A stretch of DNA of 64,000 bases. It comes from Alcanivorax sp. 24. GTDB taxonomy: Bacteria > Pseudomonadota > Gammaproteobacteria > Pseudomonadales > Alcanivoracaceae. Below the pieces are notes generated by a model. That model searched no databases and was not told where the DNA came from. It worked only from the letters and a program-made list of their open reading frames with translations. The stretch covers positions 1-64,000 of the forward strand of contig NZ_SNUA01000008.1 of NCBI RefSeq assembly GCF_004360225.1, given 5' to 3'. This document shows positions 1 to 64,000 of this stretch, in pieces. Numbering within the stretch: the stretch's first letter is position 1; the number at the start of each line of letters is the position of its first letter. The position numbers and the translations under genes were made by a program.

Positions 1-166
1 CGTGGATCAGCACCTTCATGCGGTTGCCCCGGCGGTTGGCGAACAAGTAAGCCTGGTGCGGCTTCGCCGCACCGAACACCTGGATCACCCGGGCCAGGGC
101 CTTGTCCGGCCCGGCGCGCATGTCCAGTGGCGCGGTGGCCAGCCAGATCTCGTCGATGCGGATCAT
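1..166 (-). CDS. tnpB: IS66-family TnpB (Orf2), partial at window edge
   Basis: The reverse strand from an ATG at 166 reads as the N-terminus of the IS66 accessory protein TnpB, with the family pattern MRAGPDK near residues 16-22 and YLFANRRGNRMKVL near residues 40-53. The start overlaps the stop of the upstream tnpA by four bases (ATGA), the usual translational coupling in IS66 elements. The frame is open to the window edge, so the rest of tnpB and the large transposase tnpC must lie outside. TnpB is needed for IS66 transposition, but its biochemical role is not settled. Confidence 0.9.
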   Translation of the reverse strand, partial: MIRIDEIWLATAPLDMRAGPDKALARVIQVFGAAKPHQAYLFANRRGNRMKVLIH

Positions 167-546
167 CGCAGCAGCTCGCGTAACAGGGCCAGGCACTGAT
201 GGGCCTGCTCGGCGGGCCATTCCACGATGACCGGTCCGCCGGAGCGGGGCACTTCAATGCGGATGCGGTTACCCGACTCCTTGGCGCAAGACCGGTCAGG
301 AGGGCTCGACGCCACCGGTACCGCCAAGGGCATAAACGCGGGTGACGTTATTGTCTGGCCGGCTTGCTCGGCTTCACGGATCCAGCGGCGGACCAGGTTG
401 GCGTTGAGTTGGTTGTCCAGGGCGATCCGGGAGACGGACACGCCCGGTTCCTGACAGGCGGCCACGATGTGCGCCTTGAACTCACGGGAGAAGTGACGGC
501 GACGTCGCGGTTGAGGTTGGGGCTGAGATACGCTTAACGGGTCCAT
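163..546 (-). CDS. tnpA: IS66-family TnpA (Orf1), helix-turn-helix protein
   Basis: This 127-aa protein has the IS66 TnpA layout: a basic N-terminus (RRRRHFSREFKAHIVAAC, residues 14-31), then a transposase-type helix-turn-helix (VSRIALDNQLNANLVRRWI), and a C-terminal half ending in the typical WPAEQAHQCLALLRELLR. It likely binds the element ends. It is coupled to tnpB by the ATGA overlap. A 12-bp inverted repeat just upstream (549-580) lies in its leader, and the element end lies at about 628. The gene looks intact; whether the element is active depends on sequence outside the window. Confidence 0.9.
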   Translation of the reverse strand: MDPLSVSQPQPQPRRRRHFSREFKAHIVAACQEPGVSVSRIALDNQLNANLVRRWIREAEQAGQTITSPAFMPLAVPVASSPPDRSCAKESGNRIRIEVPRSGGPVIVEWPAEQAHQCLALLRELLR

Positions 547-548
547 CG

Positions 549-580
549 ATAGTGTCCACTAAGAAATAAGTGGACACTAT
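549..580. repeat. 12-bp perfect inverted repeat in IS66 leader
   Basis: The arms ATAGTGTCCACT (549-560) and AGTGGACACTAT (569-580) flank an 8-base AT-rich spacer directly upstream of IS66 tnpA. It could be a transposase or host-factor operator, or an RNA hairpin limiting expression read in from outside. It is internal to the element rather than its terminus. Confidence 0.6.
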
Positions 581-606
581 CGTGAAGGCCGCAACCGTCG
601 ACTCAA

Positions 607-628
607 GATGGGGTCGCCGGACGCTTAC
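607..628. repeat. IS66 terminal inverted repeat (tnpA-side end)
   Basis: On the minus strand this reads GTAAGCGTCCGGCGACCCC, the GTAAGCG-type terminus typical of IS66 elements. The IS481 reading frame stops matching its family exactly here, so 628/629 is taken as the insertion junction. IS66 elements duplicate 8 bp of target; the adjacent bases 629-636 (GATGCTGC) are the candidate duplication, but the other end is outside the window. Confidence 0.75.
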
Positions 629-958
629 GATGCTGCGGACACCACTGGCAGAGACAAAGACCCCACGTTTGCGCAGTTCGTTGGAGACCCTGACCTGCCC
701 ATGAGCGGGCTCTTCCAGGGCATACTGGGTGACCGCCTCTTCCACGTGAGGTTCTACCCGGTTCTTGGGATTGGGAGTGCGTCGCGTCTTCTCCAGAAGG
801 GCATCAACGCCACCTTCCTCGACCGCTTCCTTGTAGCGGTAAAAGGTGTCTCTCGACACGCCCATCATCTTGCAGGCCTTGGAGACGTTACCAAGCTCGT
901 CGGCCAGGTTCAGCAGGCCAACCTTGTGTCGGATGATACGATCATTACTATGGAGCAT
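629..958 (-). pseudogene. IS481-family transposase, N-terminal fragment interrupted by IS66
   Basis: The protein begins MLHSNDRIIRHKVGLLNLA and continues with a helix-turn-helix (VSKACKMMGVSRDTFYRY) and the segment GQVRVSNELRKRGVFVSASG, the N-terminal part of IS481-type transposases. After GVRSI the family sequence stops and the frame runs into the IS66 terminus at 628. The DDE catalytic domain is missing, so the gene cannot encode an active transposase. A long imperfect hairpin at 960-1018 sits over the leader. The reading frame continues to 482 only by chance through IS66 DNA. Confidence 0.85.
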
Positions 959-959
959 G

Positions 960-1018
960 AGGGTTACCTTTTGGTTCTGGTTTCAGGTTTAGGCACCTTC
1001 ATCAGAACCGGTAACCCT
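960..1018. repeat. Long inverted repeat in IS481 leader
   Basis: The outer arms AGGGTTACC (960-968) and GGTAACCCT (1010-1018) are perfect complements, and inner segments (GGTTCTG / CAGAACC) also pair. It ends immediately before the IS481 transposase start. Such leader hairpins often keep IS transcripts entering from outside from being translated; that role is inferred. Confidence 0.55.
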
Positions 1019-1064
1019 CTCTTTTTCAAAGGGATCTGTCAGATTTGGTCTGAACTACTCCAAC

Positions 1065-1781
1065 TCATGCAGATCCAACCATTCGTGCCGTGCCGTGCCG
1101 TGCCGTGCCGTGCCGTGCCGTGCCGTGCCGTGCCGTTCGGTTGAACCGCTCAATGTACGCGTTCTGGGTCGGTTTGCCTGGCTGGATGTAGATCAGTGTA
1201 ATCCGCTTCCTGTTGGCCCACTCCACCAGCGCCTGCGAGATATATTCCGGGCCGTTATCACAGCGCAGGGCGGCGGGCTTCCCTCGCCATTCGATGATCT
1301 GGTCAAGCGCACGTATCACTCGTTGTGCAGGCAGTGACAGGTCAACTTCAATACCGAGCCCTTCGCGATTGTAGTCGTCGAGCACATTGAATGTTCTCAA
1401 CGACTTGCCGCTGACCAGCTGGTCGCCCATGAAATCCATCGACCAGACCTGATTCGGCGCCGTCGGCACCGCCAATTCGCCGGGATAACCCCGCTTGATT
1501 CGCCGCCGGGGCTTGATCCGTAGGTTAAGCTCCAGCTCCCGGTAGATCCGATACACCCGCTTGTGGTTCCAGGCATAGCCTTTCACGTTACGTAAATACA
1601 GGAAACATAACCCGAATCCCCAGCGCTTGTGGGCCTGCGTGAGCTTAAGCAGCCCGTCCGCAATCAGGGCGTTTTCGCCGCTGAGCTTTGCCTGGTAGCG
1701 GTAGCAGGTTTCACTAATGCCGTACACCACACAGGCGAGCCGGACACTGATACCGTGCTTGGCGACGCCCTTCATGGCCAT
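1065..1781 (-). pseudogene. IS3-family (IS407-like) OrfB transposase, C-terminally truncated
   Basis: This reads as the IS3 DDE transposase: SMDFMGD with D116, the LRCDNGPEY motif with D175, and NAYIERFNRT with E211, so the full catalytic triad is visible. Directly after FNRT the family sequence ends and the frame enters ten tandem TGCCG units, giving a TARHG-repeat tail and a stop 24 codons later. The usual C-terminal 50 or so residues are missing. The upstream OrfA survives only as a C-terminal remnant. The copy is therefore dead at both ends unless the tail proves functional. Confidence 0.85.
1086..1135. repeat. Pentanucleotide tandem repeat, (TGCCG)x10
   Basis: Ten uninterrupted copies of TGCCG lie at the junction between the IS481 leader and the truncated IS3 transposase. 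Three units (15 bp) encode five residues, hence the repeating TARHG tail of the OrfB frame. Each single-unit gain or loss shifts the frame, so the tract should be prone to slippage. Confidence 0.95.
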
Positions 1782-1801
1782 CTCCCGGCGTTGAGACGGC
1801 C

Positions 1802-1921
1802 TTACAGCTTTCCCTCCAGGGCTTCTTGGCGCAGCTCCGCTTTGAGGCGCTCCTCAGCATATATCTTCTTCAGACGGGCGTTCTCGGCCTCCAGGTCCTT
1901 CAGTCGCTTCAAGGGCTGGTA
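1802..1921 (-). pseudogene. IS3-family OrfA, C-terminal remnant
   Basis: The reverse strand carries PLKRLKDLEAENARLKKIYA followed by EERLKAELRQEALEGKL and a TAA at 1802-1804. This is the leucine-zipper and C-terminal part of an IS3/IS407 OrfA. It has no start or N-terminal helix-turn-helix; its upstream edge at about 1921 coincides with the 3' end of the neighbouring hydrolase gene, marking a deletion or insertion junction. Confidence 0.8.
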
Positions 1922-3624
1922 AGGGCTGGAAAGGCAGTCCCTCCGGGTGATTCCTCGGGAGAAGAAAGTTCGAGCAGTTCAGTTAAAAACGCTTTCCAGA
2001 CCTTGTAGATCATAAAACGCCCCTGGTCCGGGAAGCTGCGAAAACTGACGTTGGGCAGGCTCGCGGCCAGGCCACGGGCACTGCCGATGGAGATGATGCG
2101 GTCGTCTTCTCCGTGCCAGTAGGTGACAGGCACGCTGATCTGGCTGAGATCCACATACCAGGGGTGCTGCATACGCAGATACTCATCAATGATGATGCGG
2201 GCGCCCTGGAAGTGACTGAGCTTCATGCGCTCGATCAGCCGGGCCAGCAGGTCCGGGTTTCCGAGTACGGCCTGGTCTTCGGGGCACAGGGATTTGGCCA
2301 GACGTGAGAAATACTTTTCCGGCGAGCGCTGCATTCCGCGCAGGGCGAGCCGTCCGACCAATACGAACAGACGTGGATCCTTACGGAAGATACGCAGGAA
2401 CATGGCGTGGATAGGGTCAAGCTTATCCAGTTCGAAGTGTTCGATCGGAACAGTACTGGACAGCAGTCCCAGTCGATCAAACAGATCCGGATCCATAGCG
2501 GCTGAGCACAGTGCATAGGGCCCGCCGCCGCAGTAGGCCGCCATCGGTGGTCGTTCGATATCGAGATGGCGGCATAGCGCGCGGATATCCGGACTGAAAT
2601 CCCGGAACTCCATCTCCGGCCGTGCGGTTGAAAGGCCGTAACCGGGCCTTACGATCAGTATCATGCGCAGACCCTGTTCGCGATACCAGGTTTCGAACAG
2701 GCGGTGGTCGGGGAGTGCGCCACCGAGGTTATCCAATGTCAGCACCGGCCGCCCGGTTGGATCACCGTACTCGAACCAGCTCAACACGCGGCCGTCGGTC
2801 AGGGTCATGGTGCGCTCCGGTATTGGTGACGTAGCCCCGGGCGGTGCGGTCTGCACCAGAGCATGCCCCATCGCCTGGCTTACCAATTGTACCTGGCTGT
2901 TGACGTCCAGCTTTGCCATGGCGGACTTGATCTGGGCGCGAGCGGTGTGAACGCTGATCGACAGCAATGCCGCGCTTTGATTGAGATTGCCGATCTTACA
3001 CAGCAGGTGAAGAAGGCGGGATTCCGCGTGAGTTATGGGGAAAATGGCTTTCAAGGATTCAGGAGAGGGAGTCACTACATTCTGACCCGCCAATACCCAG
3101 ACAATAGTCCGCACCCGGCTAATGGTGCCCCCGGCGTCGGACTTCTTCACTGGCAGACAGAGCAGGGTCACCGCGGCGTGTCGTGAAGTGAGCAGTTGAG
3201 TATGCCGGCCGCCCGCGCGGTCATTGACCCGCTTCAATGACTGCTTCAGTTCCCGGTCGGCGACGCGTAGTTGGCCATCGGGGAGCAAGGTTATCGGCTC
3301 CCGGGTGAGCGTCTGACGCGCCGCCAGGTTGCATTCCATTACATGCATTTCCTGGTCGAGCATCAGCATTGGCCAGGGCATTCGGTCATACATGGTATTG
3401 AGGAGCTGTGTGCGGTCCTCAAGAGCATGCATATAGGAGCTGCCGCGTACCGCCCGTTCAAGGTGCCCGATCAACCGTTCCACATGAACGGGCGCATCGG
3501 GGGTATCCTTTGGCGGCGTGATGTAGGTCCAGCCGGTAATGGTGTCCAGCAGTTCCACCCAATCGTCGGGGGACAAGGCTGTTTCATAGATCTTGCCAAT
3601 CAGATCGTCATTATCATCCTGCAA
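1909..3624 (-). CDS. LuxR-type HTH / alpha-beta hydrolase fusion regulator
   Basis: This 571-aa protein has an N-terminal PAS-like half (residues 1-185), a LuxR-type helix-turn-helix (about 190-255, NQSAALLSISVHTARAQIKS) and an alpha/beta hydrolase fold (about 270-555). The nucleophile elbow reads AYCGGG with Cys365 at the usual Ser position. The acid is Asp508 (WHGEDDR). The expected His before FxIY is Arg536 (QGRF). The hydrolase part may therefore bind a ligand instead of hydrolysing it, making this a one-component sensor; that is inference. The last residues overlap the IS3 remnant, so the native C-terminus may have been altered. Fusions of HTH and hydrolase domains exist in other proteobacteria; no specific target is evident here. 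Confidence 0.75.
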   Translation of the reverse strand: MQDDNDDLIGKIYETALSPDDWVELLDTITGWTYITPPKDTPDAPVHVERLIGHLERAVRGSSYMHALEDRTQLLNTMYDRMPWPMLMLDQEMHVMECNLAARQTLTREPITLLPDGQLRVADRELKQSLKRVNDRAGGRHTQLLTSRHAAVTLLCLPVKKSDAGGTISRVRTIVWVLAGQNVVTPSPESLKAIFPITHAESRLLHLLCKIGNLNQSAALLSISVHTARAQIKSAMAKLDVNSQVQLVSQAMGHALVQTAPPGATSPIPERTMTLTDGRVLSWFEYGDPTGRPVLTLDNLGGALPDHRLFETWYREQGLRMILIVRPGYGLSTARPEMEFRDFSPDIRALCRHLDIERPPMAAYCGGGPYALCSAAMDPDLFDRLGLLSSTVPIEHFELDKLDPIHAMFLRIFRKDPRLFVLVGRLALRGMQRSPEKYFSRLAKSLCPEDQAVLGNPDLLARLIERMKLSHFQGARIIIDEYLRMQHPWYVDLSQISVPVTYWHGEDDRIISIGSARGLAASLPNVSFRSFPDQGRFMIYKVWKAFLTELLELSSPEESPGGTAFPALTSP

Positions 3625-3688
3625 GACAGAGGCCCCGGGCTCGGCGAAATATGACCTTGATCATAGAAAGCGTTTGCCTGGGGCGCAA

Positions 3689-3715
3689 CGAAAACGACCC
3701 CGGCGGAGCGGGGTC
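3689..3715 (-). terminator. Rho-independent terminator of the 3736-5745 lipoprotein gene
   Basis: On the minus strand GACCCCG-CTCCGC-CGGGGTC forms a strong hairpin (3696-3715) followed by GTTTTCG. It lies 20 bases past the lipoprotein stop codon and separates it from the downstream fusion regulator. Confidence 0.8.
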
Positions 3716-3735
3716 GGAAATAGCCTGCTGGCTTG

Positions 3736-5745
3736 TTACTGTATGCCGGGAGCGTCTTCCGTGACATCGACCAGGACCACCAGGCCGAGTTCATTGGGAT
3801 CGCCATCATCGGGTACCCAACGGGTGGTGAATACGCCCAGGCTGGCATCCTGGTTGAAGAACCCTTCCATGAGGTTATGACCGTCTTCGTCGTTGAGGGT
3901 CAGTGTTGTGGCGCCCTGGGCGTCGACGCTCACGGCCACGGGTTGATTGATGCTGTCCTGCTCCACGGAAAGATCACCGCCGAGGCCGCTTTTTTCCACC
4001 ACGGTAAAGTGGCCGTCCAGGGTGCCGGCGGTGGCACTGTTCAGGTTGATGTAGCTGTTGAACCGGCTGTTGATCATCTCAATATCACTGGTTCCGTTAC
4101 CGGCTCCCTCCAGTGACACGGACAACAACATCAAACGGTATCGCTTACCGGCGATATCCGGGGTGCTTTCCGGTAGTTTCACCATCAGAGTTTTGTTGAA
4201 TTCCGCCCAGAGCGTGTCGTTGTTTTCGGTTTCCGCGAAGGCGATGAAGTCGAAGCTGTCGTTGATGAATCCATCGGTGGCCGTCGGCTGCCCTTGTTCG
4301 CTGCCCGCTGAAACAATATCCCCTTGGGCGGAGATGACAATCGGCTCTCCCGTGGAGCCGGTTTCGGATAGGGCCATGTAGGTGCCGCCGCTGCTTTCCA
4401 GCCCGACCCGGTGTCCCGTGCCGTCGCCTTGGTCGAAGGTGCCGTCGCCGTTGAAAGTGACGCGGCTGACTTCAGTCTGCAGCTCGATAACACCGGACTG
4501 CACGTAGGTCTCCATGAAAACCCGCCCGAAGGTGCCGTTAAGATCGGAACTCTCCATGGACGAGGGGGAGCGTGCGAAGACCTCCAGGGCCCGAAACGCC
4601 TCGTCTCCTTTCCGGTCATTGGGGTTCAACGCATCCGGTTGCTGATCACCATTGGTGTCGGTAGTGCCATAGCGCACCGCGGCTTCCTGGGAAAGCAGGA
4701 AAAACAGGCCCTTCTCCTTCACTTTCTGCAGGTTGTAGACCATTGCGGGGTAGCGAAAGGCGTAATCACCGTTCACGCTTTCTTCGAAGGGGCCCTCTAT
4801 GGTGAGAAGGCCGGAATGACTCAAGGTGCCAGAGAGAGCTTCACTATCCTCGATGCCGGTTTCATAGAACAGTGAAGCGGTTGCCACACTGGAGCCGGAG
4901 AAGTTGGAATAGGCATTCTCTTCGGTCTCTAGCGTGATTGACACGATATTGCCGCCGCCGTCGGCGAAACTGAATTCGCTTAACCAGAGATCATTGGCGA
5001 AGGTGCCGAAGTTGTCATTGTCGCTGTCATGCAACCCCAGGCCGAAGGCGGAGCTGCGATAATTGCCGGTAACGCCGCTGGCATCGCCTGGTTGGCTGTT
5101 GATGGCCGCGACCTGCTGTTCCACGAACTCACCCACTTCCAGGTCCAGTTTGGAAAGCATGTCACTGAGATCGTTGCCAGCGGTGAGGTCGAACGTATCC
5201 ACCTTGCCTTTTAATGTCACCACTTCGGAGACGGTCAGTTGGTCAAGATCCACGCCTTGTTCAATAAATTTTCTCAGCACGAATTCGGATACCGGATTGA
5301 TGTCCACCATTCGGTCGACCACCTGGGCGCGCATCTGAGCACCGGATCCCGTGATACGCACGAGCAGATTGCCTGCCAGGTTCACGTCTTGTGGCAGGGG
5401 CAAAGTGTAATCCCCGCTGATCGAGGTAACCGTTTCCGCAAGCACGTCGCCCACCGGATTGCCCTCGTCGTCGATTCGCAGAAGCTGGACGGTGGCGCCT
5501 GCCACCGGGTCAAGACCGGTGATCGCCGCGTTGGCGGGGGAAATCAGCAGGTTCAGGGCGATCTCCAGAAAGCCCGGTTGAGGGTGAATGGCCACCGCGC
5601 CAGTTGGAGCGGTGGCGGTACCGTTGATGCTCAGGCCGCTATCGCCATCCCCGGCGCCGCCGCCGGAAGAGGAGGAGCCACCGCACCCGGAAACAAGTGT
5701 GGCCGATGCCACCGAAGCAATCAGGAGTAAGGTCGTTTTTTTCAT
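3736..5745 (-). CDS. Large predicted outer-membrane lipoprotein, unknown function
   Basis: The N-terminus MKKTTLLLIASVASATLVSGC is a lipoprotein signal with the lipidated Cys at 21, followed by a Gly/Ser/Asp-rich linker (GGSSSSGGGAGDGDSG). Residues about 75-130 (AGATVQLLRIDDEG, SGDYTLPL) resemble a carboxypeptidase-regulatory-like beta-sandwich. The rest (to 669) looks like beta-rich repeats with Asp/Asn-rich turns (DSDNDNF, DTNGDQQPDALNP) that could bind calcium. No catalytic motif was recognised. It is transcribed alone, with its own terminator downstream. Surface or periplasmic location is inferred from the signal. Confidence 0.7.
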   Translation of the reverse strand: MKKTTLLLIASVASATLVSGCGGSSSSGGGAGDGDSGLSINGTATAPTGAVAIHPQPGFLEIALNLLISPANAAITGLDPVAGATVQLLRIDDEGNPVGDVLAETVTSISGDYTLPLPQDVNLAGNLLVRITGSGAQMRAQVVDRMVDINPVSEFVLRKFIEQGVDLDQLTVSEVVTLKGKVDTFDLTAGNDLSDMLSKLDLEVGEFVEQQVAAINSQPGDASGVTGNYRSSAFGLGLHDSDNDNFGTFANDLWLSEFSFADGGGNIVSITLETEENAYSNFSGSSVATASLFYETGIEDSEALSGTLSHSGLLTIEGPFEESVNGDYAFRYPAMVYNLQKVKEKGLFFLLSQEAAVRYGTTDTNGDQQPDALNPNDRKGDEAFRALEVFARSPSSMESSDLNGTFGRVFMETYVQSGVIELQTEVSRVTFNGDGTFDQGDGTGHRVGLESSGGTYMALSETGSTGEPIVISAQGDIVSAGSEQGQPTATDGFINDSFDFIAFAETENNDTLWAEFNKTLMVKLPESTPDIAGKRYRLMLLSVSLEGAGNGTSDIEMINSRFNSYINLNSATAGTLDGHFTVVEKSGLGGDLSVEQDSINQPVAVSVDAQGATTLTLNDEDGHNLMEGFFNQDASLGVFTTRWVPDDGDPNELGLVVLVDVTEDAPGIQ

Positions 5746-5820
5746 CGTCGTTCCACCAGTCCCAAATCAGAGTCTCTTGAGTGTAGGGAGTCGGTAGAGC
5801 GCGCACATACCCCATATGGG

Positions 5821-6729
5821 TTATCGGTGGATTCCACCGGGGCCAGAGCCTGTGTCCCGGATGCCGACGGCTTTGATCACCGAGACCATATCCGTTTCCC
5901 CCAGGCCCATGGCTTCGGTATTGGCGTAGAGAGCAAGACAGATATCCATCAGCGGGGAGGCGATGCCGGCGGCCCGTGCTGATTCCACCACCAAACGATT
6001 GTTCTTCAGCACATCGGTGATGCCTGCCTGCCGTTCAAAGTTGTGTTGCAGCAGTTTGGTCATTTTGCTGCGGGAGACGTCACTGGCCATGGGGCCCGCA
6101 TCAAGAATCGCCGCGAAACACGCCATGTCCAACCGGTGCCGTTGTGCGAAATGGGTGGCTTCGGCAAGCCCGGTGACCAGCGTGATGAGGAAGGTGTTGA
6201 TCGCCAGCTTCATACGCAAGGCGCCAGGCACCGGGCCGCAGTCGAAACTTTCATGACACATCGCCGCGAGGAGTGGACGGGCCGCCTCGACGTCCTCTTC
6301 TCTACCCGCGAGCATAGCCACCAGCCGGCCGGCTTGTGCCGGTTGGCGCGAACCGGAGACGGGCGCTTCAACATAGCGACCGCCCGAGGCCTGGATATCG
6401 GTGGCGAGCGAGGGGGAGTATTCCGGGGGAACGGTGGACATATTGACGATCGTGCGGGCCGCGACGCGCTTGGGGAACTCCGGCTCGTTGCGGGCCAGCA
6501 CCGCGTCGATGGCGCCGCCGTCGGTCAGCATCAGAATGATCGTGCCGCATTGATGATACAGATCCCGTATGTCCTTCATCGCCGTGGCGCCGGCGGCGAC
6601 CAAGCGTGGGTACTTCGTCGTCGATCGGCTCCAGACCCGCAGCGGGATGCCTGCCGTTGCCAGATTCAAGGCCATGGGTTCGCCCATGGTGCCCAGGCCG
6701 ATAAAGCCGATGGGAGGGGAGACCGCCAT
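5821..6729 (-). CDS. NAD(P)-dependent beta-hydroxyacid dehydrogenase (3-hydroxyisobutyrate dehydrogenase family)
   Basis: The 302-aa protein starts with a Rossmann motif (GFIGLGTMGEPMA, residues 8-20) and has the family substrate-binding segment EAPVSGSRQPAQAGRL (about 121-136). The catalytic lysine is Lys174 in RMKLAIN. Members oxidise 3-hydroxyisobutyrate, tartronate semialdehyde or related beta-hydroxyacids, or reduce glyoxylate or succinic semialdehyde; the true substrate cannot be read here. A LysR-type regulator is divergently transcribed 138 bp away and is the likely controller. Confidence 0.85.
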   Translation of the reverse strand: MAVSPPIGFIGLGTMGEPMALNLATAGIPLRVWSRSTTKYPRLVAAGATAMKDIRDLYHQCGTIILMLTDGGAIDAVLARNEPEFPKRVAARTIVNMSTVPPEYSPSLATDIQASGGRYVEAPVSGSRQPAQAGRLVAMLAGREEDVEAARPLLAAMCHESFDCGPVPGALRMKLAINTFLITLVTGLAEATHFAQRHRLDMACFAAILDAGPMASDVSRSKMTKLLQHNFERQAGITDVLKNNRLVVESARAAGIASPLMDICLALYANTEAMGLGETDMVSVIKAVGIRDTGSGPGGIHR

Positions 6730-6867
6730 ATTTGATTACCCCGATAGCGTTGGATCGGCCGTTGGCGGTCACCATGACCGCCGGCACTGGGCGGTACTGT
6801 AGGAAGCTGATCTTCTTTTGTATATCGAATAATATTAAAGTGAAACTTCAGTAAAACGGGTATGTGA

Positions 6868-7761
6868 GTGGCGGCCAGATTCGATATTGATGCTTTGCGT
6901 ACTTTGGTGGCGGGTACCGATGCCGGCACCTTTGCGCGGGCGGCCGTGCAACTCGGCCGCTCTCAGTCCGCGGTCAGTATGCAGTTGAAGCGCCTCGAAG
7001 AGCAGGCCGGCTTGGTGTTGTTCGAGCGCAAGGGGCGTGGGCTGGTGCTGACCGAGGCTGGCGATGCGCTGCTGCACTACGCCCGCCGCATCGTCGAACT
7101 GCATGATGACGCGGCCAGAGCGCTCGGGGCGGCCACCAGGGCGGCGACGATCCGGGTCGGATTGCCGCAGGATTTTGCCGAGGATGTTCTGCCCGAGGCG
7201 ATGACGCTCTTTGCCCACCAGAATCCGGATGTGCATGTGGAGGTGAGGGCGGGTCGGAACCATGCTCTGGAAGAAGAGGTGCGCGCGGGCAGGCTGGATC
7301 TCGCCATCGCGTTTGCCCGGCCCGGTACCGCGGCGGCGGGGGATTCCCTGGTCGCCATGCCGATGTACTGGTTCAAAGGCACGGAGCCGGTAAGTCGTGC
7401 GGATCCTTCGGCGCCGATTCCCCTGGTGCTCTTTAACCATCCTTGTTTGTTCCGGCAGGCCGCATTACAGGCTCTGGATAAAAAGGGCGTGCCATGGAGA
7501 CTGGCGTTGACAACGCCCAGCCTTCCCGGCGTTTGGGCGGCCTTGCGGTTTGGTCACGGCGTTACGGCTCGAACGGCCCATGCCATTCCGGAAGGCATAT
7601 ACAGGATCGATGATGGCGGCACTCTTTCGTCTCTCCCGCCTCTCCCACCTCTCCCGCCACTAGAACTGCGGATATTCGTCCGCTCTGATTTATCGCGAAC
7701 CGCCGCGCGGTTCAGGGACGTGCTTGCCTCGGTGGTTCAGCGCTTGGCGGGCCATGCATGA
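6868..7761 (+). CDS. LysR-family transcriptional regulator
   Basis: The 297-aa protein has the N-terminal winged helix-turn-helix of LysR regulators (DIDALRTLVAGTDAGTFARA and RSQSAVSMQLKRLEEQ, residues 6-45) and a periplasmic-binding-protein-like effector domain from about residue 90 (IRVGLPQDFAEDVLP). The start is a GTG at 6868; the nearby ATG at 6862 is followed at once by a stop. A run of Leu/Pro codons near the end (SLPPLPPLPPL) is locally repetitive. Divergence from the dehydrogenase suggests it regulates that gene and itself, with an unknown inducer. Confidence 0.9.
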   Translation: MAARFDIDALRTLVAGTDAGTFARAAVQLGRSQSAVSMQLKRLEEQAGLVLFERKGRGLVLTEAGDALLHYARRIVELHDDAARALGAATRAATIRVGLPQDFAEDVLPEAMTLFAHQNPDVHVEVRAGRNHALEEEVRAGRLDLAIAFARPGTAAAGDSLVAMPMYWFKGTEPVSRADPSAPIPLVLFNHPCLFRQAALQALDKKGVPWRLALTTPSLPGVWAALRFGHGVTARTAHAIPEGIYRIDDGGTLSSLPPLPPLPPLELRIFVRSDLSRTAARFRDVLASVVQRLAGHA

Positions 7762-7846
7762 CAGGCCGGATCAGGCGGACGACCGCGAATGCGTGAGAAG
7801 AACAGGGGGCGGGTATTGAGGTGTGTATTCGCTTTTTTAGCGCGTC

Positions 7847-9211
7847 TCAGTATCTCTGCGCCGCGATCACTTCCCTGGCGGCGCGAATGCCTGACTGCAA
7901 GGCGCCCTCCAGATACCCCGTCCATTCGGTGGCGGTTTCCGTCCCGGCCCAATGAATCCGGCCGCAGGGTTCCCGCAAAGTGTCGCCGAAGGAGGTGATG
8001 ACGCCCGGAGCGGTGTGAGCCACGTAGCAGCCCCGGCTCCAGGGTTCGGCGGTCCAGTCCTGTTCCACGTAGTCGATGGGGTTGGCGGCGTCCTGACCGA
8101 AGTAATGGACCAGATCGGTAATCACCTGTTGGCGTCGGGCCGTTTCGTCGTGGGCGCTCATGGCGATGGCATGGTCGCCGTCGATAAAGCCCACCAGGAC
8201 GCCCATGCCGTTGTCATCCAGTGACTGGTCGAAGACCACATTGAAAATCCGGTCGTTGCTGACGACGGCGCCATTGAGACCACGCTGACGCCAGAAGGCG
8301 CTTTGGTAAGCCACATGAATCTTGATCACCGAGCCCATGGGCATGCGCTCCAGCAAGGCGCTGCGTTTGGAGGGCAGGGGCCGGTTGTAACCAATCTTGC
8401 CTGCCAGCACCGGCGGGACCGCCATGATCAAGTATGGCGCGGTGTATTTCCGCCCTTCGGTGGTGACGGTGACGTACTGACCGTTCTGTTCCACCGCCAG
8501 TACCGGGGCATTGAGCACGATGCCGCCGCCGAGCTGTTCGGCCATGCGCTCGGGAATGCGCCAGGCACCGCCGATGAATTTATCCTGCTGGGCGCCCCCT
8601 TGGGTGCCGATCAGGGTTTCCAGTCCCTGCCCCTGGCGCAGGTATTCCAGGAAGCACAAATAAGAGACCTGGCGGGGTTCCGCGCACAGCACGGCGCGGG
8701 CAATGGTGCGGGCGAATTCCCGGGCGCCACGGGTGTGAACGTGTTTGAGGATCCAACTTTCCAGAGTTTCTGAATCCCATTGTTTGGCTTTCACTGCCAG
8801 CCAGGGTTCGGCGGTGGTGGGCAGACTTCGCATCTCCTTGGCCCATCTGCGTTCAAGTCGCCCCAGTTCCAGCAGGGACAGGAACGGCAGCCTGGGGATG
8901 TCGGAGCGGTAGCTGCTGAGCTTGCCATCCAGGGAAAGCAGGCTGGCTCCGGTTGTATATTGGGGTGTGGTTTTTACCCCCAGCGTGTTGGCTTGATCCA
9001 GCAACAGGGTCTGTTGTGGTCCCACCCACTGGCCGCCCAGATCGATGGTCTGGCCGGCGATTTCACCGGGCATGGAGCGCCCGCCCACCCGGTCCCGGGC
9101 CTCCAGTACGGTCACTCGCTTGCCTGCCTGCTTGAGTTCCAGGGCAGCCTTGAGCCCCGCGAGGCCCGCGCCAACGATGATGACATCCTGCCGCGGATCG
9201 GTATGGTTCAT
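7847..9211 (-). CDS. Flavin-dependent amine oxidase
   Basis: The 454-aa protein opens with a dinucleotide-binding fold (VIIVGAGLAGLKAALEL), the GG-doublet motif EARDRVGGRS, and the DLGGQWVG segment. It ends with the FAD-contacting IHWAGTETATEWTGYLEGAL, all characteristic of flavin monoamine oxidases. It would oxidise an amine to an aldehyde with release of ammonia and hydrogen peroxide. The ATG at 9211 is preferred over an upstream one at 9280, because the sequence before it is outside the family and runs through the TetR operator. A divergent TetR regulator starts 67 bp away. Confidence 0.88.
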   Translation of the reverse strand: MNHTDPRQDVIIVGAGLAGLKAALELKQAGKRVTVLEARDRVGGRSMPGEIAGQTIDLGGQWVGPQQTLLLDQANTLGVKTTPQYTTGASLLSLDGKLSSYRSDIPRLPFLSLLELGRLERRWAKEMRSLPTTAEPWLAVKAKQWDSETLESWILKHVHTRGAREFARTIARAVLCAEPRQVSYLCFLEYLRQGQGLETLIGTQGGAQQDKFIGGAWRIPERMAEQLGGGIVLNAPVLAVEQNGQYVTVTTEGRKYTAPYLIMAVPPVLAGKIGYNRPLPSKRSALLERMPMGSVIKIHVAYQSAFWRQRGLNGAVVSNDRIFNVVFDQSLDDNGMGVLVGFIDGDHAIAMSAHDETARRQQVITDLVHYFGQDAANPIDYVEQDWTAEPWSRGCYVAHTAPGVITSFGDTLREPCGRIHWAGTETATEWTGYLEGALQSGIRAAREVIAAQRY

Positions 9212-9248
9212 GGTGTTCTCGCACTCTTCCGGTGTCGGGAACTGGAAT

Positions 9249-9268
9249 TTAGTAAACGCGTTCACTAA
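9249..9268. promoter_or_regulatory. Probable TetR-family operator
   Basis: TTAGTAAACGCGTTCACTAA is a 20-bp palindrome with a single mismatched pair, centred between the divergent amine oxidase (start 9211) and TetR gene (start 9279). Position and symmetry fit autoregulation plus control of the oxidase. Confidence 0.75.
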
Positions 9269-9278
9269 AATCAACCCC

Positions 9279-9914
9279 ATGACCTCGACACAATCGAAAA
9301 CCGCTCGCCGTGGCCGCCCGCCCCGTAGCCGGAAACAGGCGCGGGACAGCCGTCAGATGATCATTCGCGCCGCCCGCTTGCTGTTCGCGGAGGAAGGCTA
9401 TCACGGTGTCTCCATGCGCAAGATCGCCACCATGGCCAACTGTTCCCCGGCCGCGCTGTACAAACTGTTCCCCGGCAAGCGTCAGCTATTGCTGCATATT
9501 TGGGAGGAGATCTTTGCCGGATTGATCGAGGCGTTGAACGCCTGCTATCAGAACACGCCCGCCGCCGGGCGATTGGAAACCCTGTGTTTGACGTTCATCG
9601 ATTTCTGGTTGTCCCGCCCTGACGACTATCGCGCCATTTTCCTGATCGAAGATCAGCCGAAGGCCGAGGGCGAAGGTTATTTCGTGGAAAGTTCCGGGAT
9701 ACAGGATGGGCTGAGGATTTTCCGTCAGGCCATCGTGGATGCCCAGACGCAGGGCAATCTTGGCGCGGGGGACCCGGACGAAATGCAGAGCGTGTTGCTG
9801 TGCGGAATGCAAGGTGTGGCGATGAACCTGATCACCATCCCTGAGTACCCTTGGGGTGACCCCGAGGTGGTCAAACGTGTCACGGTGCGGGCTCTGATCG
9901 CCGGATTACAGTAG
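9279..9914 (+). CDS. TetR-family transcriptional regulator
   Basis: The 211-aa protein has a basic N-terminus (ARRGRPPRSRKQARDSR) and the TetR DNA-binding domain (MIIRAARLLFAEEGYHGVSM then CSPAALYKLFPGKRQLL, about residues 26-75). The C-terminal domain is an all-helical ligand-binding region of unknown specificity. ATG 9279 is used because it follows the operator at 9249-9268; longer frames would run through that palindrome. It probably represses the divergent flavin amine oxidase. The gene is convergent with the acyl-CoA synthetase, with a hairpin between them. Confidence 0.88.
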   Translation: MTSTQSKTARRGRPPRSRKQARDSRQMIIRAARLLFAEEGYHGVSMRKIATMANCSPAALYKLFPGKRQLLLHIWEEIFAGLIEALNACYQNTPAAGRLETLCLTFIDFWLSRPDDYRAIFLIEDQPKAEGEGYFVESSGIQDGLRIFRQAIVDAQTQGNLGAGDPDEMQSVLLCGMQGVAMNLITIPEYPWGDPEVVKRVTVRALIAGLQ

Positions 9915-9939
9915 CCGGGTGGGGCCGGGCCGATGTGAC

Positions 9940-9967
9940 GGGAAGATGGTGAAATCGCCATCTTCCC
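9940..9967. terminator. Hairpin between convergent genes
   Basis: GGGAAGATGG (9940-9949) pairs perfectly with CCATCTTCCC (9958-9967) across an 8-base loop. It lies between the TetR stop (9914) and the acyl-CoA synthetase stop (9980), so it could end transcription from either side, but neither side has a clear T tract. Confidence 0.5.
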
Positions 9968-9979
9968 TGGAGGTTGTCT

Positions 9980-11758
9980 TTACATCAGCTCAAGGCCCAG
10001 GTCGGCCAGTACCTTGTCGGCTTGTTCCCGCTGTTCCTCGGTTGGTGTGCGCTTCCAGTGCAAACTCACTTGTCGGGCACCGTTGTCCTGGCAGGTCACT
10101 GTCTCCAGGGCATCAACCGAGGATAACGCGGCGCGAACCTGATGCTCGGTGGCCAGCTGTTTGAGTTTATAACGGGCGATTTTCCCCACCGGGGTGAGCG
10201 GCATTTCCTCAAGGATGAAGGCGTGCTTTGGCCGGGCAGGTGGTTCGGCGATGCGCTCACCCGTATGCGCGATGAGTTCCTCGGGGCTGACCTGCGCTCC
10301 CGGTGTCAGCGCGACATACAAAACCGGGAGTTCACCCGCATAGGCATCGGGCATGGCGACCGCCGCGGCCTGCGCCACGGCCGGGTGTTCCATGGCCACC
10401 TCTTCGATCAGTAGCGGGTCGATATTGTGTCCGCTACGAATGATGATTTCCTTGCTGCGGCCGACCAGTCTCAGGTCGCCATCCTCGGTGACTTCGCCGA
10501 GATCCCCGGTACTGATCCAGCCATCGGTCGGACCGCCCTGGATGCCGTCGTTGGTGCGATAGCCCAGAAAAACATTCGGACCGGACACGAACACTTCACC
10601 GGTATCGCCGGGTTTGAAGTCGCGGTCCGGGCCACCCATCGCGACCTTCATCATTGGGATAGGCTTGCCGCCACAGATCGGGTGGTAGCCGCCATCGGCC
10701 TGTTGCGCGGTGGTGATGCCGGCGGTTTCGGTCTGGCCATAGAGCTGACACACCGGTTTGCCGCTGATCTCCTCCACCTTCCGTTTCAATTCGGCGGGCA
10801 GCGGAGAGCCGCCGGTCACGAATCCCCGTAGCGTACTCAGTGTGGCGTCGGCCCGGGGGCTGGTGGTCATTGCCGAGAGCATGGTGGGCACCCCGCCGAC
10901 CAGTGTTGCCCGGGTCTCATCCACCAATGACCAGAAGCGGCTGATCACCTCTGGATTGCGCAGGCCCAGGGCGGTGGGAAACATCAGCGTGACGCCGGCC
11001 GCGATGCCGGACAGCAGCATGTCCACCGAGCCGCCAACATGGAAGAGAGGGAGACCGGTGAGAATACGGTCGCTGTCCCGCCAGCCGAGCGCCGAGCCGG
11101 CCATGATAGCGGCGGCCGCCAGATTGCGTTGTGTCAGCTCTGCGAGTTTGGGGGCGCCGGTGGTGCCGCCGGTATGCACCAGGGCCGCGGGCGCATCGGG
11201 AACAGGTTCCACATCCAGACCGGTATTTCCGGCTTCCAGTAATTCCGCCCAGGAAAAAGCACCTGGCGTGGAGGCTCCGAGAGCCACCTCGGTCAGATTG
11301 ACCTCGCTATCCAGTAGCTGGATGGCGGCGTCGACACGCTCGCGGACGTCCAGGGCGGGGTGGGGGCCCATGACAATGACCTCTCTGGCCCGGGCCAGTT
11401 TGAACTGGGAGGCCATCGCTTCCGGAGACAACAATAAATTCACCGGGAAGGCGACCCCCACGGTCAGCGCGGCGATCAGACTGGACACTGCCTGCGGAAC
11501 CAGCGGCAGCAGTATGGGAACGCCATCGTCCTGGCCGACGCCCCGTGCTCTGAGTGCCCGGCAAAGGGCTTCCACTTCCTCGAGCAACTGAGCGTAAGTG
11601 AGCGTCACCGGTTGCGGGTCGCTGGCATCGCGCAGATAGATCAGCGCCGGATGATCCGGACGCCGGGCCGCGGTTCGGCGCAGCAAGGCCAGCGGACTGC
11701 GAGCCTGGTCAAACAGTTTGGCGGCCTCGATATCGTCACGAGGGATAGCCTGGCTCAT
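9980..11758 (-). CDS. Acyl-CoA synthetase (AMP-forming, ANL superfamily)
   Basis: The 592-aa protein carries the AMP-binding P-loop HTGGTTGAPK (about residues 195-204), the YGQTETAG motif, the hinge region STGDLGEVTEDG and the C-terminal TPVGKIARYKL with the adenylating lysine. It activates a carboxylic acid to its acyl-CoA. Substrate chain length cannot be told; a fatty or branched acid is likely given the neighbouring crotonase. It lies upstream of nothing on its strand and 97 bp from a TetR gene read the same way, which might be transcribed ahead of it. Confidence 0.9.
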   Translation of the reverse strand: MSQAIPRDDIEAAKLFDQARSPLALLRRTAARRPDHPALIYLRDASDPQPVTLTYAQLLEEVEALCRALRARGVGQDDGVPILLPLVPQAVSSLIAALTVGVAFPVNLLLSPEAMASQFKLARAREVIVMGPHPALDVRERVDAAIQLLDSEVNLTEVALGASTPGAFSWAELLEAGNTGLDVEPVPDAPAALVHTGGTTGAPKLAELTQRNLAAAAIMAGSALGWRDSDRILTGLPLFHVGGSVDMLLSGIAAGVTLMFPTALGLRNPEVISRFWSLVDETRATLVGGVPTMLSAMTTSPRADATLSTLRGFVTGGSPLPAELKRKVEEISGKPVCQLYGQTETAGITTAQQADGGYHPICGGKPIPMMKVAMGGPDRDFKPGDTGEVFVSGPNVFLGYRTNDGIQGGPTDGWISTGDLGEVTEDGDLRLVGRSKEIIIRSGHNIDPLLIEEVAMEHPAVAQAAAVAMPDAYAGELPVLYVALTPGAQVSPEELIAHTGERIAEPPARPKHAFILEEMPLTPVGKIARYKLKQLATEHQVRAALSSVDALETVTCQDNGARQVSLHWKRTPTEEQREQADKVLADLGLELM

Positions 11759-11855
11759 CGATTGGTCTCCTGTTTCTTTGTTTTCAAATGGGGAAGGATT
11801 GCCAACCAGCCCGAAAAAGGAGACGAAAAAGAGCCTTGGAGGACGCTGTCGGAGC

Positions 11856-12452
11856 TTACGCTTCCAGTGACTTTTTGATCACCTCAACCCACAACGAAAT
11901 CATTCGCCATCGATATTCGGGCCGTTTTCTCAGGATGTCGGAGAAGGCCACGCCTCTGAGGAATTCCACGCTGAGATCCGCCAGAAGCTGATAATTTTCG
12001 TGCTTCTTCCAGCATTCAAGGAGCTTCCCGACCACCCGGTCCAGGTCAAAGCGGGCTGCTTTTTCCGCCTGATACAGAGCGTCGCGTAATTCCTGATCGT
12101 TGCGTGAAATCGCCCACAGCTCCATTTCGGCCAGATACGAGGGGCGGGCCATGTTGTCGCTCAAGGCGATCAGTGCTTTCTCCACGTCCTCGGCCGGGTC
12201 CGAGCAACTCAGAAAGGATTCATTGATCTGTTGCTCGTTCATTCGCACCAGTCTTTCGATGGTGGAGGCGAGCAGATCCGCCCTGCTCGGGAAGTGATAG
12301 AGCAGGGCGCCGCGACTCACGTTCGCTCTTTTCTGAACCGCCACCGTGGTGGTTTTTGCCACGCCTTCATCAATCAGCAATGCCACCGCCGCGTCGGTAA
12401 TCCGGTCCTTCAAGGAAGGGACGGGCCGTGCTTCGGACGTTGAGGTCTTCAT
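11856..12452 (-). CDS. TetR-family transcriptional regulator
   Basis: The 198-aa protein has a canonical TetR helix-turn-helix (DRITDAAVALLIDEGVAKTT, then VSRGALLYHFPSRADLL, residues about 16-62). The C-terminal half is a helical effector domain. It is divergent from the crotonase gene, and a perfect 20-bp palindrome lies 36 bp upstream of its start. It probably represses the crotonase and itself. The acyl-CoA synthetase lies directly downstream on the same strand (97 bp) and may be co-transcribed; an acyl-CoA effector is plausible but inferred. Confidence 0.88.
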   Translation of the reverse strand: MKTSTSEARPVPSLKDRITDAAVALLIDEGVAKTTTVAVQKRANVSRGALLYHFPSRADLLASTIERLVRMNEQQINESFLSCSDPAEDVEKALIALSDNMARPSYLAEMELWAISRNDQELRDALYQAEKAARFDLDRVVGKLLECWKKHENYQLLADLSVEFLRGVAFSDILRKRPEYRWRMISLWVEVIKKSLEA

Positions 12453-12487
12453 TGAGTTTGCACTCCGAAATCCAGGGTGATACTTTG

Positions 12488-12507
12488 CAGTCAGTCATGA
12501 CTGACTG
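12488..12507. promoter_or_regulatory. Perfect 20-bp palindrome, probable TetR operator
   Basis: CAGTCAGTCATGACTGACTG equals its own reverse complement over all 20 bases. It lies midway between the divergent TetR gene (start 12452) and crotonase gene (start 12543). This is the expected site and symmetry for the adjacent TetR protein. Confidence 0.85.
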
Positions 12508-12542
12508 TCAAGAAGTCGATAACCCCCTTATTGGAGAGAATC

Positions 12543-13457
12543 ATGCTGGAATTGACAACCGTCCGGATTTCCCAGGATGAGAAAAACCCAAGAATCGCCA
12601 GGCTGCTCCTCAATCGTCCGGAAAGACTCAATGCCATCATCGACGAAACCGGTGACGATATCCGGCGCGCGGTAAGGTGGGCGGAGGACAATGACCAGGT
12701 CCACGTGATTGTCGTTGAAGGCGCCGGCAAGGGATTCTGTGGTGGTTACGATCTGACCTACTACGCGGAATCGCAAAGAGAGAATCCTTGTCAGCAGGAA
12801 GCCATGCCCTGGGATCCCATGGTCGACTACGCCCATATGAAGCGGAACACCGAGGATTTCATGAGTCTGTGGCGGTCCCGTAAACCCACCATCGCCAAGA
12901 TTCATGGCGCCGCCGCCGCCGGCGGAAGCGATATCGCCCTGTGCTGCGACTTGATGATCATGGCCGATAACGCTCGCATCGGTTATATGCCGACCCGGGT
13001 TTGGGGATGCCCGACCACCGCCATGTGGACCTACCGGCTCGGGCCGGTGCGGGCCAAGCAGATGATGTTCACCGGGGATCTGATTTCCGGCAAACAGGCC
13101 GGCGAATGGGGCCTGGCCAACTATGTGGTGCCGGAGGAGGAGCTGGACGCCAAGACCATGGAAGTGGCGGGGCGCATCGCCGGCGTGCCAAGCAGCCACT
13201 TGAGCATGCACAAGCTGGTGGTGAATCAAGTGATGTTGACCATGGGCCTGGAGCAGACGCAAATGCTGGCCACCGTGTTCGATGGGATCACCCGTCACAA
13301 TCCGGAAGGTCTCTGGTTCCGCCGCTATGCTCAGACGGAAGGCTTCAAAGCCGCTATTGAATGGCGTGACAGCGGCCGCGACATCCCGGAAGGCGATGAC
13401 GCGCGTCGCAAGATCGCCGAGTTGGAACAAAAGTTGAAGGAACTCAAGGGAGAGTAA
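12543..13457 (+). CDS. Enoyl-CoA hydratase/isomerase (crotonase) family protein
   Basis: The 304-aa protein shows the crotonase fold signatures: [12 protein letters not shown] (oxyanion hole, about residues 60-71) and [20 protein letters not shown] (about 121-140). ATG 12543 with GGAGAG nine bases upstream is chosen over a TTG at 12531. The two glutamates used by classical enoyl-CoA hydratase appear replaced: Asp130 in GGSDIA and Pro/Thr150-151 in GYMPTRVWG. It may be a different crotonase activity than hydration. It is probably repressed by the divergent TetR through the 12488-12507 palindrome. Confidence 0.85.
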
Positions 13458-14589
13458 GCTCCGCCGTCCACTTGCTTCCCGGGCCGGGCCAGGGGTGTGG
13501 CCAGGCCTGCATGGCATGGAGCCGGCTTACCGTTCTTTGGAAGGGCATGATCAGATGTCCGTCCGTGTAGAGGGCATCCAGCGATACGTCGGCGTGCATA
13601 TAGAGAGGACAGCCACGGTCGTAGCACTCGTCCACCAGGGCAATCAGCCGGCGGACGGCGTCGTCGTATCTGGACAGAGCCGGCAGCGCCCGGTCACCGG
13701 CGGCCACCTGGCTGGCGGCGTCTTAGGTGCCACGGGCGATGCCGGATGCCTTCGGTGTGCCACCCAGGGCAGGCACATCGCTGAGAAAAAGCGCCTGAAA
13801 ATGGTCGCAAAGCGCCATGTAGTCGGAACTGGAGCGGGCCGTCTCACACAGTTGGGCGAAGGTGGACCAGAGCGCCAGTTTGCCGCGCTGGACCACCGGT
13901 AACAGGCGGCCTTCCAAGGCCCAGGGGGCGTCGGTGGGCGATTCTTCCTCCTCCAGATAATCCAGGAAAGCGTCTTCCAGCGGCCCACGATCCGCGATCC
14001 AATATCGGGAGAAAGCGCCGCCGCCATGGAGTCGGTGGTCCTGCCCGCCGTCCATCCGGATCACTTTCAAGTGCCGCCGCAAGGCGCCGACGGCCGGGGA
14101 GAAACGGTCATAGTTAAAGCCGTCCTGATACAGCTGTTCCGGAGCGCAGTTGGACGTGATGATCAGCGTCAGCCTGGCGTCCATGAGTGCTTCGAGCAAG
14201 GGCCCCAACAGCATGGCATCGCCGATGTCGTTGACGAACAGCTCGTCGAAGCACAGCACGCGCAATGTCCCGGCCAACTCCCTCGCCAGGTACTGGAGCG
14301 GATTGCCGTGACCGGTCAATTGGAACAGCCGTCGATGCACCCATTGCATGAAATGGTGGAAATGCTGGCGGCGGACCGGGACCGAAAGACTGCCGTGAAA
14401 CTGGTCCATAAGCCAGGTCTTGCCACGTCCCACCGGTCCCCAAAGATAGAGCCCGGCGGGGCATTCGCCCTGTTCCAGAGCCTCGAAACACCTTTGCAGC
14501 GCGGCCACGGCCTGTTCCTGGCCGGAGTCCTTGGTGAAGCCATCTTTCAAAGCCTGACGATAGCGCATCAGGGGGCCGTAATCGGGCAT
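13444..14589 (-). pseudogene. zapE: ZapE/AFG1-like ATPase interrupted by one in-frame TAA
   Basis: The frame reads as a full-length ZapE (AFG1 family), a P-loop ATPase linked to cell division. It has Walker A GPVGRGKTWL (residues 51-60), Walker B LCFDELFVNDIGDA, and a C-terminus with RRLIALVDECYDRGCPLY and LDALYTDG. Translation is broken by a TAA at 13723-13725 (codon 289 of 382), and the same frame continues with DAASQVAAGDRALP. A single GAA-to-TAA change would explain this. The true start is likely ATG 14589 (MPDYGPLMRYRQ), since the longer N-terminus to 14658 is not family-like. Its last 14 bases overlap the convergent crotonase gene. Confidence 0.85.
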
Positions 14590-14706
14590 GGGAGTCACTG
14601 CTGAAATTAAAAAAGACCGGCTTGGTGTGAGCCGGGAATACGGTGTCGGCGCAGCCATGGAAAGTCAAGCGCCCGGCGAGCGCCGGTCACGATCTTGATT
14701 TATGTT

Positions 14707-14731
14707 AAAGATGCACATAATATGCATCTTT
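14707..14731. promoter_or_regulatory. NsrR-type operator upstream of hmp
   Basis: The arms AAAGATGCA and TGCATCTTT are perfect complements separated by seven bases (CATAATA). This matches the inverted AGATGCA/TGCATCT pattern of the nitric-oxide-sensing repressor NsrR. It lies 36 bp upstream of the hmp start, in an AT-rich promoter region. NsrR itself is not in the window. Confidence 0.85.
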
Positions 14732-14766
14732 ATAAGGTGTATTTTAAATGTAACTTAGGAGGCATC

Positions 14767-15990
14767 ATGTTGTCAGCGGCGCGGATGGAGGTCATCAAAC
14801 AAACCGTTCCTGTGTTGGAGGAGAATGGAGAGGCGCTGACCCGCCATTTTTACCAGCGCATGTTCCGGGAAAATCCGGAAGTGCGCGGGTTCTTCAACCC
14901 GGCCCATCAGCATGCGGGAACCCAGCAGCGGGCGTTGGCGGCGGCCATTTGCGCCTACGCACGCAATATCGAAAACCCGGCGGTGCTGGCCGGAGCGGTG
15001 GAGCTGATCGCCCAGAAGCACGTCTCCCTGGGGATCAAGGCGGAGCACTATCCGATCGTGGGTGAAAACCTGTTGGCGTCGATCCGGGAAGTGTTGGGTG
15101 AAGCGGCCACGGACCAGATCATCGATGCCTGGGCGGAGGCTTACGGCATGCTGGCGGATCTCTTCATTCAACGCGAACGTGAGATTTACCACTCCCAGAC
15201 CAAGACCCATGGCTGGCAAGGCTTCAAACGGTTCGTGGTCCAGCAGCGGGAAGCCGCCAGCGACAATATCGTATCCTTGTATCTGGCTCCGGAAGATGGC
15301 CAGCCCTTGCAGCCCCACAGTCCCGGGCAGTACGTGACGCTGCGCCTTACGCCTGAAAACGGCGTGCCGGTGATGCGCAATTACAGTCTGTCCAATCGGC
15401 CGGGCTCGGCGCGGTTCCGGATCAGCGTGAAACGGGAGCTGGCCGGTGAGGCCGGGGCCCCGGACGGCGTTTGCTCCAACTATTTGCATGACCGGGTCAA
15501 GCAGGGGGATGTGGTGGAACTGGCGCCGCCTTGCGGGGAGTTCGTGTTGAAACCCGTGGTGGAGGCCGGCAAGCCGCTGGTCCTGATTGCCGGTGGTGTC
15601 GGTATCACCCCGATTCTGTCCATGCTCCACGCGGCCCTGGAGCAGCAGGTTGGCCGGGAAGTCATCTTCATTCAGTGTGCTCTTAACGGCGCGGTGCGCC
15701 CGTTCGAGAAAGAACTGGCGGCGTTGCGGGGGGATTATCCCAACCTCAGCGTCCACGTTCGCCTCAGCGAGGCCACCGCGGAGGACCGCGCCCGGGCGCT
15801 TCACGACAGCGAGGGCTTGCTGGATTCCGTACTGCTGGATCAATTGATCGGCAACCGGGCGGCGGAATTTTACCTGTGCGGCCCGGCGCCAATGCTGAAG
15901 CACGGCTGGCGCCTGCTCAAGCAACGCGCCGTGGAGGACGCCGATATCCATTTCGAGTTCTTCGGCCCCGCCGGCGACCTCGCCGCTTAG
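14767..15990 (+). CDS. hmp: Flavohemoglobin (nitric oxide dioxygenase)
   Basis: The 407-aa protein converts NO to nitrate using O2 and NAD(P)H in the cytoplasm. The N-terminal globin domain (1-135) contains the proximal His85 (AQKHVSLGI). The FAD-binding domain has RNYSLSN near residue 205, and the NAD domain has GGVGITPILSM near 276 and the C-terminal FEFFGP. ATG 14767 follows a strong GGAGG. The NsrR-like palindrome in the promoter indicates induction by NO. A second NO-removing enzyme gene (norB-like) lies at the end of the window. Confidence 0.95.
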   Translation: MLSAARMEVIKQTVPVLEENGEALTRHFYQRMFRENPEVRGFFNPAHQHAGTQQRALAAAICAYARNIENPAVLAGAVELIAQKHVSLGIKAEHYPIVGENLLASIREVLGEAATDQIIDAWAEAYGMLADLFIQREREIYHSQTKTHGWQGFKRFVVQQREAASDNIVSLYLAPEDGQPLQPHSPGQYVTLRLTPENGVPVMRNYSLSNRPGSARFRISVKRELAGEAGAPDGVCSNYLHDRVKQGDVVELAPPCGEFVLKPVVEAGKPLVLIAGGVGITPILSMLHAALEQQVGREVIFIQCALNGAVRPFEKELAALRGDYPNLSVHVRLSEATAEDRARALHDSEGLLDSVLLDQLIGNRAAEFYLCGPAPMLKHGWRLLKQRAVEDADIHFEFFGPAGDLAA

Positions 15991-16109
15991 CGAACCTGGA
16001 GACCGCCGGTTGAGATCGGGGGCGGAAAGCGTGGAAAATGGACCTGTCCGTTGCAAGCGCCCGGCCGGATACTTAGGCTTGGCGGTCTGATTCTCCGGGA
16101 GATCCGAAA

Positions 16110-17051
16110 ATGGCATTCAAGGTTTATGTGGACGGTCAGGAAGGCACCACCGGGCTGCGCCTGTTCGAGTACCTGGAAGGGCGCCCGGACATCGAGTTGC
16201 TGCGCATCGACAGTGCCTTGCGCAAGGACGCTGATGAGCGTGCCCGGCTGCTGAACGCCGCCGATGTGGCCTTTCTGTGCCTGCCCGACGCCGCGTCCAG
16301 GGAAGCGGCGGCCATGGTGAATAACCCCGACACCTGCCTGATCGACGCCAGCACCGCGTTCCGGGTGGCCGACGACTGGGTTTACGGCCTGCCGGAACTG
16401 GAAGCCGGCCAGCGTGACCGCATCCGTGCCAGCAAGCGCATCGCCAATGTGGGTTGCCACGCCAGCGCCTTTATTCTGGCGGTACGGCCACTGGTGGACG
16501 CCGGCTTGCTGCCCGCTGACTACCCGCTCAGCGCAACCTCTCTGACCGGTTACAGCGGTGGCGGCAAGGGCATGATCGCTGACTATGAAGCCGACACCGA
16601 AGGCCGTCTGCGGGCGCCGCGTGCCTACGCCCTCGGCCTGGAGCACAAGCACTTGCCGGAGATGCAGCGCTACACCGGCCTGGCGTTTCCACCGGTGTTC
16701 GTGCCGACGGTGGGACCGTTCCTGAAAGGGCTGGCGGTGACGGTGCCGCTGCAGATGTCCCACCTGAAGCCGGGCACGGATGTTGGCGAGCTGTACGAGA
16801 CCTTCCGCAAGCGCTATGCCAACGAGCCCTTTATCCGCGTGCATATGCCCGATGACCCGGCCAGCCTCAACGGTGGTTTCTTCGATGTGCAGGGCAGCAA
16901 TGACACCAACCGGGTGGACCTGTTTCTGTTCGGCAATGGCGAACGCCAATGCGTGATCGCACGGCTGGATAACCTGGGCAAGGGGGCGGCCGGCGCCGCG
17001 GTGCAGAATATGAACGTGCACCTGGGGATCGACGAAGCCACCGGGCTGTAA
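16110..17051 (+). CDS. argC: N-acetyl-gamma-glutamyl-phosphate reductase (short, type 2)
   Basis: ArgC catalyses the NADPH-dependent third step of arginine synthesis. The 313-aa length and [19 protein letters not shown]-terminus fit the short type 2 form. The active-site Cys116 is in NVGCHASAF, and the glycine-rich [10 protein letters not shown] follows. It stands alone, 119 bp after hmp, and is convergent with fumC through a shared hairpin. The usual arg neighbours are absent, which is common for this type. Confidence 0.95.
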
Positions 17052-17095
17052 AAAAAGCTCCGCCGCGCTATCGACGCCGCGACGGAGCCAAAACG
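17051..17095. terminator. Bidirectional terminator between argC and fumC
   Basis: GCTCCGCCGCG (17057-17067) pairs with CGCGACGGAGC (17078-17088, one mismatch). A-tract AAAAAAA precedes it and AAAAC follows, so the minus strand has a run of Ts after the stem. It serves the convergent argC and fumC genes, most clearly fumC. Confidence 0.85.
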
Positions 17096-17099
17096 GGAC

Positions 17100-18476
<1,377 letters not shown>

Positions 18477-18487
18477 GCAAAGAATCC

Positions 18488-18859
18488 TTATCCAATAAGA
18501 CTGTGTTGTACGTAACGGCTGGATACCGACAGCTCCCAGAGCAGCTGGCGCACGTGCCGCCGGGAAGCGTCGTCATCGGCGAGCCGGTGAAGGGACCCCA
18601 AGGGAGTGTGAATATGATCCAGACACTGGCAGCGCCAATGTCGGGGCACCAGTTCGTCCATCACGGTGTCGAGCAGCAAACGGAATTGCCCCTCGAACAG
18701 ACCGCGCCGGGCCTCCGTATCCGCGGTGCCGATCAACACCGCTTCTTCCTGCATTCGCCAAAGCGGGAACAACGTCGGGTTATCCGGTTCAGTGCCGAAC
18801 CGGATCTTCCGCCGCAGTAACCGCAATGCCGGATCGGGGACGGGCCGGGGGGAGGGCAT
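18488..18859 (-). CDS. fagA: FagA-like protein (Fur-associated gene A)
   Basis: The 123-aa protein has no known catalytic motif. It has the length, and the position immediately upstream of fumC, of FagA from the Pseudomonas fagA-fumC-sodA operon; the composition (basic N-terminus LRLLRRKIRF, then WRMQEEAVLIG) fits my memory of that family. The molecular function of FagA is unknown. A Fur-box-like site lies about 35 bp upstream of the start. Confidence 0.7.
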   Translation of the reverse strand: MPSPRPVPDPALRLLRRKIRFGTEPDNPTLFPLWRMQEEAVLIGTADTEARRGLFEGQFRLLLDTVMDELVPRHWRCQCLDHIHTPLGSLHRLADDDASRRHVRQLLWELSVSSRYVQHSLIG

Positions 18860-18895
18860 GGCCGATCTGCCTCGTAATTGATAACAGGGTCCAAA

Positions 18896-18916
18896 TAGTA
18901 ATGGTTTTCATTATTA
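18896..18916. promoter_or_regulatory. Fur box upstream of fagA-fumC
   Basis: On the minus strand, AATAATGAAAACCATTACT matches the 19-bp Fur consensus GATAATGATAATCATTATC at 14 positions by my count. It lies about 35-60 bp upstream of the fagA start in an AT-rich promoter. It predicts repression by Fe-Fur and induction of FumC when iron is low. Confidence 0.75.
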
Positions 18917-18963
18917 TTTTAAAGTCGAGGCGGAATACCAGGCAGGGCAACCCATAATGGGGA

Positions 18964-20082
18964 TCAACCCCGGGAGGGCAACGCCGGCAGGAAGGCTTCC
19001 TGATCAAGAAACCGCTTGCTATCGCGCAGCGCTGGCAACAGCTGCCGATCCGCATAGGGACAGCCGGTGTGCCCTGGATCGTTCTGGCGATCCTTGCCGG
19101 CCTGTTCGGCGCTGTGTCCCTCTCCACGGGTCAGCGCCAGGAGCATCGGCTGGTAACCCGGCTGCCAGGCGACCAGGTCCGGCAGACTTTGCCGTAGCGT
19201 GGCAAGGATGCCGAGACCGGCAAAATCCAGATCGCCCCAGAAGAAAGCCGCCAGGGTGTGGTCAAGCCAGCGCTGGCGGAAGACGGCGGGGTCGCTGCCG
19301 GGGAGGAAGGCGAAACGGGTATGGGGGCTGGTGAGGCGCTGGGCGCTGGCGCGGAAGCCGCCGCTATAAAGCAGCGCATAGCCTGCCGGCGCCTGCGCCA
19401 CCAGGCGCAGAAAGGTGTCCTGATTTTCCACGATCAGCAACCGCCCGCAGCCGGCCGGTGCCCAGGCGGTAAGCAACAGAGGCCGTGGCCGGATGAGTTG
19501 GGCGCGCTCGCCAAACAGGCGGGTGAGCAGTTCCTGACGGCCATCGAGAAACTTGGAATTGCCGCGAAAGCAGCGGGCGGAGAGCTCGCGCAATGTCAGG
19601 CCGCTGTCCAGCAAGCTGGCGGCACGGATGAAATGACCGACCATGTCTTCCGGTGAGTCGCCGGCCAGTGCTGGCTTGGCATCAAGGAGCGCCGCGCCGC
19701 CATCCTGAAAGTGCGCTTCATGGCCGCTCAGTGCATTGCGCCAGGTCTGTCTCAGCGGATCCACGCGGGGACGGTCGAGCCAGCCGCGCAGCAGCGCCTC
19801 ACAAGCCGGATTGAGACGGAGCTGGGCGTTCTCATAGCGCTCCTGAAAAGCACTCAAACGGGAGTCGTAATGGATGCTGAAGACCCGGTATTCCTGTGCC
19901 AGCCGTTCCATCAGTTGCCAGCGGTAGCGGGTATCCTCGCTGAACTGGAACAATTCCGGCACGGTGGATTTTTTGACCCGGCGGGTAATGGTCTGGGTAC
20001 GGGGCTGCTCCAGCCGGTCCAGAAACCAGCCCAGTAGCCGCCCCAGCCAGGGCTCCTCTTGCAGCCAGAGCGGCGCGCTCAC
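18964..20082 (-). CDS. jetD: Wadjet JetD, Toprim nuclease subunit
   Basis: The 372-aa protein is the DUF3322/DUF2220-type JetD. The C-terminal Toprim domain shows Glu219 in LLIVENQDTF and the DxD pair Asp284/Asp286 in FFWGDLDFAGLGIL, the metal-binding residues of the nuclease. In Wadjet it cleaves plasmid-size circular DNA after loop extrusion by JetABC. The start is a GTG at 20082, 28 bp past the jetC stop, with only a weak ribosome site. It is the last gene of the jetABCD order, immediately before the fagA promoter, which marks the island edge. Confidence 0.93.
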   Translation of the reverse strand: MSAPLWLQEEPWLGRLLGWFLDRLEQPRTQTITRRVKKSTVPELFQFSEDTRYRWQLMERLAQEYRVFSIHYDSRLSAFQERYENAQLRLNPACEALLRGWLDRPRVDPLRQTWRNALSGHEAHFQDGGAALLDAKPALAGDSPEDMVGHFIRAASLLDSGLTLRELSARCFRGNSKFLDGRQELLTRLFGERAQLIRPRPLLLTAWAPAGCGRLLIVENQDTFLRLVAQAPAGYALLYSGGFRASAQRLTSPHTRFAFLPGSDPAVFRQRWLDHTLAAFFWGDLDFAGLGILATLRQSLPDLVAWQPGYQPMLLALTRGEGHSAEQAGKDRQNDPGHTGCPYADRQLLPALRDSKRFLDQEAFLPALPSRG

Positions 20083-20110
20083 CAGGTTGTCCCCATGGTC
20101 AGTCTAGCCA

Positions 20111-23100
20111 TCACGAAATCCCTTCCATGAAGTCCAGCGCGCCTTGCTGGCGGATCACCCGCCGGTGTTGATCCCACAGTTCGGCGATGCGGTCCTGATT
20201 GAGTTGCTGGCGGTCCAGCAGCACGCGGGTATTGAGCTCGCCCACCGGCACCGGGCTTGGCACCTTGCTGAACACGAACTGGTTGCTGACCAGATCGAGG
20301 AAGGGGCCGGCTTTGCTGGTGGGCATGATGAAGATCAATTGCAGGCCCAGGGTTTCGGTGAGGTAACGGATCACCTGGCGCGAGCGGGTTTCGTCCATGT
20401 GCATGAACGCCTCGTCGACGATCACCATGCGCAGGTGGCTGTCGCCTTCGTTGAAGCGGAAAGCGCTGGTGATGGCGGCGGCGCGGATAATGTAGGCGGG
20501 CGTTTCCAACTGGCCGCCGGAGCCGGTGCCATACTGGCTGAGACGGATCGGCGCCTTGCCTTCCGGGTGTTTGAGGATGTCGTAGCGGCGATAGCGCCGG
20601 TAGTCGCTGATCCGCTCCAGTTCGCGCAGCGCCTGCTGTTCGTCGCCGTCCAACAGCAATGCGAGCAGCCGGTCGCGCACCTCCGTGGCCTTGTCGGAGA
20701 GAGTACTCTCGAACAGGCTGGCGCCATCGCCCAGGTTGGGAATCTCGGTGACTTCGCGAAAGAAATCCCAGTATTCCTTGTATTCCCGCACCCATTCCCA
20801 GTCGAAGGAAAACCGCTCCCGGTCGGCGCCGAAGTAATGGTGCTCCAGTTCCTTGTTCAGATTCTTGAGAGTACGTTCGCCGTCCTTGATGGCTTGCTGG
20901 ATCTGGTTGCACAGATCACTGACGAAGGTGGTGTTGAAGGTGTCGCGCAGACCGCCCAGTTGCTCCAGTTTGCTCAGCAGGACATTGTTGCGCAGCCGGT
21001 TGTGCAGGTTGTCCAGCTGTTGATGCAGGTGATGCACATGGCCGAAGAACGGGGCGCTGTGCAGCTCCTCGGCGGTTTCGATAAGGATCTGATCCGCCGG
21101 CTGGGCCTGCTGATTGTAGTCGCCGACAAGCCGTTCCAGAGTGACGGCGTTGCTGCTCAGGGTGTTGAGCAGGGCCCGCTCCTCGCTGTCGAAATCGATG
21201 TCGTCCTGGGCGGCTTGCAAACGCTGGTCCATGGCATCGATACGGGACAGTACATCCAGATCCGGCCAGTACCGGGTGCAGGCGTGCAGGTGTTCCTCGG
21301 CGTCTTCCTGATCCTGCTGCAGTTGCTCACTCTGATCGGCGAGGGCGCTGATGGCACGCTCGCAGGCGTGTTGTTGTTCGCCGAGCTTGCCGTTCTCTTC
21401 CTTCAATTCGCCCTGCCGCTGGGTCAACTGCTTGTGCCGTTGGCGGGCATCCTGCTGTTGCCGTTCCAGCTCTTCATGGTCACTGAGGTCGAGATTGGCC
21501 AGAGCCTGTTCGGTGTCGGACAACTGGCGCTGGCATTGCAGCAGGTGAGTGACGGTGGCCACCCAGTCCAGCGGCTTGAATTCAAGCACTTGCTGTTGCA
21601 GTTGCCGCACCGCCTGATAATCGTCGCTGGCGTGGCGGTAGCTTTCCTGCACGTCCATCAGGGCATGGCGTTGCGCGTACAGGTTGCGCTCGCGGGCAGT
21701 CTCGCCGAACACCAACTGGCTGTCGTCCAGATCGCAGCGGAACAGCGCATAGTTGCCCGAGCCCAGGCCGTCGCTGGTGATACCGCGCCGGGTGCGGCGC
21801 AGGGTTTCGGCGTCGTCCACCCGCACCACATTGCCGTAGGACGCCTTCAGATAATGCTCCGCGGTGCGATGGGAAAAACGCAGCACGTGGAAGATGGACT
21901 CCGCCGGCAGGGCGGCTTTCTCCGCGTCCCGCCGTGCCTGCTCGCCCTGGATCACCCGAGCCTTGTTACGCTGGCGGCCGGCCAGACGGCGCACCACGCG
22001 GATCGCTTCCGCTTCGTAATCCGGCTCCACCAGAATGCCAAAGCGGGCGCCGCCGAGATAACCCTCGATGGCCATTTGCCATTCCGGATCCTGCACTTCC
22101 ACATGATCGCAGAGCACCCGGGGATCGGCCTGGGGGCACTGCTCGCGGATCGCCTGCAGCGCTTCTTCCACATCACGGGGATAGTTCACCCGTTTCGATT
22201 CCAGCGTGCTGATGCGATGCTGAATCTGCCTTTGCTGTTCGTCCAGTTTTTCCAGCGCCTGCGCTCTTTGCGTCACCAGACGATCCAGCCGCTGCGCCAG
22301 CGACAAAGCGTCCTGATTGGTGCCGCTTTCCGCCGGCCCGTGCAACTGCTCCGCCAGATAGTTGTGCAGCTGCTGCTCGGCGCGAGCCTGTTCCAGGCCA
22401 CTTTCCAGCGGCGACAAATCGATCCAGTCCCGTGCCAGCATCTGGTTCAGGTCCGGTATCGGGCGCTGTTCCAGAGTCAGCAGTTCCTTGCTGGTGGCGC
22501 GCCAGCCCCTGCTGGCGAACAGCGGCAATTCCAGTTCGATACTGTGGCGGTTGAGCAAATCGCGCAGATTGCGCAACGCGGTGAAGTTGCGGGTACGCTG
22601 CTGGTCCTGTTCCAGTAACGGCCGGGCGCCTTGCTGCAATTGTTGAGTCAGGCTATCCAGCTGTGCCTGCAGTTGCTGTTTGTCGCGCAGCGCGGGGATG
22701 CCCTGTATGCGCGCTTCCAGTCCCACCAGTTCGTCGTGGGCTTGCTCCAGTCGCTGTTCCACCTGTTCCGCTTCTTCGCGCAACGCCTGTTGTTGCTGGC
22801 GGAGCTGGGATTGTTCCTCTTTTTTCTCCAGATACTGGCGCTGGTTGCGGCGGTAACGTTGCGCGGCGGCGCCGTAGGCGAGGGCGGTGCGCTCCAGCCA
22901 GGTCTCCTGATACTGCCCCGCCAAGCCACGGGCCTGCTCCAGATAGTCCACGCTGGCGCGCAGTTGCCGGGCCTCCTGCTCCATGCCATGGATAGTGCGC
23001 AGCATGTCGCGGATACGACGTAGCGTGTCGCCCATGTCCTGGGCTTCCAGCACTTCGCCGGCGACGAACTGATCAATGGAGTCCACCGGTTTGTACGCCA

Positions 23101-23761
23101 TGAAACGGGCGAAGGTGCGGGCGGCGTTCTTCGCTTCCTGCTGGGATACCGCGTCGCGGCGGCCGCGCAGGGCGCCGTACAGCCGGGCCAGATAAGCGCC
23201 TTTCTTCTCGTAGGTCTCCACGTTCTTTTTGCCGAACGTCCGGCGCAGCGCATTGGGCAGCTCGGTGATTTCCACCACCTGACGTTCGGCGCCCTCTCCG
23301 TGCACGAAGTGCGACAGGCTCAGCATCTCGCCGGGCACGATCATCAACAGCAATTCACTTTGCCGCGCCTGGGCGGTCATACCGGCACGGTCCAGATGCG
23401 CGCGCACGCCAATCACCGCCGTGAACGGTTCGGCGGTCTCGCCCTTGGTGGGATGAAACACGCCGGCCAGGTAACCGTCGCTGTCATAGGGACGGGCGAA
23501 GGCGCCGTCGTCGCAGCCGAGAATATAGGACGCCAATGTGCGCACCTGCTTGCCGCCCCGGCCGCGCTGGGTGGTCTCGTCCTGGCCCGGGTTGTAGTTG
23601 AACAGATTGTCGTGGGCGGCGGTCATCAGCGTCTGCAGGGCGTCGGCGGCGGTGGTCTTGCCGGAGCCGTTACCGCCGGAGAACAGATTGATGGGGCCGT
23701 ATTCCAGCTCTTCGGCGGGCAGGTTGCCCCAATTGACGGTGATGGAACGTTTCAAAAACAT
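20111..23761 (-). CDS. jetC: Wadjet JetC, SMC-like ATPase
   Basis: The 1216-aa MukB-like SMC protein drives DNA loop extrusion in the Wadjet anti-plasmid complex. It has Walker A FSGGNGSGKTTAA (about residues 27-39), long Gln/Glu/Arg-rich coiled coils with a hinge-like globular part near 480-640, the ABC signature GTGSGGQLE near 1077 and Walker B VIVDEAFMHMDE near 1112. All ATPase motifs look intact. It starts 40 bp after jetB ends, in the jetABCD order. Confidence 0.95.
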   Translation of the reverse strand: MFLKRSITVNWGNLPAEELEYGPINLFSGGNGSGKTTAADALQTLMTAAHDNLFNYNPGQDETTQRGRGGKQVRTLASYILGCDDGAFARPYDSDGYLAGVFHPTKGETAEPFTAVIGVRAHLDRAGMTAQARQSELLLMIVPGEMLSLSHFVHGEGAERQVVEITELPNALRRTFGKKNVETYEKKGAYLARLYGALRGRRDAVSQQEAKNAARTFARFMAYKPVDSIDQFVAGEVLEAQDMGDTLRRIRDMLRTIHGMEQEARQLRASVDYLEQARGLAGQYQETWLERTALAYGAAAQRYRRNQRQYLEKKEEQSQLRQQQQALREEAEQVEQRLEQAHDELVGLEARIQGIPALRDKQQLQAQLDSLTQQLQQGARPLLEQDQQRTRNFTALRNLRDLLNRHSIELELPLFASRGWRATSKELLTLEQRPIPDLNQMLARDWIDLSPLESGLEQARAEQQLHNYLAEQLHGPAESGTNQDALSLAQRLDRLVTQRAQALEKLDEQQRQIQHRISTLESKRVNYPRDVEEALQAIREQCPQADPRVLCDHVEVQDPEWQMAIEGYLGGARFGILVEPDYEAEAIRVVRRLAGRQRNKARVIQGEQARRDAEKAALPAESIFHVLRFSHRTAEHYLKASYGNVVRVDDAETLRRTRRGITSDGLGSGNYALFRCDLDDSQLVFGETARERNLYAQRHALMDVQESYRHASDDYQAVRQLQQQVLEFKPLDWVATVTHLLQCQRQLSDTEQALANLDLSDHEELERQQQDARQRHKQLTQRQGELKEENGKLGEQQHACERAISALADQSEQLQQDQEDAEEHLHACTRYWPDLDVLSRIDAMDQRLQAAQDDIDFDSEERALLNTLSSNAVTLERLVGDYNQQAQPADQILIETAEELHSAPFFGHVHHLHQQLDNLHNRLRNNVLLSKLEQLGGLRDTFNTTFVSDLCNQIQQAIKDGERTLKNLNKELEHHYFGADRERFSFDWEWVREYKEYWDFFREVTEIPNLGDGASLFESTLSDKATEVRDRLLALLLDGDEQQALRELERISDYRRYRRYDILKHPEGKAPIRLSQYGTGSGGQLETPAYIIRAAAITSAFRFNEGDSHLRMVIVDEAFMHMDETRSRQVIRYLTETLGLQLIFIMPTSKAGPFLDLVSNQFVFSKVPSPVPVGELNTRVLLDRQQLNQDRIAELWDQHRRVIRQQGALDFMEGIS

Positions 23762-23801
23762 GGGCGGCTCGGATCAACAAAGGCGAACGTGAAATAACCG
23801 A

Positions 23802-24470
23802 TCATGATGGCAGATCTTCCGATGAAGGGGCTTCGGCATCCGGCCCGTCGCCGGTGAGCTGGCTGAGTACCGCGTCGGTGACCAGGCTGGTGATGTCCGG
23901 ACGGATGGTCAGCCAGGTCTCGGCGTCTTCCAGACCGTCGTCGCTGGCGGTGCGGATCAGCCGTAACTGACGCAGCCGGCGGAACAGGGCGCGCCGTTCG
24001 GTGAGCGCCTCCGGCAGCGGCCGGCCAAGCAGATTCTTGCTGGCCAGGTTGAACGCTTCCAGCGGCAGCATCACTTGGCCGTGTTCGTCGATCTGGCCTT
24101 CGCGCAACGCTTTGTCGTACTCCGCGCGCAACACCAGAATGGCGGCCACTTCCTGTTGGCTCAAACGCTCACGCAAGCCCTGGTTGAAGCCGTCCTCGCT
24201 GTCGGCCAGGCCGGGCACCTCGGCGCCGGGCGGAAACAGCCGCAGCGAATGGAAGCGCCGTTCGTGCAGCAGGCGGATGCGCAGCACGCTCAAATAATCC
24301 TCCACCAGATCGGCCACCTGCAGGTAGCGATCGTAGAGCTCCGTTTCCTTTTTGCTTTCGTCGCGGCACAGCACGCCCCGGTCCAGCAGCCGGATCATCA
24401 GTTCGGAGAACTGATCCGGGCCGACGCCGCGGGCCTCCAGAGCCTCGGCCAAAGCGTCACGTATCGTCAT
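23802..24470 (-). CDS. jetB: Wadjet JetB, kite-type subunit
   Basis: The 222-aa protein (DUF4194 family) is the kite-like winged-helix partner of the JetA kleisin, comparable to MukE. Recognisable parts are the N-terminal MTIRDALAEALEARGVGPDQ, the segment RYLQVADLVEDYLSVLRIRL and RRLRQLRLIRTASDD. ATG 24470 lies inside the jetA 3' end (14-bp overlap), so the two are translationally coupled. An upstream in-frame start at 24563 would add sequence that is only jetA in another frame. Confidence 0.92.
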   Translation of the reverse strand: MTIRDALAEALEARGVGPDQFSELMIRLLDRGVLCRDESKKETELYDRYLQVADLVEDYLSVLRIRLLHERRFHSLRLFPPGAEVPGLADSEDGFNQGLRERLSQQEVAAILVLRAEYDKALREGQIDEHGQVMLPLEAFNLASKNLLGRPLPEALTERRALFRRLRQLRLIRTASDDGLEDAETWLTIRPDITSLVTDAVLSQLTGDGPDAEAPSSEDLPS

Positions 24471-25893
24471 CGTGTTCCAGTTCCAGCAAGAAACCATCGC
24501 GGCGACCGAAATAGCGTTCGCCGACGATGGGGTCGGTGGGTTCGATGCGCAGCCGGAAACCACTGGCCCGATGGTCGGCGCTGCCCAGCTCGATCACATG
24601 GCTGAGCGCCAGCAGATCGGTGGCGTTATTCACCGGCAGGTCGCGGTTGTCGATGCGGCGGCTGGCGCCCAGAGCCTGGCGCAAATAGTCACGCAGACCT
24701 TCGCCGTGGATGCTGAACGCCTTCTCCAGCAACTGTTGAATCGCCAGGTCGCGCAGCGTGGCCGGGTCCGGCGCGTCCAACTGAGCCATGCGGCTTTGCA
24801 CCTGCCGTTTTTCCCGCTGCTCGCGCAGCCGGTTCTGGGCCGGATCCACCAGCCCCAGACGTAAATGGGCCATGGCGCGCCCGGCGGCCTCCAGGCGTTT
24901 GGCGGTGGTGGCATCATCCAGCTCGGACAGCTCCCGGCACAGGCCGACAATGTCACTGTGTTGCTGGCTGTGCAGATAGCTGAGCTGGCGGATGATAATG
25001 TCCGCCCGCCGGGTAAAGCCCTGCAGGGTCCGGCGCAGGGCCGGCAGCATGATCTCGGCGGCGCCGCGCATGCGGGTCTCGATGCTGTCCAGCAACTGCC
25101 ACAACACCGAGCCTTCCGGGTTGATCACCAGATCCGGCGCCAGCCGCCGCAGCTCCAGCTCCGCGTTGCGCTTCCAGTCCGTGGGTTTGCGGCGGATGCG
25201 CTCAATCGTGTTCTGGATGCGGTCGCGATGTTTTTCCACACTGTCGGCGGACATGCGGATCGCCACGTCCGGCTGGAAGCGCTTCTCCATGAACTCGAAA
25301 AACTGGTCGCTGGCCTGCTGCACCAGTTGCTGGGCCTCCACTTCCTTGACCAGCTCCCGCTTGCGCTCTTCCAGCTCGGCGATGATGTCGGTGAAATCAG
25401 CGATGATGCGCTCGGAATGCTCATGGGCGTCGAGCAGATCATAGACCTCGCCGCGATCCAGAAACGCGGCCAGCGCATTGAGCGTATTGCGGGTATTACG
25501 ATGGCGGGTGCGGATGCCGCGGCCGTCCACCTCCGCCAGAGTCTGGGTGAACAGGCGCCCGGTGCGGCTGAACGGATAGGTGGACTGAAACGACGCCTCG
25601 TCCTTGTCCCGCTTCAGCCAGCCATGCTCCACCAGCGTATTGAGAATCCAGGCGGCCTGCTCCCGATTGTTGCGGAAGCGGCCGCCGTCCTCATCGCCGC
25701 CCTCCAGCAAGGGCGCCCGCTCCAGCGCCTCGCTGAACACATCCAGCACCTGCTCGCGCTTGAGCGACTCGCCATAATCGGCCTGGGCGCTGTACAGACG
25801 CTCGTGCAACAGGCGCAGACACTCGGCCACCTGCTCGCGGTACTTGCCGGTCAGCGGCTTGAAGAATTGATGGCGGTCTTCGGTGAAAAACAT
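24457..25893 (-). CDS. jetA: Wadjet JetA, kleisin subunit
   Basis: The 478-aa protein starts MFFTEDRHQFFKPLTGKYRE, typical of JetA, the kleisin that bridges the JetC ATPase heads, comparable to MukF. The middle is helical and rich in Arg/Glu (IIAELEERKRELVKEVEAQ). The start at 25893 is chosen because the longer frame to 26049 adds unrelated low-similarity sequence. It is the first gene of the jetABCD operon. The WYL gene upstream is on the same strand but 325 bp away. Confidence 0.93.
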   Translation of the reverse strand: MFFTEDRHQFFKPLTGKYREQVAECLRLLHERLYSAQADYGESLKREQVLDVFSEALERAPLLEGGDEDGGRFRNNREQAAWILNTLVEHGWLKRDKDEASFQSTYPFSRTGRLFTQTLAEVDGRGIRTRHRNTRNTLNALAAFLDRGEVYDLLDAHEHSERIIADFTDIIAELEERKRELVKEVEAQQLVQQASDQFFEFMEKRFQPDVAIRMSADSVEKHRDRIQNTIERIRRKPTDWKRNAELELRRLAPDLVINPEGSVLWQLLDSIETRMRGAAEIMLPALRRTLQGFTRRADIIIRQLSYLHSQQHSDIVGLCRELSELDDATTAKRLEAAGRAMAHLRLGLVDPAQNRLREQREKRQVQSRMAQLDAPDPATLRDLAIQQLLEKAFSIHGEGLRDYLRQALGASRRIDNRDLPVNNATDLLALSHVIELGSADHRASGFRLRIEPTDPIVGERYFGRRDGFLLELEHDDDT

Positions 25894-26160
25894 GGCGTCA
25901 GCTAAAGGGTTGCAATAAAGCGTTGGAATAAGGGCCGATGATACCGGCAATCGACGGCGGCTGCCTGCTGGCCTGCCCGGATGTTCAGAGCTATGTTGGC
26001 ACCCGAGGATTCCTCGGTAGTTCGCCGTGAAGGGAACGGTGGCGGGCATTGATCAAAAAATAAGCGCAAGACTCGGAATTGAGTGGGGAGGCTGGCCGCG
26101 GCCTGCTAGGCATGGTCTCCCGCTACACATAATCCTCAGCAATCCGGCAATGGCTTCAAC

Positions 26161-26205
26161 CCGAAGCCGCTGTGGGAGCCCAGCTTGCTGGCGAATGAAA
26201 TTACT
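26161..26205. repeat. REP-like palindromic element
   Basis: The stretch between the WYL gene and jetA (25894-26218, 325 bp) contains one copy of the window-wide repeat, GCCGCTGTGGGAGCC then CAGCTTGCTGGCGAATG, at 26166-26198. I see no gene in the rest of this gap; it should hold the jetA promoter. Confidence 0.75.
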
Positions 26206-26218
26206 CTCCACCTCCACT

Positions 26219-27115
26219 TCAGCCACCCCCACCATCCCCCCACAACCAAGCCGCCACCGCCTCCCGATTCCCCAACGCGATCTGCTGCGCCTCCGGCGCC
26301 CGATTATCGGCCACGTCCAAATGCAGCAGCTGCACCACGTAATTCACCAGCGCGGCACGGCAGGGAATCAGCAAACGGCCGTCTTCCATGGCGTAATCCC
26401 GGGCGATCATCGCCTGCTGGCGGGCGTCCAGACGCGGGTCCGGCACCACTTCCAGGGTCAGCGGGGTCTGCCAGGCCTCATCCTCGTCGGCTCCCTGCCA
26501 CGCCTCGGTAACCGGCTCCGGATCATCCTCGATCCGGCTCAACACGAAATCCCGGTACGCAGAGTTCTTCTCGCACCAGGCGCGCACATGCCAGCGCAGC
26601 CCGCTGTGCACCACTGTATGCGGCTGAATCACCCGCTCCTCCGGCACCGGATTACGCAGGGACGCATAACGAATCTCCACCCGCAGTCCTTCCCGGCAGG
26701 CCTGCAGAATAGGGCGCAACACCGCCGGGCGCAGATCCCGCCGGGGCGGCAACAACACCTCCGTATTCAGCTCCCGCACGTCCAGCGCCTCGAAGGCGCA
26801 GCTCAAATCCTCCCGGGCGTGCATCATCTGCAAATACTCGTCCGCCACCCCGCGCGTAAACCGGGGCTCGAACTCAGGGGAGGGCTTGTAACCCTTCAAG
26901 GAACGGTCATAGACCAGATTCTCCGGCGCGTGCTCGGACAAATACTGATTGATGTCCTTGCTGGCCTGCTGCCGCCCGATCCCGAACGCCCGCTGCAGAT
27001 GATTGGTGGTCAACCGCCCCTCCCAAAGAGCGATCACCTCGATCAACCGATACCGCAGCAACAAATCCCAACGCAGAGGCCACTTCCCCGCGTTCTGTCC
27101 AGTAGTGCGCGCCAT
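26219..27115 (-). CDS. WYL-domain transcriptional regulator of the Wadjet locus
   Basis: The 298-aa protein has an N-terminal winged helix-turn-helix (LRWDLLLRYRLIEVIALWEG, RAFGIGRQQASKDINQYLSE) and a C-terminal WYL domain (HSGLRWHVRAWCEKNSAYRD). The domain order resembles BrxR/CapW-type regulators, which repress defence operons and bind inverted repeats. It precedes jetABCD on the same strand. It is strongly similar to the second WYL protein at 53990-54877, and the two share a 42-bp upstream sequence. It ends in an unusual WGDGGGG tail. Confidence 0.88.
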   Translation of the reverse strand: MARTTGQNAGKWPLRWDLLLRYRLIEVIALWEGRLTTNHLQRAFGIGRQQASKDINQYLSEHAPENLVYDRSLKGYKPSPEFEPRFTRGVADEYLQMMHAREDLSCAFEALDVRELNTEVLLPPRRDLRPAVLRPILQACREGLRVEIRYASLRNPVPEERVIQPHTVVHSGLRWHVRAWCEKNSAYRDFVLSRIEDDPEPVTEAWQGADEDEAWQTPLTLEVVPDPRLDARQQAMIARDYAMEDGRLLIPCRAALVNYVVQLLHLDVADNRAPEAQQIALGNREAVAAWLWGDGGGG

Positions 27116-27154
27116 CTTCCCGCCTCCCCAAAGTGCGGCAAAAAGCGATATAAC

Positions 27155-27196
27155 CCAAAAGACGACATGTTCATGTAGTCAGTATTGGCATGACCA
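27155..27196. promoter_or_regulatory. Putative WYL-regulator operator, copy A
   Basis: A 42-bp block lying 40-81 bp upstream of the WYL start. It matches the block at 54890-54931 at 38 of 42 positions by direct comparison. Inside are ACATG-TT-CATGT (27166-27177) and a wider TCATG...CATGA inverted pair separated by 13 bases. Conservation between two otherwise diverged promoters suggests a binding site for these WYL proteins. Confidence 0.7.
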
Positions 27197-27970
27197 TAAT
27201 AAAGTCATAGGTTGATTGTCCAGAGAGCGACGTCGCTTTGATATCAGGGGGGGCTTGCTGTGGGAGCACGAGGAAGTAATAAGAAAGTGGGAGCCGCCGG
27301 ACTGGCTCAGACCAACGTATGTGATAAAGTTCACACTCGTACAACGAAAAGCCCCGCGCCAGAAAGGCGCCGCCAGGCCGCGATTGGGGACGGCATGGTA
27401 AGAAGGGACAGCAACATGGAAAGCCGACACCACAACCTGAAAACCCGACAACGCCAGGAGCGTCACGGCTACCCGGACAATCTGTCCTTGCGTGCCCCAA
27501 AAAGAACAACCCTGCCGCACTCACCATCGTCTTCAGCCGTATCTGCACCTAGAGCAATCAGAGCATCCACGTTGGCGCCACCTGGGGTGTTTTAGGGAGG
27601 AGGTCAGTTATCCCGCTGTTTGATACGAATGACAGATGATATGAGATCTCCCAGTATCGGCGTGGCTTGGAACAGAACGTTCAGATAGATAAAAGGACGT
27701 AGGGGCTCGATTTCGTCATACCGCTGACTGGCAGGTCGGGCGTCAGTATTCAGTTTGGCACTGGGCGATGCGGTGGTCCTGGTCATTGGCGGATTGCTGA
27801 TTTGGCACGAGAAGAGGCCATAGACGCTATGCTAGATGGTGACATGGAAAGTAGGGAAAAGGTCAACTCGTGTTTTCAGTCGGCAATATTTTTAGATTAA
27901 CTTCCGAGCCGATGAGATGTCCGGCTTTTAATGGCGAGTTCGCTTATTGCAATAGAGTAGGGGAAGAAGG
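27197..27970. other. Intergenic region between Wadjet/WYL and the SNF2-Mod-Res unit
   Basis: This 774-bp stretch separates two divergent defence operons. No convincing gene was found: a 60-codon minus-strand frame at 27604-27786 lacks a ribosome site and recognisable features. The last 150 bp are AT-richer and should hold the promoter of the SNF2 gene; AGGGGAAG at 27957-27964 is its likely ribosome site. It may be degraded mobile DNA, but no repeat or integrase remnant is recognisable. Confidence 0.5.
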
Positions 27971-30850
27971 ATGACAAATGAGAGCATTACGGACTATCAC
28001 GCCAAGTACTTCGCCTATGAGCTGACTCGTCAGCGGCGAGGCGGTGATGTTGATCGATTGGCAACATCCTTGTTCGATGCTTCTATCGACCTCAACCCGC
28101 ATCAGATTGATGCTGCCCTGTTTGCCCTACAGAACCCGCTGACCAAAGGCGTGCTGCTTGCCGATGAGGTGGGGCTCGGCAAGACCATTGAAGCGGCTTT
28201 GGTTATTTGCCAGTACTGGGCGGAGCGTCGGCGCCGCTTGATTGTCATAGCACCGGCAGCCCTGCGCAAGCAGTGGGCAACCGAGCTGGCCGAAAAATTC
28301 CATCTGCCCACCCAGGTTCTCGATGCTCGCACCTACAAGCATCGGCGTGATCAGGGGATCTACGACCCGCTGGATCAGGACGTCATCAGCGTGATGTCCT
28401 ACCATTTCGCGGCCAAGCTGGAGCCACAGCTGCGCACCATCCCCTGGGATCTGGTGATAATCGATGAGGCCCACAAGCTGCGTAACGCCCACCGTGAGAG
28501 TCATCGCACCGGGCAGGCCATCAAGCGTGCCTTCGCCGGCAGCCGGAAGCTGCTGCTCACGGCTACGCCACTGCAGAACTCATTACTCGAACTCTACGGC
28601 CTCTCCACAGTGATCGATGACCAGCTATTTGGCGACGCGATCAGCTTCCGCCGCCAGTTCATGCGTGGTGGTAATGACATCGAGGGGGTGCGACGCCGGC
28701 TAAATGAATTTGCCAAACGCACCCTCCGCCGCCAGGTGCTGGAGTACGTGCAGTACACTGAGCGCAAGGCGCTGACGATACCCTTCACCCCGTCCCAGGA
28801 TGAGCAGCGTCTCTACCATCTGGTATCCGGCTATCTGGCACGGGAGGACAGCTATGGCGTGCCCACGCGACAACGCCACCTTGTGACACTGGTTATGCGC
28901 AAGCTGCTGGCGTCCTCTACCACGGCCATTATCCAGACGCTAGAGACCCTCAAGGAGCGACTCGAGTCGTTGCAGAACCATCACCAGGTTGAACAAGACT
29001 GGCTGGAGCGGCTGCTGGCCGATGAGTCGCTCGATGATGAGCTGTTGGAAACTGCGGAAGCAGATGAAGTGGAGGAGGCCGGTGCCCGGTATCTGGAACA
29101 GGAGGTTCATCCCACTCGCTTACAGGGTGAGATCGCCGAAATAGAGCAGTATCTGAGCCTGGCTCGGGGGATTCACGAGGATGCCAAGTCCCATGCACTG
29201 GTTACCGCGCTGGAAACAGGCTTTTCCCGAATGGATGATATGGGGGCACCGCGCAAGGCAGTAGTGTTCACCGAATCCCGGCGTACTCTTGAGTACCTAA
29301 GCCGATTTCTGGAGCGGCACGGCTTTGCTGATCAGGTTGTGACCTTCAGCGGCACCAACAACAGCCCTGGGGTGACGGGCATTTATCAACGCTGGCTTGC
29401 GGAGCATGCTGGCAGCGACCGAGTGACGGGCAGTCCTGCGATCGACCGCCGTACTGCTATCATCGACCACTTCCGAGATAAGGCGCAGATCCTGGTCGCT
29501 ACCGAGGCGGCTGCCGAAGGGGTCAACCTGCAGTTCTGCAACTTGGTGGTGAACTACGACCTGCCCTGGAATCCTCAGCGTGTGGAGCAGCGCATCGGTC
29601 GTTGTCACCGCTACGGCCAGCAGTTTGATGTGGTGGTGGTCAACTTTCTCAACCAGCGCAACGAGGCCGACAAGCGTGTGCTCGAGCTGCTGAGCGAGAA
29701 GTTCCAGCTGTTCGATGGCCTGTTCGGCGCTTCCGATGAAATTCTCGGACGGCTGGAGTCGGGCGTGGATGTGGAGAAGCGCATTGCCGCCATCTATGCC
29801 ACTTGCCGCACGCCGACCGCCATCGAAACGGCCTTCGCCGAACTGCGTGAGCAGTTGGAGGCGGATATCGATGCCCGCATGAAGGAGACGGAGAGCAAGC
29901 TGCTCGAGCATTTCGATGAACAAATCCACGACCTGCTGCGCGTTCAGCGCGACAAGGCCGAGGCTCAGCTCGACCGCACCGGCAAGCTGTTCTGGAAGTT
30001 GACCCGCCACTGCCTGGCGGAGCAGGCCAAGTTCAGCGATAGCAGTCTGACCTTTCACTTGGAAGCCTCTCCGGTAGAGAGCGTGCCCGCCGGTGACTAC
30101 TGGCTGATTCGCAAGGGGAAGGGTATCAAACCGCCCGAGCATGCCCACATCTATCGGCTGACACATCCGCTGGGCGAGCATGTCCTCGATAGCGGCCGCC
30201 GCCGGGAAACGCCGGTCGCCACCCTGCGCTTTCAGCTGTCCGATCACCCGCTGCGAATCTCGGTACTCGAACAGCTCACCACCCGCAGTGGATGGCTGGA
30301 GCTGAATCTGCTCGAATTGGACAGCTTCCAGCATGAGGAGCACCTGGTCTTCACTGCCCTGGCTGACGATGGCACACACCTTGACCAGGAGGCCTGTGAG
30401 CGAGTCTTCAATGTGACGGCTGAGGTAGTGCCCGATAGCGCACCCGCCCCCCCTCAGGAGCTCTTTGCTCTGGCCAAACGGCAGCTGGATGCCACCCTTA
30501 GCCGTGTGCTTGAGGAGAATCACAGCTACTTCCAGCGCGAGCGCGACAAGCTGGAGGCCTGGGCCGATGATCAGGTCGCTTCCAGTGAAGCGCAACTGGA
30601 GGACACGCGGGCCAAGATCAAGGATGCCAAGCGCCGCTCACGCACCGCCGAGACCCTTGAGGAGCAGAAGGCTGCCCAGGAAGCGCTCAAGTCGCTTGAG
30701 CGTCAGCAGCGCCGCGACCGTCAGGCGATATTCGACGTGCAGGACGAGATCGAGGAGAAGCGCGATGCGCTCATCGATGCCCTGGAGCGCCAGATGCACC
30801 GCAAGAGCCAGACGCATCGCTTGTTCCGGATACGCTGGGAGCTTGCATGA
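27971..30850 (+). CDS. SNF2/HepA-like helicase-translocase of a type III-like R-M unit
   Basis: The 959-aa protein has a superfamily 2 motor: motif I DEVGLGKT (65-72), motif II DEAH (165-168), LTATPLQNS, and motif VI QRIGRCHRYGQ near 540. A C-terminal region of about 300 residues is charged and coiled-coil (AQLEDTRAKIKDAKRR, EEIEEKRD-like). SNF2 proteins move along double-stranded DNA and remodel bound proteins; in defence systems such as DISARM they act with methyltransferases. Here it is the first gene of a same-strand run with Mod, a small protein and Res, which implies joint function. The substrate is unknown. Confidence 0.85.
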   Translation: MTNESITDYHAKYFAYELTRQRRGGDVDRLATSLFDASIDLNPHQIDAALFALQNPLTKGVLLADEVGLGKTIEAALVICQYWAERRRRLIVIAPAALRKQWATELAEKFHLPTQVLDARTYKHRRDQGIYDPLDQDVISVMSYHFAAKLEPQLRTIPWDLVIIDEAHKLRNAHRESHRTGQAIKRAFAGSRKLLLTATPLQNSLLELYGLSTVIDDQLFGDAISFRRQFMRGGNDIEGVRRRLNEFAKRTLRRQVLEYVQYTERKALTIPFTPSQDEQRLYHLVSGYLAREDSYGVPTRQRHLVTLVMRKLLASSTTAIIQTLETLKERLESLQNHHQVEQDWLERLLADESLDDELLETAEADEVEEAGARYLEQEVHPTRLQGEIAEIEQYLSLARGIHEDAKSHALVTALETGFSRMDDMGAPRKAVVFTESRRTLEYLSRFLERHGFADQVVTFSGTNNSPGVTGIYQRWLAEHAGSDRVTGSPAIDRRTAIIDHFRDKAQILVATEAAAEGVNLQFCNLVVNYDLPWNPQRVEQRIGRCHRYGQQFDVVVVNFLNQRNEADKRVLELLSEKFQLFDGLFGASDEILGRLESGVDVEKRIAAIYATCRTPTAIETAFAELREQLEADIDARMKETESKLLEHFDEQIHDLLRVQRDKAEAQLDRTGKLFWKLTRHCLAEQAKFSDSSLTFHLEASPVESVPAGDYWLIRKGKGIKPPEHAHIYRLTHPLGEHVLDSGRRRETPVATLRFQLSDHPLRISVLEQLTTRSGWLELNLLELDSFQHEEHLVFTALADDGTHLDQEACERVFNVTAEVVPDSAPAPPQELFALAKRQLDATLSRVLEENHSYFQRERDKLEAWADDQVASSEAQLEDTRAKIKDAKRRSRTAETLEEQKAAQEALKSLERQQRRDRQAIFDVQDEIEEKRDALIDALERQMHRKSQTHRLFRIRWELA

Positions 30851-30996
30851 ATCCGCGCAGGACATGACGTGGAGGCCTGCCGGCCGGTATCATTCTGGCA
30901 AACGAATCAACAGGGGCTGAGCCTATCGCTCGGCCCCGCTTTGCGCATATCGCATTGATTTTTAAAATCTTTGCAAGGGATGAATGGGATTCCCCA

Positions 30997-33900
30997 ATGA
31001 ATGTAGTAACAGTCGACGGTCACAAGGAACGCTTCATCAAGCTGCTCCATGAGCTGTTCCAGCTCGACAAGCCCGAGTTGGATTTCGGGCTCTATCGCAT
31101 CATGCACGCCAAGAGCGATCAGCTCTCTCGGTTCATCCGCGAAGACTTGGCCAAGGCCATCGAGGAGGCGTTTACCGAGCAGGGCGAGCAGCAGCTGGCA
31201 GCGATGCGTCAGGAGATCGAGGAGAAGCGGCATCAGGCCGAAGAGCTGGGCGCCCCGGACCCAGATAGCGCCCCGGCGGTGAAGCAGGCGCGGGCCGCCT
31301 ATGATGTCGCCAAGCGAGAGCAGAACGCTTCGGCGGACATCTACGACCATCTCTATCGCTTCTTCTCGCGCTACTACGACAAAGGCGACTTCATGAGTCG
31401 TCGCCACCACGTCGCCGAGAATGACAGCCGTGCCGCCCCCTATGCGGTGCCTTACGATGGGCGGGAGGTCTACCTCCACTGGGCCAACAAGGACCAGTAT
31501 TACGTCAAGTCCTCCGAGACGCTGGCCAACTTCACTTTCAACCTCAACGAGGCCCTGAAAAAGCTGCAGGGTTCGGCTGCCCAGGCTGGCCTAGGTTTCG
31601 ATTCGGTGGATGCGGCACTCAAGGTGCACTGCCGTGTGGTGGACGCCACCGAAGGTGAGCATAATGATGTGAAGGCGAGCACCGAGCGCTTCTTCATCAT
31701 CCATCACGACGAGCCGGTGCGCCTGGAGGGCGCTGACCTGGCACTGCAGTTCGAGTACCGGCCCGACCCGGAAAAGACAGGGCAGAGTGGCACTTGGCAG
31801 AAGAAGCGGCTCGAGGAGGCCGAAAACGTCATCATGGCGGCGCTGCGTACCATCGATGGTGTAGCTGTCTATCGGGAAGGGCTGGCTACCCGGGCGCCGA
31901 CGGACAAGCAGAAAGAGCGCACCTTGTTGGGCAAGTACCTGCAACAGTATACCGCCCGCAACACCATGGATTATTTTATCCACAAGGACTTGGGTGGGTT
32001 TCTCTCTCGTGAGCTGGATTTCTATATCAAGAATGAGATCCTGCGGCTGGATGATATCGACAATGCCGGTTTGCTGGTCGTAGAGCAGCAACTAAAGAAA
32101 ATTCAGGTGTTGCGCAAGGTTGCCAAGAGCATCATCGTTTTTTTGGCGCAGTTAGAGGGTTTTCAGAAGAGGCTTTGGCTCAAGAGGAAGTTTGTTAAAG
32201 AGGTCGATTACTGTCTCACGCTTGACAGGCTTGAAGGAAATGAAGAGATTTTGTGTGAAGTTTTTCAGCAAATATTGCAGCGTAAGCAATGGGAGAATAT
32301 TTACGCTATAAACTTGGATGAACTTGATCGTGATTTGAGCAGCAAGGGTGTTAGTGAGCTTGTAAAACATGAGAAATATCGGTTTCTCATGGTTGATACG
32401 GCCTTGCTCCCAAAGAGCCTGAAATATGAGATTGCTAGTTTGTCGTATGGAGATAGTGATTTCTTAGACGGAATTTTAGTTCAATCAGATTCATTCCATG
32501 CATCTAGGCTCATGGCTAGTAGCCTCCGACGGTCAGTTGATACAATTTACATTGACCCGCCCTATAACACAGGGAAAGATGACTTTGTTTACAAAGATGG
32601 ATACCGGTCATCTAGCTGGTTATCAATGGTCCATGATCGAATTTCCAGTTTTCGTGATTTTTTAAGGAACACCGGCGGCTTCTTCTCTAGTTGTGATGAG
32701 AATGAGTTTAAAAACTTGTCTAGGGTCGTCGAGGATATATTTGATGAAAGCAATTTTGTTAGCGAGTTTGTTTGGAAAACAGATGGGAATTTTGACAATC
32801 AAGCCAAAGTAAAACTTGCGCATGAGTACATTTTGTTTTATTCAAAGAATAGAGATCAGCTTCCTTACCCAAGTGCAATAGAGGGTTGGGCTAGTGAAAA
32901 TAGCAAGCTATTTAACGATAGCATTGTTAACACAATAGTAAAAAATGGTCCCAAAAATCCACCTGGCGATGTCATTCTTCCAGTAGGCTTTCCATCAAAT
33001 GAGAAGGCCTTTTTTCTAAAAAGTGACGATGTAACATGGCCAAAGTACAGTACTGATGTGGAAGTCAATGATTGGAAGCTTGCTCATGAGGTCAAAGCAA
33101 GGTCCGGGTGGAGCTCAAAATCTTTACTGCTACAGTTTATTGAGTCCGGATTGAAGCCGGTGTATGACAACAAAGGTCAAGAGACAGTGTTCTACTTGAC
33201 AAAAAATGGTGCAATTGAGTCAAAGAAAAAAAGAAGCAAAGATCATGGTCATATAACTTCGTTGATACAAAAGGTGGGTACAACACAGTCTACCAGCTCT
33301 TTTCTTGATCACATGGGTGTCCCATATCCAGACTACCCTAAGCCTATAGGGTTGATGCGGCATGTCGCATCTATTGTAAAAGATTCCAAATTCATCTTGG
33401 ATTATTTTGCTGGGTCTGGATCAACTGCCCATGGGGTCATTGAGGAAAGCAGGGAGAGCGGTAAAAAGATTAGATACGGTTTGATCGAAATGGGTGAACA
33501 TTTTGACACGGTGATGAAGCCTAGAATCCATAAGGCAGTTTACTCATCGAGCTGGAAGGACCAGACCCCTAAAAAGAATGACCATGGTAAATTTGGGGGG
33601 CTGTCTCATGCTTTTAAATACTTTCGTCTTGAAAGCTACGACGACACATTAAACAACCTCGAGCTAGAAGATAACCCTCAACGCGACGCGCTGATGGAGC
33701 AGAACCCGGAGCTGCGTCGTGACTATACTCTCAAGTACCTGCTTGACGTGGAAACCCGTGGCTCGGCCAGTCTGCTCAACACCGAATGGTTCCGTGACCC
33801 CGAAGGCTACACGCTGAAGGTCAAGCAGTCCGGCAGCGACGAGACCCGTGAAACGAACGTCGACTTGGTCGAAACGTTCAACTGGCTGATCGGCCTGCAT

Positions 33901-34320
33901 GTCACTCACCTCGACAAGCCGCGCACCTATATTGCCCGCTTCAAGCGCGAGGAAGACCCCGAGCTGCCGGAGGACCAGAACACGCGACTCAAGGCAGAAG
34001 GCCTGCGAGAGAATGAAGATGGCGCCTACTGGATTCGCAAGGTGGAAGGACACGTGCGCCGTATCCCGGGCAGCGACGAGGACCTGGCCAAGGTGTTGGT
34101 GGTGTGGCGCAAGCTGACTGACGACCCCGAGAAGGATGCTGCGGTGCTGGAAGCACTGCTGGAAAAGTACAAGATCGGCACCACCGACAGTGAGTTCGAT
34201 GCCATCTACATCAACGGCCCGCACGGCTTGAACCTGACCGGCAATGCGCGTAGCCGAGTGCACAGCCTGGAAGAGACCTTCCATGCCCGCATGTGGGAGG
34301 GGTGTGATGATGAGGATTGA
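30997..34320 (+). CDS. Type III-like adenine DNA methyltransferase (Mod) with long N-terminal domain
   Basis: The 1107-aa protein is a beta-class N6-adenine methyltransferase: DPPYNTG at residues 520-526 comes before the SAM motif FAGSG at 804-808. About 500 residues precede the catalytic domain, with a charged coiled coil (EEAFTEQGEQQLAAMRQEIE near 60-80) and no match I can name. ATG 30997 is preferred to 30955 because a GGGA lies seven bases upstream and the extra residues look non-coding. Bases 32085-33660 are about 40% GC in sampled lines while the flanks are 55-62%, so the core including the target-recognition domain was probably exchanged. It overlaps the next small gene. Confidence 0.88.
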   Translation: MNVVTVDGHKERFIKLLHELFQLDKPELDFGLYRIMHAKSDQLSRFIREDLAKAIEEAFTEQGEQQLAAMRQEIEEKRHQAEELGAPDPDSAPAVKQARAAYDVAKREQNASADIYDHLYRFFSRYYDKGDFMSRRHHVAENDSRAAPYAVPYDGREVYLHWANKDQYYVKSSETLANFTFNLNEALKKLQGSAAQAGLGFDSVDAALKVHCRVVDATEGEHNDVKASTERFFIIHHDEPVRLEGADLALQFEYRPDPEKTGQSGTWQKKRLEEAENVIMAALRTIDGVAVYREGLATRAPTDKQKERTLLGKYLQQYTARNTMDYFIHKDLGGFLSRELDFYIKNEILRLDDIDNAGLLVVEQQLKKIQVLRKVAKSIIVFLAQLEGFQKRLWLKRKFVKEVDYCLTLDRLEGNEEILCEVFQQILQRKQWENIYAINLDELDRDLSSKGVSELVKHEKYRFLMVDTALLPKSLKYEIASLSYGDSDFLDGILVQSDSFHASRLMASSLRRSVDTIYIDPPYNTGKDDFVYKDGYRSSSWLSMVHDRISSFRDFLRNTGGFFSSCDENEFKNLSRVVEDIFDESNFVSEFVWKTDGNFDNQAKVKLAHEYILFYSKNRDQLPYPSAIEGWASENSKLFNDSIVNTIVKNGPKNPPGDVILPVGFPSNEKAFFLKSDDVTWPKYSTDVEVNDWKLAHEVKARSGWSSKSLLLQFIESGLKPVYDNKGQETVFYLTKNGAIESKKKRSKDHGHITSLIQKVGTTQSTSSFLDHMGVPYPDYPKPIGLMRHVASIVKDSKFILDYFAGSGSTAHGVIEESRESGKKIRYGLIEMGEHFDTVMKPRIHKAVYSSSWKDQTPKKNDHGKFGGLSHAFKYFRLESYDDTLNNLELEDNPQRDALMEQNPELRRDYTLKYLLDVETRGSASLLNTEWFRDPEGYTLKVKQSGSDETRETNVDLVETFNWLIGLHVTHLDKPRTYIARFKREEDPELPEDQNTRLKAEGLRENEDGAYWIRKVEGHVRRIPGSDEDLAKVLVVWRKLTDDPEKDAAVLEALLEKYKIGTTDSEFDAIYINGPHGLNLTGNARSRVHSLEETFHARMWEGCDDED

Positions 34321-34615
34321 AACCAGTGCGTCTACCTACTGGATCGTTGCTGGTCTCCAATGGGGCAGGCAAGACAGCGTTTATGCTTCACTACAACTTA
34401 CTCGTCAAGGATATACGGCTTTGACTCAGCTGGCATCGGACACCCAGGAGATGCTCGATAGCCTCCGTATCGCAGTCGCTGACACCTTGGAACGTAAGCG
34501 TCGCCTTGGCCAGTACGCCGTGATCTGGCAAGACGGCAAGCCCGTGCAGGTGGGTGAGGATGCGCCGACAAATCTGATTGAGGAGCAGGACGATCAGGGC
34601 CGGGAGTCGCATTGA
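34307..34615 (+). CDS. Small protein between Mod and Res, unrecognised
   Basis: A 102-aa protein (start ATG 34307 or 34310) overlapping the mod 3' end by 14 bases and the res start by one base (TGATG). It begins MMRIETSASTYWIVAGLQWG, with a predicted amphipathic middle (DTQEMLDSLRIAVADTLERK) and an acidic C-terminus (EEQDDQGRE). I do not recognise the family. Tight coupling on both sides implies it is made in step with Mod and Res; a bridging subunit, recognition cofactor or inhibitor are all possible. Confidence 0.7.
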   Translation: MMRIETSASTYWIVAGLQWGRQDSVYASLQLTRQGYTALTQLASDTQEMLDSLRIAVADTLERKRRLGQYAVIWQDGKPVQVGEDAPTNLIEEQDDQGRESH

Positions 34616-37600
34616 TGGCAAGGAGGCCACGCCAAACCAAGATCAAGCAGCTCAGTGCCAAGAGCGATTTTCTCAAGAAGCTGATACTCAACCAATGGGT
34701 GCTGACGCGCTTCGGTATCGACCCGTTGGAGCAGTACCGGGACAGCGGCAGCCGGGTACGCCCGATTACCCTGCTCAGCAAGACGCTAAAGGAGAGTGAT
34801 CCAGGGCTGACCGGTGATCGCCACCACCACTATCTCCATGCCTTGCTGGGTAGCTATCAGCCCACCTGGAAGTATGGTGAGGAGGATTTGAAGCGCTTCG
34901 ACGCCAACATCGTCGAACATACCGATGCCCTCAATCAACAGCGTGAGATTGAGGTCGATTGGAAGTACTTTCAGTGGCTGACTCTGCTGTTCGTGGAGAT
35001 CTACCTCCACGAGTACTTCCGCGATCGTGAGGTGCTCAAGGCCAGCCTCAACCGGCAGGTCGAACGGTTCAATAGGTTCTGGCAGGGGCAGGGCTACCAG
35101 ACAGGCATAGGCCCTTATGAGGACGATGATCTCAATAAACTGTGTCTGCAAAACGCCACTGGCTCCGGCAAGACCCTGCTGATGCACACTAATGTGCGTC
35201 AGTTCCGGCATTACGCTCGTAAGCATCACCGTATCGCCGACTACGGCCAGATCATTCTGATTACACCCAACGAACGGCTCAGTGAGCAGCACCTTCTGGA
35301 GTGCCGTGATTCCAGCCTGGAAGCGGAGCGCCTGAGCCAGGACGGTGGAGACCTCTTCAGCGGCGACCGGAAATCGCTGAGCCGTGTTGCCGTGACCGAG
35401 ATTACCAAGCTCGGCATTGAGCAGGGTAAGAAGACCATGGCGGTGGACAGCTTCGGAGACGCTAACCTGCTGCTCGTCGACGAAGGGCACCGCGGACTGG
35501 GATCGGCGAGCGAAGAGATGGGGTGGCTGTCTCATCGCAACAAGCTGGCCGGGCGTGGTTTCACCTTCGAATATTCGGCCACCTTCAAGGAGGCCGTGGT
35601 TGCCGCCAAGGATGTCGCGGTGGAGGAGACCTACGCCAAGAGCATCCTGTTCGATTATGGCTACCGCTATTTCTACGAAGATGGTTACGGCAAGGATTAT
35701 CGAATCTTCAACCTGCCGGAGAGGGAGACACAGCAACGCTACACCTACCTCACGGCGGCACTGCTGGCTTTCTATCAGCAACAGCGCTACTACCAGGAGG
35801 AGCATGGCCACCTAACCCAGTGGAATCTGGCTGCTCCGTTATGGGTATTCGTCGGGGCCAGTGTGGTCAAGGACGATGGCAGCAAGGAGACTGCCAAGAA
35901 CTACAAGGACCGTGCTTCCGATATCGCCCAGGTCTTGGGCTTTCTGGCTTGGTTCCTCGGGGAGAAGGATGAAGCCCGCCGGGCGCTCAGCGCAGTCTAT
36001 GAAGGTGACGCAGCAACTACCGGGCTGATAGACAAGCAAGGCAACGAGATCTTCTCGGGAAGCTTCCCCTGGGTCAAGGCTCAAGGACCGACCGTCGAAG
36101 AGCTCTACCGGGACATCCTTACTCATACCTTCCATGCCCCGGGCGGTGGCACGTTGAACGTAGATCGTATCACTGGTGACTCTGGCGAGCTTCTGCTGAA
36201 GGTGGGAGAGGCCGAGAAACCTTTCGGCCTGATCAACGTGGGCGATGCGCCGGGGTTGGCTGAGCACCTTGATGGCCGCAAGATCCTGCACCTGCAAGTC
36301 CGGAAGTCGGAGCTGGCCAATCCCATCTTCGCCGAGGTCACTCGCGACAGCTCACCGGTTAACTTACTGATCGGCTCCAAGAAGTTCATCGAGGGCTGGA
36401 ACTGTTGGCGTGTCTCCAGTATGGGCCTTATGAACACTGGCAAGAAGGAAGGCTCGCAGATCATCCAGCTGTTCGGTCGTGGCGTACGCTTGAAAGGCCG
36501 TGACATGAGCCTGATGCGCTCCAGTCGGCTCGATCCGGTACTGGCTCCCAAGCACCTCTATTTGCTCGAGACCCTCAACGTCTTTGGCGTCGGCGCCGAC
36601 TTCATGGCGACCTTCCGGGATTTCCTGGAGGACGAGGGCCTGCCGGGCAACGACCAGCCCGAGATCCATACACTCAAGCTGAACGTGATGGAGGACGTTG
36701 GCAAGTCGTTGAAGATGCTGCGTCCCAAGGTCCGACAGGACACCAAGCAGTCTTATAGCTTTCACCGCGACGGCCCCTTGGTGCGCTTCGGACATCCTGT
36801 GGCTACCGGCGGTAGCGGTTTCCACCATGAGCTGGGCCTGACGCCGGATATCGTGCTCAAGGAGCGCAAGGTAGAGCTCGATCGCTACCCTCGGGTCGAA
36901 AGCTTGCAGGCCACGGGCCTGAAGGACGTAATGGCCAAGCCTGGTGAGGCCAAGCAGCACGAGCGCTACTTCGATGACGAGCGCTTGTTGTTCCTGGATA
37001 TGGCTGCCCTAGGGCGAGACTTGGAGCGTTACAGGCGATCCCGCGGCTACGCCAACCTGCTGATCGATGCCAGCCGGTTCCCGGCGCTGCTGAAGAGCCA
37101 GGTGTGGTACAGGCTGCTGGTTCCCGAGGACCAGTGGAAGCTGCATGCCGACAACTTCCAGCGCTACCAGAGCATGGCGCTGGAGCTCCTGTCGCTGCTG
37201 ATGGACCGGGTCTTCAACTACCACCGCCGAGCCTACCTGGAGCCGCGCATGGAGCTGATCGCGCTCGAGGATGCCCGTGGCAACTTGCCGGATACCAGGG
37301 AGTATCAGCTGATCGTCGACGGCAGCGAATCGGCGCTGATCGACGACATCAAGCAGATGAAGGAGGCCATCGAGAAGCAGCGTCAGGCGCTCTATCGTTC
37401 GTCCAAATCCAATGGCATCAGCGCCGTTCAGATCGGCGCTCATCTTTACAACCCGCTGTTGCACCTGGGCAAAGACAGCCGTATCCGCGTCGAACCCGTT
37501 GCCCTGAACGACAGCGAGTTCCGCTTTGTCGAAGATCTCAAAGGTTGGCTGGAGCGAAATCAGCAGGCGATAGCGGAACGTGGTGAGCAGCTCTACCTGC

Positions 37601-37974
37601 TACGTAACCTGGTGAAGCAGGGCATTGGCTTCTTCGAGGCGGGTGGATTCTACCCTGACTTCATCCTCTGGCATGTGCAGGACGACCGGCAGCGCATCGT
37701 TTTCGTTGACCCTCATGGGCTCCGCCATACCGGGCCGAAGGACGAGAAGATCGAGTTCTGCGAGCGTATCAAGGATGTGGAACGGCGCCTGAAGAGTGAG
37801 CACGTCGAGCTGGAAAGCGTCATTCTGGCCCCTTCCAGCACCACGCGTGAGTGGATCACTAGCCATTGGGGCATGACGGCAGAGGAGCTGCGTGAAAAGC
37901 ACGTGCTCTTTATGTCTGACTCATATTATCTAGATCAGTTAATGGAGCTCGTTGTAGTGGGTAAGGACGCTTGA
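34615..37974 (+). CDS. Type III-like restriction subunit (Res): SF2 helicase with C-terminal PD-(D/E)xK-type nuclease
   Basis: The 1119-aa protein has Walker A ATGSGKT (181-187), Walker B DEGH (289-292) and motif VI QLFGRGVRLKG from residue 618, as in type III Res and related DEAD/DEAH helicases. A C-terminal nuclease-like motif has YPDFILW (Asp1015) followed by VFVDPHGL (Asp1032, Pro1033, His1034). In related proteins I expect DPKG, so the catalytic lysine may be replaced by histidine. Start ATG 34615 overlaps the stop of the small gene. With Mod it would make a restriction complex; the SNF2 gene upstream makes the set unusual. Confidence 0.87.
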   Translation: MARRPRQTKIKQLSAKSDFLKKLILNQWVLTRFGIDPLEQYRDSGSRVRPITLLSKTLKESDPGLTGDRHHHYLHALLGSYQPTWKYGEEDLKRFDANIVEHTDALNQQREIEVDWKYFQWLTLLFVEIYLHEYFRDREVLKASLNRQVERFNRFWQGQGYQTGIGPYEDDDLNKLCLQNATGSGKTLLMHTNVRQFRHYARKHHRIADYGQIILITPNERLSEQHLLECRDSSLEAERLSQDGGDLFSGDRKSLSRVAVTEITKLGIEQGKKTMAVDSFGDANLLLVDEGHRGLGSASEEMGWLSHRNKLAGRGFTFEYSATFKEAVVAAKDVAVEETYAKSILFDYGYRYFYEDGYGKDYRIFNLPERETQQRYTYLTAALLAFYQQQRYYQEEHGHLTQWNLAAPLWVFVGASVVKDDGSKETAKNYKDRASDIAQVLGFLAWFLGEKDEARRALSAVYEGDAATTGLIDKQGNEIFSGSFPWVKAQGPTVEELYRDILTHTFHAPGGGTLNVDRITGDSGELLLKVGEAEKPFGLINVGDAPGLAEHLDGRKILHLQVRKSELANPIFAEVTRDSSPVNLLIGSKKFIEGWNCWRVSSMGLMNTGKKEGSQIIQLFGRGVRLKGRDMSLMRSSRLDPVLAPKHLYLLETLNVFGVGADFMATFRDFLEDEGLPGNDQPEIHTLKLNVMEDVGKSLKMLRPKVRQDTKQSYSFHRDGPLVRFGHPVATGGSGFHHELGLTPDIVLKERKVELDRYPRVESLQATGLKDVMAKPGEAKQHERYFDDERLLFLDMAALGRDLERYRRSRGYANLLIDASRFPALLKSQVWYRLLVPEDQWKLHADNFQRYQSMALELLSLLMDRVFNYHRRAYLEPRMELIALEDARGNLPDTREYQLIVDGSESALIDDIKQMKEAIEKQRQALYRSSKSNGISAVQIGAHLYNPLLHLGKDSRIRVEPVALNDSEFRFVEDLKGWLERNQQAIAERGEQLYLLRNLVKQGIGFFEAGGFYPDFILWHVQDDRQRIVFVDPHGLRHTGPKDEKIEFCERIKDVERRLKSEHVELESVILAPSSTTREWITSHWGMTAEELREKHVLFMSDSYYLDQLMELVVVGKDA

Positions 37975-38255
37975 ACGAGACGGCCTTGTGCATAACGGGT
38001 TCTTCGGGTGTCGGAGGGGTTGTTACGCCGCTGAGTGTTTTGTATGTACTCCACCTTTCCCCCAGCTGTATCGATTGCTCGGCATGAGTTACACCTCTCC
38101 CCCGCATGCTAGTGGCATGCGGGCGCCAATCGCAGGGCGTGGAAGTTGGATCCGCCGAACGCTTATCGCCCAAGCCTCAAGGGTGGACAATGCCATTTGG
38201 CAGAGCTATAAAACTGACCATATGGACAGTTTTATGGCTTGGGGGGTAAGGAAAC

Positions 38256-39131
38256 ATGAAACACCAATTTGGGGGTATATGGACTAGGAAGAAATTGACG
38301 ATTCTGGAAGCGTACTTGCGTTTCTACGTTACCGCACTCAAGAACCAGCCCTTTAAACTGCATTATGCGGACGCCTTTGCTGGTACCGGCTCCCATTCGC
38401 CGGCTACCGTGGAGAGTCAGGATATGCTGATTCCCTATGAAGACTTCAAAGGCTCGGTGGAGGTGGCGCTTTCGGTTGATCCCGCTTTTCACCAGTATCA
38501 TTTCAATGATCTGAACCCGGCTCACATCGCGGAACTTGAGGCTATCAGGGATCGGCATCCCTACAAAGAGATCGAGATATATCAACAGGATGCCAATGCC
38601 TTTGTGCCTGCTTTCTGCTCAAGTCTGAGTGGGCGGGATCGCGCGATCCTGTTCCTCGACCCATACAGTACCCAGCTTGACTGGTCCACGTTGGAGCATG
38701 TGGCGATAACAGAAAAGGTCGACCTTTGGCTGCTGTTTCCCATTTCTGTCATTCTGCGGATGATGCCTCGAGGTGGGGACCGGATCAGGCCAGAGTGGCG
38801 TGAGACGCTGAATCGGCTTCTCGGTACGGACAGGTGGGAGGAAGCGCTTTACAAGCCGGTTGATTTGCCGATGATCGGTGATCTTTTCGGCGATGGTGAT
38901 CCGACGCCTGTGGCGAAAAGGACCAATGTGGATGAGTTGCAGAAATGGGTGAGGGCGAGGTTGGGCGAGCTATTCCCTTATGTGGCAAAACCGGTTTTGC
39001 TAAAAAACAAAGGGAGGCCGCTCTTCCTGTTCTTCTTCGCTGTTTCCAATCCGGAGCCGAAAGCGTGGGGACTGGCCGAGAAGGCGGTCTCCCATATTAT
39101 CGAAGAGGATGTAGGTGGTGATGTGCCATGA
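38256..39131 (+). CDS. tcmP: Three-Cys-motif partner protein TcmP
   Basis: The 291-aa protein resembles the TcmP family, a Rossmann-like methyltransferase-related fold: YADAFAGTG (37-45) in the SAM-loop position and FLDPYSTQLDW from residue 133, where relatives have DPYG. TcmP occurs next to three-cysteine Gp37/Gp68 proteins, as here, where the stop overlaps the next start by four bases (ATGA). Function is unknown; a nucleic-acid or nucleotide modification role is often proposed. An AAGGAAAC ribosome site precedes the start. Confidence 0.83.
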   Translation: MKHQFGGIWTRKKLTILEAYLRFYVTALKNQPFKLHYADAFAGTGSHSPATVESQDMLIPYEDFKGSVEVALSVDPAFHQYHFNDLNPAHIAELEAIRDRHPYKEIEIYQQDANAFVPAFCSSLSGRDRAILFLDPYSTQLDWSTLEHVAITEKVDLWLLFPISVILRMMPRGGDRIRPEWRETLNRLLGTDRWEEALYKPVDLPMIGDLFGDGDPTPVAKRTNVDELQKWVRARLGELFPYVAKPVLLKNKGRPLFLFFFAVSNPEPKAWGLAEKAVSHIIEEDVGGDVP

Positions 39132-39862
39132 GCAAAATCGAATGGACGGAAAGAACCTGGAATCCGGTGACTGGTTGCACCAAGGTGTCTCCTGGCTGCA
39201 AGCATTGCTATGCGGAAACCATGGCGAAACGCCTGCAGGCGATGGGTGCACCCGGTTATGAGAATGGATTCAAGCTTAGTCTGGTTCCCGAGCGCTTGAA
39301 TCAGCCCCTTCAGCGTCGCAAACCCACCATGTACTTCGTCAATTCCATGAGCGACCTGTTTCAGGATGGCGTGCCAGAGGCCTTTATTGATCAGGTGATG
39401 GACGTTATTCGTGCGACCCCGCAGCACATCTATCAGATATTGACGAAGCGCAGTGGGAATATGCGTGATTATTTTCTGACCCGACCGGTTCCGGAGAATG
39501 CCTGGCTTGGTGTGTCCGTGGAAGACAAAAAGTATGGCAAGCCTCGCATTCCAGATCTTCTGGCGATCAAGGCAAAAACGCGGTTCTTATCGATCGAACC
39601 GCTTCTTGAAGGGTTGGGCCGGTTAAAGCTGAAAGGCATCCACTGGGTTATTGTCGGCGGGGAGTCGGGTCATGGGGCCCGCCCCATGAAGGAAGAATGG
39701 GCTTTATCCATACGTGACCAATGCGAACGGGCCGGTGTGGACTTTTTCTTCAAGCAGTGGGGGGCGTGGGGCGAAGACGGCAAGCTCCGTAACAAAAAGG
39801 CAAACGGGCGAACGCTGGATGGCAAGGTTTGGGACATGATTCCGACGGTGGCAATGGCTTGA
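39128..39862 (+). CDS. Gp37/Gp68-type three-cysteine (DUF5131) protein
   Basis: The 244-aa protein has the defining Cys17-x6-Cys24-x2-Cys27 motif (GCTKVSPGCKHCYAE), followed by MYFVNSMSDLF and IVGGESGHGARPM, as in phage Gp37/Gp68 proteins. The Cys cluster resembles a radical-SAM iron-sulfur site, so SAM chemistry is plausible but not shown. It overlaps tcmP by four bases, so the pair is one unit. The partners lie 281 bp after res, on the same strand, at the end of the defence island. Confidence 0.88.
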   Translation: MSKIEWTERTWNPVTGCTKVSPGCKHCYAETMAKRLQAMGAPGYENGFKLSLVPERLNQPLQRRKPTMYFVNSMSDLFQDGVPEAFIDQVMDVIRATPQHIYQILTKRSGNMRDYFLTRPVPENAWLGVSVEDKKYGKPRIPDLLAIKAKTRFLSIEPLLEGLGRLKLKGIHWVIVGGESGHGARPMKEEWALSIRDQCERAGVDFFFKQWGAWGEDGKLRNKKANGRTLDGKVWDMIPTVAMA

Positions 39863-39899
39863 GGGGCGAGAGCCTGATCAGCTGTAGGAGGATTGGATA

Positions 39900-40025
39900 A
39901 GGGCGTATTCGCTAGCAAGCTAGCTTCCCACAGCGGCTTGTCGTCCTTTGTGGGAAGCCGGCTTGCCGGCGAATGGAAACATTAAAGAATTCGCTTGCAA
40001 GCGGAGCGCCGCCCGGCAAGCTTCC
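39900..40025. repeat. Cluster of REP-like palindromes
   Basis: At least two opposed copies of the window-wide repeat (TTCGCTAGCAAGCTAGCTTCCCA near 39908, GTGGGAAGCCGGCTTGCCGGCGAATG near 39949 in shortened form) and a weaker third near 39986. They fill the gap between the convergent DUF5131 gene and copper receptor gene and may act as a transcription end or protein-binding site. Confidence 0.7.
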
Positions 40026-40049
40026 CACACCCTCCCTAAAACGGAAAGG

Positions 40050-42116
40050 TCAGAACCGCCAATCCACTTTGCCCCAGAACGTCCGGCCCGGTTCGTTGAT
40101 GCGTGTGTCCGCGGGGAAGCCGAAGCCGGCGTTGCCGGCGAGGTTCAGGTGTTCGGCGTAGGCTTTGTCGAACAGGTTGTCGATGCCGGCGCTGACGGTG
40201 AATTGGTGGTTGACGCGGTAGGCGGTGTTGAGGGAGAAGACGCCGAAGCCGTTGCTGTCGCCGAGGTCGCGGCCGACCACGTTACCTTTGTTGTTGGTGG
40301 TGCGGTGCTGGGCGGCGACCAGCCGCCAGAGGGCGCCGGCGCTCCAGTTGCCTTGTTCGTAGGTGGTGGTGAAGCGGGCTTCCAGCGGCGGCATTTGCGG
40401 CAGCGGTTCGCTGTCGTCGCGGTTGCGGCCCCAGGCGTAGGCGAGGGTGGCGTCGCCGCTGAGGTTGTCGGTGAAGCGGTAGCGGGCGCCGATTTCGGCA
40501 CCGGCGATGTGGGCGTCGATGTTATCGGCGTCGGTGCTGTAGCCCATCATGCCGCTTTGGTAGGTGAACAGGATGTAGTCGTTGATCTGGCCGACGTAGG
40601 CGGAGGTCCAGGCTTCCAGGTTGCCGTTGCGGTATTGGCTGCCGATGTCGAGTTGGGTGGTTTTTTCCGGTTCGATGGCGTCGAAGGCGTTAAGCGATCC
40701 GGCCGGGCCGCTACCGGGGGAGAACAGTTCCCAGTAGTCGGGGAAGCGCTGCACGTGGCCGATGCCCACGTAGTAGTTGGTGTTCTGGCTGAGGTCCGCT
40801 TCATAGCGCAGGAAGCCGCTGGGCAGGGTGTCGCCGCGGGTGTCGCCGGCGGTGGCGCTGTCGGCGGCGTCGCGGAAGTCGCGTACTTCGTTGCGGTCCA
40901 GGCGGGCGCCGGCGACGATGCGGCCGTTGTCGCTGACGGCACGGGTGACTTCGGTGAAGGCGCCGTACTGATGGAAGTCCGCGTCTTTGTCCCAGGCTTC
41001 GCCTCGGTAGGCGTCCACGCCCATGGCGCTGCGTTGCCGGTGTTCGCTGGATTGGGCGTCGATGCCGGCGAGCGCTTCCCAGTTCTGGCCGCGCCACGTG
41101 ACCTTGAAGCGGCCGCCGAGGGTGCGGCGGTCCACGTTGGCGGCCATGGGATTGGCCATCATGCCGGTGCCGGACGGGGTGCGCAGGCTGTAGTTGTCCA
41201 TCAGGTGGTCGGCGTAGTTGTAATAGACGCGGCCGTCGATCTGGTCGAGCACGGCACCCAGGTTCCGGAATTCAAAGCGCATCCCCAGGCTTTCCCGTTT
41301 GAACTGGCTGCCGTCCATGCCACGGCCGGCGTAGCGGGCTTCGCCGTCGCCTTTGCCGGCGCTCAGTTCGATGACGCTGTCGGCGTTGGGCGTCCAGCCG
41401 AGCACCACGTCGCTGTTCCATTTCTTCCAGCGTGAGGGCACGCGGTCGCCGTTGCCGTCCTTGTAGTCGTCGGCGCGGGCGTTGTTGCCGGAGAGCCGCA
41501 GGTAGCCCAGCGGGTTGCCGAGGGTGGCGTCGATACGCTGGTCGTTGCGGCCGTGGGAGCCCAGCAGCCATTGGGCGTCCACCAGGGCGTCCGCTTCGCT
41601 GAAGTATTGCGGGTCACGCTCGAACAGCACCGTGCCGGCGGAGGCGCCGGGGCCCCACTGCACGCTTTGCGGGCCTTTGATCACGGTGAGTTTGTCGTAG
41701 TTTTCCGGCGCGATGTAGGAGCTGGGGGCGTCCATGCGGTTGGGGCAGGCGCCGATCATTTCGCCGCCGTCCACCAGCAGGTTCAGGCGTGAGCCGAACT
41801 GGCCGCGCAGTACCGGGTCGCCATTGCTGCCGCCGGAGCGGATGGCGGAGAAACCGGGGATGGTTTTCAGGTAATCGGTGGCGTCGCTGGCCGGCACGGG
41901 TTGGCGCGGCTGTTTCGGGTTGGCCTCGATCACCGGTCCTGCGCTGGGGGCCACGCCGGTGACCACCACCGGGGCCAGCAGGGGCGGGGTTTGCTCGTCG
42001 TCGGCCAGCGCCGGAGCGGAGAAAGGAAGCAGCCCTCCGAGCAGGGCCGGGCCCCAAAGGCTCCGTCGTTGAATCAGGCGCAATGCAGGAGAAGAAAAGT
42101 GAGAAGGTGTATTCAT
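40050..42116 (-). CDS. oprC: TonB-dependent copper receptor (OprC-like)
   Basis: The 688-aa outer-membrane receptor has an N-terminal signal (ALLGGLLPFSAPALA), a TonB-box-like PVVVTG, a plug domain and a 22-stranded barrel ending in WGKVDWRF with C-terminal Phe. The motif GEMIGACPNRMDAPSSYI in the plug is the Met/Cys/His-type copper site of the OprC/NosA family. It probably imports copper using TonB energy. Start ATG 42116 is chosen over 42128. No copper-responsive operator was recognised. Gene order gives no partner. Confidence 0.9.
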   Translation of the reverse strand: MNTPSHFSSPALRLIQRRSLWGPALLGGLLPFSAPALADDEQTPPLLAPVVVTGVAPSAGPVIEANPKQPRQPVPASDATDYLKTIPGFSAIRSGGSNGDPVLRGQFGSRLNLLVDGGEMIGACPNRMDAPSSYIAPENYDKLTVIKGPQSVQWGPGASAGTVLFERDPQYFSEADALVDAQWLLGSHGRNDQRIDATLGNPLGYLRLSGNNARADDYKDGNGDRVPSRWKKWNSDVVLGWTPNADSVIELSAGKGDGEARYAGRGMDGSQFKRESLGMRFEFRNLGAVLDQIDGRVYYNYADHLMDNYSLRTPSGTGMMANPMAANVDRRTLGGRFKVTWRGQNWEALAGIDAQSSEHRQRSAMGVDAYRGEAWDKDADFHQYGAFTEVTRAVSDNGRIVAGARLDRNEVRDFRDAADSATAGDTRGDTLPSGFLRYEADLSQNTNYYVGIGHVQRFPDYWELFSPGSGPAGSLNAFDAIEPEKTTQLDIGSQYRNGNLEAWTSAYVGQINDYILFTYQSGMMGYSTDADNIDAHIAGAEIGARYRFTDNLSGDATLAYAWGRNRDDSEPLPQMPPLEARFTTTYEQGNWSAGALWRLVAAQHRTTNNKGNVVGRDLGDSNGFGVFSLNTAYRVNHQFTVSAGIDNLFDKAYAEHLNLAGNAGFGFPADTRINEPGRTFWGKVDWRF

Positions 42117-42128
42117 GATCCCATCCAA

Positions 42129-42585
42129 GAAGTCAGTACCCGGGCACTCCGTCGGCCACCAAACACGGTGACAAAGTCGGCGCAGAGCCTAGCATCGAGG
42201 GGGATGGGACTCACTGCGGTGTTTTGCCGCGCTGTTGAACTGGCGCTGTTTTTGCATCGTTTCTTGTCGCGGTCTATTCGCCAGCAAGCTGGCTTCCCAG
42301 AGCGGCTAAAGAATGAGGGTTTTCAGTTTTTCGCTGTTTACTGTCAATTATCAGGTCTACAGCGGCGTTGTGCCCCTGTGGGAAGCTAGCTTGCTAGCGA
42401 ATGGCGAAGGACTCAGGTATCAGGAGGGCAGGGTATGAGGAAAAACCCCGTGGCCGGCGTGCGCCGGCAGCGCGCCTTGCCGTTCCGGCCGTTCTGGCAA
42501 CGCACCGCTTTCGCTCACCAGTTGTTCTGATCCGCTCCGAAATCGCGCTTTTGTTGTTTCCTTTTCCGCGTTTTCGGAGTGACCA
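42129..42585. other. Intergenic region with two REP-like elements
   Basis: The 457-bp gap between the divergent copper receptor and deaminase genes has REP-like copies at 42269-42304 (TTCGCCAGCAAGCTGGCTTCCCA) and 42372-42403 (GTGGGAAGCTAGCTTGCTAGCG). A GCCGGCG-TGC-GCCGGC hairpin lies near 42452. Promoters for both genes must lie here; no clear box or riboswitch was identified. Confidence 0.6.
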
Positions 42586-43983
42586 ATGACGACCTTATTG
42601 ATCGACCGTATCGACTACCTGGCAACCTTCGATGATCAGCACCACGAGTGGCGCGATGCCGCCATGCTGATCCGTGACAACCGGATTCTGTGGGCCGGGC
42701 CGCGCACGGAGAAACCAGACCTTCCGATGGACGAGACCCTGGACCTGAGCGGCCATGTGGTGATGCCAGGGATGGTGAACACGCATCATCACATGTACCA
42801 GAACTTCACCCGGGTGATGGCCCAGGACGACGCGCTGTTCCCCTGGCTCAATACGCTTTACCCGATCTGGGCACGGCTGGACGACGAGGCGATCTATCTC
42901 AGCAGCAAGGTGGCCATGGCGGAGCTGTTGCTCTCAGGCTGCACCACCGCCGCCGACCATCTTTATATGTTGCCCAATGGCGCCCGCCTGGACAGTCAGA
43001 TCCAGGCGGCGGGGGAGATGGGCATCCGTTTTCACGCCGCCCGCGGCGCCATGTCCCGGGGGCAAAGTCAGGGTGGTTTGCCGCCGGACAATTGTGTGGA
43101 GAAGGAAGAGGACATTCTGCGGGACGCGGAACGCCTGATCGGCCGTTACCACGATGCCGGCCGCCACTCGATGCTGCGTCTGGTGCTGGCGCCGTGCTCG
43201 CCGTTTTCGGTGACGCCGGAGCTGATGCGGGACGCCGCCCGGCTGGCCCGGCGCCACCAGGGCGTGCGTCTGCATTGCCACCTGGCCGAGGAACTGGATG
43301 AGGAGGACTACTGCCTGGCCCAGTACGGCATGCGGTCGGTGGCGTTCGCGGAGTCGGTGGAATGGCTCGGTAAGGATGTGTGGTTCGCCCACGGGATCTT
43401 CCTCGACGACGAGGAAATCGCGCTGCTGGCCCGCACCGGCACGGGGATCACCCACTGCCCCAGCGCCAACATGCGTTGCGGGCAGGGCATTGCCAAGGTG
43501 CGCCAGCTATTGGACGCCGGGGTGCCGGTGGGGCTGGGGGTGGACGGTTCCGCCTCCAACGATTCCAGCAATCTGTTCCTGGAGGCGCGCATGGCGATGA
43601 TGCTGCAGCGGGTGGCGCCGGCCCGTTACCGTTCGGAAGCGCCGGGCGGGCGCGGCGGTTTCGGCGGCGACCCTGGCGCGCTATCGGCGCGGGAGGCGCT
43701 GGCCCTGGCCACCCGTGGCGGCGCCCGCTTGCTGGGCCGGGATGACATCGGTCATCTGGCACCGGGGATGAGCGCGGACTGGGTGGCGGTGGATATGAAC
43801 CACCTGTCCTTCGCCGGCGCGCAGCGGGATCCGCTGGCGGCGCTGGTGATGTGCGGGCCCTTCCTGGCCAGCCAGGTCATGGTCAATGGCCGGATGCGGG
43901 TTCGCGACGGGCAACTGCTCGACACGGAACCGGCGGCGCTGATGCGGGAACACGCCCGGGCCATGACGCGTCTGTATCAGTGA
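42586..43983 (+). CDS. 8-oxoguanine deaminase (amidohydrolase family)
   Basis: The 465-aa protein is a zinc-dependent amidohydrolase: HHHMYQNFTR (metal ligands, about residues 66-75), HCHLAEELDEEDY near 230, a later His (WFAHGIFLDD) and the metal Asp in GVDGSASNDSSN. It resembles the 8-oxoguanine deaminase group, which converts 8-oxoguanine to uric acid. Guanine or other purine deaminase activity is the main alternative. It is transcribed alone. A MITE-like element starts 34 bp after its stop. Confidence 0.82.
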   Translation: MTTLLIDRIDYLATFDDQHHEWRDAAMLIRDNRILWAGPRTEKPDLPMDETLDLSGHVVMPGMVNTHHHMYQNFTRVMAQDDALFPWLNTLYPIWARLDDEAIYLSSKVAMAELLLSGCTTAADHLYMLPNGARLDSQIQAAGEMGIRFHAARGAMSRGQSQGGLPPDNCVEKEEDILRDAERLIGRYHDAGRHSMLRLVLAPCSPFSVTPELMRDAARLARRHQGVRLHCHLAEELDEEDYCLAQYGMRSVAFAESVEWLGKDVWFAHGIFLDDEEIALLARTGTGITHCPSANMRCGQGIAKVRQLLDAGVPVGLGVDGSASNDSSNLFLEARMAMMLQRVAPARYRSEAPGGRGGFGGDPGALSAREALALATRGGARLLGRDDIGHLAPGMSADWVAVDMNHLSFAGAQRDPLAALVMCGPFLASQVMVNGRMRVRDGQLLDTEPAALMREHARAMTRLYQ

Positions 43984-44016
43984 CGTCCCTGTATCGGTGG
44001 AGAGGGCGGCGGGGCG

Positions 44017-44284
44017 AGGGCCTGTTCACACTATTTTCATCGCGCCTGCTGGATGCCCTTTTTGCCTCCAGCAAGGCGGGGGGCGCGCGGTTTGGTCATT
44101 CCAAATGAGCAACCGACAACGGCGCGGGAGGCAAAAAGGGCTCCAGCCCTTCGGGTTGCGGTTAAAACGTCACCACTGTGCGTTACTCGTCGTTCATTTG
44201 GAGTCACCAAACTTCTCTCCTCGTGCCTGCATTGGTGACGTTTTAGCCGCAACAGGCGCAATGAAAATAGTGTGAACAGGCCCT
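44017..44284. mobile_element. MITE-like element, 268 bp, with 32-bp terminal inverted repeats
   Basis: The ends (44017-44048 and 44253-44284) are inverted copies agreeing at 31 of 32 positions, starting AGGGCCTGTTCACACTATTT. Inside are further inverted pairs: 15-bp perfect arms GCCCTTTTTGCCTCC (44053-44067) / GGAGGCAAAAAGGGC (44128-44142), and GGTTAAAACGTCACCA / TGGTGACGTTTTAGCC. It encodes nothing, so it must depend on a transposase elsewhere. Its right end supplies the stop codon of the DUF5062 gene. No clear target duplication was seen. Confidence 0.8.
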
Positions 44285-44519
44285 AGGGTTGTTTCGACGC
44301 CCAGATCGCCAGCTTATGCTGGATCGACTGCTGGGACACTTGATCCTCGGGCAGCGGCTGGATGACCTTGTCATGAACCAGCAGGCGATAGATGTACTCC
44401 AGCTTCAGTGCCGCCGAATCGGTGGGCTCGAACTCGACCACGCCCCGCTTCTCGCCGTACGCCATGCCGAGTGTGATGGCTTTCTTGACCCATTCCTTCT
44501 CATTCTTGAGCTTTTTCAT
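44283..44519 (-). CDS. DUF5062-family protein, C-terminus cut by MITE
   Basis: The 78-aa protein (MKKLKNEKEWVKKAITLGMA, then LKLEYIYRLLVHDKVIQPL) resembles the small DUF5062 family, whose function is unknown. The TAG stop at 44283-44285 contains the last bases of the MITE-like element, so the insertion ended the frame after LAIWASKQP; the family is slightly longer by my recollection. The lost tail may be dispensable. Confidence 0.7.
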   Translation of the reverse strand: MKKLKNEKEWVKKAITLGMAYGEKRGVVEFEPTDSAALKLEYIYRLLVHDKVIQPLPEDQVSQQSIQHKLAIWASKQP

Positions 44520-44724
44520 GATGACTCCGAAGGCCAGGGGCTACTTACGGCCCAGAGTAACAAAGCCGATGGAAGGATGCCCTTTGTTTCCCTGCGGCTT
44601 CGGGGCAGGGGCGCTGGTCCGTGAACCTGTGGCCGGTTTGCTGGATCACTGGTGGGCAGCGTTGGCAAAGTCCGCCATCATGGAGGGCGGTTTTTTTGAT
44701 CTTCTCTGAACATCAGGAGTCACC
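44520..44724. other. Intergenic region with plus-strand terminator
   Basis: CCGCC (44672-44676) and GGCGG (44686-44690) form a stem followed by seven Ts (44691-44697), a plus-strand terminator just before pncC. No plus-strand gene ends directly upstream, so it may stop read-through from the deaminase or a short transcript from the MITE region. Confidence 0.65.
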
Positions 44725-45204
44725 ATGACCATACCCGAGCAGGTCACTGCATTGGCCGACACCCTGCGCGAACGGGGCCTGCGCGTGGCCACCGCTGAGT
44801 CCTGCACCGGCGGCGGCATCGCCCGCGAAATGACGGAGCTGGCCGGATCCTCGGACTGGTTCGAATGCGGCTTCGTCACTTACTCCAACGAGGCCAAGCA
44901 GAGCATGCTGGGTGTCTCGGAAGCGATTCTGGCCAGTGCCGGCGCGGTCAGTGAACAGACCGTCCTGGCCATGGCCCGGGGCGCGTTGGGGCGTTCCCGG
45001 GCGGATCTGGCGGTGGCGGTGAGCGGTGTGGCGGGGCCCGGCGGCGGCAGCGCCGATAAGCCGGTGGGCACGGTGTGGATCGCCTGGGCGCAGCAGCCGG
45101 ACTGGGCCCGCGCCGAGCGCTTCCTCTTCGATGGTGATCGTGGGCAGGTCCGGCATGCTACCATCGCCGCCGCCCTGGAAGGGCTGCTGGCCCGCCTCGG
45201 ATAA
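44725..45204 (+). CDS. pncC: Nicotinamide-nucleotide amidohydrolase (CinA C-terminal domain)
   Basis: The 159-aa protein hydrolyses nicotinamide mononucleotide to nicotinate mononucleotide in NAD recycling. It contains the family motifs ATAESCTGGGIAREMT (residues about 22-37), GFVTYSNEAKQ and VSGVAGPGGGS, including the catalytic Ser and Lys. It is a stand-alone CinA C-terminal domain. Its position just before recA is conserved in many gammaproteobacteria. Confidence 0.94.
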   Translation: MTIPEQVTALADTLRERGLRVATAESCTGGGIAREMTELAGSSDWFECGFVTYSNEAKQSMLGVSEAILASAGAVSEQTVLAMARGALGRSRADLAVAVSGVAGPGGGSADKPVGTVWIAWAQQPDWARAERFLFDGDRGQVRHATIAAALEGLLARLG

Positions 45205-45243
45205 GGGGGGGGGTTGCAGTGGCGCGGGACAGTGTTCATAATG

Positions 45244-45259
45244 CTGTCCTTATAGACAG
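45244..45259. promoter_or_regulatory. LexA (SOS) box of recA
   Basis: CTGTCCTTATAGACAG fits the CTGT-N8-ACAG LexA consensus, 143 bp before the recA start. It predicts DNA-damage induction of recA-recX. Confidence 0.85.
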
Positions 45260-45401
45260 TGCTGATCAAAGGGTCAGGCCGAAGGATGCTCGTCGGCCCA
45301 CGATCAGCGGGCTCTCGCCAGGGCACAGGCCGGTCAGCGGCGAGCCACGGCATCATCAGGGAATAAACGGAATCAAGGGATAAACGGATAGGGGTCATTC
45401 A

Positions 45402-46439
45402 ATGAGCGATAAAGGTAAAGCACTTTCCGCGGCGCTGTCGCAGATCGAGCGGCAGTTCGGCAAAGGTTCCGTGATGCGCATGGGCGATCGTAAGCGCGAG
45501 CGCATGCCAGCCATCTCCACCGGGTCCCTGGGCCTGGATATCGCCCTGGGCATCGGTGGTCTGCCCAAGGGCCGGATCGTGGAAATCTACGGTCCGGAGT
45601 CTTCCGGTAAAACCACGCTGACCCTGAGCGTCATTGCCCAGGCGCAGAAAAAAGGCGCCACCTGCGCTTTCGTTGACGCCGAGCACGCGCTCGACCCGGA
45701 CTACGCCGAGAAACTGGGCGTCAACGTGGACGACCTGATCGTGTCCCAGCCGGACACCGGTGAGCAGGCGCTGGAAATCACCGACATGCTGGTGCGCTCC
45801 GGCGCGGTGGACGTGGTGATCGTCGATTCCGTGGCGGCGCTGGTGCCGAAGGCGGAAATCGAAGGCGAAATGGGCGACGCCCACGTGGGCCTGCAGGCCC
45901 GCCTGATGAGCCAGGCGCTGCGCAAGATCACCGGTAACGTGAAAAACGCCAACACCCTGGTGGTGTTCATCAACCAGATCCGCATGAAGATCGGTGTGAT
46001 GTTCGGCAACCCGGAGACCACTACCGGTGGTAACGCGCTCAAGTTCTACTCCTCCGTGCGTCTGGACATCCGTCGTATCGGCGCGGTGAAGCAGGGCGAC
46101 GAAGTGACCGGTAACGAAACCCGGGTCAAGGTAGTGAAGAACAAGGTATCGCCGCCGTTCCGGCAAGCGGAGTTCCAGATTCTCTATGGCCAGGGCATCA
46201 ACCAGCTCGGCGAGGTGTTGGATCTGGGCGTGCAGCAGGGGCTGGTGGACAAATCCGGCGCCTGGTACGCCTACCAGGGCAACAAGATCGGCCAGGGCAA
46301 GCAGAACGCCTGTGATTATCTGGCGGAGCACCCGGAAGTGGCGGGTGCCATCGAGAAGGAAATCCGGGCACGCCTGCTGGGTACACCGGCGGAAGAGAGC
46401 GCTGAAAATGCGGCCCAGCCCGAGTCCACGGAAGAGTAA
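45402..46439 (+). CDS. recA: Recombinase A
   Basis: The 345-aa protein catalyses strand exchange and activates LexA cleavage. Walker [11 protein letters not shown] (64-73), VDAEHALDP and the L1/L2 loops ([29 protein letters not shown]) are all present; the C-terminus is acidic as usual. A LexA box lies in the promoter. recX overlaps its 3' end by 32 bp. Confidence 0.99.
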
Positions 46440-46908
46440 AGGCGGCGACCCGGCCCCCGCCGATGCCGCCCAGGGGCGCCAGCATGCGGTCAGCTTGTTG
46501 GCGCGCCGGGATCACTCCCGCCACGAACTGCGTGCCAAACTGACACGCAAGTTCGGCGCGGCGTCCTGGCTGGACGAAGTGCTGGCGTGGTGTGAAGAAC
46601 AAGGCTTCCTGGATGACCGGCGTTTCGCCGGTTTTTTTGTCCGTTCAAGAATCGAACGGGGACAGGGGCCGCTGCGCATTCGCGCCGAGCTGCAACAGAA
46701 AGGAGTGGGGGAGGCACTGGTTACCGAGGCGCTGGGTGAAGCCGAGTGCGACTGGTTCGCCCTTGCCAGCGAAGTCCTGGGCCGGCGCTTCCGGCACCCG
46801 CCGGCGGACCAGAAGGAAAAAGCCAAACAGCTGCGTTTTCTGCAGGGCCGTGGCTTCGATGCCGAGCAAAGCTTCCACGCCCTGGATCAGCAGCGCGAAC
46901 AGGATTGA
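46408..46908 (+). CDS. recX: Regulatory protein RecX
   Basis: The 166-aa protein inhibits RecA filaments. It shows the three-helix repeats of Rec[41 protein letters not shown] and [15 protein letters not shown]. The ATG at 46408 lies inside recA in another frame; this overlap is usual for recA-recX. It is co-transcribed with recA under LexA. Confidence 0.93.
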
Positions 46909-46919
46909 GCCAAAGCGCC

Positions 46920-47165
46920 ACCTTGAAGACCTGAATTCAGCGGTCGCTACAACGCCGCTGCGGGAGCTTCGATGGTGCCCTGCAAGCGAATGTCCCTATG
47001 TCGTGGCTCCCACGGTTTCTGCTACGAAGCCGCTGTGGGAGGCCAGCTTGCTGGCGAATATCGCTAAATGCCCGAGCGAACCCCATTCGCTTGCAAGCAA
47101 GCGTCCCACAGCGGCTTCGTAGTTCCCTTCTCTCTCTGTGGGAAGCGAGCTTGCTCGCGAATAGC
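46920..47165. repeat. REP-like element cluster
   Basis: The 332-bp gap after recX (46909-47240) holds at least three copies: GCCGCTGTGGGAGGCCAGCT near 47029, ATTCGCTTGCAAGCAAGCGT near 47086 (reverse) and GTGGGAAGCGAGCTTGCTCG near 47138. They alternate in orientation, the pattern of BIME-like arrays. The rest must contain the promoter of the next gene. Confidence 0.75.
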
Positions 47166-47240
47166 CTGTTGCGTGCAAGCGCCCCGCCTCGTCAACAGGC
47201 ATAATACCCGCTCCTGTTTTCTGCCCTGGACGTCCGCCCC

Positions 47241-48008
47241 ATGGAATATCTTGGCGACCCCTGGCTGGTGGCGGCCCTGCTTGGCTCGGGGGTGATCGCC
47301 GGCTTTATCAATACCCTGGCCGGCGGTGGCGGCCTGTTGATTCTGCCGCTGCTGATGCTCAGTGGCATGGGCCCGGCCCTGGCCAACGGAACCATGCGGG
47401 TGGCGGTACTGATTCAGTGCGTGGAAGGTGTGCGCCAGTTCCACCGGCACGGCTCGGTGCCGTTCAAGGTCCTGCCCGGCATCCTCATTCCCACCCTGAG
47501 CGGTGCCTTGATCGGCGCGGTGGCCGCCTCTTTCCTGCCCACGACCATTCTCAAGCCGGTGTTGCTGACCACCCTGGTGGTAATGGCGGTGATCATGGTG
47601 GTGCGTCCCTCCACGTTGATGCCGGAGGAGGGCGAAACGCCCAAGGCGTTGGCCAGTACCCCCGCCGCCTGGCTGGGCCTGTTCCTGACCGGCGCTTACG
47701 GCGGGTTTGCCCAGGCCGGCGTCGGGTTCCTGGCCATCGCCGTGCTGGCCGGCCAGTTACGCTATGACCTGCGCCGCACCAACGCGCTGAAACTGGCCAT
47801 GACCGCCAGCTTTACCATCCTCGCTCTGGTGGTGTTCGTCTGGCGCGGCCAGGTGGCCTGGCTGCCGGGTCTGGTGGTGGGGCTGGGCACTTTATTGGGA
47901 GTGCGTCTGGCGGTGGGCTTCGCTCACCGGGTCTCCGGCGGCTGGCTCAAAGGGCTGCTGCTGATCATGGTGCTGGTGACTTGTTCCGCCGCTTTCCTCA
48001 AGGGTTGA
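47241..48008 (+). CDS. TauE/SafE-family membrane transporter
   Basis: The 255-aa protein has about eight hydrophobic helices (for example VAALLGSGVIAGFINTLAGG and LGLFLTGAYGGFAQAGVGFL) and the family's Gly-rich half-repeats GGGLLILPLLMLSG and YGGFAQAGVGFL. TauE/SafE proteins export sulfite, sulfoacetate or similar anions across the inner membrane. The substrate is not evident from the neighbours (recX upstream, alaS downstream). Confidence 0.88.
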   Translation: MEYLGDPWLVAALLGSGVIAGFINTLAGGGGLLILPLLMLSGMGPALANGTMRVAVLIQCVEGVRQFHRHGSVPFKVLPGILIPTLSGALIGAVAASFLPTTILKPVLLTTLVVMAVIMVVRPSTLMPEEGETPKALASTPAAWLGLFLTGAYGGFAQAGVGFLAIAVLAGQLRYDLRRTNALKLAMTASFTILALVVFVWRGQVAWLPGLVVGLGTLLGVRLAVGFAHRVSGGWLKGLLLIMVLVTCSAAFLKG

Positions 48009-48106
48009 TCGGCCATGCCTATCGGTGTTCGTGACCCATCGCAACCGGTCGATGACGACGCTATACTTGCCGGTCACCCCCAATCCAGCAATGACGTGTT
48101 CCTTAT

Positions 48107-50704
48107 ATGAAGAGCGCTGAGATTCGCCAGGCCTTTCTTGATTACTTCGCCAGCCAGGGCCATACGGTCGTGCCGTCCTCCTCCCTGGTGCCGGAGAACG
48201 ATCCCACCCTGCTGTTCACCAACGCCGGGATGAACCAGTTCAAGGACGTGTTCCTGGGCCGTGAAAAGCGGGATTACACCCGTGCCACCAGCTCGCAACG
48301 CTGCGTGCGTGCCGGCGGCAAGCACAACGACCTGGAAAACGTGGGCTACACCGCCCGTCACCACACCTTCTTCGAGATGCTGGGGAATTTCAGCTTCGGC
48401 GACTACTTCAAGCGCGAGGCGATCCGCTTTGCCTGGGAATTCCTCACCGGCACCCTGGGGCTGCCGGAAGAGCGCCTGTGGGTGACGGTGCATGTCTCCG
48501 ATGACGAAGCCGCCGACATCTGGCTCAAGGAAATGGGTGTCAGCGCCGAGCGCTTCTCCCGCCTGGACGAGGACAATTTCTGGCAAATGGGCGATACCGG
48601 TCCTTGCGGTCCCTGCTCGGAAATCTTCTACGATCACGGCGAGGACGTTCCCGGTGGCCCGCCGGGCTCCGAGAACGATGACCTGGATCGCTACATCGAG
48701 ATCTGGAATCTGGTGTTCATGCAATACGATCGCCAGCCGGACGGTGAGCTCCAGCCGCTGCCCAAGCCCAGCGTGGATACCGGCATGGGGCTGGAGCGTA
48801 TCGCCGCGGTGATGCAGGGCGTCCACTCCAACTATGAAATCGATCTGTTCCAGGCCCTGCTGAAAGCCGCCGCCGAAGCCACCGGTTGCCAGAATCTGGA
48901 AGAGAAGTCTCTGCGGGTGATCGCCGACCACATCCGCTCCGCCAGCTTCCTGATCTGCGATGGTGTGATTCCCTCCAACGAGGGGCGTGGTTATGTGCTG
49001 CGCCGCATCATCCGCCGGGCACTGCGCCACGGCCATAAACTGGGGCAGGACAAGCCATTCTTCTCCACCCTGGTGAAAGCGCTGGTGGCACAGATGGGCC
49101 AGGCCTACCCGGAGCTGGTGCGCGAGCAGGCACGCATCGAAAAAGCACTGCTCACCGAGGAAGAACAGTTCGCCCGCACGCTCAACGCGGGCATGAAGGT
49201 GCTGGAAAATGCCATTGCCGGCCTGCAAGGCAGCGAACTGCCCGGCGATGTGGTGTTCGCGCTGTACGACACCCATGGTTTCCCGCCGGATCTGACCGCC
49301 GACGTGGCCCGCGAGCGCGGCCTGACCGTGGATATGGCCGGCTTCGAAAAGGAAATGGAGGCGCAGCGGGCCCTGGCCCGGGGCACCGGCGCCTTTGCCA
49401 ATGATTACAGCGACCGTCTCACCATCGAGTCGGTGACCGATTTCTCCGGTTACGAGAAGCTGGCGGATCAGGACGAGATCGTCGGTCTCTACAAGGACGG
49501 CAACGCCGTGAACAGCCTCAATGCCGGTGATGAAGGCATGGTGGTGCTGGCGCGCACGCCGTTTTACGCCGAATCCGGTGGTCAGGTGGGCGACACCGGC
49601 CTGCTGGTCAAGGGCGACAGCCGCTTCGCCGTGGCGGATACCAAAAAGCGCCAGTCCGCCCATGTTCATCTGGGCACGCTGGAAGCCGGCACTCTGAAGG
49701 TGGGTGACAAGGTCGACGCCTATGTGGATGTGGAACGCCGCAACAACATCATGCGCAACCATTCCGCCACTCACCTGATGCACGCCGCGCTGCGTCAGGT
49801 GCTGGGCGGGCATGTGCGGCAGAAAGGCTCGCTGGTGGCGCCGGATTATCTGCGCTTCGACTTTTCCCACGGCGAGGCGCTGAGCGCGGAGCAGCGCGAG
49901 CGGATCGAAACCATCGTCAACCGTCAGATCCTGGCGAACACGGCGGTATCCACGGAGTTGATGGACATCGACGCCGCCCGTGAGGCCGGTGCCATGGCCC
50001 TGTTCGGCGAGAAGTACGACAGCCAGGTGCGAGTGCTGACCATGGGCAGCGACGGCTTCTCCAAGGAACTCTGTGGCGGTACCCATGTCGGCCGTACCGG
50101 TGACATCGGCCTGTTCAAGATCACCCTGGAAACCTCCGCCGCCGCCGGCGTGCGCCGTATCGAGGCGGTCACCGGGGAAGGGGCTCTGGCGCTGGTGCGT
50201 CAGCACGAAGCGGCGCTGGCGGAGATTGCCGGCACTCTCAAGAGCAGCCCGGAACTGGCCGCCGAGCGGGTGGGAGCCCAGGCTCGCCGTGTGCGCGAGC
50301 TGGAGAAGGAAGTGGAACGCCTGAAGCAGAAACTGGCTTCCGGTGCCGGCGGTGATCTGACCGCCGACGCCCGCGAGGTGGCCGGGGTGAAAGTGCTGGC
50401 CACCCAGGTGGACGGCGCCGACGCCAAGACCCTGCGGGTGACCATGGACAAAGTGAAGGACAAGCTCGGCTCGGCGGTGATCCTGCTGGCGGCGGTGGAA
50501 GGTGACAAGGTGGCGCTGGTGGCCGGTGTCACCAAGGATCTCACCGGCCGCTTCAAGGCCGGTGATCTGATGCGTCAGGTGGCCGGTCAGCTGGACGGTC
50601 GCGGTGGCGGCCGGCCGGACATGGCCCAGGGCGGCGGCAACGACGTGGCGGCGCTGCCCAAGGCGCTGGCCGGCGTTTACGACTGGGTGGCGGAGCAGGC
50701 CTGA
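48107..50704 (+). CDS. alaS: Alanyl-tRNA synthetase
   Basis: The 865-aa enzyme charges tRNA-Ala. It contains the class II aminoacylation domain ([15 protein letters not shown]), the editing-domain metal ligands [11 protein letters not shown] and [13 protein letters not shown], and a C-terminal coiled coil ([17 protein letters not shown]) with a DHHA1-type end ([13 protein letters not shown]). Length and all motifs are normal. Its position after recA-recX and before lysC-csrA is the conserved order. Confidence 0.99.
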
Positions 50705-50811
50705 GCCCGCCGCGTTTCAGCGGGGAAAGCCGGCCTCACATGCCTCTCACATGATAACCGGGCGCGGAAATGTTACCCTTACGCGCCCTTTTTTGCGGAA
50801 CAACGTCATAT

Positions 50812-52038
50812 ATGGCCCTAATTGTTCAGAAATACGGCGGCACCTCCGTGGGGTCCGTCGAACGCATCCAGGCCGTCGCCGAACGGGTGGCGCGCTTTCA
50901 CCAGCAGGGCGATCAGGTGGTGGTGGTGGTTTCCGCCATGAGCGGCGAAACCAATCGTTTGATCGAGCTGGCCAATGGGATCAGCGGCACTCCGTCCCCC
51001 CGGGAAATGGATGTGCTGGTGTCCACCGGCGAGCAGGTCACCATCGCGCTGTTGTCCATGGCCCTGCACGGCCGTGGCATTGATGCCCGCTCCTATACCG
51101 GCTGGCAGGTGCCGATCCGCACCGATCACAGCCATTCCAAGGCGCGTATCGAGGACATCGACGACAAGAAGATGGGCGCCGACCTGAAAGCCGGCCGCGT
51201 GGTCGTGGTGGCCGGGTTCCAGGGGATCAACGATGACGGCCACATCACCACCCTCGGCCGGGGTGGTTCCGACACCACGGCGGTGGCCCTGGCGGCTGCC
51301 CTGAAGGCCGATGAGTGTCAGATCTATACCGACGTGGACGGGGTCTACACCACGGACCCCCGGGTGGTGGACAGTGCCCGCCGCCTGGACAAGATCACCT
51401 TCGAGGAAATGCTGGAAATGGCCAGCCTCGGCTCCAAGGTGCTGCAGATCCGTTCGGTGGAGTTCGCCGGCAAATACAATGTGCCGCTGCGTGTACTGTC
51501 CAGTTTTCAGGAGGGTCCGGGCACCCTCATTACCGTCGACGACGAGGTGGATATGGAAAAGCCGGTAATTTCTGGCATTGCTTTTACCCGTGATGAAGCC
51601 AAGATCACCGTGCGCGGTGCCCCCGACACCCCGGGTATCGCCGCCAAGATCCTCGGTCCGGTAAGCGACGCCAATATCGAAGTGGACATGATCGTGCAGA
51701 ACGTGGGGGCCGACGGCGCCACCGACTTCACCTTCACCGTGCACCGCAACGACTTCAACAAGGCCAAGGACGCGCTGCGGAAATCGGCGTCGGAGCTGGG
51801 CAACCCGGAAATCATCGGCGACGACAAGATCGCCAAGATCTCCCTGGTGGGCGTGGGCATGCGCTCCCACGCCGGCGTGGCCAGCAAGATGTTTGAAACC
51901 CTGGCCCAGGAAGGGGTTAATATCACCATGATCTCCACCTCGGAAATCAAGATCTCCGTGGTGGTGGCCGAAAAGTACCTGGAACTGGCGGTACGCGCAC
52001 TGCACCAGGCCTTCGAGCTGGATCAGCCCGCCGCCTGA
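50812..52038 (+). CDS. lysC: Aspartate kinase
   Basis: The 408-aa protein phosphorylates aspartate, the first step to lysine, threonine and methionine. It opens [15 protein letters not shown], has [16 protein letters not shown] and [15 protein letters not shown] in the kinase domain, and two ACT domains after residue 265 that bind feedback amino acids. ATG 50812 gives the family N-terminus; the upstream ATG 50770 does not. It sits between alaS and csrA. Confidence 0.98.
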
Positions 52039-52196
52039 CGAGACATTCTTATTGGCATGCGGCATACTACCCGCCTCGCACACGGGGCGGGTACCGGCTT
52101 CCCGATAGTGGAACGCTCAAGGACGACGGGTGGCTCGTATCCAGTGTGCAAAACCGCGCTCACTGAACAATATATGGATTCGAGGAGGGAACTCCC

Positions 52197-52385
52197 ATGC
52201 TTATTCTGACCCGCCGCGTCGGCGAGACGCTCATGGTCGGCGACGATGTCACCGTCACCGTTCTGGGTGTAAAAGGTAACCAGGTACGTATTGGTGTTAA
52301 CGCGCCCAAAGAGGTGGCGGTGCACCGTGAGGAAATTTATCAGCGTATCCAGCACGAAAAAGGCTCTGACGGCGAGTCTGCTTGA
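52197..52385 (+). CDS. csrA: Carbon storage regulator CsrA/RsmA
   Basis: The 62-aa RNA-binding protein begins [20 protein letters not shown] and has the RNA-contacting [12 protein letters not shown] near residues 40-51. It binds GGA motifs in mRNA leaders to control translation of metabolism, motility and biofilm genes. A GAGGAGGG ribosome site lies before the start. It is followed by tRNA-Ser(GCU). Confidence 0.98.
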
Positions 52386-52472
52386 TTTTTGAGCTGTATT
52401 TTCTGTGCAAACTGGTATGATGCGCGGCGATGTCACGGATCGCCGTGAGAACAAAGCGATTGTCCGTGTTCC

Positions 52473-52562
52473 GGAGAGGTGGGTGAGTGGCTGAAACCAG
52501 TTCCCTGCTAAGGAACCATACGGGTTACCGTATCGCGGGTTCGAATCCCGCCCTCTCCGCCA
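52473..52562 (+). tRNA. tRNA-Ser (anticodon GCU)
   Basis: The acceptor stem GGAGAGG pairs with CCTCTCC, followed by G and encoded CCA (52560-52562). The anticodon loop CTGCTAA gives anticodon GCU. A long variable arm (ATACGGGTTACCGTAT) and a TTCGAAT T loop are present, as in class II tRNAs. The position after csrA is conserved. Confidence 0.97.
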
Positions 52563-52573
52563 TACAAACAAAA

Positions 52574-53128
52574 GCGCCCCGCTCCGCGGGGCGTTTTTGT
52601 TTGTATGGGTGATGGGTAGCGGAAAGAGCCCGCCGGTTCGACCAGCCGCGCCTGCGCGGCGCAGGACGTCGCGAAGCGGCGCCCCGAAGGGGTTCGCCTG
52701 CTCGCAGGCGAATCTCTCGGCATTGGACTCCCGCGCCCACGCTCTTTTCTCCATGCGTCCGCTCCGCCAATTTCCCACAAGGGCGCTACGAAGCCACTGT
52801 GGGAAGCTTGCTTGCAAGCGAATTGCCAACGGCAGGGAGAAATTCGCTGCCGAGGCAGCTCCCACAGCGGTTTCGTAGCGCCCCGTTCCGCGGGGCGTTT
52901 TTGTTTGTATCGGTGACGGGCAGCGGAAAGAACCCGCCCTCTCGGCACTCGACTCCCGCGCCCACGCTCTTTTCTATGTGTCCGCTTCGCCAATGGCAGG
53001 AAAGCAGTTCGCTGCCAAGGCAGCTTCCCACAAGGGCGCTACGAAGCCGCTGTGGGAAGCTTGCTTGCAAGCGAACCGCCAACGGCAGGGAAAAATTCTC
53101 TAGCCCCCATAGCGGTTTCGTCGTTCGG
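52574..53128. repeat. Tandem duplication of the tRNA-Ser 3' flank, with REP-like elements
   Basis: Unit 1 (52574-52876) and unit 2 (52878-53128) each contain the CGCCCCG terminator, GTTTTTGTTTGTAT, a GGGCAGCGGAAAG-type segment, ACTCCCGCGCCCACGCTCTTTT, CACAAGGGCGCTACGAAGCC and a REP-like GTGGGAAGCTTGCTTGCAAG. They have diverged, with indels. No gene is seen in this 594-bp interval. Confidence 0.75.
52575..52597 (+). terminator. Terminator after tRNA-Ser
   Basis: CGCCCCGC (52575-52582), loop TCC, GCGGGGCG (52586-52593), then TTTTT. It ends the csrA-tRNA transcript. A near copy recurs at 52879-52901. Confidence 0.9.
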
Positions 53129-53156
53129 ACTGTGGGAGGCTCTTCATGCTCGGTGT

Positions 53157-53561
53157 TCAGACCGGATAGTCGAGCAGGCATCCGGTCCCGTGGCCTTCCA
53201 GAACGGAAGGGTCGAAGCAGACGATGTGATTGCCACGGCGCCAACCACAGGGGTAAAAGCCCGCATGGTAGACCTGGAACAGCGCTTCAAGCACCGGATC
53301 CATGCTGATGGTGGCGTAGGCATCGGTGCAATAGAAAGGGGAAACCGCGTTGGCCTGTACGTCCTGCCAGATACGGTACTCCCGTGGTAACTCTTGCGAG
53401 TTTTCCAGCAGCATGGCCCGGTCCAGATCGGTGAGGACCTCGGTGCCGTTGGGCAGGGCTTCCGGGTGGGCGGCGGAAAACAACCGCTCCGAGAAGAGGA
53501 GCCGGACCGGCTCCAATACCCAGGACAAGTCATGATCAGACAAGGGGGTCTCCCAAATCAC
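53157..53561 (-). CDS. Hypothetical protein, third gene of the WYL-SUKH operon
   Basis: The 134-aa protein has no signal peptide and no motif I recognise (starts MIWETPLSDHDLSWVLEPVR; has GNHIVCFDPSVLEGHGTGCL). The gene begins nine bases after the SUKH gene ends and is on the same strand, so it is part of the same transcript. The acidic, aromatic-rich sequence could be a diverged immunity-like or SUKH-related fold, but this is a guess. Confidence 0.6.
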   Translation of the reverse strand: MIWETPLSDHDLSWVLEPVRLLFSERLFSAAHPEALPNGTEVLTDLDRAMLLENSQELPREYRIWQDVQANAVSPFYCTDAYATISMDPVLEALFQVYHAGFYPCGWRRGNHIVCFDPSVLEGHGTGCLLDYPV

Positions 53562-53569
53562 GGTAGTGG

Positions 53570-53989
53570 TTAATCCTGGCGCTCATCCAGCGTCCGTCCC
53601 TGGAACCGGATCAGCAACTGCGCCAGTGAGTCCGCACAGACTCTCATCTCCGAGGCCATCATCACACCCATGTCCACTTCGAACACGGCGGGCTCCCGGT
53701 TGCGCAGCAGCAGCGCCACGCCGCCGCTGTCGTCTCCGATCATCAGGTATCCCGGCAGGTACTCCGGCACCTCATAGTCGCGATTGCGTTCCGCGATGCT
53801 GTCCGCGTCCAGCAGCACCAGGTTGCCGTCGGTGTACAGGCCATCGCTGAGCCGGAGAAAGGCCGCGTACTCCGGATGCAGCGGCCGGCCCAGTCCGGCC
53901 TCGGCCCGGGCGAGGGCTTCCGGGGAGGCCGGCGGCTCCAGCCGGTAATGTTGCTCCAGGTTCGCTCTGTTCAGCATGGTTCTCACCAT
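53570..53989 (-). CDS. SMI1/KNR4 (SUKH) family protein
   Basis: The 139-aa protein has the SUKH pattern: LEPPASPEALARAEAGLGRP then LHPEYAAFLRLSDGL (residues about 17-50), a Gly-Asp segment (YLMIGDDSGGVALLL) and LAQLLIRF. Many SUKH proteins are immunity proteins for polymorphic toxins. No toxin gene is visible nearby. It starts two bases after the WYL stop codon ends (TGAATG), so it is translationally coupled to the regulator. Confidence 0.75.
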   Translation of the reverse strand: MVRTMLNRANLEQHYRLEPPASPEALARAEAGLGRPLHPEYAAFLRLSDGLYTDGNLVLLDADSIAERNRDYEVPEYLPGYLMIGDDSGGVALLLRNREPAVFEVDMGVMMASEMRVCADSLAQLLIRFQGRTLDERQD

Positions 53990-54877
53990 TCAGTTGTCAC
54001 CGATCAGCCAGGGCCGACATTCGTCCCGATTCAGAAGTACGATGTGTTGGGTCTCCGGTGGACCGGGACGTGTTTGCTCCAATCCCAGCCACTGTAGCAG
54101 GTAGCCGACCAGCGCCGCCCGGGTGGGCAGGGCCAGTTCACCATTCTCCATGCCGTAATCGGTGGCGATCAGAGCCTGTTGTGCCCGATCGAGACGAGGG
54201 GCCGGTGCCAGCCGCACGGTGATGACGGTCTGCCAGGCGTGGTCCTGCCGTGCGTCCCGGTCGGCCGGGGTGAGCAGACGGGCGCTGTCGCCGATGCGGC
54301 TCAATACGAAATCGCGATACTCCCGGTTTTTCTCACACCAGCCGCGAACGTGCCAGCGATAGCCGGAGAACACCACGGTATGGGGGTGGATTACCCGGGT
54401 CTCCGGCTGGGGGTGAGCCAGCGAGGCGTATTCGATTTCCAGCCGCAGCCGCTCCCGGCAGGCCTGGATCAGTGGCCGCAGCACCGCCGGGCGGAGCCCC
54501 CGGTTCGGCACCGGCAGCATCTCGATATTCAGTTCCCTGACGGTCAATTGCTCGAAGGAGCAGGCCAGGTCCTCGCGGGTCCGGACCATTTGCAGGTACT
54601 CGTCGGCGGCTCCCAGGGTAAAGCGAGGGGTGAATCCGGGGCCCGGGCGGTAGCCTTTGAGAGAGCGGTCGTAGACCAGATTGCCCGGTGCATACTGCGT
54701 CAGATACCGGTTGATATCCTTGCTGGCCTGCTGGCGGCCGATGCCGAAGGCACGCCTCAGGTGATTGGTGGTGAGGCGGCCCTCCCAGAGTGCGATGATC
54801 TCGATCAAACGGTAACGCAGCAGCAAATCCCAACGTAACGGCCAGTCGCCGGCGCTCTTGCGGGGGGAAGGGGACAT
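53990..54877 (-). CDS. Second WYL-domain transcriptional regulator
   Basis: The 295-aa protein is a close paralogue of the 26219-27115 protein: the helix-turn-helix part (LRWDLLLRYRLIEIIALWEG, RAFGIGRQQASKDINRYLTQ) is almost identical, and the WYL domain (FSGYRWHVRGWCEKNREYRD) is strongly similar. It leads an operon with a SUKH protein and a 134-aa protein. The 42-bp operator-like block is shared with its paralogue, so the two may recognise each other's sites. It ends LIGDN. Confidence 0.88.
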   Translation of the reverse strand: MSPSPRKSAGDWPLRWDLLLRYRLIEIIALWEGRLTTNHLRRAFGIGRQQASKDINRYLTQYAPGNLVYDRSLKGYRPGPGFTPRFTLGAADEYLQMVRTREDLACSFEQLTVRELNIEMLPVPNRGLRPAVLRPLIQACRERLRLEIEYASLAHPQPETRVIHPHTVVFSGYRWHVRGWCEKNREYRDFVLSRIGDSARLLTPADRDARQDHAWQTVITVRLAPAPRLDRAQQALIATDYGMENGELALPTRAALVGYLLQWLGLEQTRPGPPETQHIVLLNRDECRPWLIGDN

Positions 54878-54889
54878 TTCCCTTGGGCT

Positions 54890-54931
54890 CCAAAAAACGA
54901 CGTGTTCATGTAGTCAGTGTTGGTATGACCA
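54890..54931. promoter_or_regulatory. Putative WYL-regulator operator, copy B
   Basis: The 42-bp block is 13-54 bp upstream of the second WYL start and matches 27155-27196 at 38 of 42 positions. It retains TCATG...CATGA in the form TCATG...TATGA (one mismatch) and ACGTG-TT-CATGT in place of the perfect ACATG-TT-CATGT. Confidence 0.65.
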
Positions 54932-55325
54932 CACTGAATACATATTATGGTCTCCTTGCCCGGCAAGGCGCTGGAACAGGTCACGAATCCAGCTATCGTG
55001 ATCCGGTTCACCGCGCTTTCGGGCCAGGAAGAAGAATCGAGACCCTGAGTAGGCTCTGAGATCAAATAAAGAAAGGAATGTCCGCGCCGCCTTTGGGATG
55101 CGTCGCCGGGGTAACTGTCCGTTGGGGAAGGATAGAGGGTGAGCGAGATGGGGATCTTCGCTTTGGGGGCATCGAGACCATCGATGACCGGTCATCGGGG
55201 GGAATCTTCGTGCCATCCACCGGCGGTGGAAGGCCCGTCAGTGCAGAGGTGCATTCGGGTGGGCATGACCTTTCGTGGTTGTGGTGTGGCCGTGGCCATG
55301 CCCGTCGTCGCCCAGAGGTAATGCC
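54932..55325. other. Intergenic region, no gene recognised
   Basis: The stretch between the divergent WYL and 408-aa genes has an AT-rich segment (CTGAATACATATTATGG near 54934) and a hybrid, moderately GC-rich rest. Open frames here are not supported by similarity or ribosome sites. Confidence 0.45.
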
Positions 55326-56552
55326 ATGGCCCAGCGTTTGCGCCACACCCTTGTCCTGGAACCTGGTTTCGGGCCGCCGTCCCCCTATGCCTGGAGTGGA
55401 CTGCCGGAATCGCCGGAGACCACGGAACGGGTTGCCCATCGTCTCGGCCTGCACGGCGAAGGCGGTTTGCTGGTGCCCGACCGGGGCTATGGCCATCGGC
55501 TCAAGGCGGTGCTGAACCGGCGTTCCCTGGTGCGGCGCGGACTGCGCCACGGTGAGCTGGAGATCCTGTCGCGGGTGGCGGCGCTGTTAGTCAACGAACA
55601 CACTGGCAATATCCAGGTGCTGGACCGCGAGCAACGCCCTCTCGATCCGCAGGCGTTGATGTTGCTGCTGCGAGTGGATCCGGATGGGGTGCGTCAGTCG
55701 GTGGATGAGCAAATCCAGCAGCACCAGCATCGTCTGGAAGGGCTGGTGACCTTGCACCATCGCACCCCGGTTCCCGGTGAGCAGCCGTTGCTTGCGCCGA
55801 TGGCGCCGGAGGAGCCGGAGCCGGCCACGTTGCCGTTCCGGGCCGGTCTCTGGGACCGGTTCCTGGCGGTCTGTTCGGCGCGCCGCCGGGCTGGTCTGGC
55901 GAGCCGGCGGCGGCAGTGGCAGGAACAGCAACGTCAGGTACGGCTGGCCTGGTTGCAGCGTCTGCATCGCCATGCCGGCCAGTTCGAGCGGCTCAGGCGG
56001 CTGTATCAGGCGGCCCGGCAGGGGCAGCGTCAGGCCCTGGAAGGCGTGCTTGCCCATCGGTTGTCCATGGTGCCCTGGCCGCGGGTGACGCGGGTGGCCT
56101 TCCAGCTCAGTGACGATCTGCGCTGCCTGACCCTGGAAGTGGATGTGCCGGATCCGGGACTGTTTCCCTATACCAAATTGCGTCCGCACCCGCAGGGGGC
56201 GGGGGTACTGGTGACCTGGCTTTCCGACGGCGCCCGGCGGCGTCTGCACCGTGAACATGCCCATGCCACCGGGGTGCGTTTGATCGGTGAAGCACTGGCG
56301 GTGATTCCGCAGGTGCATTGGCTGGCGCTCTCCGCCCACGGGCGGGGCCGAGCCGGTGATCCGGCGCGCGGGCACTATCTCTATAGCGTGCGGGTACCGC
56401 GTGCGGGTTGGTGCGGGTTGTTGTTCGACGAATTTTCCAGCTATCCGCCGGAGCGCGTCCTGTCCGGTTTCGAGTACCGGCAAACCCTGGATGGCCAGGG
56501 CAACTGGCGGCCGGTTCCTCCCTTTTCCGCCGAACCTCCCGGCGCGGTTTAA
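55326..56552 (+). CDS. Hypothetical protein of 408 aa, unrecognised
   Basis: The protein starts MAQRLRHTLVLEPGFGPPSP; ATG 55326 is chosen because the longer frame to 55275 reads unlike protein. It is rich in Arg, Gln and Leu with a helical middle (RRRQWQEQQRQVRLAWLQRL near residues 195-215) and a beta-rich C-terminus (GHYLYSVRVPRAGWCGLLFD). No signal peptide, transmembrane segment or catalytic motif was recognised. It is divergent from the WYL-SUKH operon, about 450 bp away. Confidence 0.6.
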   Translation: MAQRLRHTLVLEPGFGPPSPYAWSGLPESPETTERVAHRLGLHGEGGLLVPDRGYGHRLKAVLNRRSLVRRGLRHGELEILSRVAALLVNEHTGNIQVLDREQRPLDPQALMLLLRVDPDGVRQSVDEQIQQHQHRLEGLVTLHHRTPVPGEQPLLAPMAPEEPEPATLPFRAGLWDRFLAVCSARRRAGLASRRRQWQEQQRQVRLAWLQRLHRHAGQFERLRRLYQAARQGQRQALEGVLAHRLSMVPWPRVTRVAFQLSDDLRCLTLEVDVPDPGLFPYTKLRPHPQGAGVLVTWLSDGARRRLHREHAHATGVRLIGEALAVIPQVHWLALSAHGRGRAGDPARGHYLYSVRVPRAGWCGLLFDEFSSYPPERVLSGFEYRQTLDGQGNWRPVPPFSAEPPGAV

Positions 56553-56669
56553 CCCTCGTTGACAATATCACTACATTCCTGGGCCGGCTGGCGTAGTACA
56601 ACCGTGCCAGATACCCACATAAACATAATGGGTATGGATCCAGAACAACAATAGTCAGGGGATCGGCTT

Positions 56670-59654
56670 ATGCGCGGGCGAGGAATCGGTTGGCTGTCAT
56701 TGTGTGTGCTGTTGGGTGTGCTGGCGGGCTGCGGTGGTTCGGGCGGCTCGGGCTCTGGTGGCGATAGCCCGGGTGGCGGTGACCCTGGTGGAGAGTATCC
56801 CGGCGGTGAAGTGCCGGATCCGGAAGGCCAGGGCCGGGTGTTCACGGTTGCGCCGGGCGAGGACGCCACCCGGAGCATGGTGGATGCCATGATCCAGTTG
56901 AAGCCGAAGGACGTGCTGCAATTCGAATGTGGTTTCTTCGAGCTGGATCAGGGACTGCTGATCCAGGCCACGGAAGACGTCACCATCCAGGGCTGCGGCA
57001 AGGATAAAACCGTGCTGTCATTCCGCGACAGCGTCAACGTCACCGGCCTGGAAGCACTCAATGTGCATGGCATCACGGTGAAGGACCTGACCATTCTCGA
57101 TTCCCCCGGTGACGCCTTCAAACTCAAGGGCGTGAAATGGGGCACCCTGAGCGAGGTGCGGGCGATCTGGTCCGGCGGTGGCGAACCGATCACCGCCGCC
57201 AATTACAGTGGACGCCTGCAGGTGGCTTGTACCGCGCCGCCGCTCAACGAGGGCGATCCGGCGCCGGATTACGTGCCCAGTTCCAGCAGCGGCCGCTATG
57301 GCATCTATCCGGTGGAATCGGAATACATTCTGGTGGAGGACTCGGAATCCATTGGTGCTTCCGATGCCGGTATTTACGTGGGGCAGACCGATACCACCAT
57401 TATTCGCGACAGCCGTGCCGCCTACAACGTCATGGGGTTCGAGATTGAGAACGTGCGCGGTGGTGAATACGACAACAACATCGCCGAGTGCAACACCGGT
57501 GGTTTCCTCATCTACGATCTGGAGAACATCACCCGCTACGGCGACACTTCGGTGATGGTCAGCAACCTGGCCCGCAACAACAACACCTACAACTTCGCTC
57601 ACAGCGGACTGGTGTCCATGGTGCCGCGCGGGGTGGGGTTCATCACTCTCGGCTACGACAATATAGAGGTGTACGACAACGTCTTCGAGGACCACAGCAC
57701 CGCCGCCATCCTCTATATCAGCTATGAACTGATCGACGGTCCAGGGCAAACCGCCGACAAGAAACTGGATCCCTATACCGAAGGGCTGCACATCCACGAC
57801 AATGTTATCCGCAACTCCGGTTACAGCCTGCCGCCACCGGATCTGGAGGCGGCCGCGAACGGTGATGTCCAGACTCTGTTGCCGATGATGATCGGTCTGA
57901 AAAATCTGCCGACCATCAATGATCCTTCCGAACTGCTCGGCAGTCTGGGGAATCTGTTTAATCTTGGCCGTGGCGCGCACATCATTTGGGATGGTCTGCT
58001 CGATGACCTGGACACGGACTGTCCCTATCCGGTGGACGCCAACGGTGACCCGGTGCCCGCCGATGCAAACGGCAAACCGATCCACACCAACCAGCATCCC
58101 AATCCGTCCTGCCATTACAACGCCTACAAGTTCGACGATCAGGGGCAACGGAAACGGCCAAAATGGGGCTCGTGCATTCATGACAACCAATTCGATGAAG
58201 ACAGCGTGCCGTACCTGAATTTCCACGGTACCGATGGGCTCGAAGTGGTGATGGCTCTGGCCGGGCAGGATCTGTCTCTCCTTGATCCCGCTGAGCTGCT
58301 GGAGGTCATCCAGGGCCTGTTGAATCTGCCCAGCGATCGCAAGCTGGAGGATCACGACTGCCAGGCCCGCTTCGGCAAGCTGCTGGCGCCGCTGCCAAGG
58401 GTGATGATCCCGCCGTTCGAGCCCAGCGGCGAACACGATCCGGCGGTGTCCGAGGAATACGTGAAATTCCTTTGCGAGGCGGAAACCGCACAGGATGCCA
58501 TCAATCGTCCGGCTTTGGCGGTGGACTGTCCGCGTCTGGATCAGTACAACCTGTTCGCCGATCCTGAAAATCCGCGTAGCCTGCCCCATGAAGGGGGCGT
58601 GCCCTTTGTCCTTAACACCAAGCTGTTTTCCGACTACGCCACCAAGTATCGGGTGGCCTTTATTCCGCCCGGAGAGCAGGCGGTGTATCAGGACGGTCAG
58701 GGCGGAGCCAATCCCAACGGCGCCATTGAGTTCCCGTTGGGGACGGTACTGGCGAAGACCTTCGCCTTCACCGACGAGGAGCAGGGCACCGAAACACTGG
58801 TGGAGACCCGTCTGCTGATCAAGCGGGAAAACAGCAGCGGCAATGCCTACTGGGCCGGCTTGCCGTACATCTGGGATGAGGATGGCGTGGCCCGGCTGGC
58901 CATGGGCGGCGGCGCCCGGGCGGTAAGCTGGCATTACCGTGACGTGGACAGCGGCGCGGTGATCAGCGGCGACACCGAGCGCTACAACATCCCCAATGCC
59001 AACCAGTGCATCACCTGTCACGGCAATGACGATCAGGCCACCGGCAGCCCGCCCATCGGGCCCAAGCCGCGCAATCTGAATCTGGCCTACCGGCCGGAAA
59101 GTACCTTCATGGGGGAGCAGGGGCAAGGCGGCTTCCCGCGCGTGAATCAACTGCAGTACTGGGTGGCGCAAGGGCTGCTGGCCGGTGCGCCGCAATTGCA
59201 GATCGATAACCGTGGCGTGGCTACCAACGTGCCTCGGTTGCCGCATTGGAACGTGGCTGGCGACGGCGGCGAGGCGGCCCATTCTCCGGCGGATATCGAG
59301 CAGCGGCTGCGGGCCTATATGGAAGTCAATTGCCAGCACTGCCACAACGACAAGGGCGCCGCGTCGAACACCGGTTACTATTTGGATCATTTCCGCGATG
59401 TCGATGCCGGCTACGGCATTTGCAAGAAACCCACCGCCACCGGCGGCGGCTCCTGCGGCCGACAGCATGTCGTGGTGCCCGGCAACAGCGAGGCTTCCAT
59501 CGTCACCTGCCGGATGGAAGCGGAACACGATCCGCAACGGATGATGCCTCCGATCGCGCGCAGCGTGGCCGATGACGAAGCGGTGGCCTTGCTGCGGCAG
59601 TGGATTGATACCGTGGTGGATGACAGTTATACCAACGCGGGGGCCTGTCAGTAG
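56670..59654 (+). CDS. Lipoprotein: parallel beta-helix domain fused to SO2930-type diheme cytochrome c
   Basis: The 994-aa protein has a lipoprotein signal (CVLLGVLAGC, Cys21) and a Gly/Ser/Pro linker. Residues about 60-400 are a right-handed beta-helix with repeats (DVTIQGCGKDKTVLSF, NIEVYDNVFEDHSTAAIL), and a cytochrome part begins near 640. Two heme motifs are present: CITCH at 780-784 and CQHCH at 888-892; MMPP near the end may give a Met ligand. In Shewanella the SO2929 beta-helix and SO2930 cytochrome are separate neighbours; here they appear as one chain. An outer-surface redox role is inferred. Confidence 0.85.
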   Translation: MRGRGIGWLSLCVLLGVLAGCGGSGGSGSGGDSPGGGDPGGEYPGGEVPDPEGQGRVFTVAPGEDATRSMVDAMIQLKPKDVLQFECGFFELDQGLLIQATEDVTIQGCGKDKTVLSFRDSVNVTGLEALNVHGITVKDLTILDSPGDAFKLKGVKWGTLSEVRAIWSGGGEPITAANYSGRLQVACTAPPLNEGDPAPDYVPSSSSGRYGIYPVESEYILVEDSESIGASDAGIYVGQTDTTIIRDSRAAYNVMGFEIENVRGGEYDNNIAECNTGGFLIYDLENITRYGDTSVMVSNLARNNNTYNFAHSGLVSMVPRGVGFITLGYDNIEVYDNVFEDHSTAAILYISYELIDGPGQTADKKLDPYTEGLHIHDNVIRNSGYSLPPPDLEAAANGDVQTLLPMMIGLKNLPTINDPSELLGSLGNLFNLGRGAHIIWDGLLDDLDTDCPYPVDANGDPVPADANGKPIHTNQHPNPSCHYNAYKFDDQGQRKRPKWGSCIHDNQFDEDSVPYLNFHGTDGLEVVMALAGQDLSLLDPAELLEVIQGLLNLPSDRKLEDHDCQARFGKLLAPLPRVMIPPFEPSGEHDPAVSEEYVKFLCEAETAQDAINRPALAVDCPRLDQYNLFADPENPRSLPHEGGVPFVLNTKLFSDYATKYRVAFIPPGEQAVYQDGQGGANPNGAIEFPLGTVLAKTFAFTDEEQGTETLVETRLLIKRENSSGNAYWAGLPYIWDEDGVARLAMGGGARAVSWHYRDVDSGAVISGDTERYNIPNANQCITCHGNDDQATGSPPIGPKPRNLNLAYRPESTFMGEQGQGGFPRVNQLQYWVAQGLLAGAPQLQIDNRGVATNVPRLPHWNVAGDGGEAAHSPADIEQRLRAYMEVNCQHCHNDKGAASNTGYYLDHFRDVDAGYGICKKPTATGGGSCGRQHVVVPGNSEASIVTCRMEAEHDPQRMMPPIARSVADDEAVALLRQWIDTVVDDSYTNAGACQ

Positions 59655-59676
59655 AGCATCCCTGTTCGCCAGGGAA

Positions 59677-59746
59677 GGAGAACCGGCGGGCAGCGTTCCA
59701 GGGCACCGGAGAAGCACGGTCCTGGAACGCTGCCCGCCGGCTCTCC
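59677..59746. terminator. Long hairpin after the cytochrome lipoprotein
   Basis: The 26-bp arms (59677-59702 and 59721-59746) are complementary at 25 positions and are separated by 18 bases. The core reads CCGGCGGGCAGCGTTCCAGG. No T tract follows, so it may stop transcription with Rho or protect the mRNA 3' end rather than act as a simple intrinsic terminator. Confidence 0.6.
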
Positions 59747-59805
59747 ACGAGTTCTGAAAGCGCCGCTTTCCAATCGAACTAGAGACATAAATTCGAAGGC
59801 AGCTA

Positions 59806-59900
59806 CAACGCCGCTGTGGGAAGCTTGCTTGCAAGCGAATCTTGGGGTCCGGAAGCCCATTCGCTTGCAAGCAAGCTTCCCACGGTCGCTTCGTAGCCCC
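59806..59900. repeat. Pair of opposed REP-like elements
   Basis: GTGGGAAGCTTGCTTGCAAG (59817-59836) and its inverted partner TTCGCTTGCAAGCAAGCTTC (59860-59879) flank about 23 bp, forming one large cruciform-capable structure. The rest of 59655-60169 has no gene I can support. Confidence 0.8.
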
Positions 59901-60169
59901 TTCTGTGCCAGCGGTCGACGGTATTGGAGCCCAGGCCCTGCTTGAACCGGGAGTCTTGGGACGTATTCACGGCGTTCCCGGAAGGCCTTCGTACAGACCC
60001 GTGCCCTCGATGCAGACACTCGCATCTGGAGTTTATGGGGTGTCAGCGATCCCCTCATACAGAAGTCCTCTCCATACAGAAAAGGACTGCGATCAGGTTC
60101 ACCGGTTACCGTTCCGTCATATTGAATCTCTATCCTTCCTTCTTCCTGGGTTTTGAGTAAGGGGAAAGA

Positions 60170-61822
60170 ATGAAATGGCTCGACGACATGACGGTGAAGC
60201 GCAGTTGGGACTGGGTGCTGCTTGGCTTCAGCGTGATGATTCTGGTGCTTGGCGGGGTGAGTCTGTACGCCTCCCATTTCAGCCGCCAGGCGTTCGGCAC
60301 CCTGGAGCAGATTCATGTCCGTCAGACCAGTGCCCTGAACCGGACCTACATCGATTTGCTGCAGGCCCAGGTGGCCATGGATCGGGCGGCGGAGTTGATC
60401 CGCGTGCCGTCCTTCGATGAGCCGGAGCCGGTGATCGACGAGGCCGAGTCCTTGATGAAGGACGCTCGGCAGGCGTTCCAGCGCTTTTTGGAAATCCCCC
60501 CGCAACCGCAACAGCAGGAGGCCATCGATGCGTTGTCCGAGCAGTTATACGCCTTGCTCAATGTTGGCCTGAGTTTGCAATTGACGGTGCTCAAGGAGGG
60601 GGACTTCGCCAGTTACCGCTCCGGCCGTGGCCGGGTCAGCGACATGAACTACGCCTTCGCCACCGGCGCGGACGCTTTTCTGGAGGCTTCGGAGGAAAGC
60701 GCCCGGCGTCTCACTGAAGGTTTCGAGGGACTGGTGCGGCAGGGCGTGGCGGTGTTGGCGGTGACCGTGGCGGCGGCGCTGCTGCTGGTTTTGCTGGTGC
60801 GCTGGGGGGTAACGGTGAACGTGATCCGGCCGCTGCAGCGTTTGCTGACCCATTTCGAGCGCATTGCCGAAGGGGATCTGTCCGCCCGTCTGGAGCGCCG
60901 CGGCGGCAATGAAATCGGCCAGTTGTACGCTGGCCTGGGCGCGTTGCAATCGGGGCTGGCCAACATCGTCGGGCGGGTGCGCAAAAGCTGCGAGACGCTG
61001 CATCGGGGCAGCGCCGGTATTGCCAACGGCACCGGCAATCTGTCCTCCCGCTTCGAGCAACTGGCCACTTCATTGGAAGAGACCGCCTCCAGCATGGAGC
61101 AGCTTACCGCCACGGTGCGGCGCAATGAGGACCACGCCCGCCAGGGGCATGGCTTGGTCCGCGATGCTCACCGGGTGGCGTCCGAGGGTAGTGAGGTAAT
61201 GGGCGCGGCGGTGGATCGCATGGAGCGCTTGCGGGCCGCCGCCGGGCAGATCGCCGAAACCACCAGCGCGATCCAGGGCATTGCCTTGCAGACCAGTATT
61301 CTGGCGCTCAACGCCTCGGTGGAGGCGGCCCGGGCCGGGGAAGAGGGCAGTGGTTTCGCGGTGGTGGCAAAGGAGGTGCGGGATCTGGCGCGGCGCAGCG
61401 CCACTCTGGCCAAGGATATCGAAACCCGTATGGAGCAAGCCCTGGTGGAAGTGGACGACGGCGTGGCTTTGGTGGGCAAAGCCGGCGGCACCATGGAGCA
61501 TATTGTCGAGGCGGTGACCCGGGTCACCACCATCATGGATGACGTGGCCGTGGCCTCCACCGAGCAGGCCCGGGGGATCGAGCAGATCGGCGAAGCGGTG
61601 GCGAGGATGGATCAGGTCACCCAGCAGAACGTCTCGGTGGTGGCCCGCGCCGCCGACCACGCGGACCATTTGCGCCGCCAGGCGGATGAGCTGATGGCGG
61701 CGGTGGCGTCCTTCACCCTGACATCCGATGGCCCGGCGTCACCCCCGGGCGAGCTGGAGCAGCCGCGCCTCGGTGTCCGCCCAGCCCAGGCAGGCATCGG
61801 TGACGGAAACGCCGTAGCGTAG
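60170..61822 (+). CDS. Methyl-accepting chemotaxis protein
   Basis: The 550-aa inner-membrane chemoreceptor has TM1 at about 16-36 (VLLGFSVMILVLGGVSLYAS), a periplasmic four-helix-bundle ligand domain to about 190, TM2 (AVLAVTVAAALLLVLLVRWG), a HAMP domain (VIRPLQRLLTHFERIAEGDL), and the conserved hairpin tip QTSILALNASVEAARAGEEG that binds CheA/CheW. Methylation helices flank it. Ligand unknown. The 3' end overlaps the convergent DAHP synthase by 84 bp. No che genes are nearby. Confidence 0.93.
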   Translation: MKWLDDMTVKRSWDWVLLGFSVMILVLGGVSLYASHFSRQAFGTLEQIHVRQTSALNRTYIDLLQAQVAMDRAAELIRVPSFDEPEPVIDEAESLMKDARQAFQRFLEIPPQPQQQEAIDALSEQLYALLNVGLSLQLTVLKEGDFASYRSGRGRVSDMNYAFATGADAFLEASEESARRLTEGFEGLVRQGVAVLAVTVAAALLLVLLVRWGVTVNVIRPLQRLLTHFERIAEGDLSARLERRGGNEIGQLYAGLGALQSGLANIVGRVRKSCETLHRGSAGIANGTGNLSSRFEQLATSLEETASSMEQLTATVRRNEDHARQGHGLVRDAHRVASEGSEVMGAAVDRMERLRAAAGQIAETTSAIQGIALQTSILALNASVEAARAGEEGSGFAVVAKEVRDLARRSATLAKDIETRMEQALVEVDDGVALVGKAGGTMEHIVEAVTRVTTIMDDVAVASTEQARGIEQIGEAVARMDQVTQQNVSVVARAADHADHLRRQADELMAAVASFTLTSDGPASPPGELEQPRLGVRPAQAGIGDGNAVA

Positions 61823-62794
61823 CGATTCGGAAAGGGGCTGGTTGCCGCCGTTGAGGTGGCTCTCCAGCATTACCCCGACCACCGTGCTGTCACCCTGGCG
61901 TCGCTGGCGCAGCACCTCTTCCAGCACCAGCGGCTGGCGGGCCGGATCCTTGCCGCTGTTGGCGTGGCTGCAATCGACCACCAGGCGCGGATTGAGGCCG
62001 GCGCTTTCAAGGGCGTCACGGGCGGCCAGCACCTGTTCTTCCTGGTAGTTGGGGCCCTGATGGCCGCCGCGCAGCACCAGGTGGGTGTCGGCGTTGCCCG
62101 GTGTTTGCACCAGGGCCGGATGGCCATGGAGGTCCAGCCCCAGGTGGGTGTGGCCGTGGGCGGCGGCGCCGATGGCGTCGCGGGCCACGGTGACGCTGCC
62201 GTCGGTGCCGTTCTTGAAGCCCACCGGCAGCGGCAGGCCGCTGACCATCTCCCGGTGGATCTGTGATTCGGTGGTGCGTGCGCCGATCGCCGCCCAGGCC
62301 AGCAGATCGCTCAGGTAAGAGGCGGCCAGCGGATTCAACAGTTCCGTCGCCAACGGCAGACCGAGCCCGGCCAGGTCACGCAGCAACTCTCGCGACAGTC
62401 GCAGCCCGGCGGCCAGATCGTGGCGGCCATCCAGGTGCGGATCGTAGAGCAGCCCTTTCCACCCCACCGTGGTGCGTGGTTTCTCCACGTAAGCGCGCAT
62501 GACCAGCAGCAACGAATCGCCCACCTGCTCGGCGAGGCCGGCCAGCCGCTGGCCGTATTCAAGGGCGGATTCGGGATCGTGCAAAGAGCAGGGGCCGGTG
62601 ATCACCAGCAGGCGATCGTCCTCGCCGTTGAGAATGGCGCGGATGGCCTGACGTTGCTGGCGGATGCGGGCTTGTAATGCCGCGTCCAGAGGCAGCGCTT
62701 CCCGCAGGGCGACAGGGCTGGGTAGACGTTGGTGGCGGGTTTCCTGGTCCTGGGCTTCGCCGGTTTCGGCCAGGGTGGCGACGGAGGCGTTCAT
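61739..62794 (-). CDS. 3-deoxy-7-phosphoheptulonate (DAHP) synthase, class I
   Basis: The 351-aa enzyme joins phosphoenolpyruvate and erythrose-4-phosphate, the first step of aromatic amino acid synthesis. VITGPCSLHDPESALEYGQ, RAYVEKPRTTVGWKGL, GFKNGTDG and VDCSHANSGKDP are the class I (AroF/AroG/AroH) signatures. Which amino acid inhibits it cannot be told. ATG 62794 follows AAGGAAAGG, better than an upstream TTG at 62812. A short aromatic-rich leader ORF lies directly upstream. Confidence 0.94.
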   Translation of the reverse strand: MNASVATLAETGEAQDQETRHQRLPSPVALREALPLDAALQARIRQQRQAIRAILNGEDDRLLVITGPCSLHDPESALEYGQRLAGLAEQVGDSLLLVMRAYVEKPRTTVGWKGLLYDPHLDGRHDLAAGLRLSRELLRDLAGLGLPLATELLNPLAASYLSDLLAWAAIGARTTESQIHREMVSGLPLPVGFKNGTDGSVTVARDAIGAAAHGHTHLGLDLHGHPALVQTPGNADTHLVLRGGHQGPNYQEEQVLAARDALESAGLNPRLVVDCSHANSGKDPARQPLVLEEVLRQRRQGDSTVVGVMLESHLNGGNQPLSESLRYGVSVTDACLGWADTEARLLQLARG

Positions 62795-62823
62795 AATCCT
62801 TTCCTTGAGCAATCAGGCGCCGA

Positions 62824-62940
62824 TCATCGGCGCAAGGGTGTCGATGGTGGTGTCGAGTCGTGGCGGCGGCCGGCGGTCAGGCCGGCGCCGCTAAATCGCC
62901 AGTAGCAAAACAACGCGAAGTCACGGTAATAGCGGGTCAT
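62824..62940 (-). CDS. Aromatic-rich leader peptide of DAHP synthase gene
   Basis: A 38-codon ORF starts at ATG 62940 with the sequence MTRYYRDFALFCYWRF; seven of its first 16 residues are Tyr, Phe or Trp. It has a GGAG-type ribosome site (CGGAGAAAC) before it. It ends at a TGA within a strong hairpin (GCGCCGAT / ATCGGCGC) that stands just upstream of the synthase ribosome site. This is the layout of a leader peptide sensing charged aromatic tRNA. It lacks a T tract, so control may be at translation. Confidence 0.65.
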   Translation of the reverse strand: MTRYYRDFALFCYWRFSGAGLTAGRRHDSTPPSTPLRR

Positions 62941-62993
62941 GATGTTTCTCCGTCCTGATCTCAATAAAAGTTCATGAAAATGTCGCGCCCAAA

Positions 62994-63029
62994 ATGAAAA
63001 ACCCCCGGTTGGGAAGCCAACCGGGGGTT
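62994..63029 (-). terminator. Terminator after the norB/small-ORF transcript
   Basis: On the minus strand AACCCCCGGTTGG, loop CTTC, CCAACCGGGGGTT is a 13-bp perfect stem (63000-63029) followed by TTTCATTTT. It ends transcription from norB and the 35-aa ORF before the leader peptide begins. Confidence 0.92.
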
Positions 63030-63076
63030 CAGGGGTTCGGCAGGCGTCCCGGATCCGGGCGCCTGGGCGGGAGGGC

Positions 63077-63184
63077 TCAGGCGCTCGAGCGGCTAAACCA
63101 ATACCCGTAAAAATAACCGGCGCACGCCATCACCACCGGGCTACCGGCGGTGTACAAAGCGTTGTCAGGACGTGCGATGGTCAT
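63077..63184 (-). CDS. Predicted 35-aa membrane-associated protein
   Basis: A short ORF, MTIARPDNALYTAGSPVVMA then CAGYFYGYWF, has a hydrophobic middle and starts with a good ribosome site (GGAG six bases from ATG). It lies between the nitric oxide reductase gene and the shared terminator, so it is probably translated. No family is recognised. Confidence 0.5.
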   Translation of the reverse strand: MTIARPDNALYTAGSPVVMACAGYFYGYWFSRSSA

Positions 63185-63285
63185 GGGAATCTCCAAAACA
63201 ATGGACGAAGAGTACCCCAGCCACGGTGGGGCCGCAATCCCCGGGGAGATTTCCCCGGGGGGCCGGCTTCCACTCAGGCGTGGAT

Positions 63286-64000
63286 TCAGGCATTGGACTC
63301 CGCCGGCTCCAGAGCGGGAGCGCGGGCGCCGAACAGCACCCCGGAGACCACCTGCCAGGCCACCGCCAGGGCGCCGATGATGAACACCACATCGCCGAAG
63401 GTGCGCACCCAGCGCAGTGTTTGCAGCAGGTCTTGTTGCATGAACGCTTCGCTGCGGGCATACCACATGCCTTCGCTGACGCTGGCGTGGAACTGGATCA
63501 GCCCCACCGGCAGCAGGCTGGTGGCGATCATCAGCACCAGGCCGATATTGAGCAGCCAGAAGCCATTGCGCATCAGACGGTCACTGAATTGCAGCCGCGG
63601 CCGGATGTAGCGCAGCACCAGCAGCGTGAAGCCCAGGGCCAGGAAGCCGTAGACGCCGAACAGGGCGGCATGGGCATGCACCGGTGTGGTGTTCAGACCC
63701 TGGATGTAATACAGGGAGATCGGCGGGTTGATCATGAAGCCGAACACCCCGGCGCCGAGCATGTTCCAGAACGCCACCGCCACGAAACAGGCCACCGGCC
63801 ATTTCATCTGCCCCATCCACGGAGCCCGTTCACGCAGTTTGCTGTGTTCCCAGGCCTCGTAGCCGAGCACCACCAGCGGCACCACTTCCAGAGCACTGAA
63901 TGTCGCCCCCACCGCCATCACCGGTGTGGTGGTCCCGGCGAAGTACAGGTGATGGAAGGTGCCGGGCACGCCGCCGAGCAGGAACAGGGAGGCGGAGGCC
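63286..64000 (-). CDS. norB: Quinol-type nitric oxide reductase NorB, C-terminal part (partial)
   Basis: The visible 238 codons have the NorZ/qNor motif VPGTFHHLYFAGTTTPVMAV with the His pair that binds CuB/FeB-like metal, then many transmembrane helices (for example ALFGVYGFLALGFTLLVLRY). The frame is open at the window end, so the N-terminal half is outside. It reduces NO to N2O using quinol at the inner membrane. With hmp at 14.8 kb it gives two NO removal routes. An NsrR site may exist upstream but cannot be seen. Confidence 0.9.
   Translation of the reverse strand, partial: ASASLFLLGGVPGTFHHLYFAGTTTPVMAVGATFSALEVVPLVVLGYEAWEHSKLRERAPWMGQMKWPVACFVAVAFWNMLGAGVFGFMINPPISLYYIQGLNTTPVHAHAALFGVYGFLALGFTLLVLRYIRPRLQFSDRLMRNGFWLLNIGLVLMIATSLLPVGLIQFHASVSEGMWYARSEAFMQQDLLQTLRWVRTFGDVVFIIGALAVAWQVVSGVLFGARAPALEPAESNA

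What the first reader, a model, noticed from the sequence alone, without database searches (positions are those of the whole stretch)
27971..37974. SNF2 helicase + type III-like Mod + small protein + Res: a candidate under-described defence unit
Sequence shows four same-strand genes; the last three overlap or touch. The order SNF2, Mod (DPPYNTG before FAGSG), a 102-aa unknown and a Res-type helicase/nuclease differs from a plain two-gene type III system and lacks the DUF1998 (DrmA) and DrmB proteins of DISARM. It lies in a defence island beside Wadjet. Similar SNF2-Mod-Res neighbourhoods probably exist in databases; I do not know of a characterised one with this small protein.
Basis: partly seen in the sequence, partly recalled or inferred. 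Interest (0 to 1): 0.75.

Follow-up and report, generated by a model that had tools for sequence, protein, structure and literature searches.

The report
Three-gene restriction system with broken cargo
A bacterial DNA-cutting defence operon pairs a classical two-gene restriction system with a dedicated DNA-motor gene, and the puzzling small gene inside it is the wreck of an inserted kinase gene and its partner.

Summary
The four genes are real. SNF2, Mod and Res form a recurrent three-gene type III restriction-modification unit; the fourth is not a component. The 102-aa ORF is a remnant: nearest relatives have a Zeta-type kinase gene and a 64-aa partner there; in the window the kinase has lost its frame and about 470 bp, and what is left runs into the partner.

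The SNF2 belongs to a DrmD/RapA-like family. In a class sample drawn evenly it is in 26 of 370 genomes; of 26 places other than the window, 20 have Mod and/or Res downstream, including all 17 with at least 6 kb of contig there. It partners two Mod-Res lineages, with at least five switches on a quick tree. The reverse is looser: of 6 testable long Mod-Res places besides the window, 3 lack SNF2. An ORF of 100 aa or more lies between core genes in 37 of 65 long-class and 20 of 25 short-class loci; many match toxin or defence families. Tests for DISARM and Hma fail. My paper searches found one passing gene list (PMC12757443), no description of the unit. Best reading: type III variant with a dedicated motor and a cargo slot; the motor's job is inferred.

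The parts
27971..30850 (+). SNF2 (DrmD/RapA-like) ATPase, 959 aa, first gene of the unit
   Evidence: GLGKT and DEAH motifs invariant in 59 of 59 aligned; AlphaFold model, best PDB hits RapA
30997..34320 (+). Mod, long-class type III adenine methyltransferase, 1107 aa, with a ~480-aa N-terminal part without PDB or Pfam relative
   Evidence: methyltransferase part matches EcoP15I Mod and other Mods
34307..34615 (+). 102-aa ORF = remnant of a Zeta-type kinase gene (start of the gene, frame lost, about 470 bp missing) run into the 64-aa partner gene
   Evidence: intact kinase plus partner in L016 and L011
34421..34615 (+). 64-aa partner ORF (TTG start possible) that survives inside the 102-aa ORF
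34615..37974 (+). Res, long-class type III helicase-nuclease, 1119 aa, PD...D-x-H nuclease motif

Best explanation
It is a three-gene type III restriction-modification unit, SNF2-Mod-Res, of a long-protein class. Mod marks adenines on one strand of an asymmetric site; Res with Mod scans invading DNA by ATP hydrolysis and cuts when sites are unmodified (inferred from the family). The SNF2 protein is a dedicated third motor, a RapA-like double-stranded-DNA translocase without RapA's N-terminal part; it most likely clears or remodels proteins on invading DNA so that Mod-Res can scan and cut (inferred). The gaps between the core genes hold exchangeable cargo, many of them toxins or small defence modules, probably backup effectors (inferred). 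In the window the cargo was a Zeta-type kinase with a small partner, and it is broken; the three core genes look intact.
For: From the SNF2 side: class sample, 26 of 370 genomes; of 26 places other than the window 20 have Mod and/or Res downstream on the same strand; the other 6 meet a contig end within 5.4 kb; all 17 with 6 kb or more have them. Family sample: 3 of 3 other places. Plasmids: of 50 records with the SNF2, I read 19; 16 have Mod and Res or their pieces on the same strand nearby; 13 more have Mod adjacent by coordinates; 18 not read. From the Mod side, 80 loci (best 80 of a capped scan) picked by Mod alone: SNF2 in 65 of 72 (63 of 70 if only loci with over 3.5 kb upstream count), Res in 70 of 70 (67 of 67) (its printed 69/78 and 76/76 include 6 plasmid loci). 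SNF2 partner lineage changes 6 times on a 97-row tree, 5 forced by supported branches, shuffles mean 21.6. SNF2 distances follow Mod and Res (r 0.50, 0.57; 0 of 999 permutations as high; 47 loci, window included). Motifs conserved. Remnant. Cargo.
Against: Nothing here shows restriction, methylation or phage exclusion. Long Mod-Res occurs without this SNF2: 7 of 72, and 3 of 6 testable in the class sample when the window itself is left out; two of the six plasmid loci chosen by Mod also lack it (Priestia has an SNF2-like gene only 17% identical, a haloarchaeon has none of the family). So SNF2 is not strictly required. A short-Mod profile matches 65 of 370 genomes, more than the 26 with SNF2. 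SNF2-Mod and SNF2-Res correlations are weaker than Mod-Res (0.87) and shared ancestry alone gives some correlation. One intact-looking plasmid SNF2 (Thioclava, L109) has no Mod/Res within 9 kb. The RapA match is loose (TM 0.37-0.50, rmsd 13-17 for the first four hits), so the job of SNF2 rests on weak ground.
Confidence: 0.6

Rival explanations
1. Ordinary two-gene type III RM with an SNF2 defence gene that merely sits next to it in a defence island.
For: Mod-Res alone is a complete restriction system in known cases (general knowledge); some long Mod-Res have no SNF2; a 146-bp gap separates SNF2 from Mod.
Against: In the class sample this SNF2 family is next to type III Mod/Res at all 17 places with at least 6 kb downstream; it occurs in many phyla and its partner lineage was swapped several times.
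Confidence: 0.2
2. A DISARM or Hma/BREX-related variant built around the DrmD-like SNF2.
For: Best models are DrmD; Hma (DUF499-centred) systems also have a Swi2/Snf2 helicase and an N6 methyltransferase (PMC12839542 section 28 and passages).
Against: SNF2 scores 656 bits against a DrmD_b cut-off of 950 and 283 against 610; eight of eight relatives tested score 630-720 on DrmD_b; DUF1998/MZB and DUF499 have no match in the genome; the methyltransferase is a type III Mod.
Confidence: 0.04
3. The small 102-aa protein is a true fourth subunit or regulator.
For: It overlaps Mod and Res like a translated gene; in its 64-aa part, codons 2-49, 7 differences from L016 are synonymous and 3 are not.
Against: Roughly its first 29 codons lie in DNA that matches the start of the intact kinase gene of L016 and L011, with about 470 bp missing. 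In the 150 loci held, homologs outside the window's own DNA were found only in L011, L013 and L016, each right after a Zeta-type kinase gene. Other genomes were not searched for it.
Confidence: 0.05
4. The surviving 64-aa partner still has a job of its own, for instance as a free antitoxin against related Zeta-type kinases.
For: Core sequence preserved; the genome has another Zeta-type kinase elsewhere (G000 contig 4).
Against: Only one genome with the remnant was seen; recent decay would look the same. That the partner is an antitoxin is a guess.
Confidence: 0.25

Closest known systems
Type III restriction-modification (EcoP1I/EcoP15I kind)
   Same: Mod with DPPY before FxGSG and PDB matches to EcoP15I Mod and other Mods; Res with helicase motifs and a PD-(D/E)-x-(K/H) motif; same-strand neighbours.
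   Different: Extra SNF2 gene; Mod of 1107 aa against 644 for EcoP15I Mod, with an unmatched N-terminal part; long Res has no sequence relative in the PDB at E 0.001; cargo genes between core genes.
DISARM (DrmD)
   Same: SNF2 is closest to DrmD among PADLOC and NCBIfam models.
   Different: Below DrmD cut-offs; no DUF1998/MZB in the genome; type III Mod and Res instead.
Hma / DUF499-centred BREX-related systems
   Same: Swi2/Snf2 helicase plus N6 adenine methyltransferase (PMC12839542); embedded candidates known (PMC12988326 passages).
   Different: No DUF499 match in the genome.
RapA
   Same: Best PDB hits of the SNF2 model by E-value (6e-25), though TM-scores are only 0.37-0.50 for the first four.
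   Different: Sequence alignment starts at position 36 of the SNF2 profile against about 150 of full-length RapA chains, so RapA's N-terminal part is lacking; RapA equivalog cut-off not met (143 against 576 bits).
Embedded defence genes / PrrC in type I RM
   Same: Toxin or defence genes lie inside a restriction operon (PMC12707154 passages; PMC12988326 passages; BREX loci in PMC12839542 section 35).
   Different: Here the host operon is type III.

Membership tests
Type III RM | Mod of N6/N4 methylase family with DPPY before FxGxG | tested here: met
Type III RM | Res with SF2 helicase motifs plus PD-(D/E)XK-type nuclease in one chain | tested here: met
   last residue is H in the window and in 32 of 63 Res, K in 31
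Type III RM | Neighbouring Mod and Res genes | tested here: met
Type III RM | One-strand methylation of an asymmetric site; cleavage of unmodified paired sites | not testable with these tools
   Needs methylome sequencing and cleavage assays
DISARM | DrmD above curated cut-off | tested here: not met
   656 bits against 950 and 283 against 610
DISARM | DUF1998 (MZB) protein | tested here: not met
   0 matches in the whole genome; control rings in 8 of 14
Hma / DUF499 BREX-related | DUF499 ATPase | tested here: not met
   0 matches in the whole genome; control rings in 1 of 14
RapA | RapA equivalog score | tested here: not met
   143 against 576 bits
RapA | N-terminal domain before the ATPase | tested here: not met
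   Alignment starts at profile position 31-36 against 146-158 of full-length RapA chains
Zeta toxin-type kinase (cargo) | Intact P-loop kinase ORF | tested here: not met
   Intact in L016 (Pfam Zeta_toxin 4.7e-10); broken in the window

The most novel reading that the evidence does not exclude
A RapA-like SNF2 motor is an exchangeable third subunit that defines a widespread, unnamed subclass of type III restriction, and these operons are platforms for embedded suicide or backup effectors that fire when phages block restriction, as PrrC does for type I.
Probability: 0.35. Interest if true: 0.75.

Novelty: new variant of a known kind. Interest (0 to 1): 0.55.

Why it matters
Type III restriction is usually described as a two-subunit system. 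A motor that keeps the company of two Mod-Res lineages across many phyla points to an unstudied step, and copies on E. coli and Klebsiella plasmids make it testable in laboratory strains. The cargo slot extends the embedded-defence idea to type III and offers a list of effectors to test. Because this SNF2 is the best match to DrmD models, surveys that count drmD as a DISARM marker (as PMC7205518 does, passage) may count some of these units (inference). It also shows that a small ORF inside an operon can be a gene wreck.

Tried and rejected
Small protein as component: rejected after finding the intact two-gene cargo. DISARM, Hma and RapA membership: rejected on scores and missing partners. Res with a dead nuclease because of H instead of K: not supported, H is as common as K among 63 Res. 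A C-terminal part peculiar to this SNF2: not claimed, because one DrmD model stops near residue 668 but the other runs to residue 945. MAFFT placed the gap of the deletion badly; local BLAST settled it. Promoter and terminator scans were at chance level. The PDB search with the long Mod model listed mainly methyltransferases; no hit that I could assign to the N-terminal part was seen in the 50 rows shown.

Literature (held library only; most subscription papers and bioRxiv are not held): searches. Searches found nothing. Searches showed 20 of 59 and 15 of 361 papers. Of the five papers I saw passages of four and did not open PMC11334073; of the four I saw passages of one. PMC12757443 (passage) lists a type III endonuclease, a Mod methyltransferase and an SNF2 helicase among the genes of one Cronobacter integrative element, without describing a unit in that passage. 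I found no paper that describes the three-gene unit. Payne et al. 2024 (bioRxiv) on embedded defences is not held and was seen only as cited.
Full report
Observation. Mod most likely starts at ATG 30997. Mod, the small ORF and Res overlap by a few bases; SNF2 is 146 bp from Mod. PADLOC models call Mod MTase_III, Res REase_III and SNF2 DrmD-like; the small ORF has no hit. About 280 bp after Res are TcmP and DUF5131 genes (PADLOC PDC-M41A and M30B/M41B); upstream on the other strand is a Wadjet.

What the small protein is. In Billgrantia (L016) and Halomonas (L011), whose Mods are 88% and 69% identical to the window's, the Mod-Res gap is 771 and 768 bp instead of 295 bp. There lie a P-loop kinase (205 aa from the start I chose; Pfam Zeta_toxin 4.7e-10) and a 64- or 63-aa ORF. 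The window aligns to L016 in two pieces of 87-88% identity, with about 470 bp of L016 in between that the window lacks; the pieces share 6 bp at the break. The window's ORF therefore starts in the old kinase gene, loses its frame, and ends in the partner. A kinase plus partner also sits between SNF2 and Mod in L013, and a kinase plus a 66-aa ORF of no detected likeness follows Mod in L019. So the pair is cargo, found in different slots, and in the window it is broken. Among the 150 loci held, homologs of the small ORF outside the window's own DNA are only in L011, L013 and L016. The 64-aa part keeps its core.

Is SNF2 part of the unit? From the Mod side, 80 loci were collected with a Mod profile alone, the best 80 of a capped scan, so they lean to close relatives. 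A locus counts if SNF2 was found or over 3.5 kb of upstream sequence is held: SNF2 in 65 of 72, or 63 of 70 by length alone; Res likewise in 70 of 70, or 67 of 67 (after setting aside 6 plasmid loci, of which 4 have SNF2 and 6 have Res). From the SNF2 side, in a class sample drawn evenly, 26 of 370 genomes have the family at E 1e-100. I fetched the 26 places other than the window. Twenty have Mod and/or Res downstream on the same strand; six end at a contig edge 0-5.4 kb on. All 17 with at least 6 kb have them; one of these (L115) has only broken pieces. Two of the class places (L117, L120) are the same contigs as L044 and L081 of the first set. The three other members found in the family sample also have Mod and Res. 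Among 50 plasmid records with the SNF2 I read 19: 15 have Mod and Res or their pieces on the same strand nearby, one more (E. coli STEC639, L107) has SNF2 and Res in pieces beside a Mod, two Providencia copies are cut by IS26, and one (Thioclava, L109) has none. Thirteen more have Mod next to SNF2 by coordinates. The remaining 18 were not read.

Two partner lineages. The SNF2 goes with long Mod and Res, or with short Mod (528-686 in eight plasmid loci, the stop counted in these printed lengths) and Res (875-997). On a quick tree of 97 SNF2 proteins the partner class changes 6 times, 5 forced by well-supported branches; one row (L073) is a very long branch whose place is unsure. Mod and Res distances agree strongly (r 0.87), SNF2 with each moderately (0.50, 0.57) in 47 loci. 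A motor swapped between lineages yet kept beside type III genes is hard to explain as a bystander.

Against a strict rule. Long Res (PADLOC model PDLC03654) is in 10 of 370 genomes: SNF2 adjacent in 4 (window included), contig broken in 3, absent in 3. A short-Mod profile, which also picks up some long Mods, matches 65 of 370 genomes, more than have SNF2. So this SNF2 appears to need type III; type III does not need SNF2.

Cargo. Of loci where the script saw all three core genes, 37 of 65 long-class and 20 of 25 short-class have a same-strand ORF of 100 aa or more between core genes. Left out: two duplicates, nine loci with a missing or cut neighbourhood, four loci where the script lost or lacked Mod (L005, L032, L059, L115), and the window. 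An ORF is not proof of a gene. Of 147 such ORFs I scanned 128 with Pfam; 19 were dropped (L005, L032 in part, L059, L060 in part, the L093 transposase, L110, L117, L120). Long-class set (74): AAA_21 14, DUF4276 11, Fic 9, YhcG 4, Zeta 4, RhuM 2, GmrSD 2, M78 peptidase 2 (25 of 37 families shown). Second set (54, short class plus three long loci): AAA_15 6, AAA_21 5, GmrSD 5, AIPR 4, DUF4276 3, AAA_13 3, Zeta 3 (25 of 43 families shown). How many ORFs match nothing is not reported by these calls. PADLOC hits of single ORFs: HEC-01 pair, SoFic, PDC-S02, PDC-S05, IetS, AbiD, AbiU, Ppl, Orf5/HEC-06. Cargo does not depend on SNF2: L147, without SNF2, has a Fic gene between Mod and Res. HEC stands for Hma-embedded candidate (PMC12988326, passages). 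Backup effectors inside BREX loci, including OLD-TOPRIM, GmrSD and Schlafen, are described in PMC12839542 (section 35, part 1), and PrrC in type I loci in PMC12707154 (passages). The same logic is a fair guess here.

Mechanism. Motifs needed for SNF2 ATPase, Mod methyl transfer and Res helicase-nuclease are intact and conserved. The SNF2 model (mean pLDDT 78) has RapA as best PDB hits, but loosely (TM 0.37-0.50 for the first four); the sequence alignment starts near RapA residue 150, so RapA's N-terminal part is missing. I infer a translocase that frees or remodels invading DNA for Mod-Res. Shown: gene identity, association, intact motifs, the remnant. Inferred: restriction, the SNF2 role, the backup role of cargo.

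Novelty. DISARM, Hma and RapA fail the tests made. Type III RM passes those that could be made. The searches named in Tried and rejected found one gene list that holds these genes together (PMC12757443) and no description of the unit. I file it as a new variant of type III RM.

Noticed in passing
window 26219-27115 (-) and 53990-54877 (-): Two WYL-domain regulators, 66% identical, one divergent from the SNF2 operon and beside Wadjet, one about 27 kb away.
   Followed up: partly
window 38256-39862 (+): TcmP and DUF5131 pair, PADLOC candidates PDC-M41A and PDC-M30B/M41B, about 280 bp after Res.
   Followed up: no
window 18964-26049 (-): Wadjet JetA, JetB, JetC, JetD all present.
   Followed up: yes
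window Res residues 1014-1035 and alignment A7: Nuclease motif ends in H in 32 and K in 31 of 63 Res, preceded by D (43) or E (20).
   Followed up: partly
window Mod residues 1-480: Large N-terminal part of the long Mod, conserved in the family, with no Pfam match and no PDB sequence relative.
   Followed up: partly
L008, L093, L094, L095, L097, L110 upstream of SNF2: Small helix-turn-helix gene just before or overlapping the SNF2 start; that of L093 resembles PADLOC mad1. In the window no + strand ORF of 40 aa or more lies in the ~350 bp before SNF2.
   Followed up: partly
G000 contig 4 310682-311143 and contig 9 96986-98152: The same genome has another Zeta-type kinase and a second, short Mod-like gene elsewhere.
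   Followed up: no
L007 and L082: Gene order Mod-Res-SNF2 instead of SNF2-Mod-Res.
   Followed up: no
L105 and L106: Providencia plasmids carry only an SNF2 fragment cut by IS26, near resistance genes.
   Followed up: no
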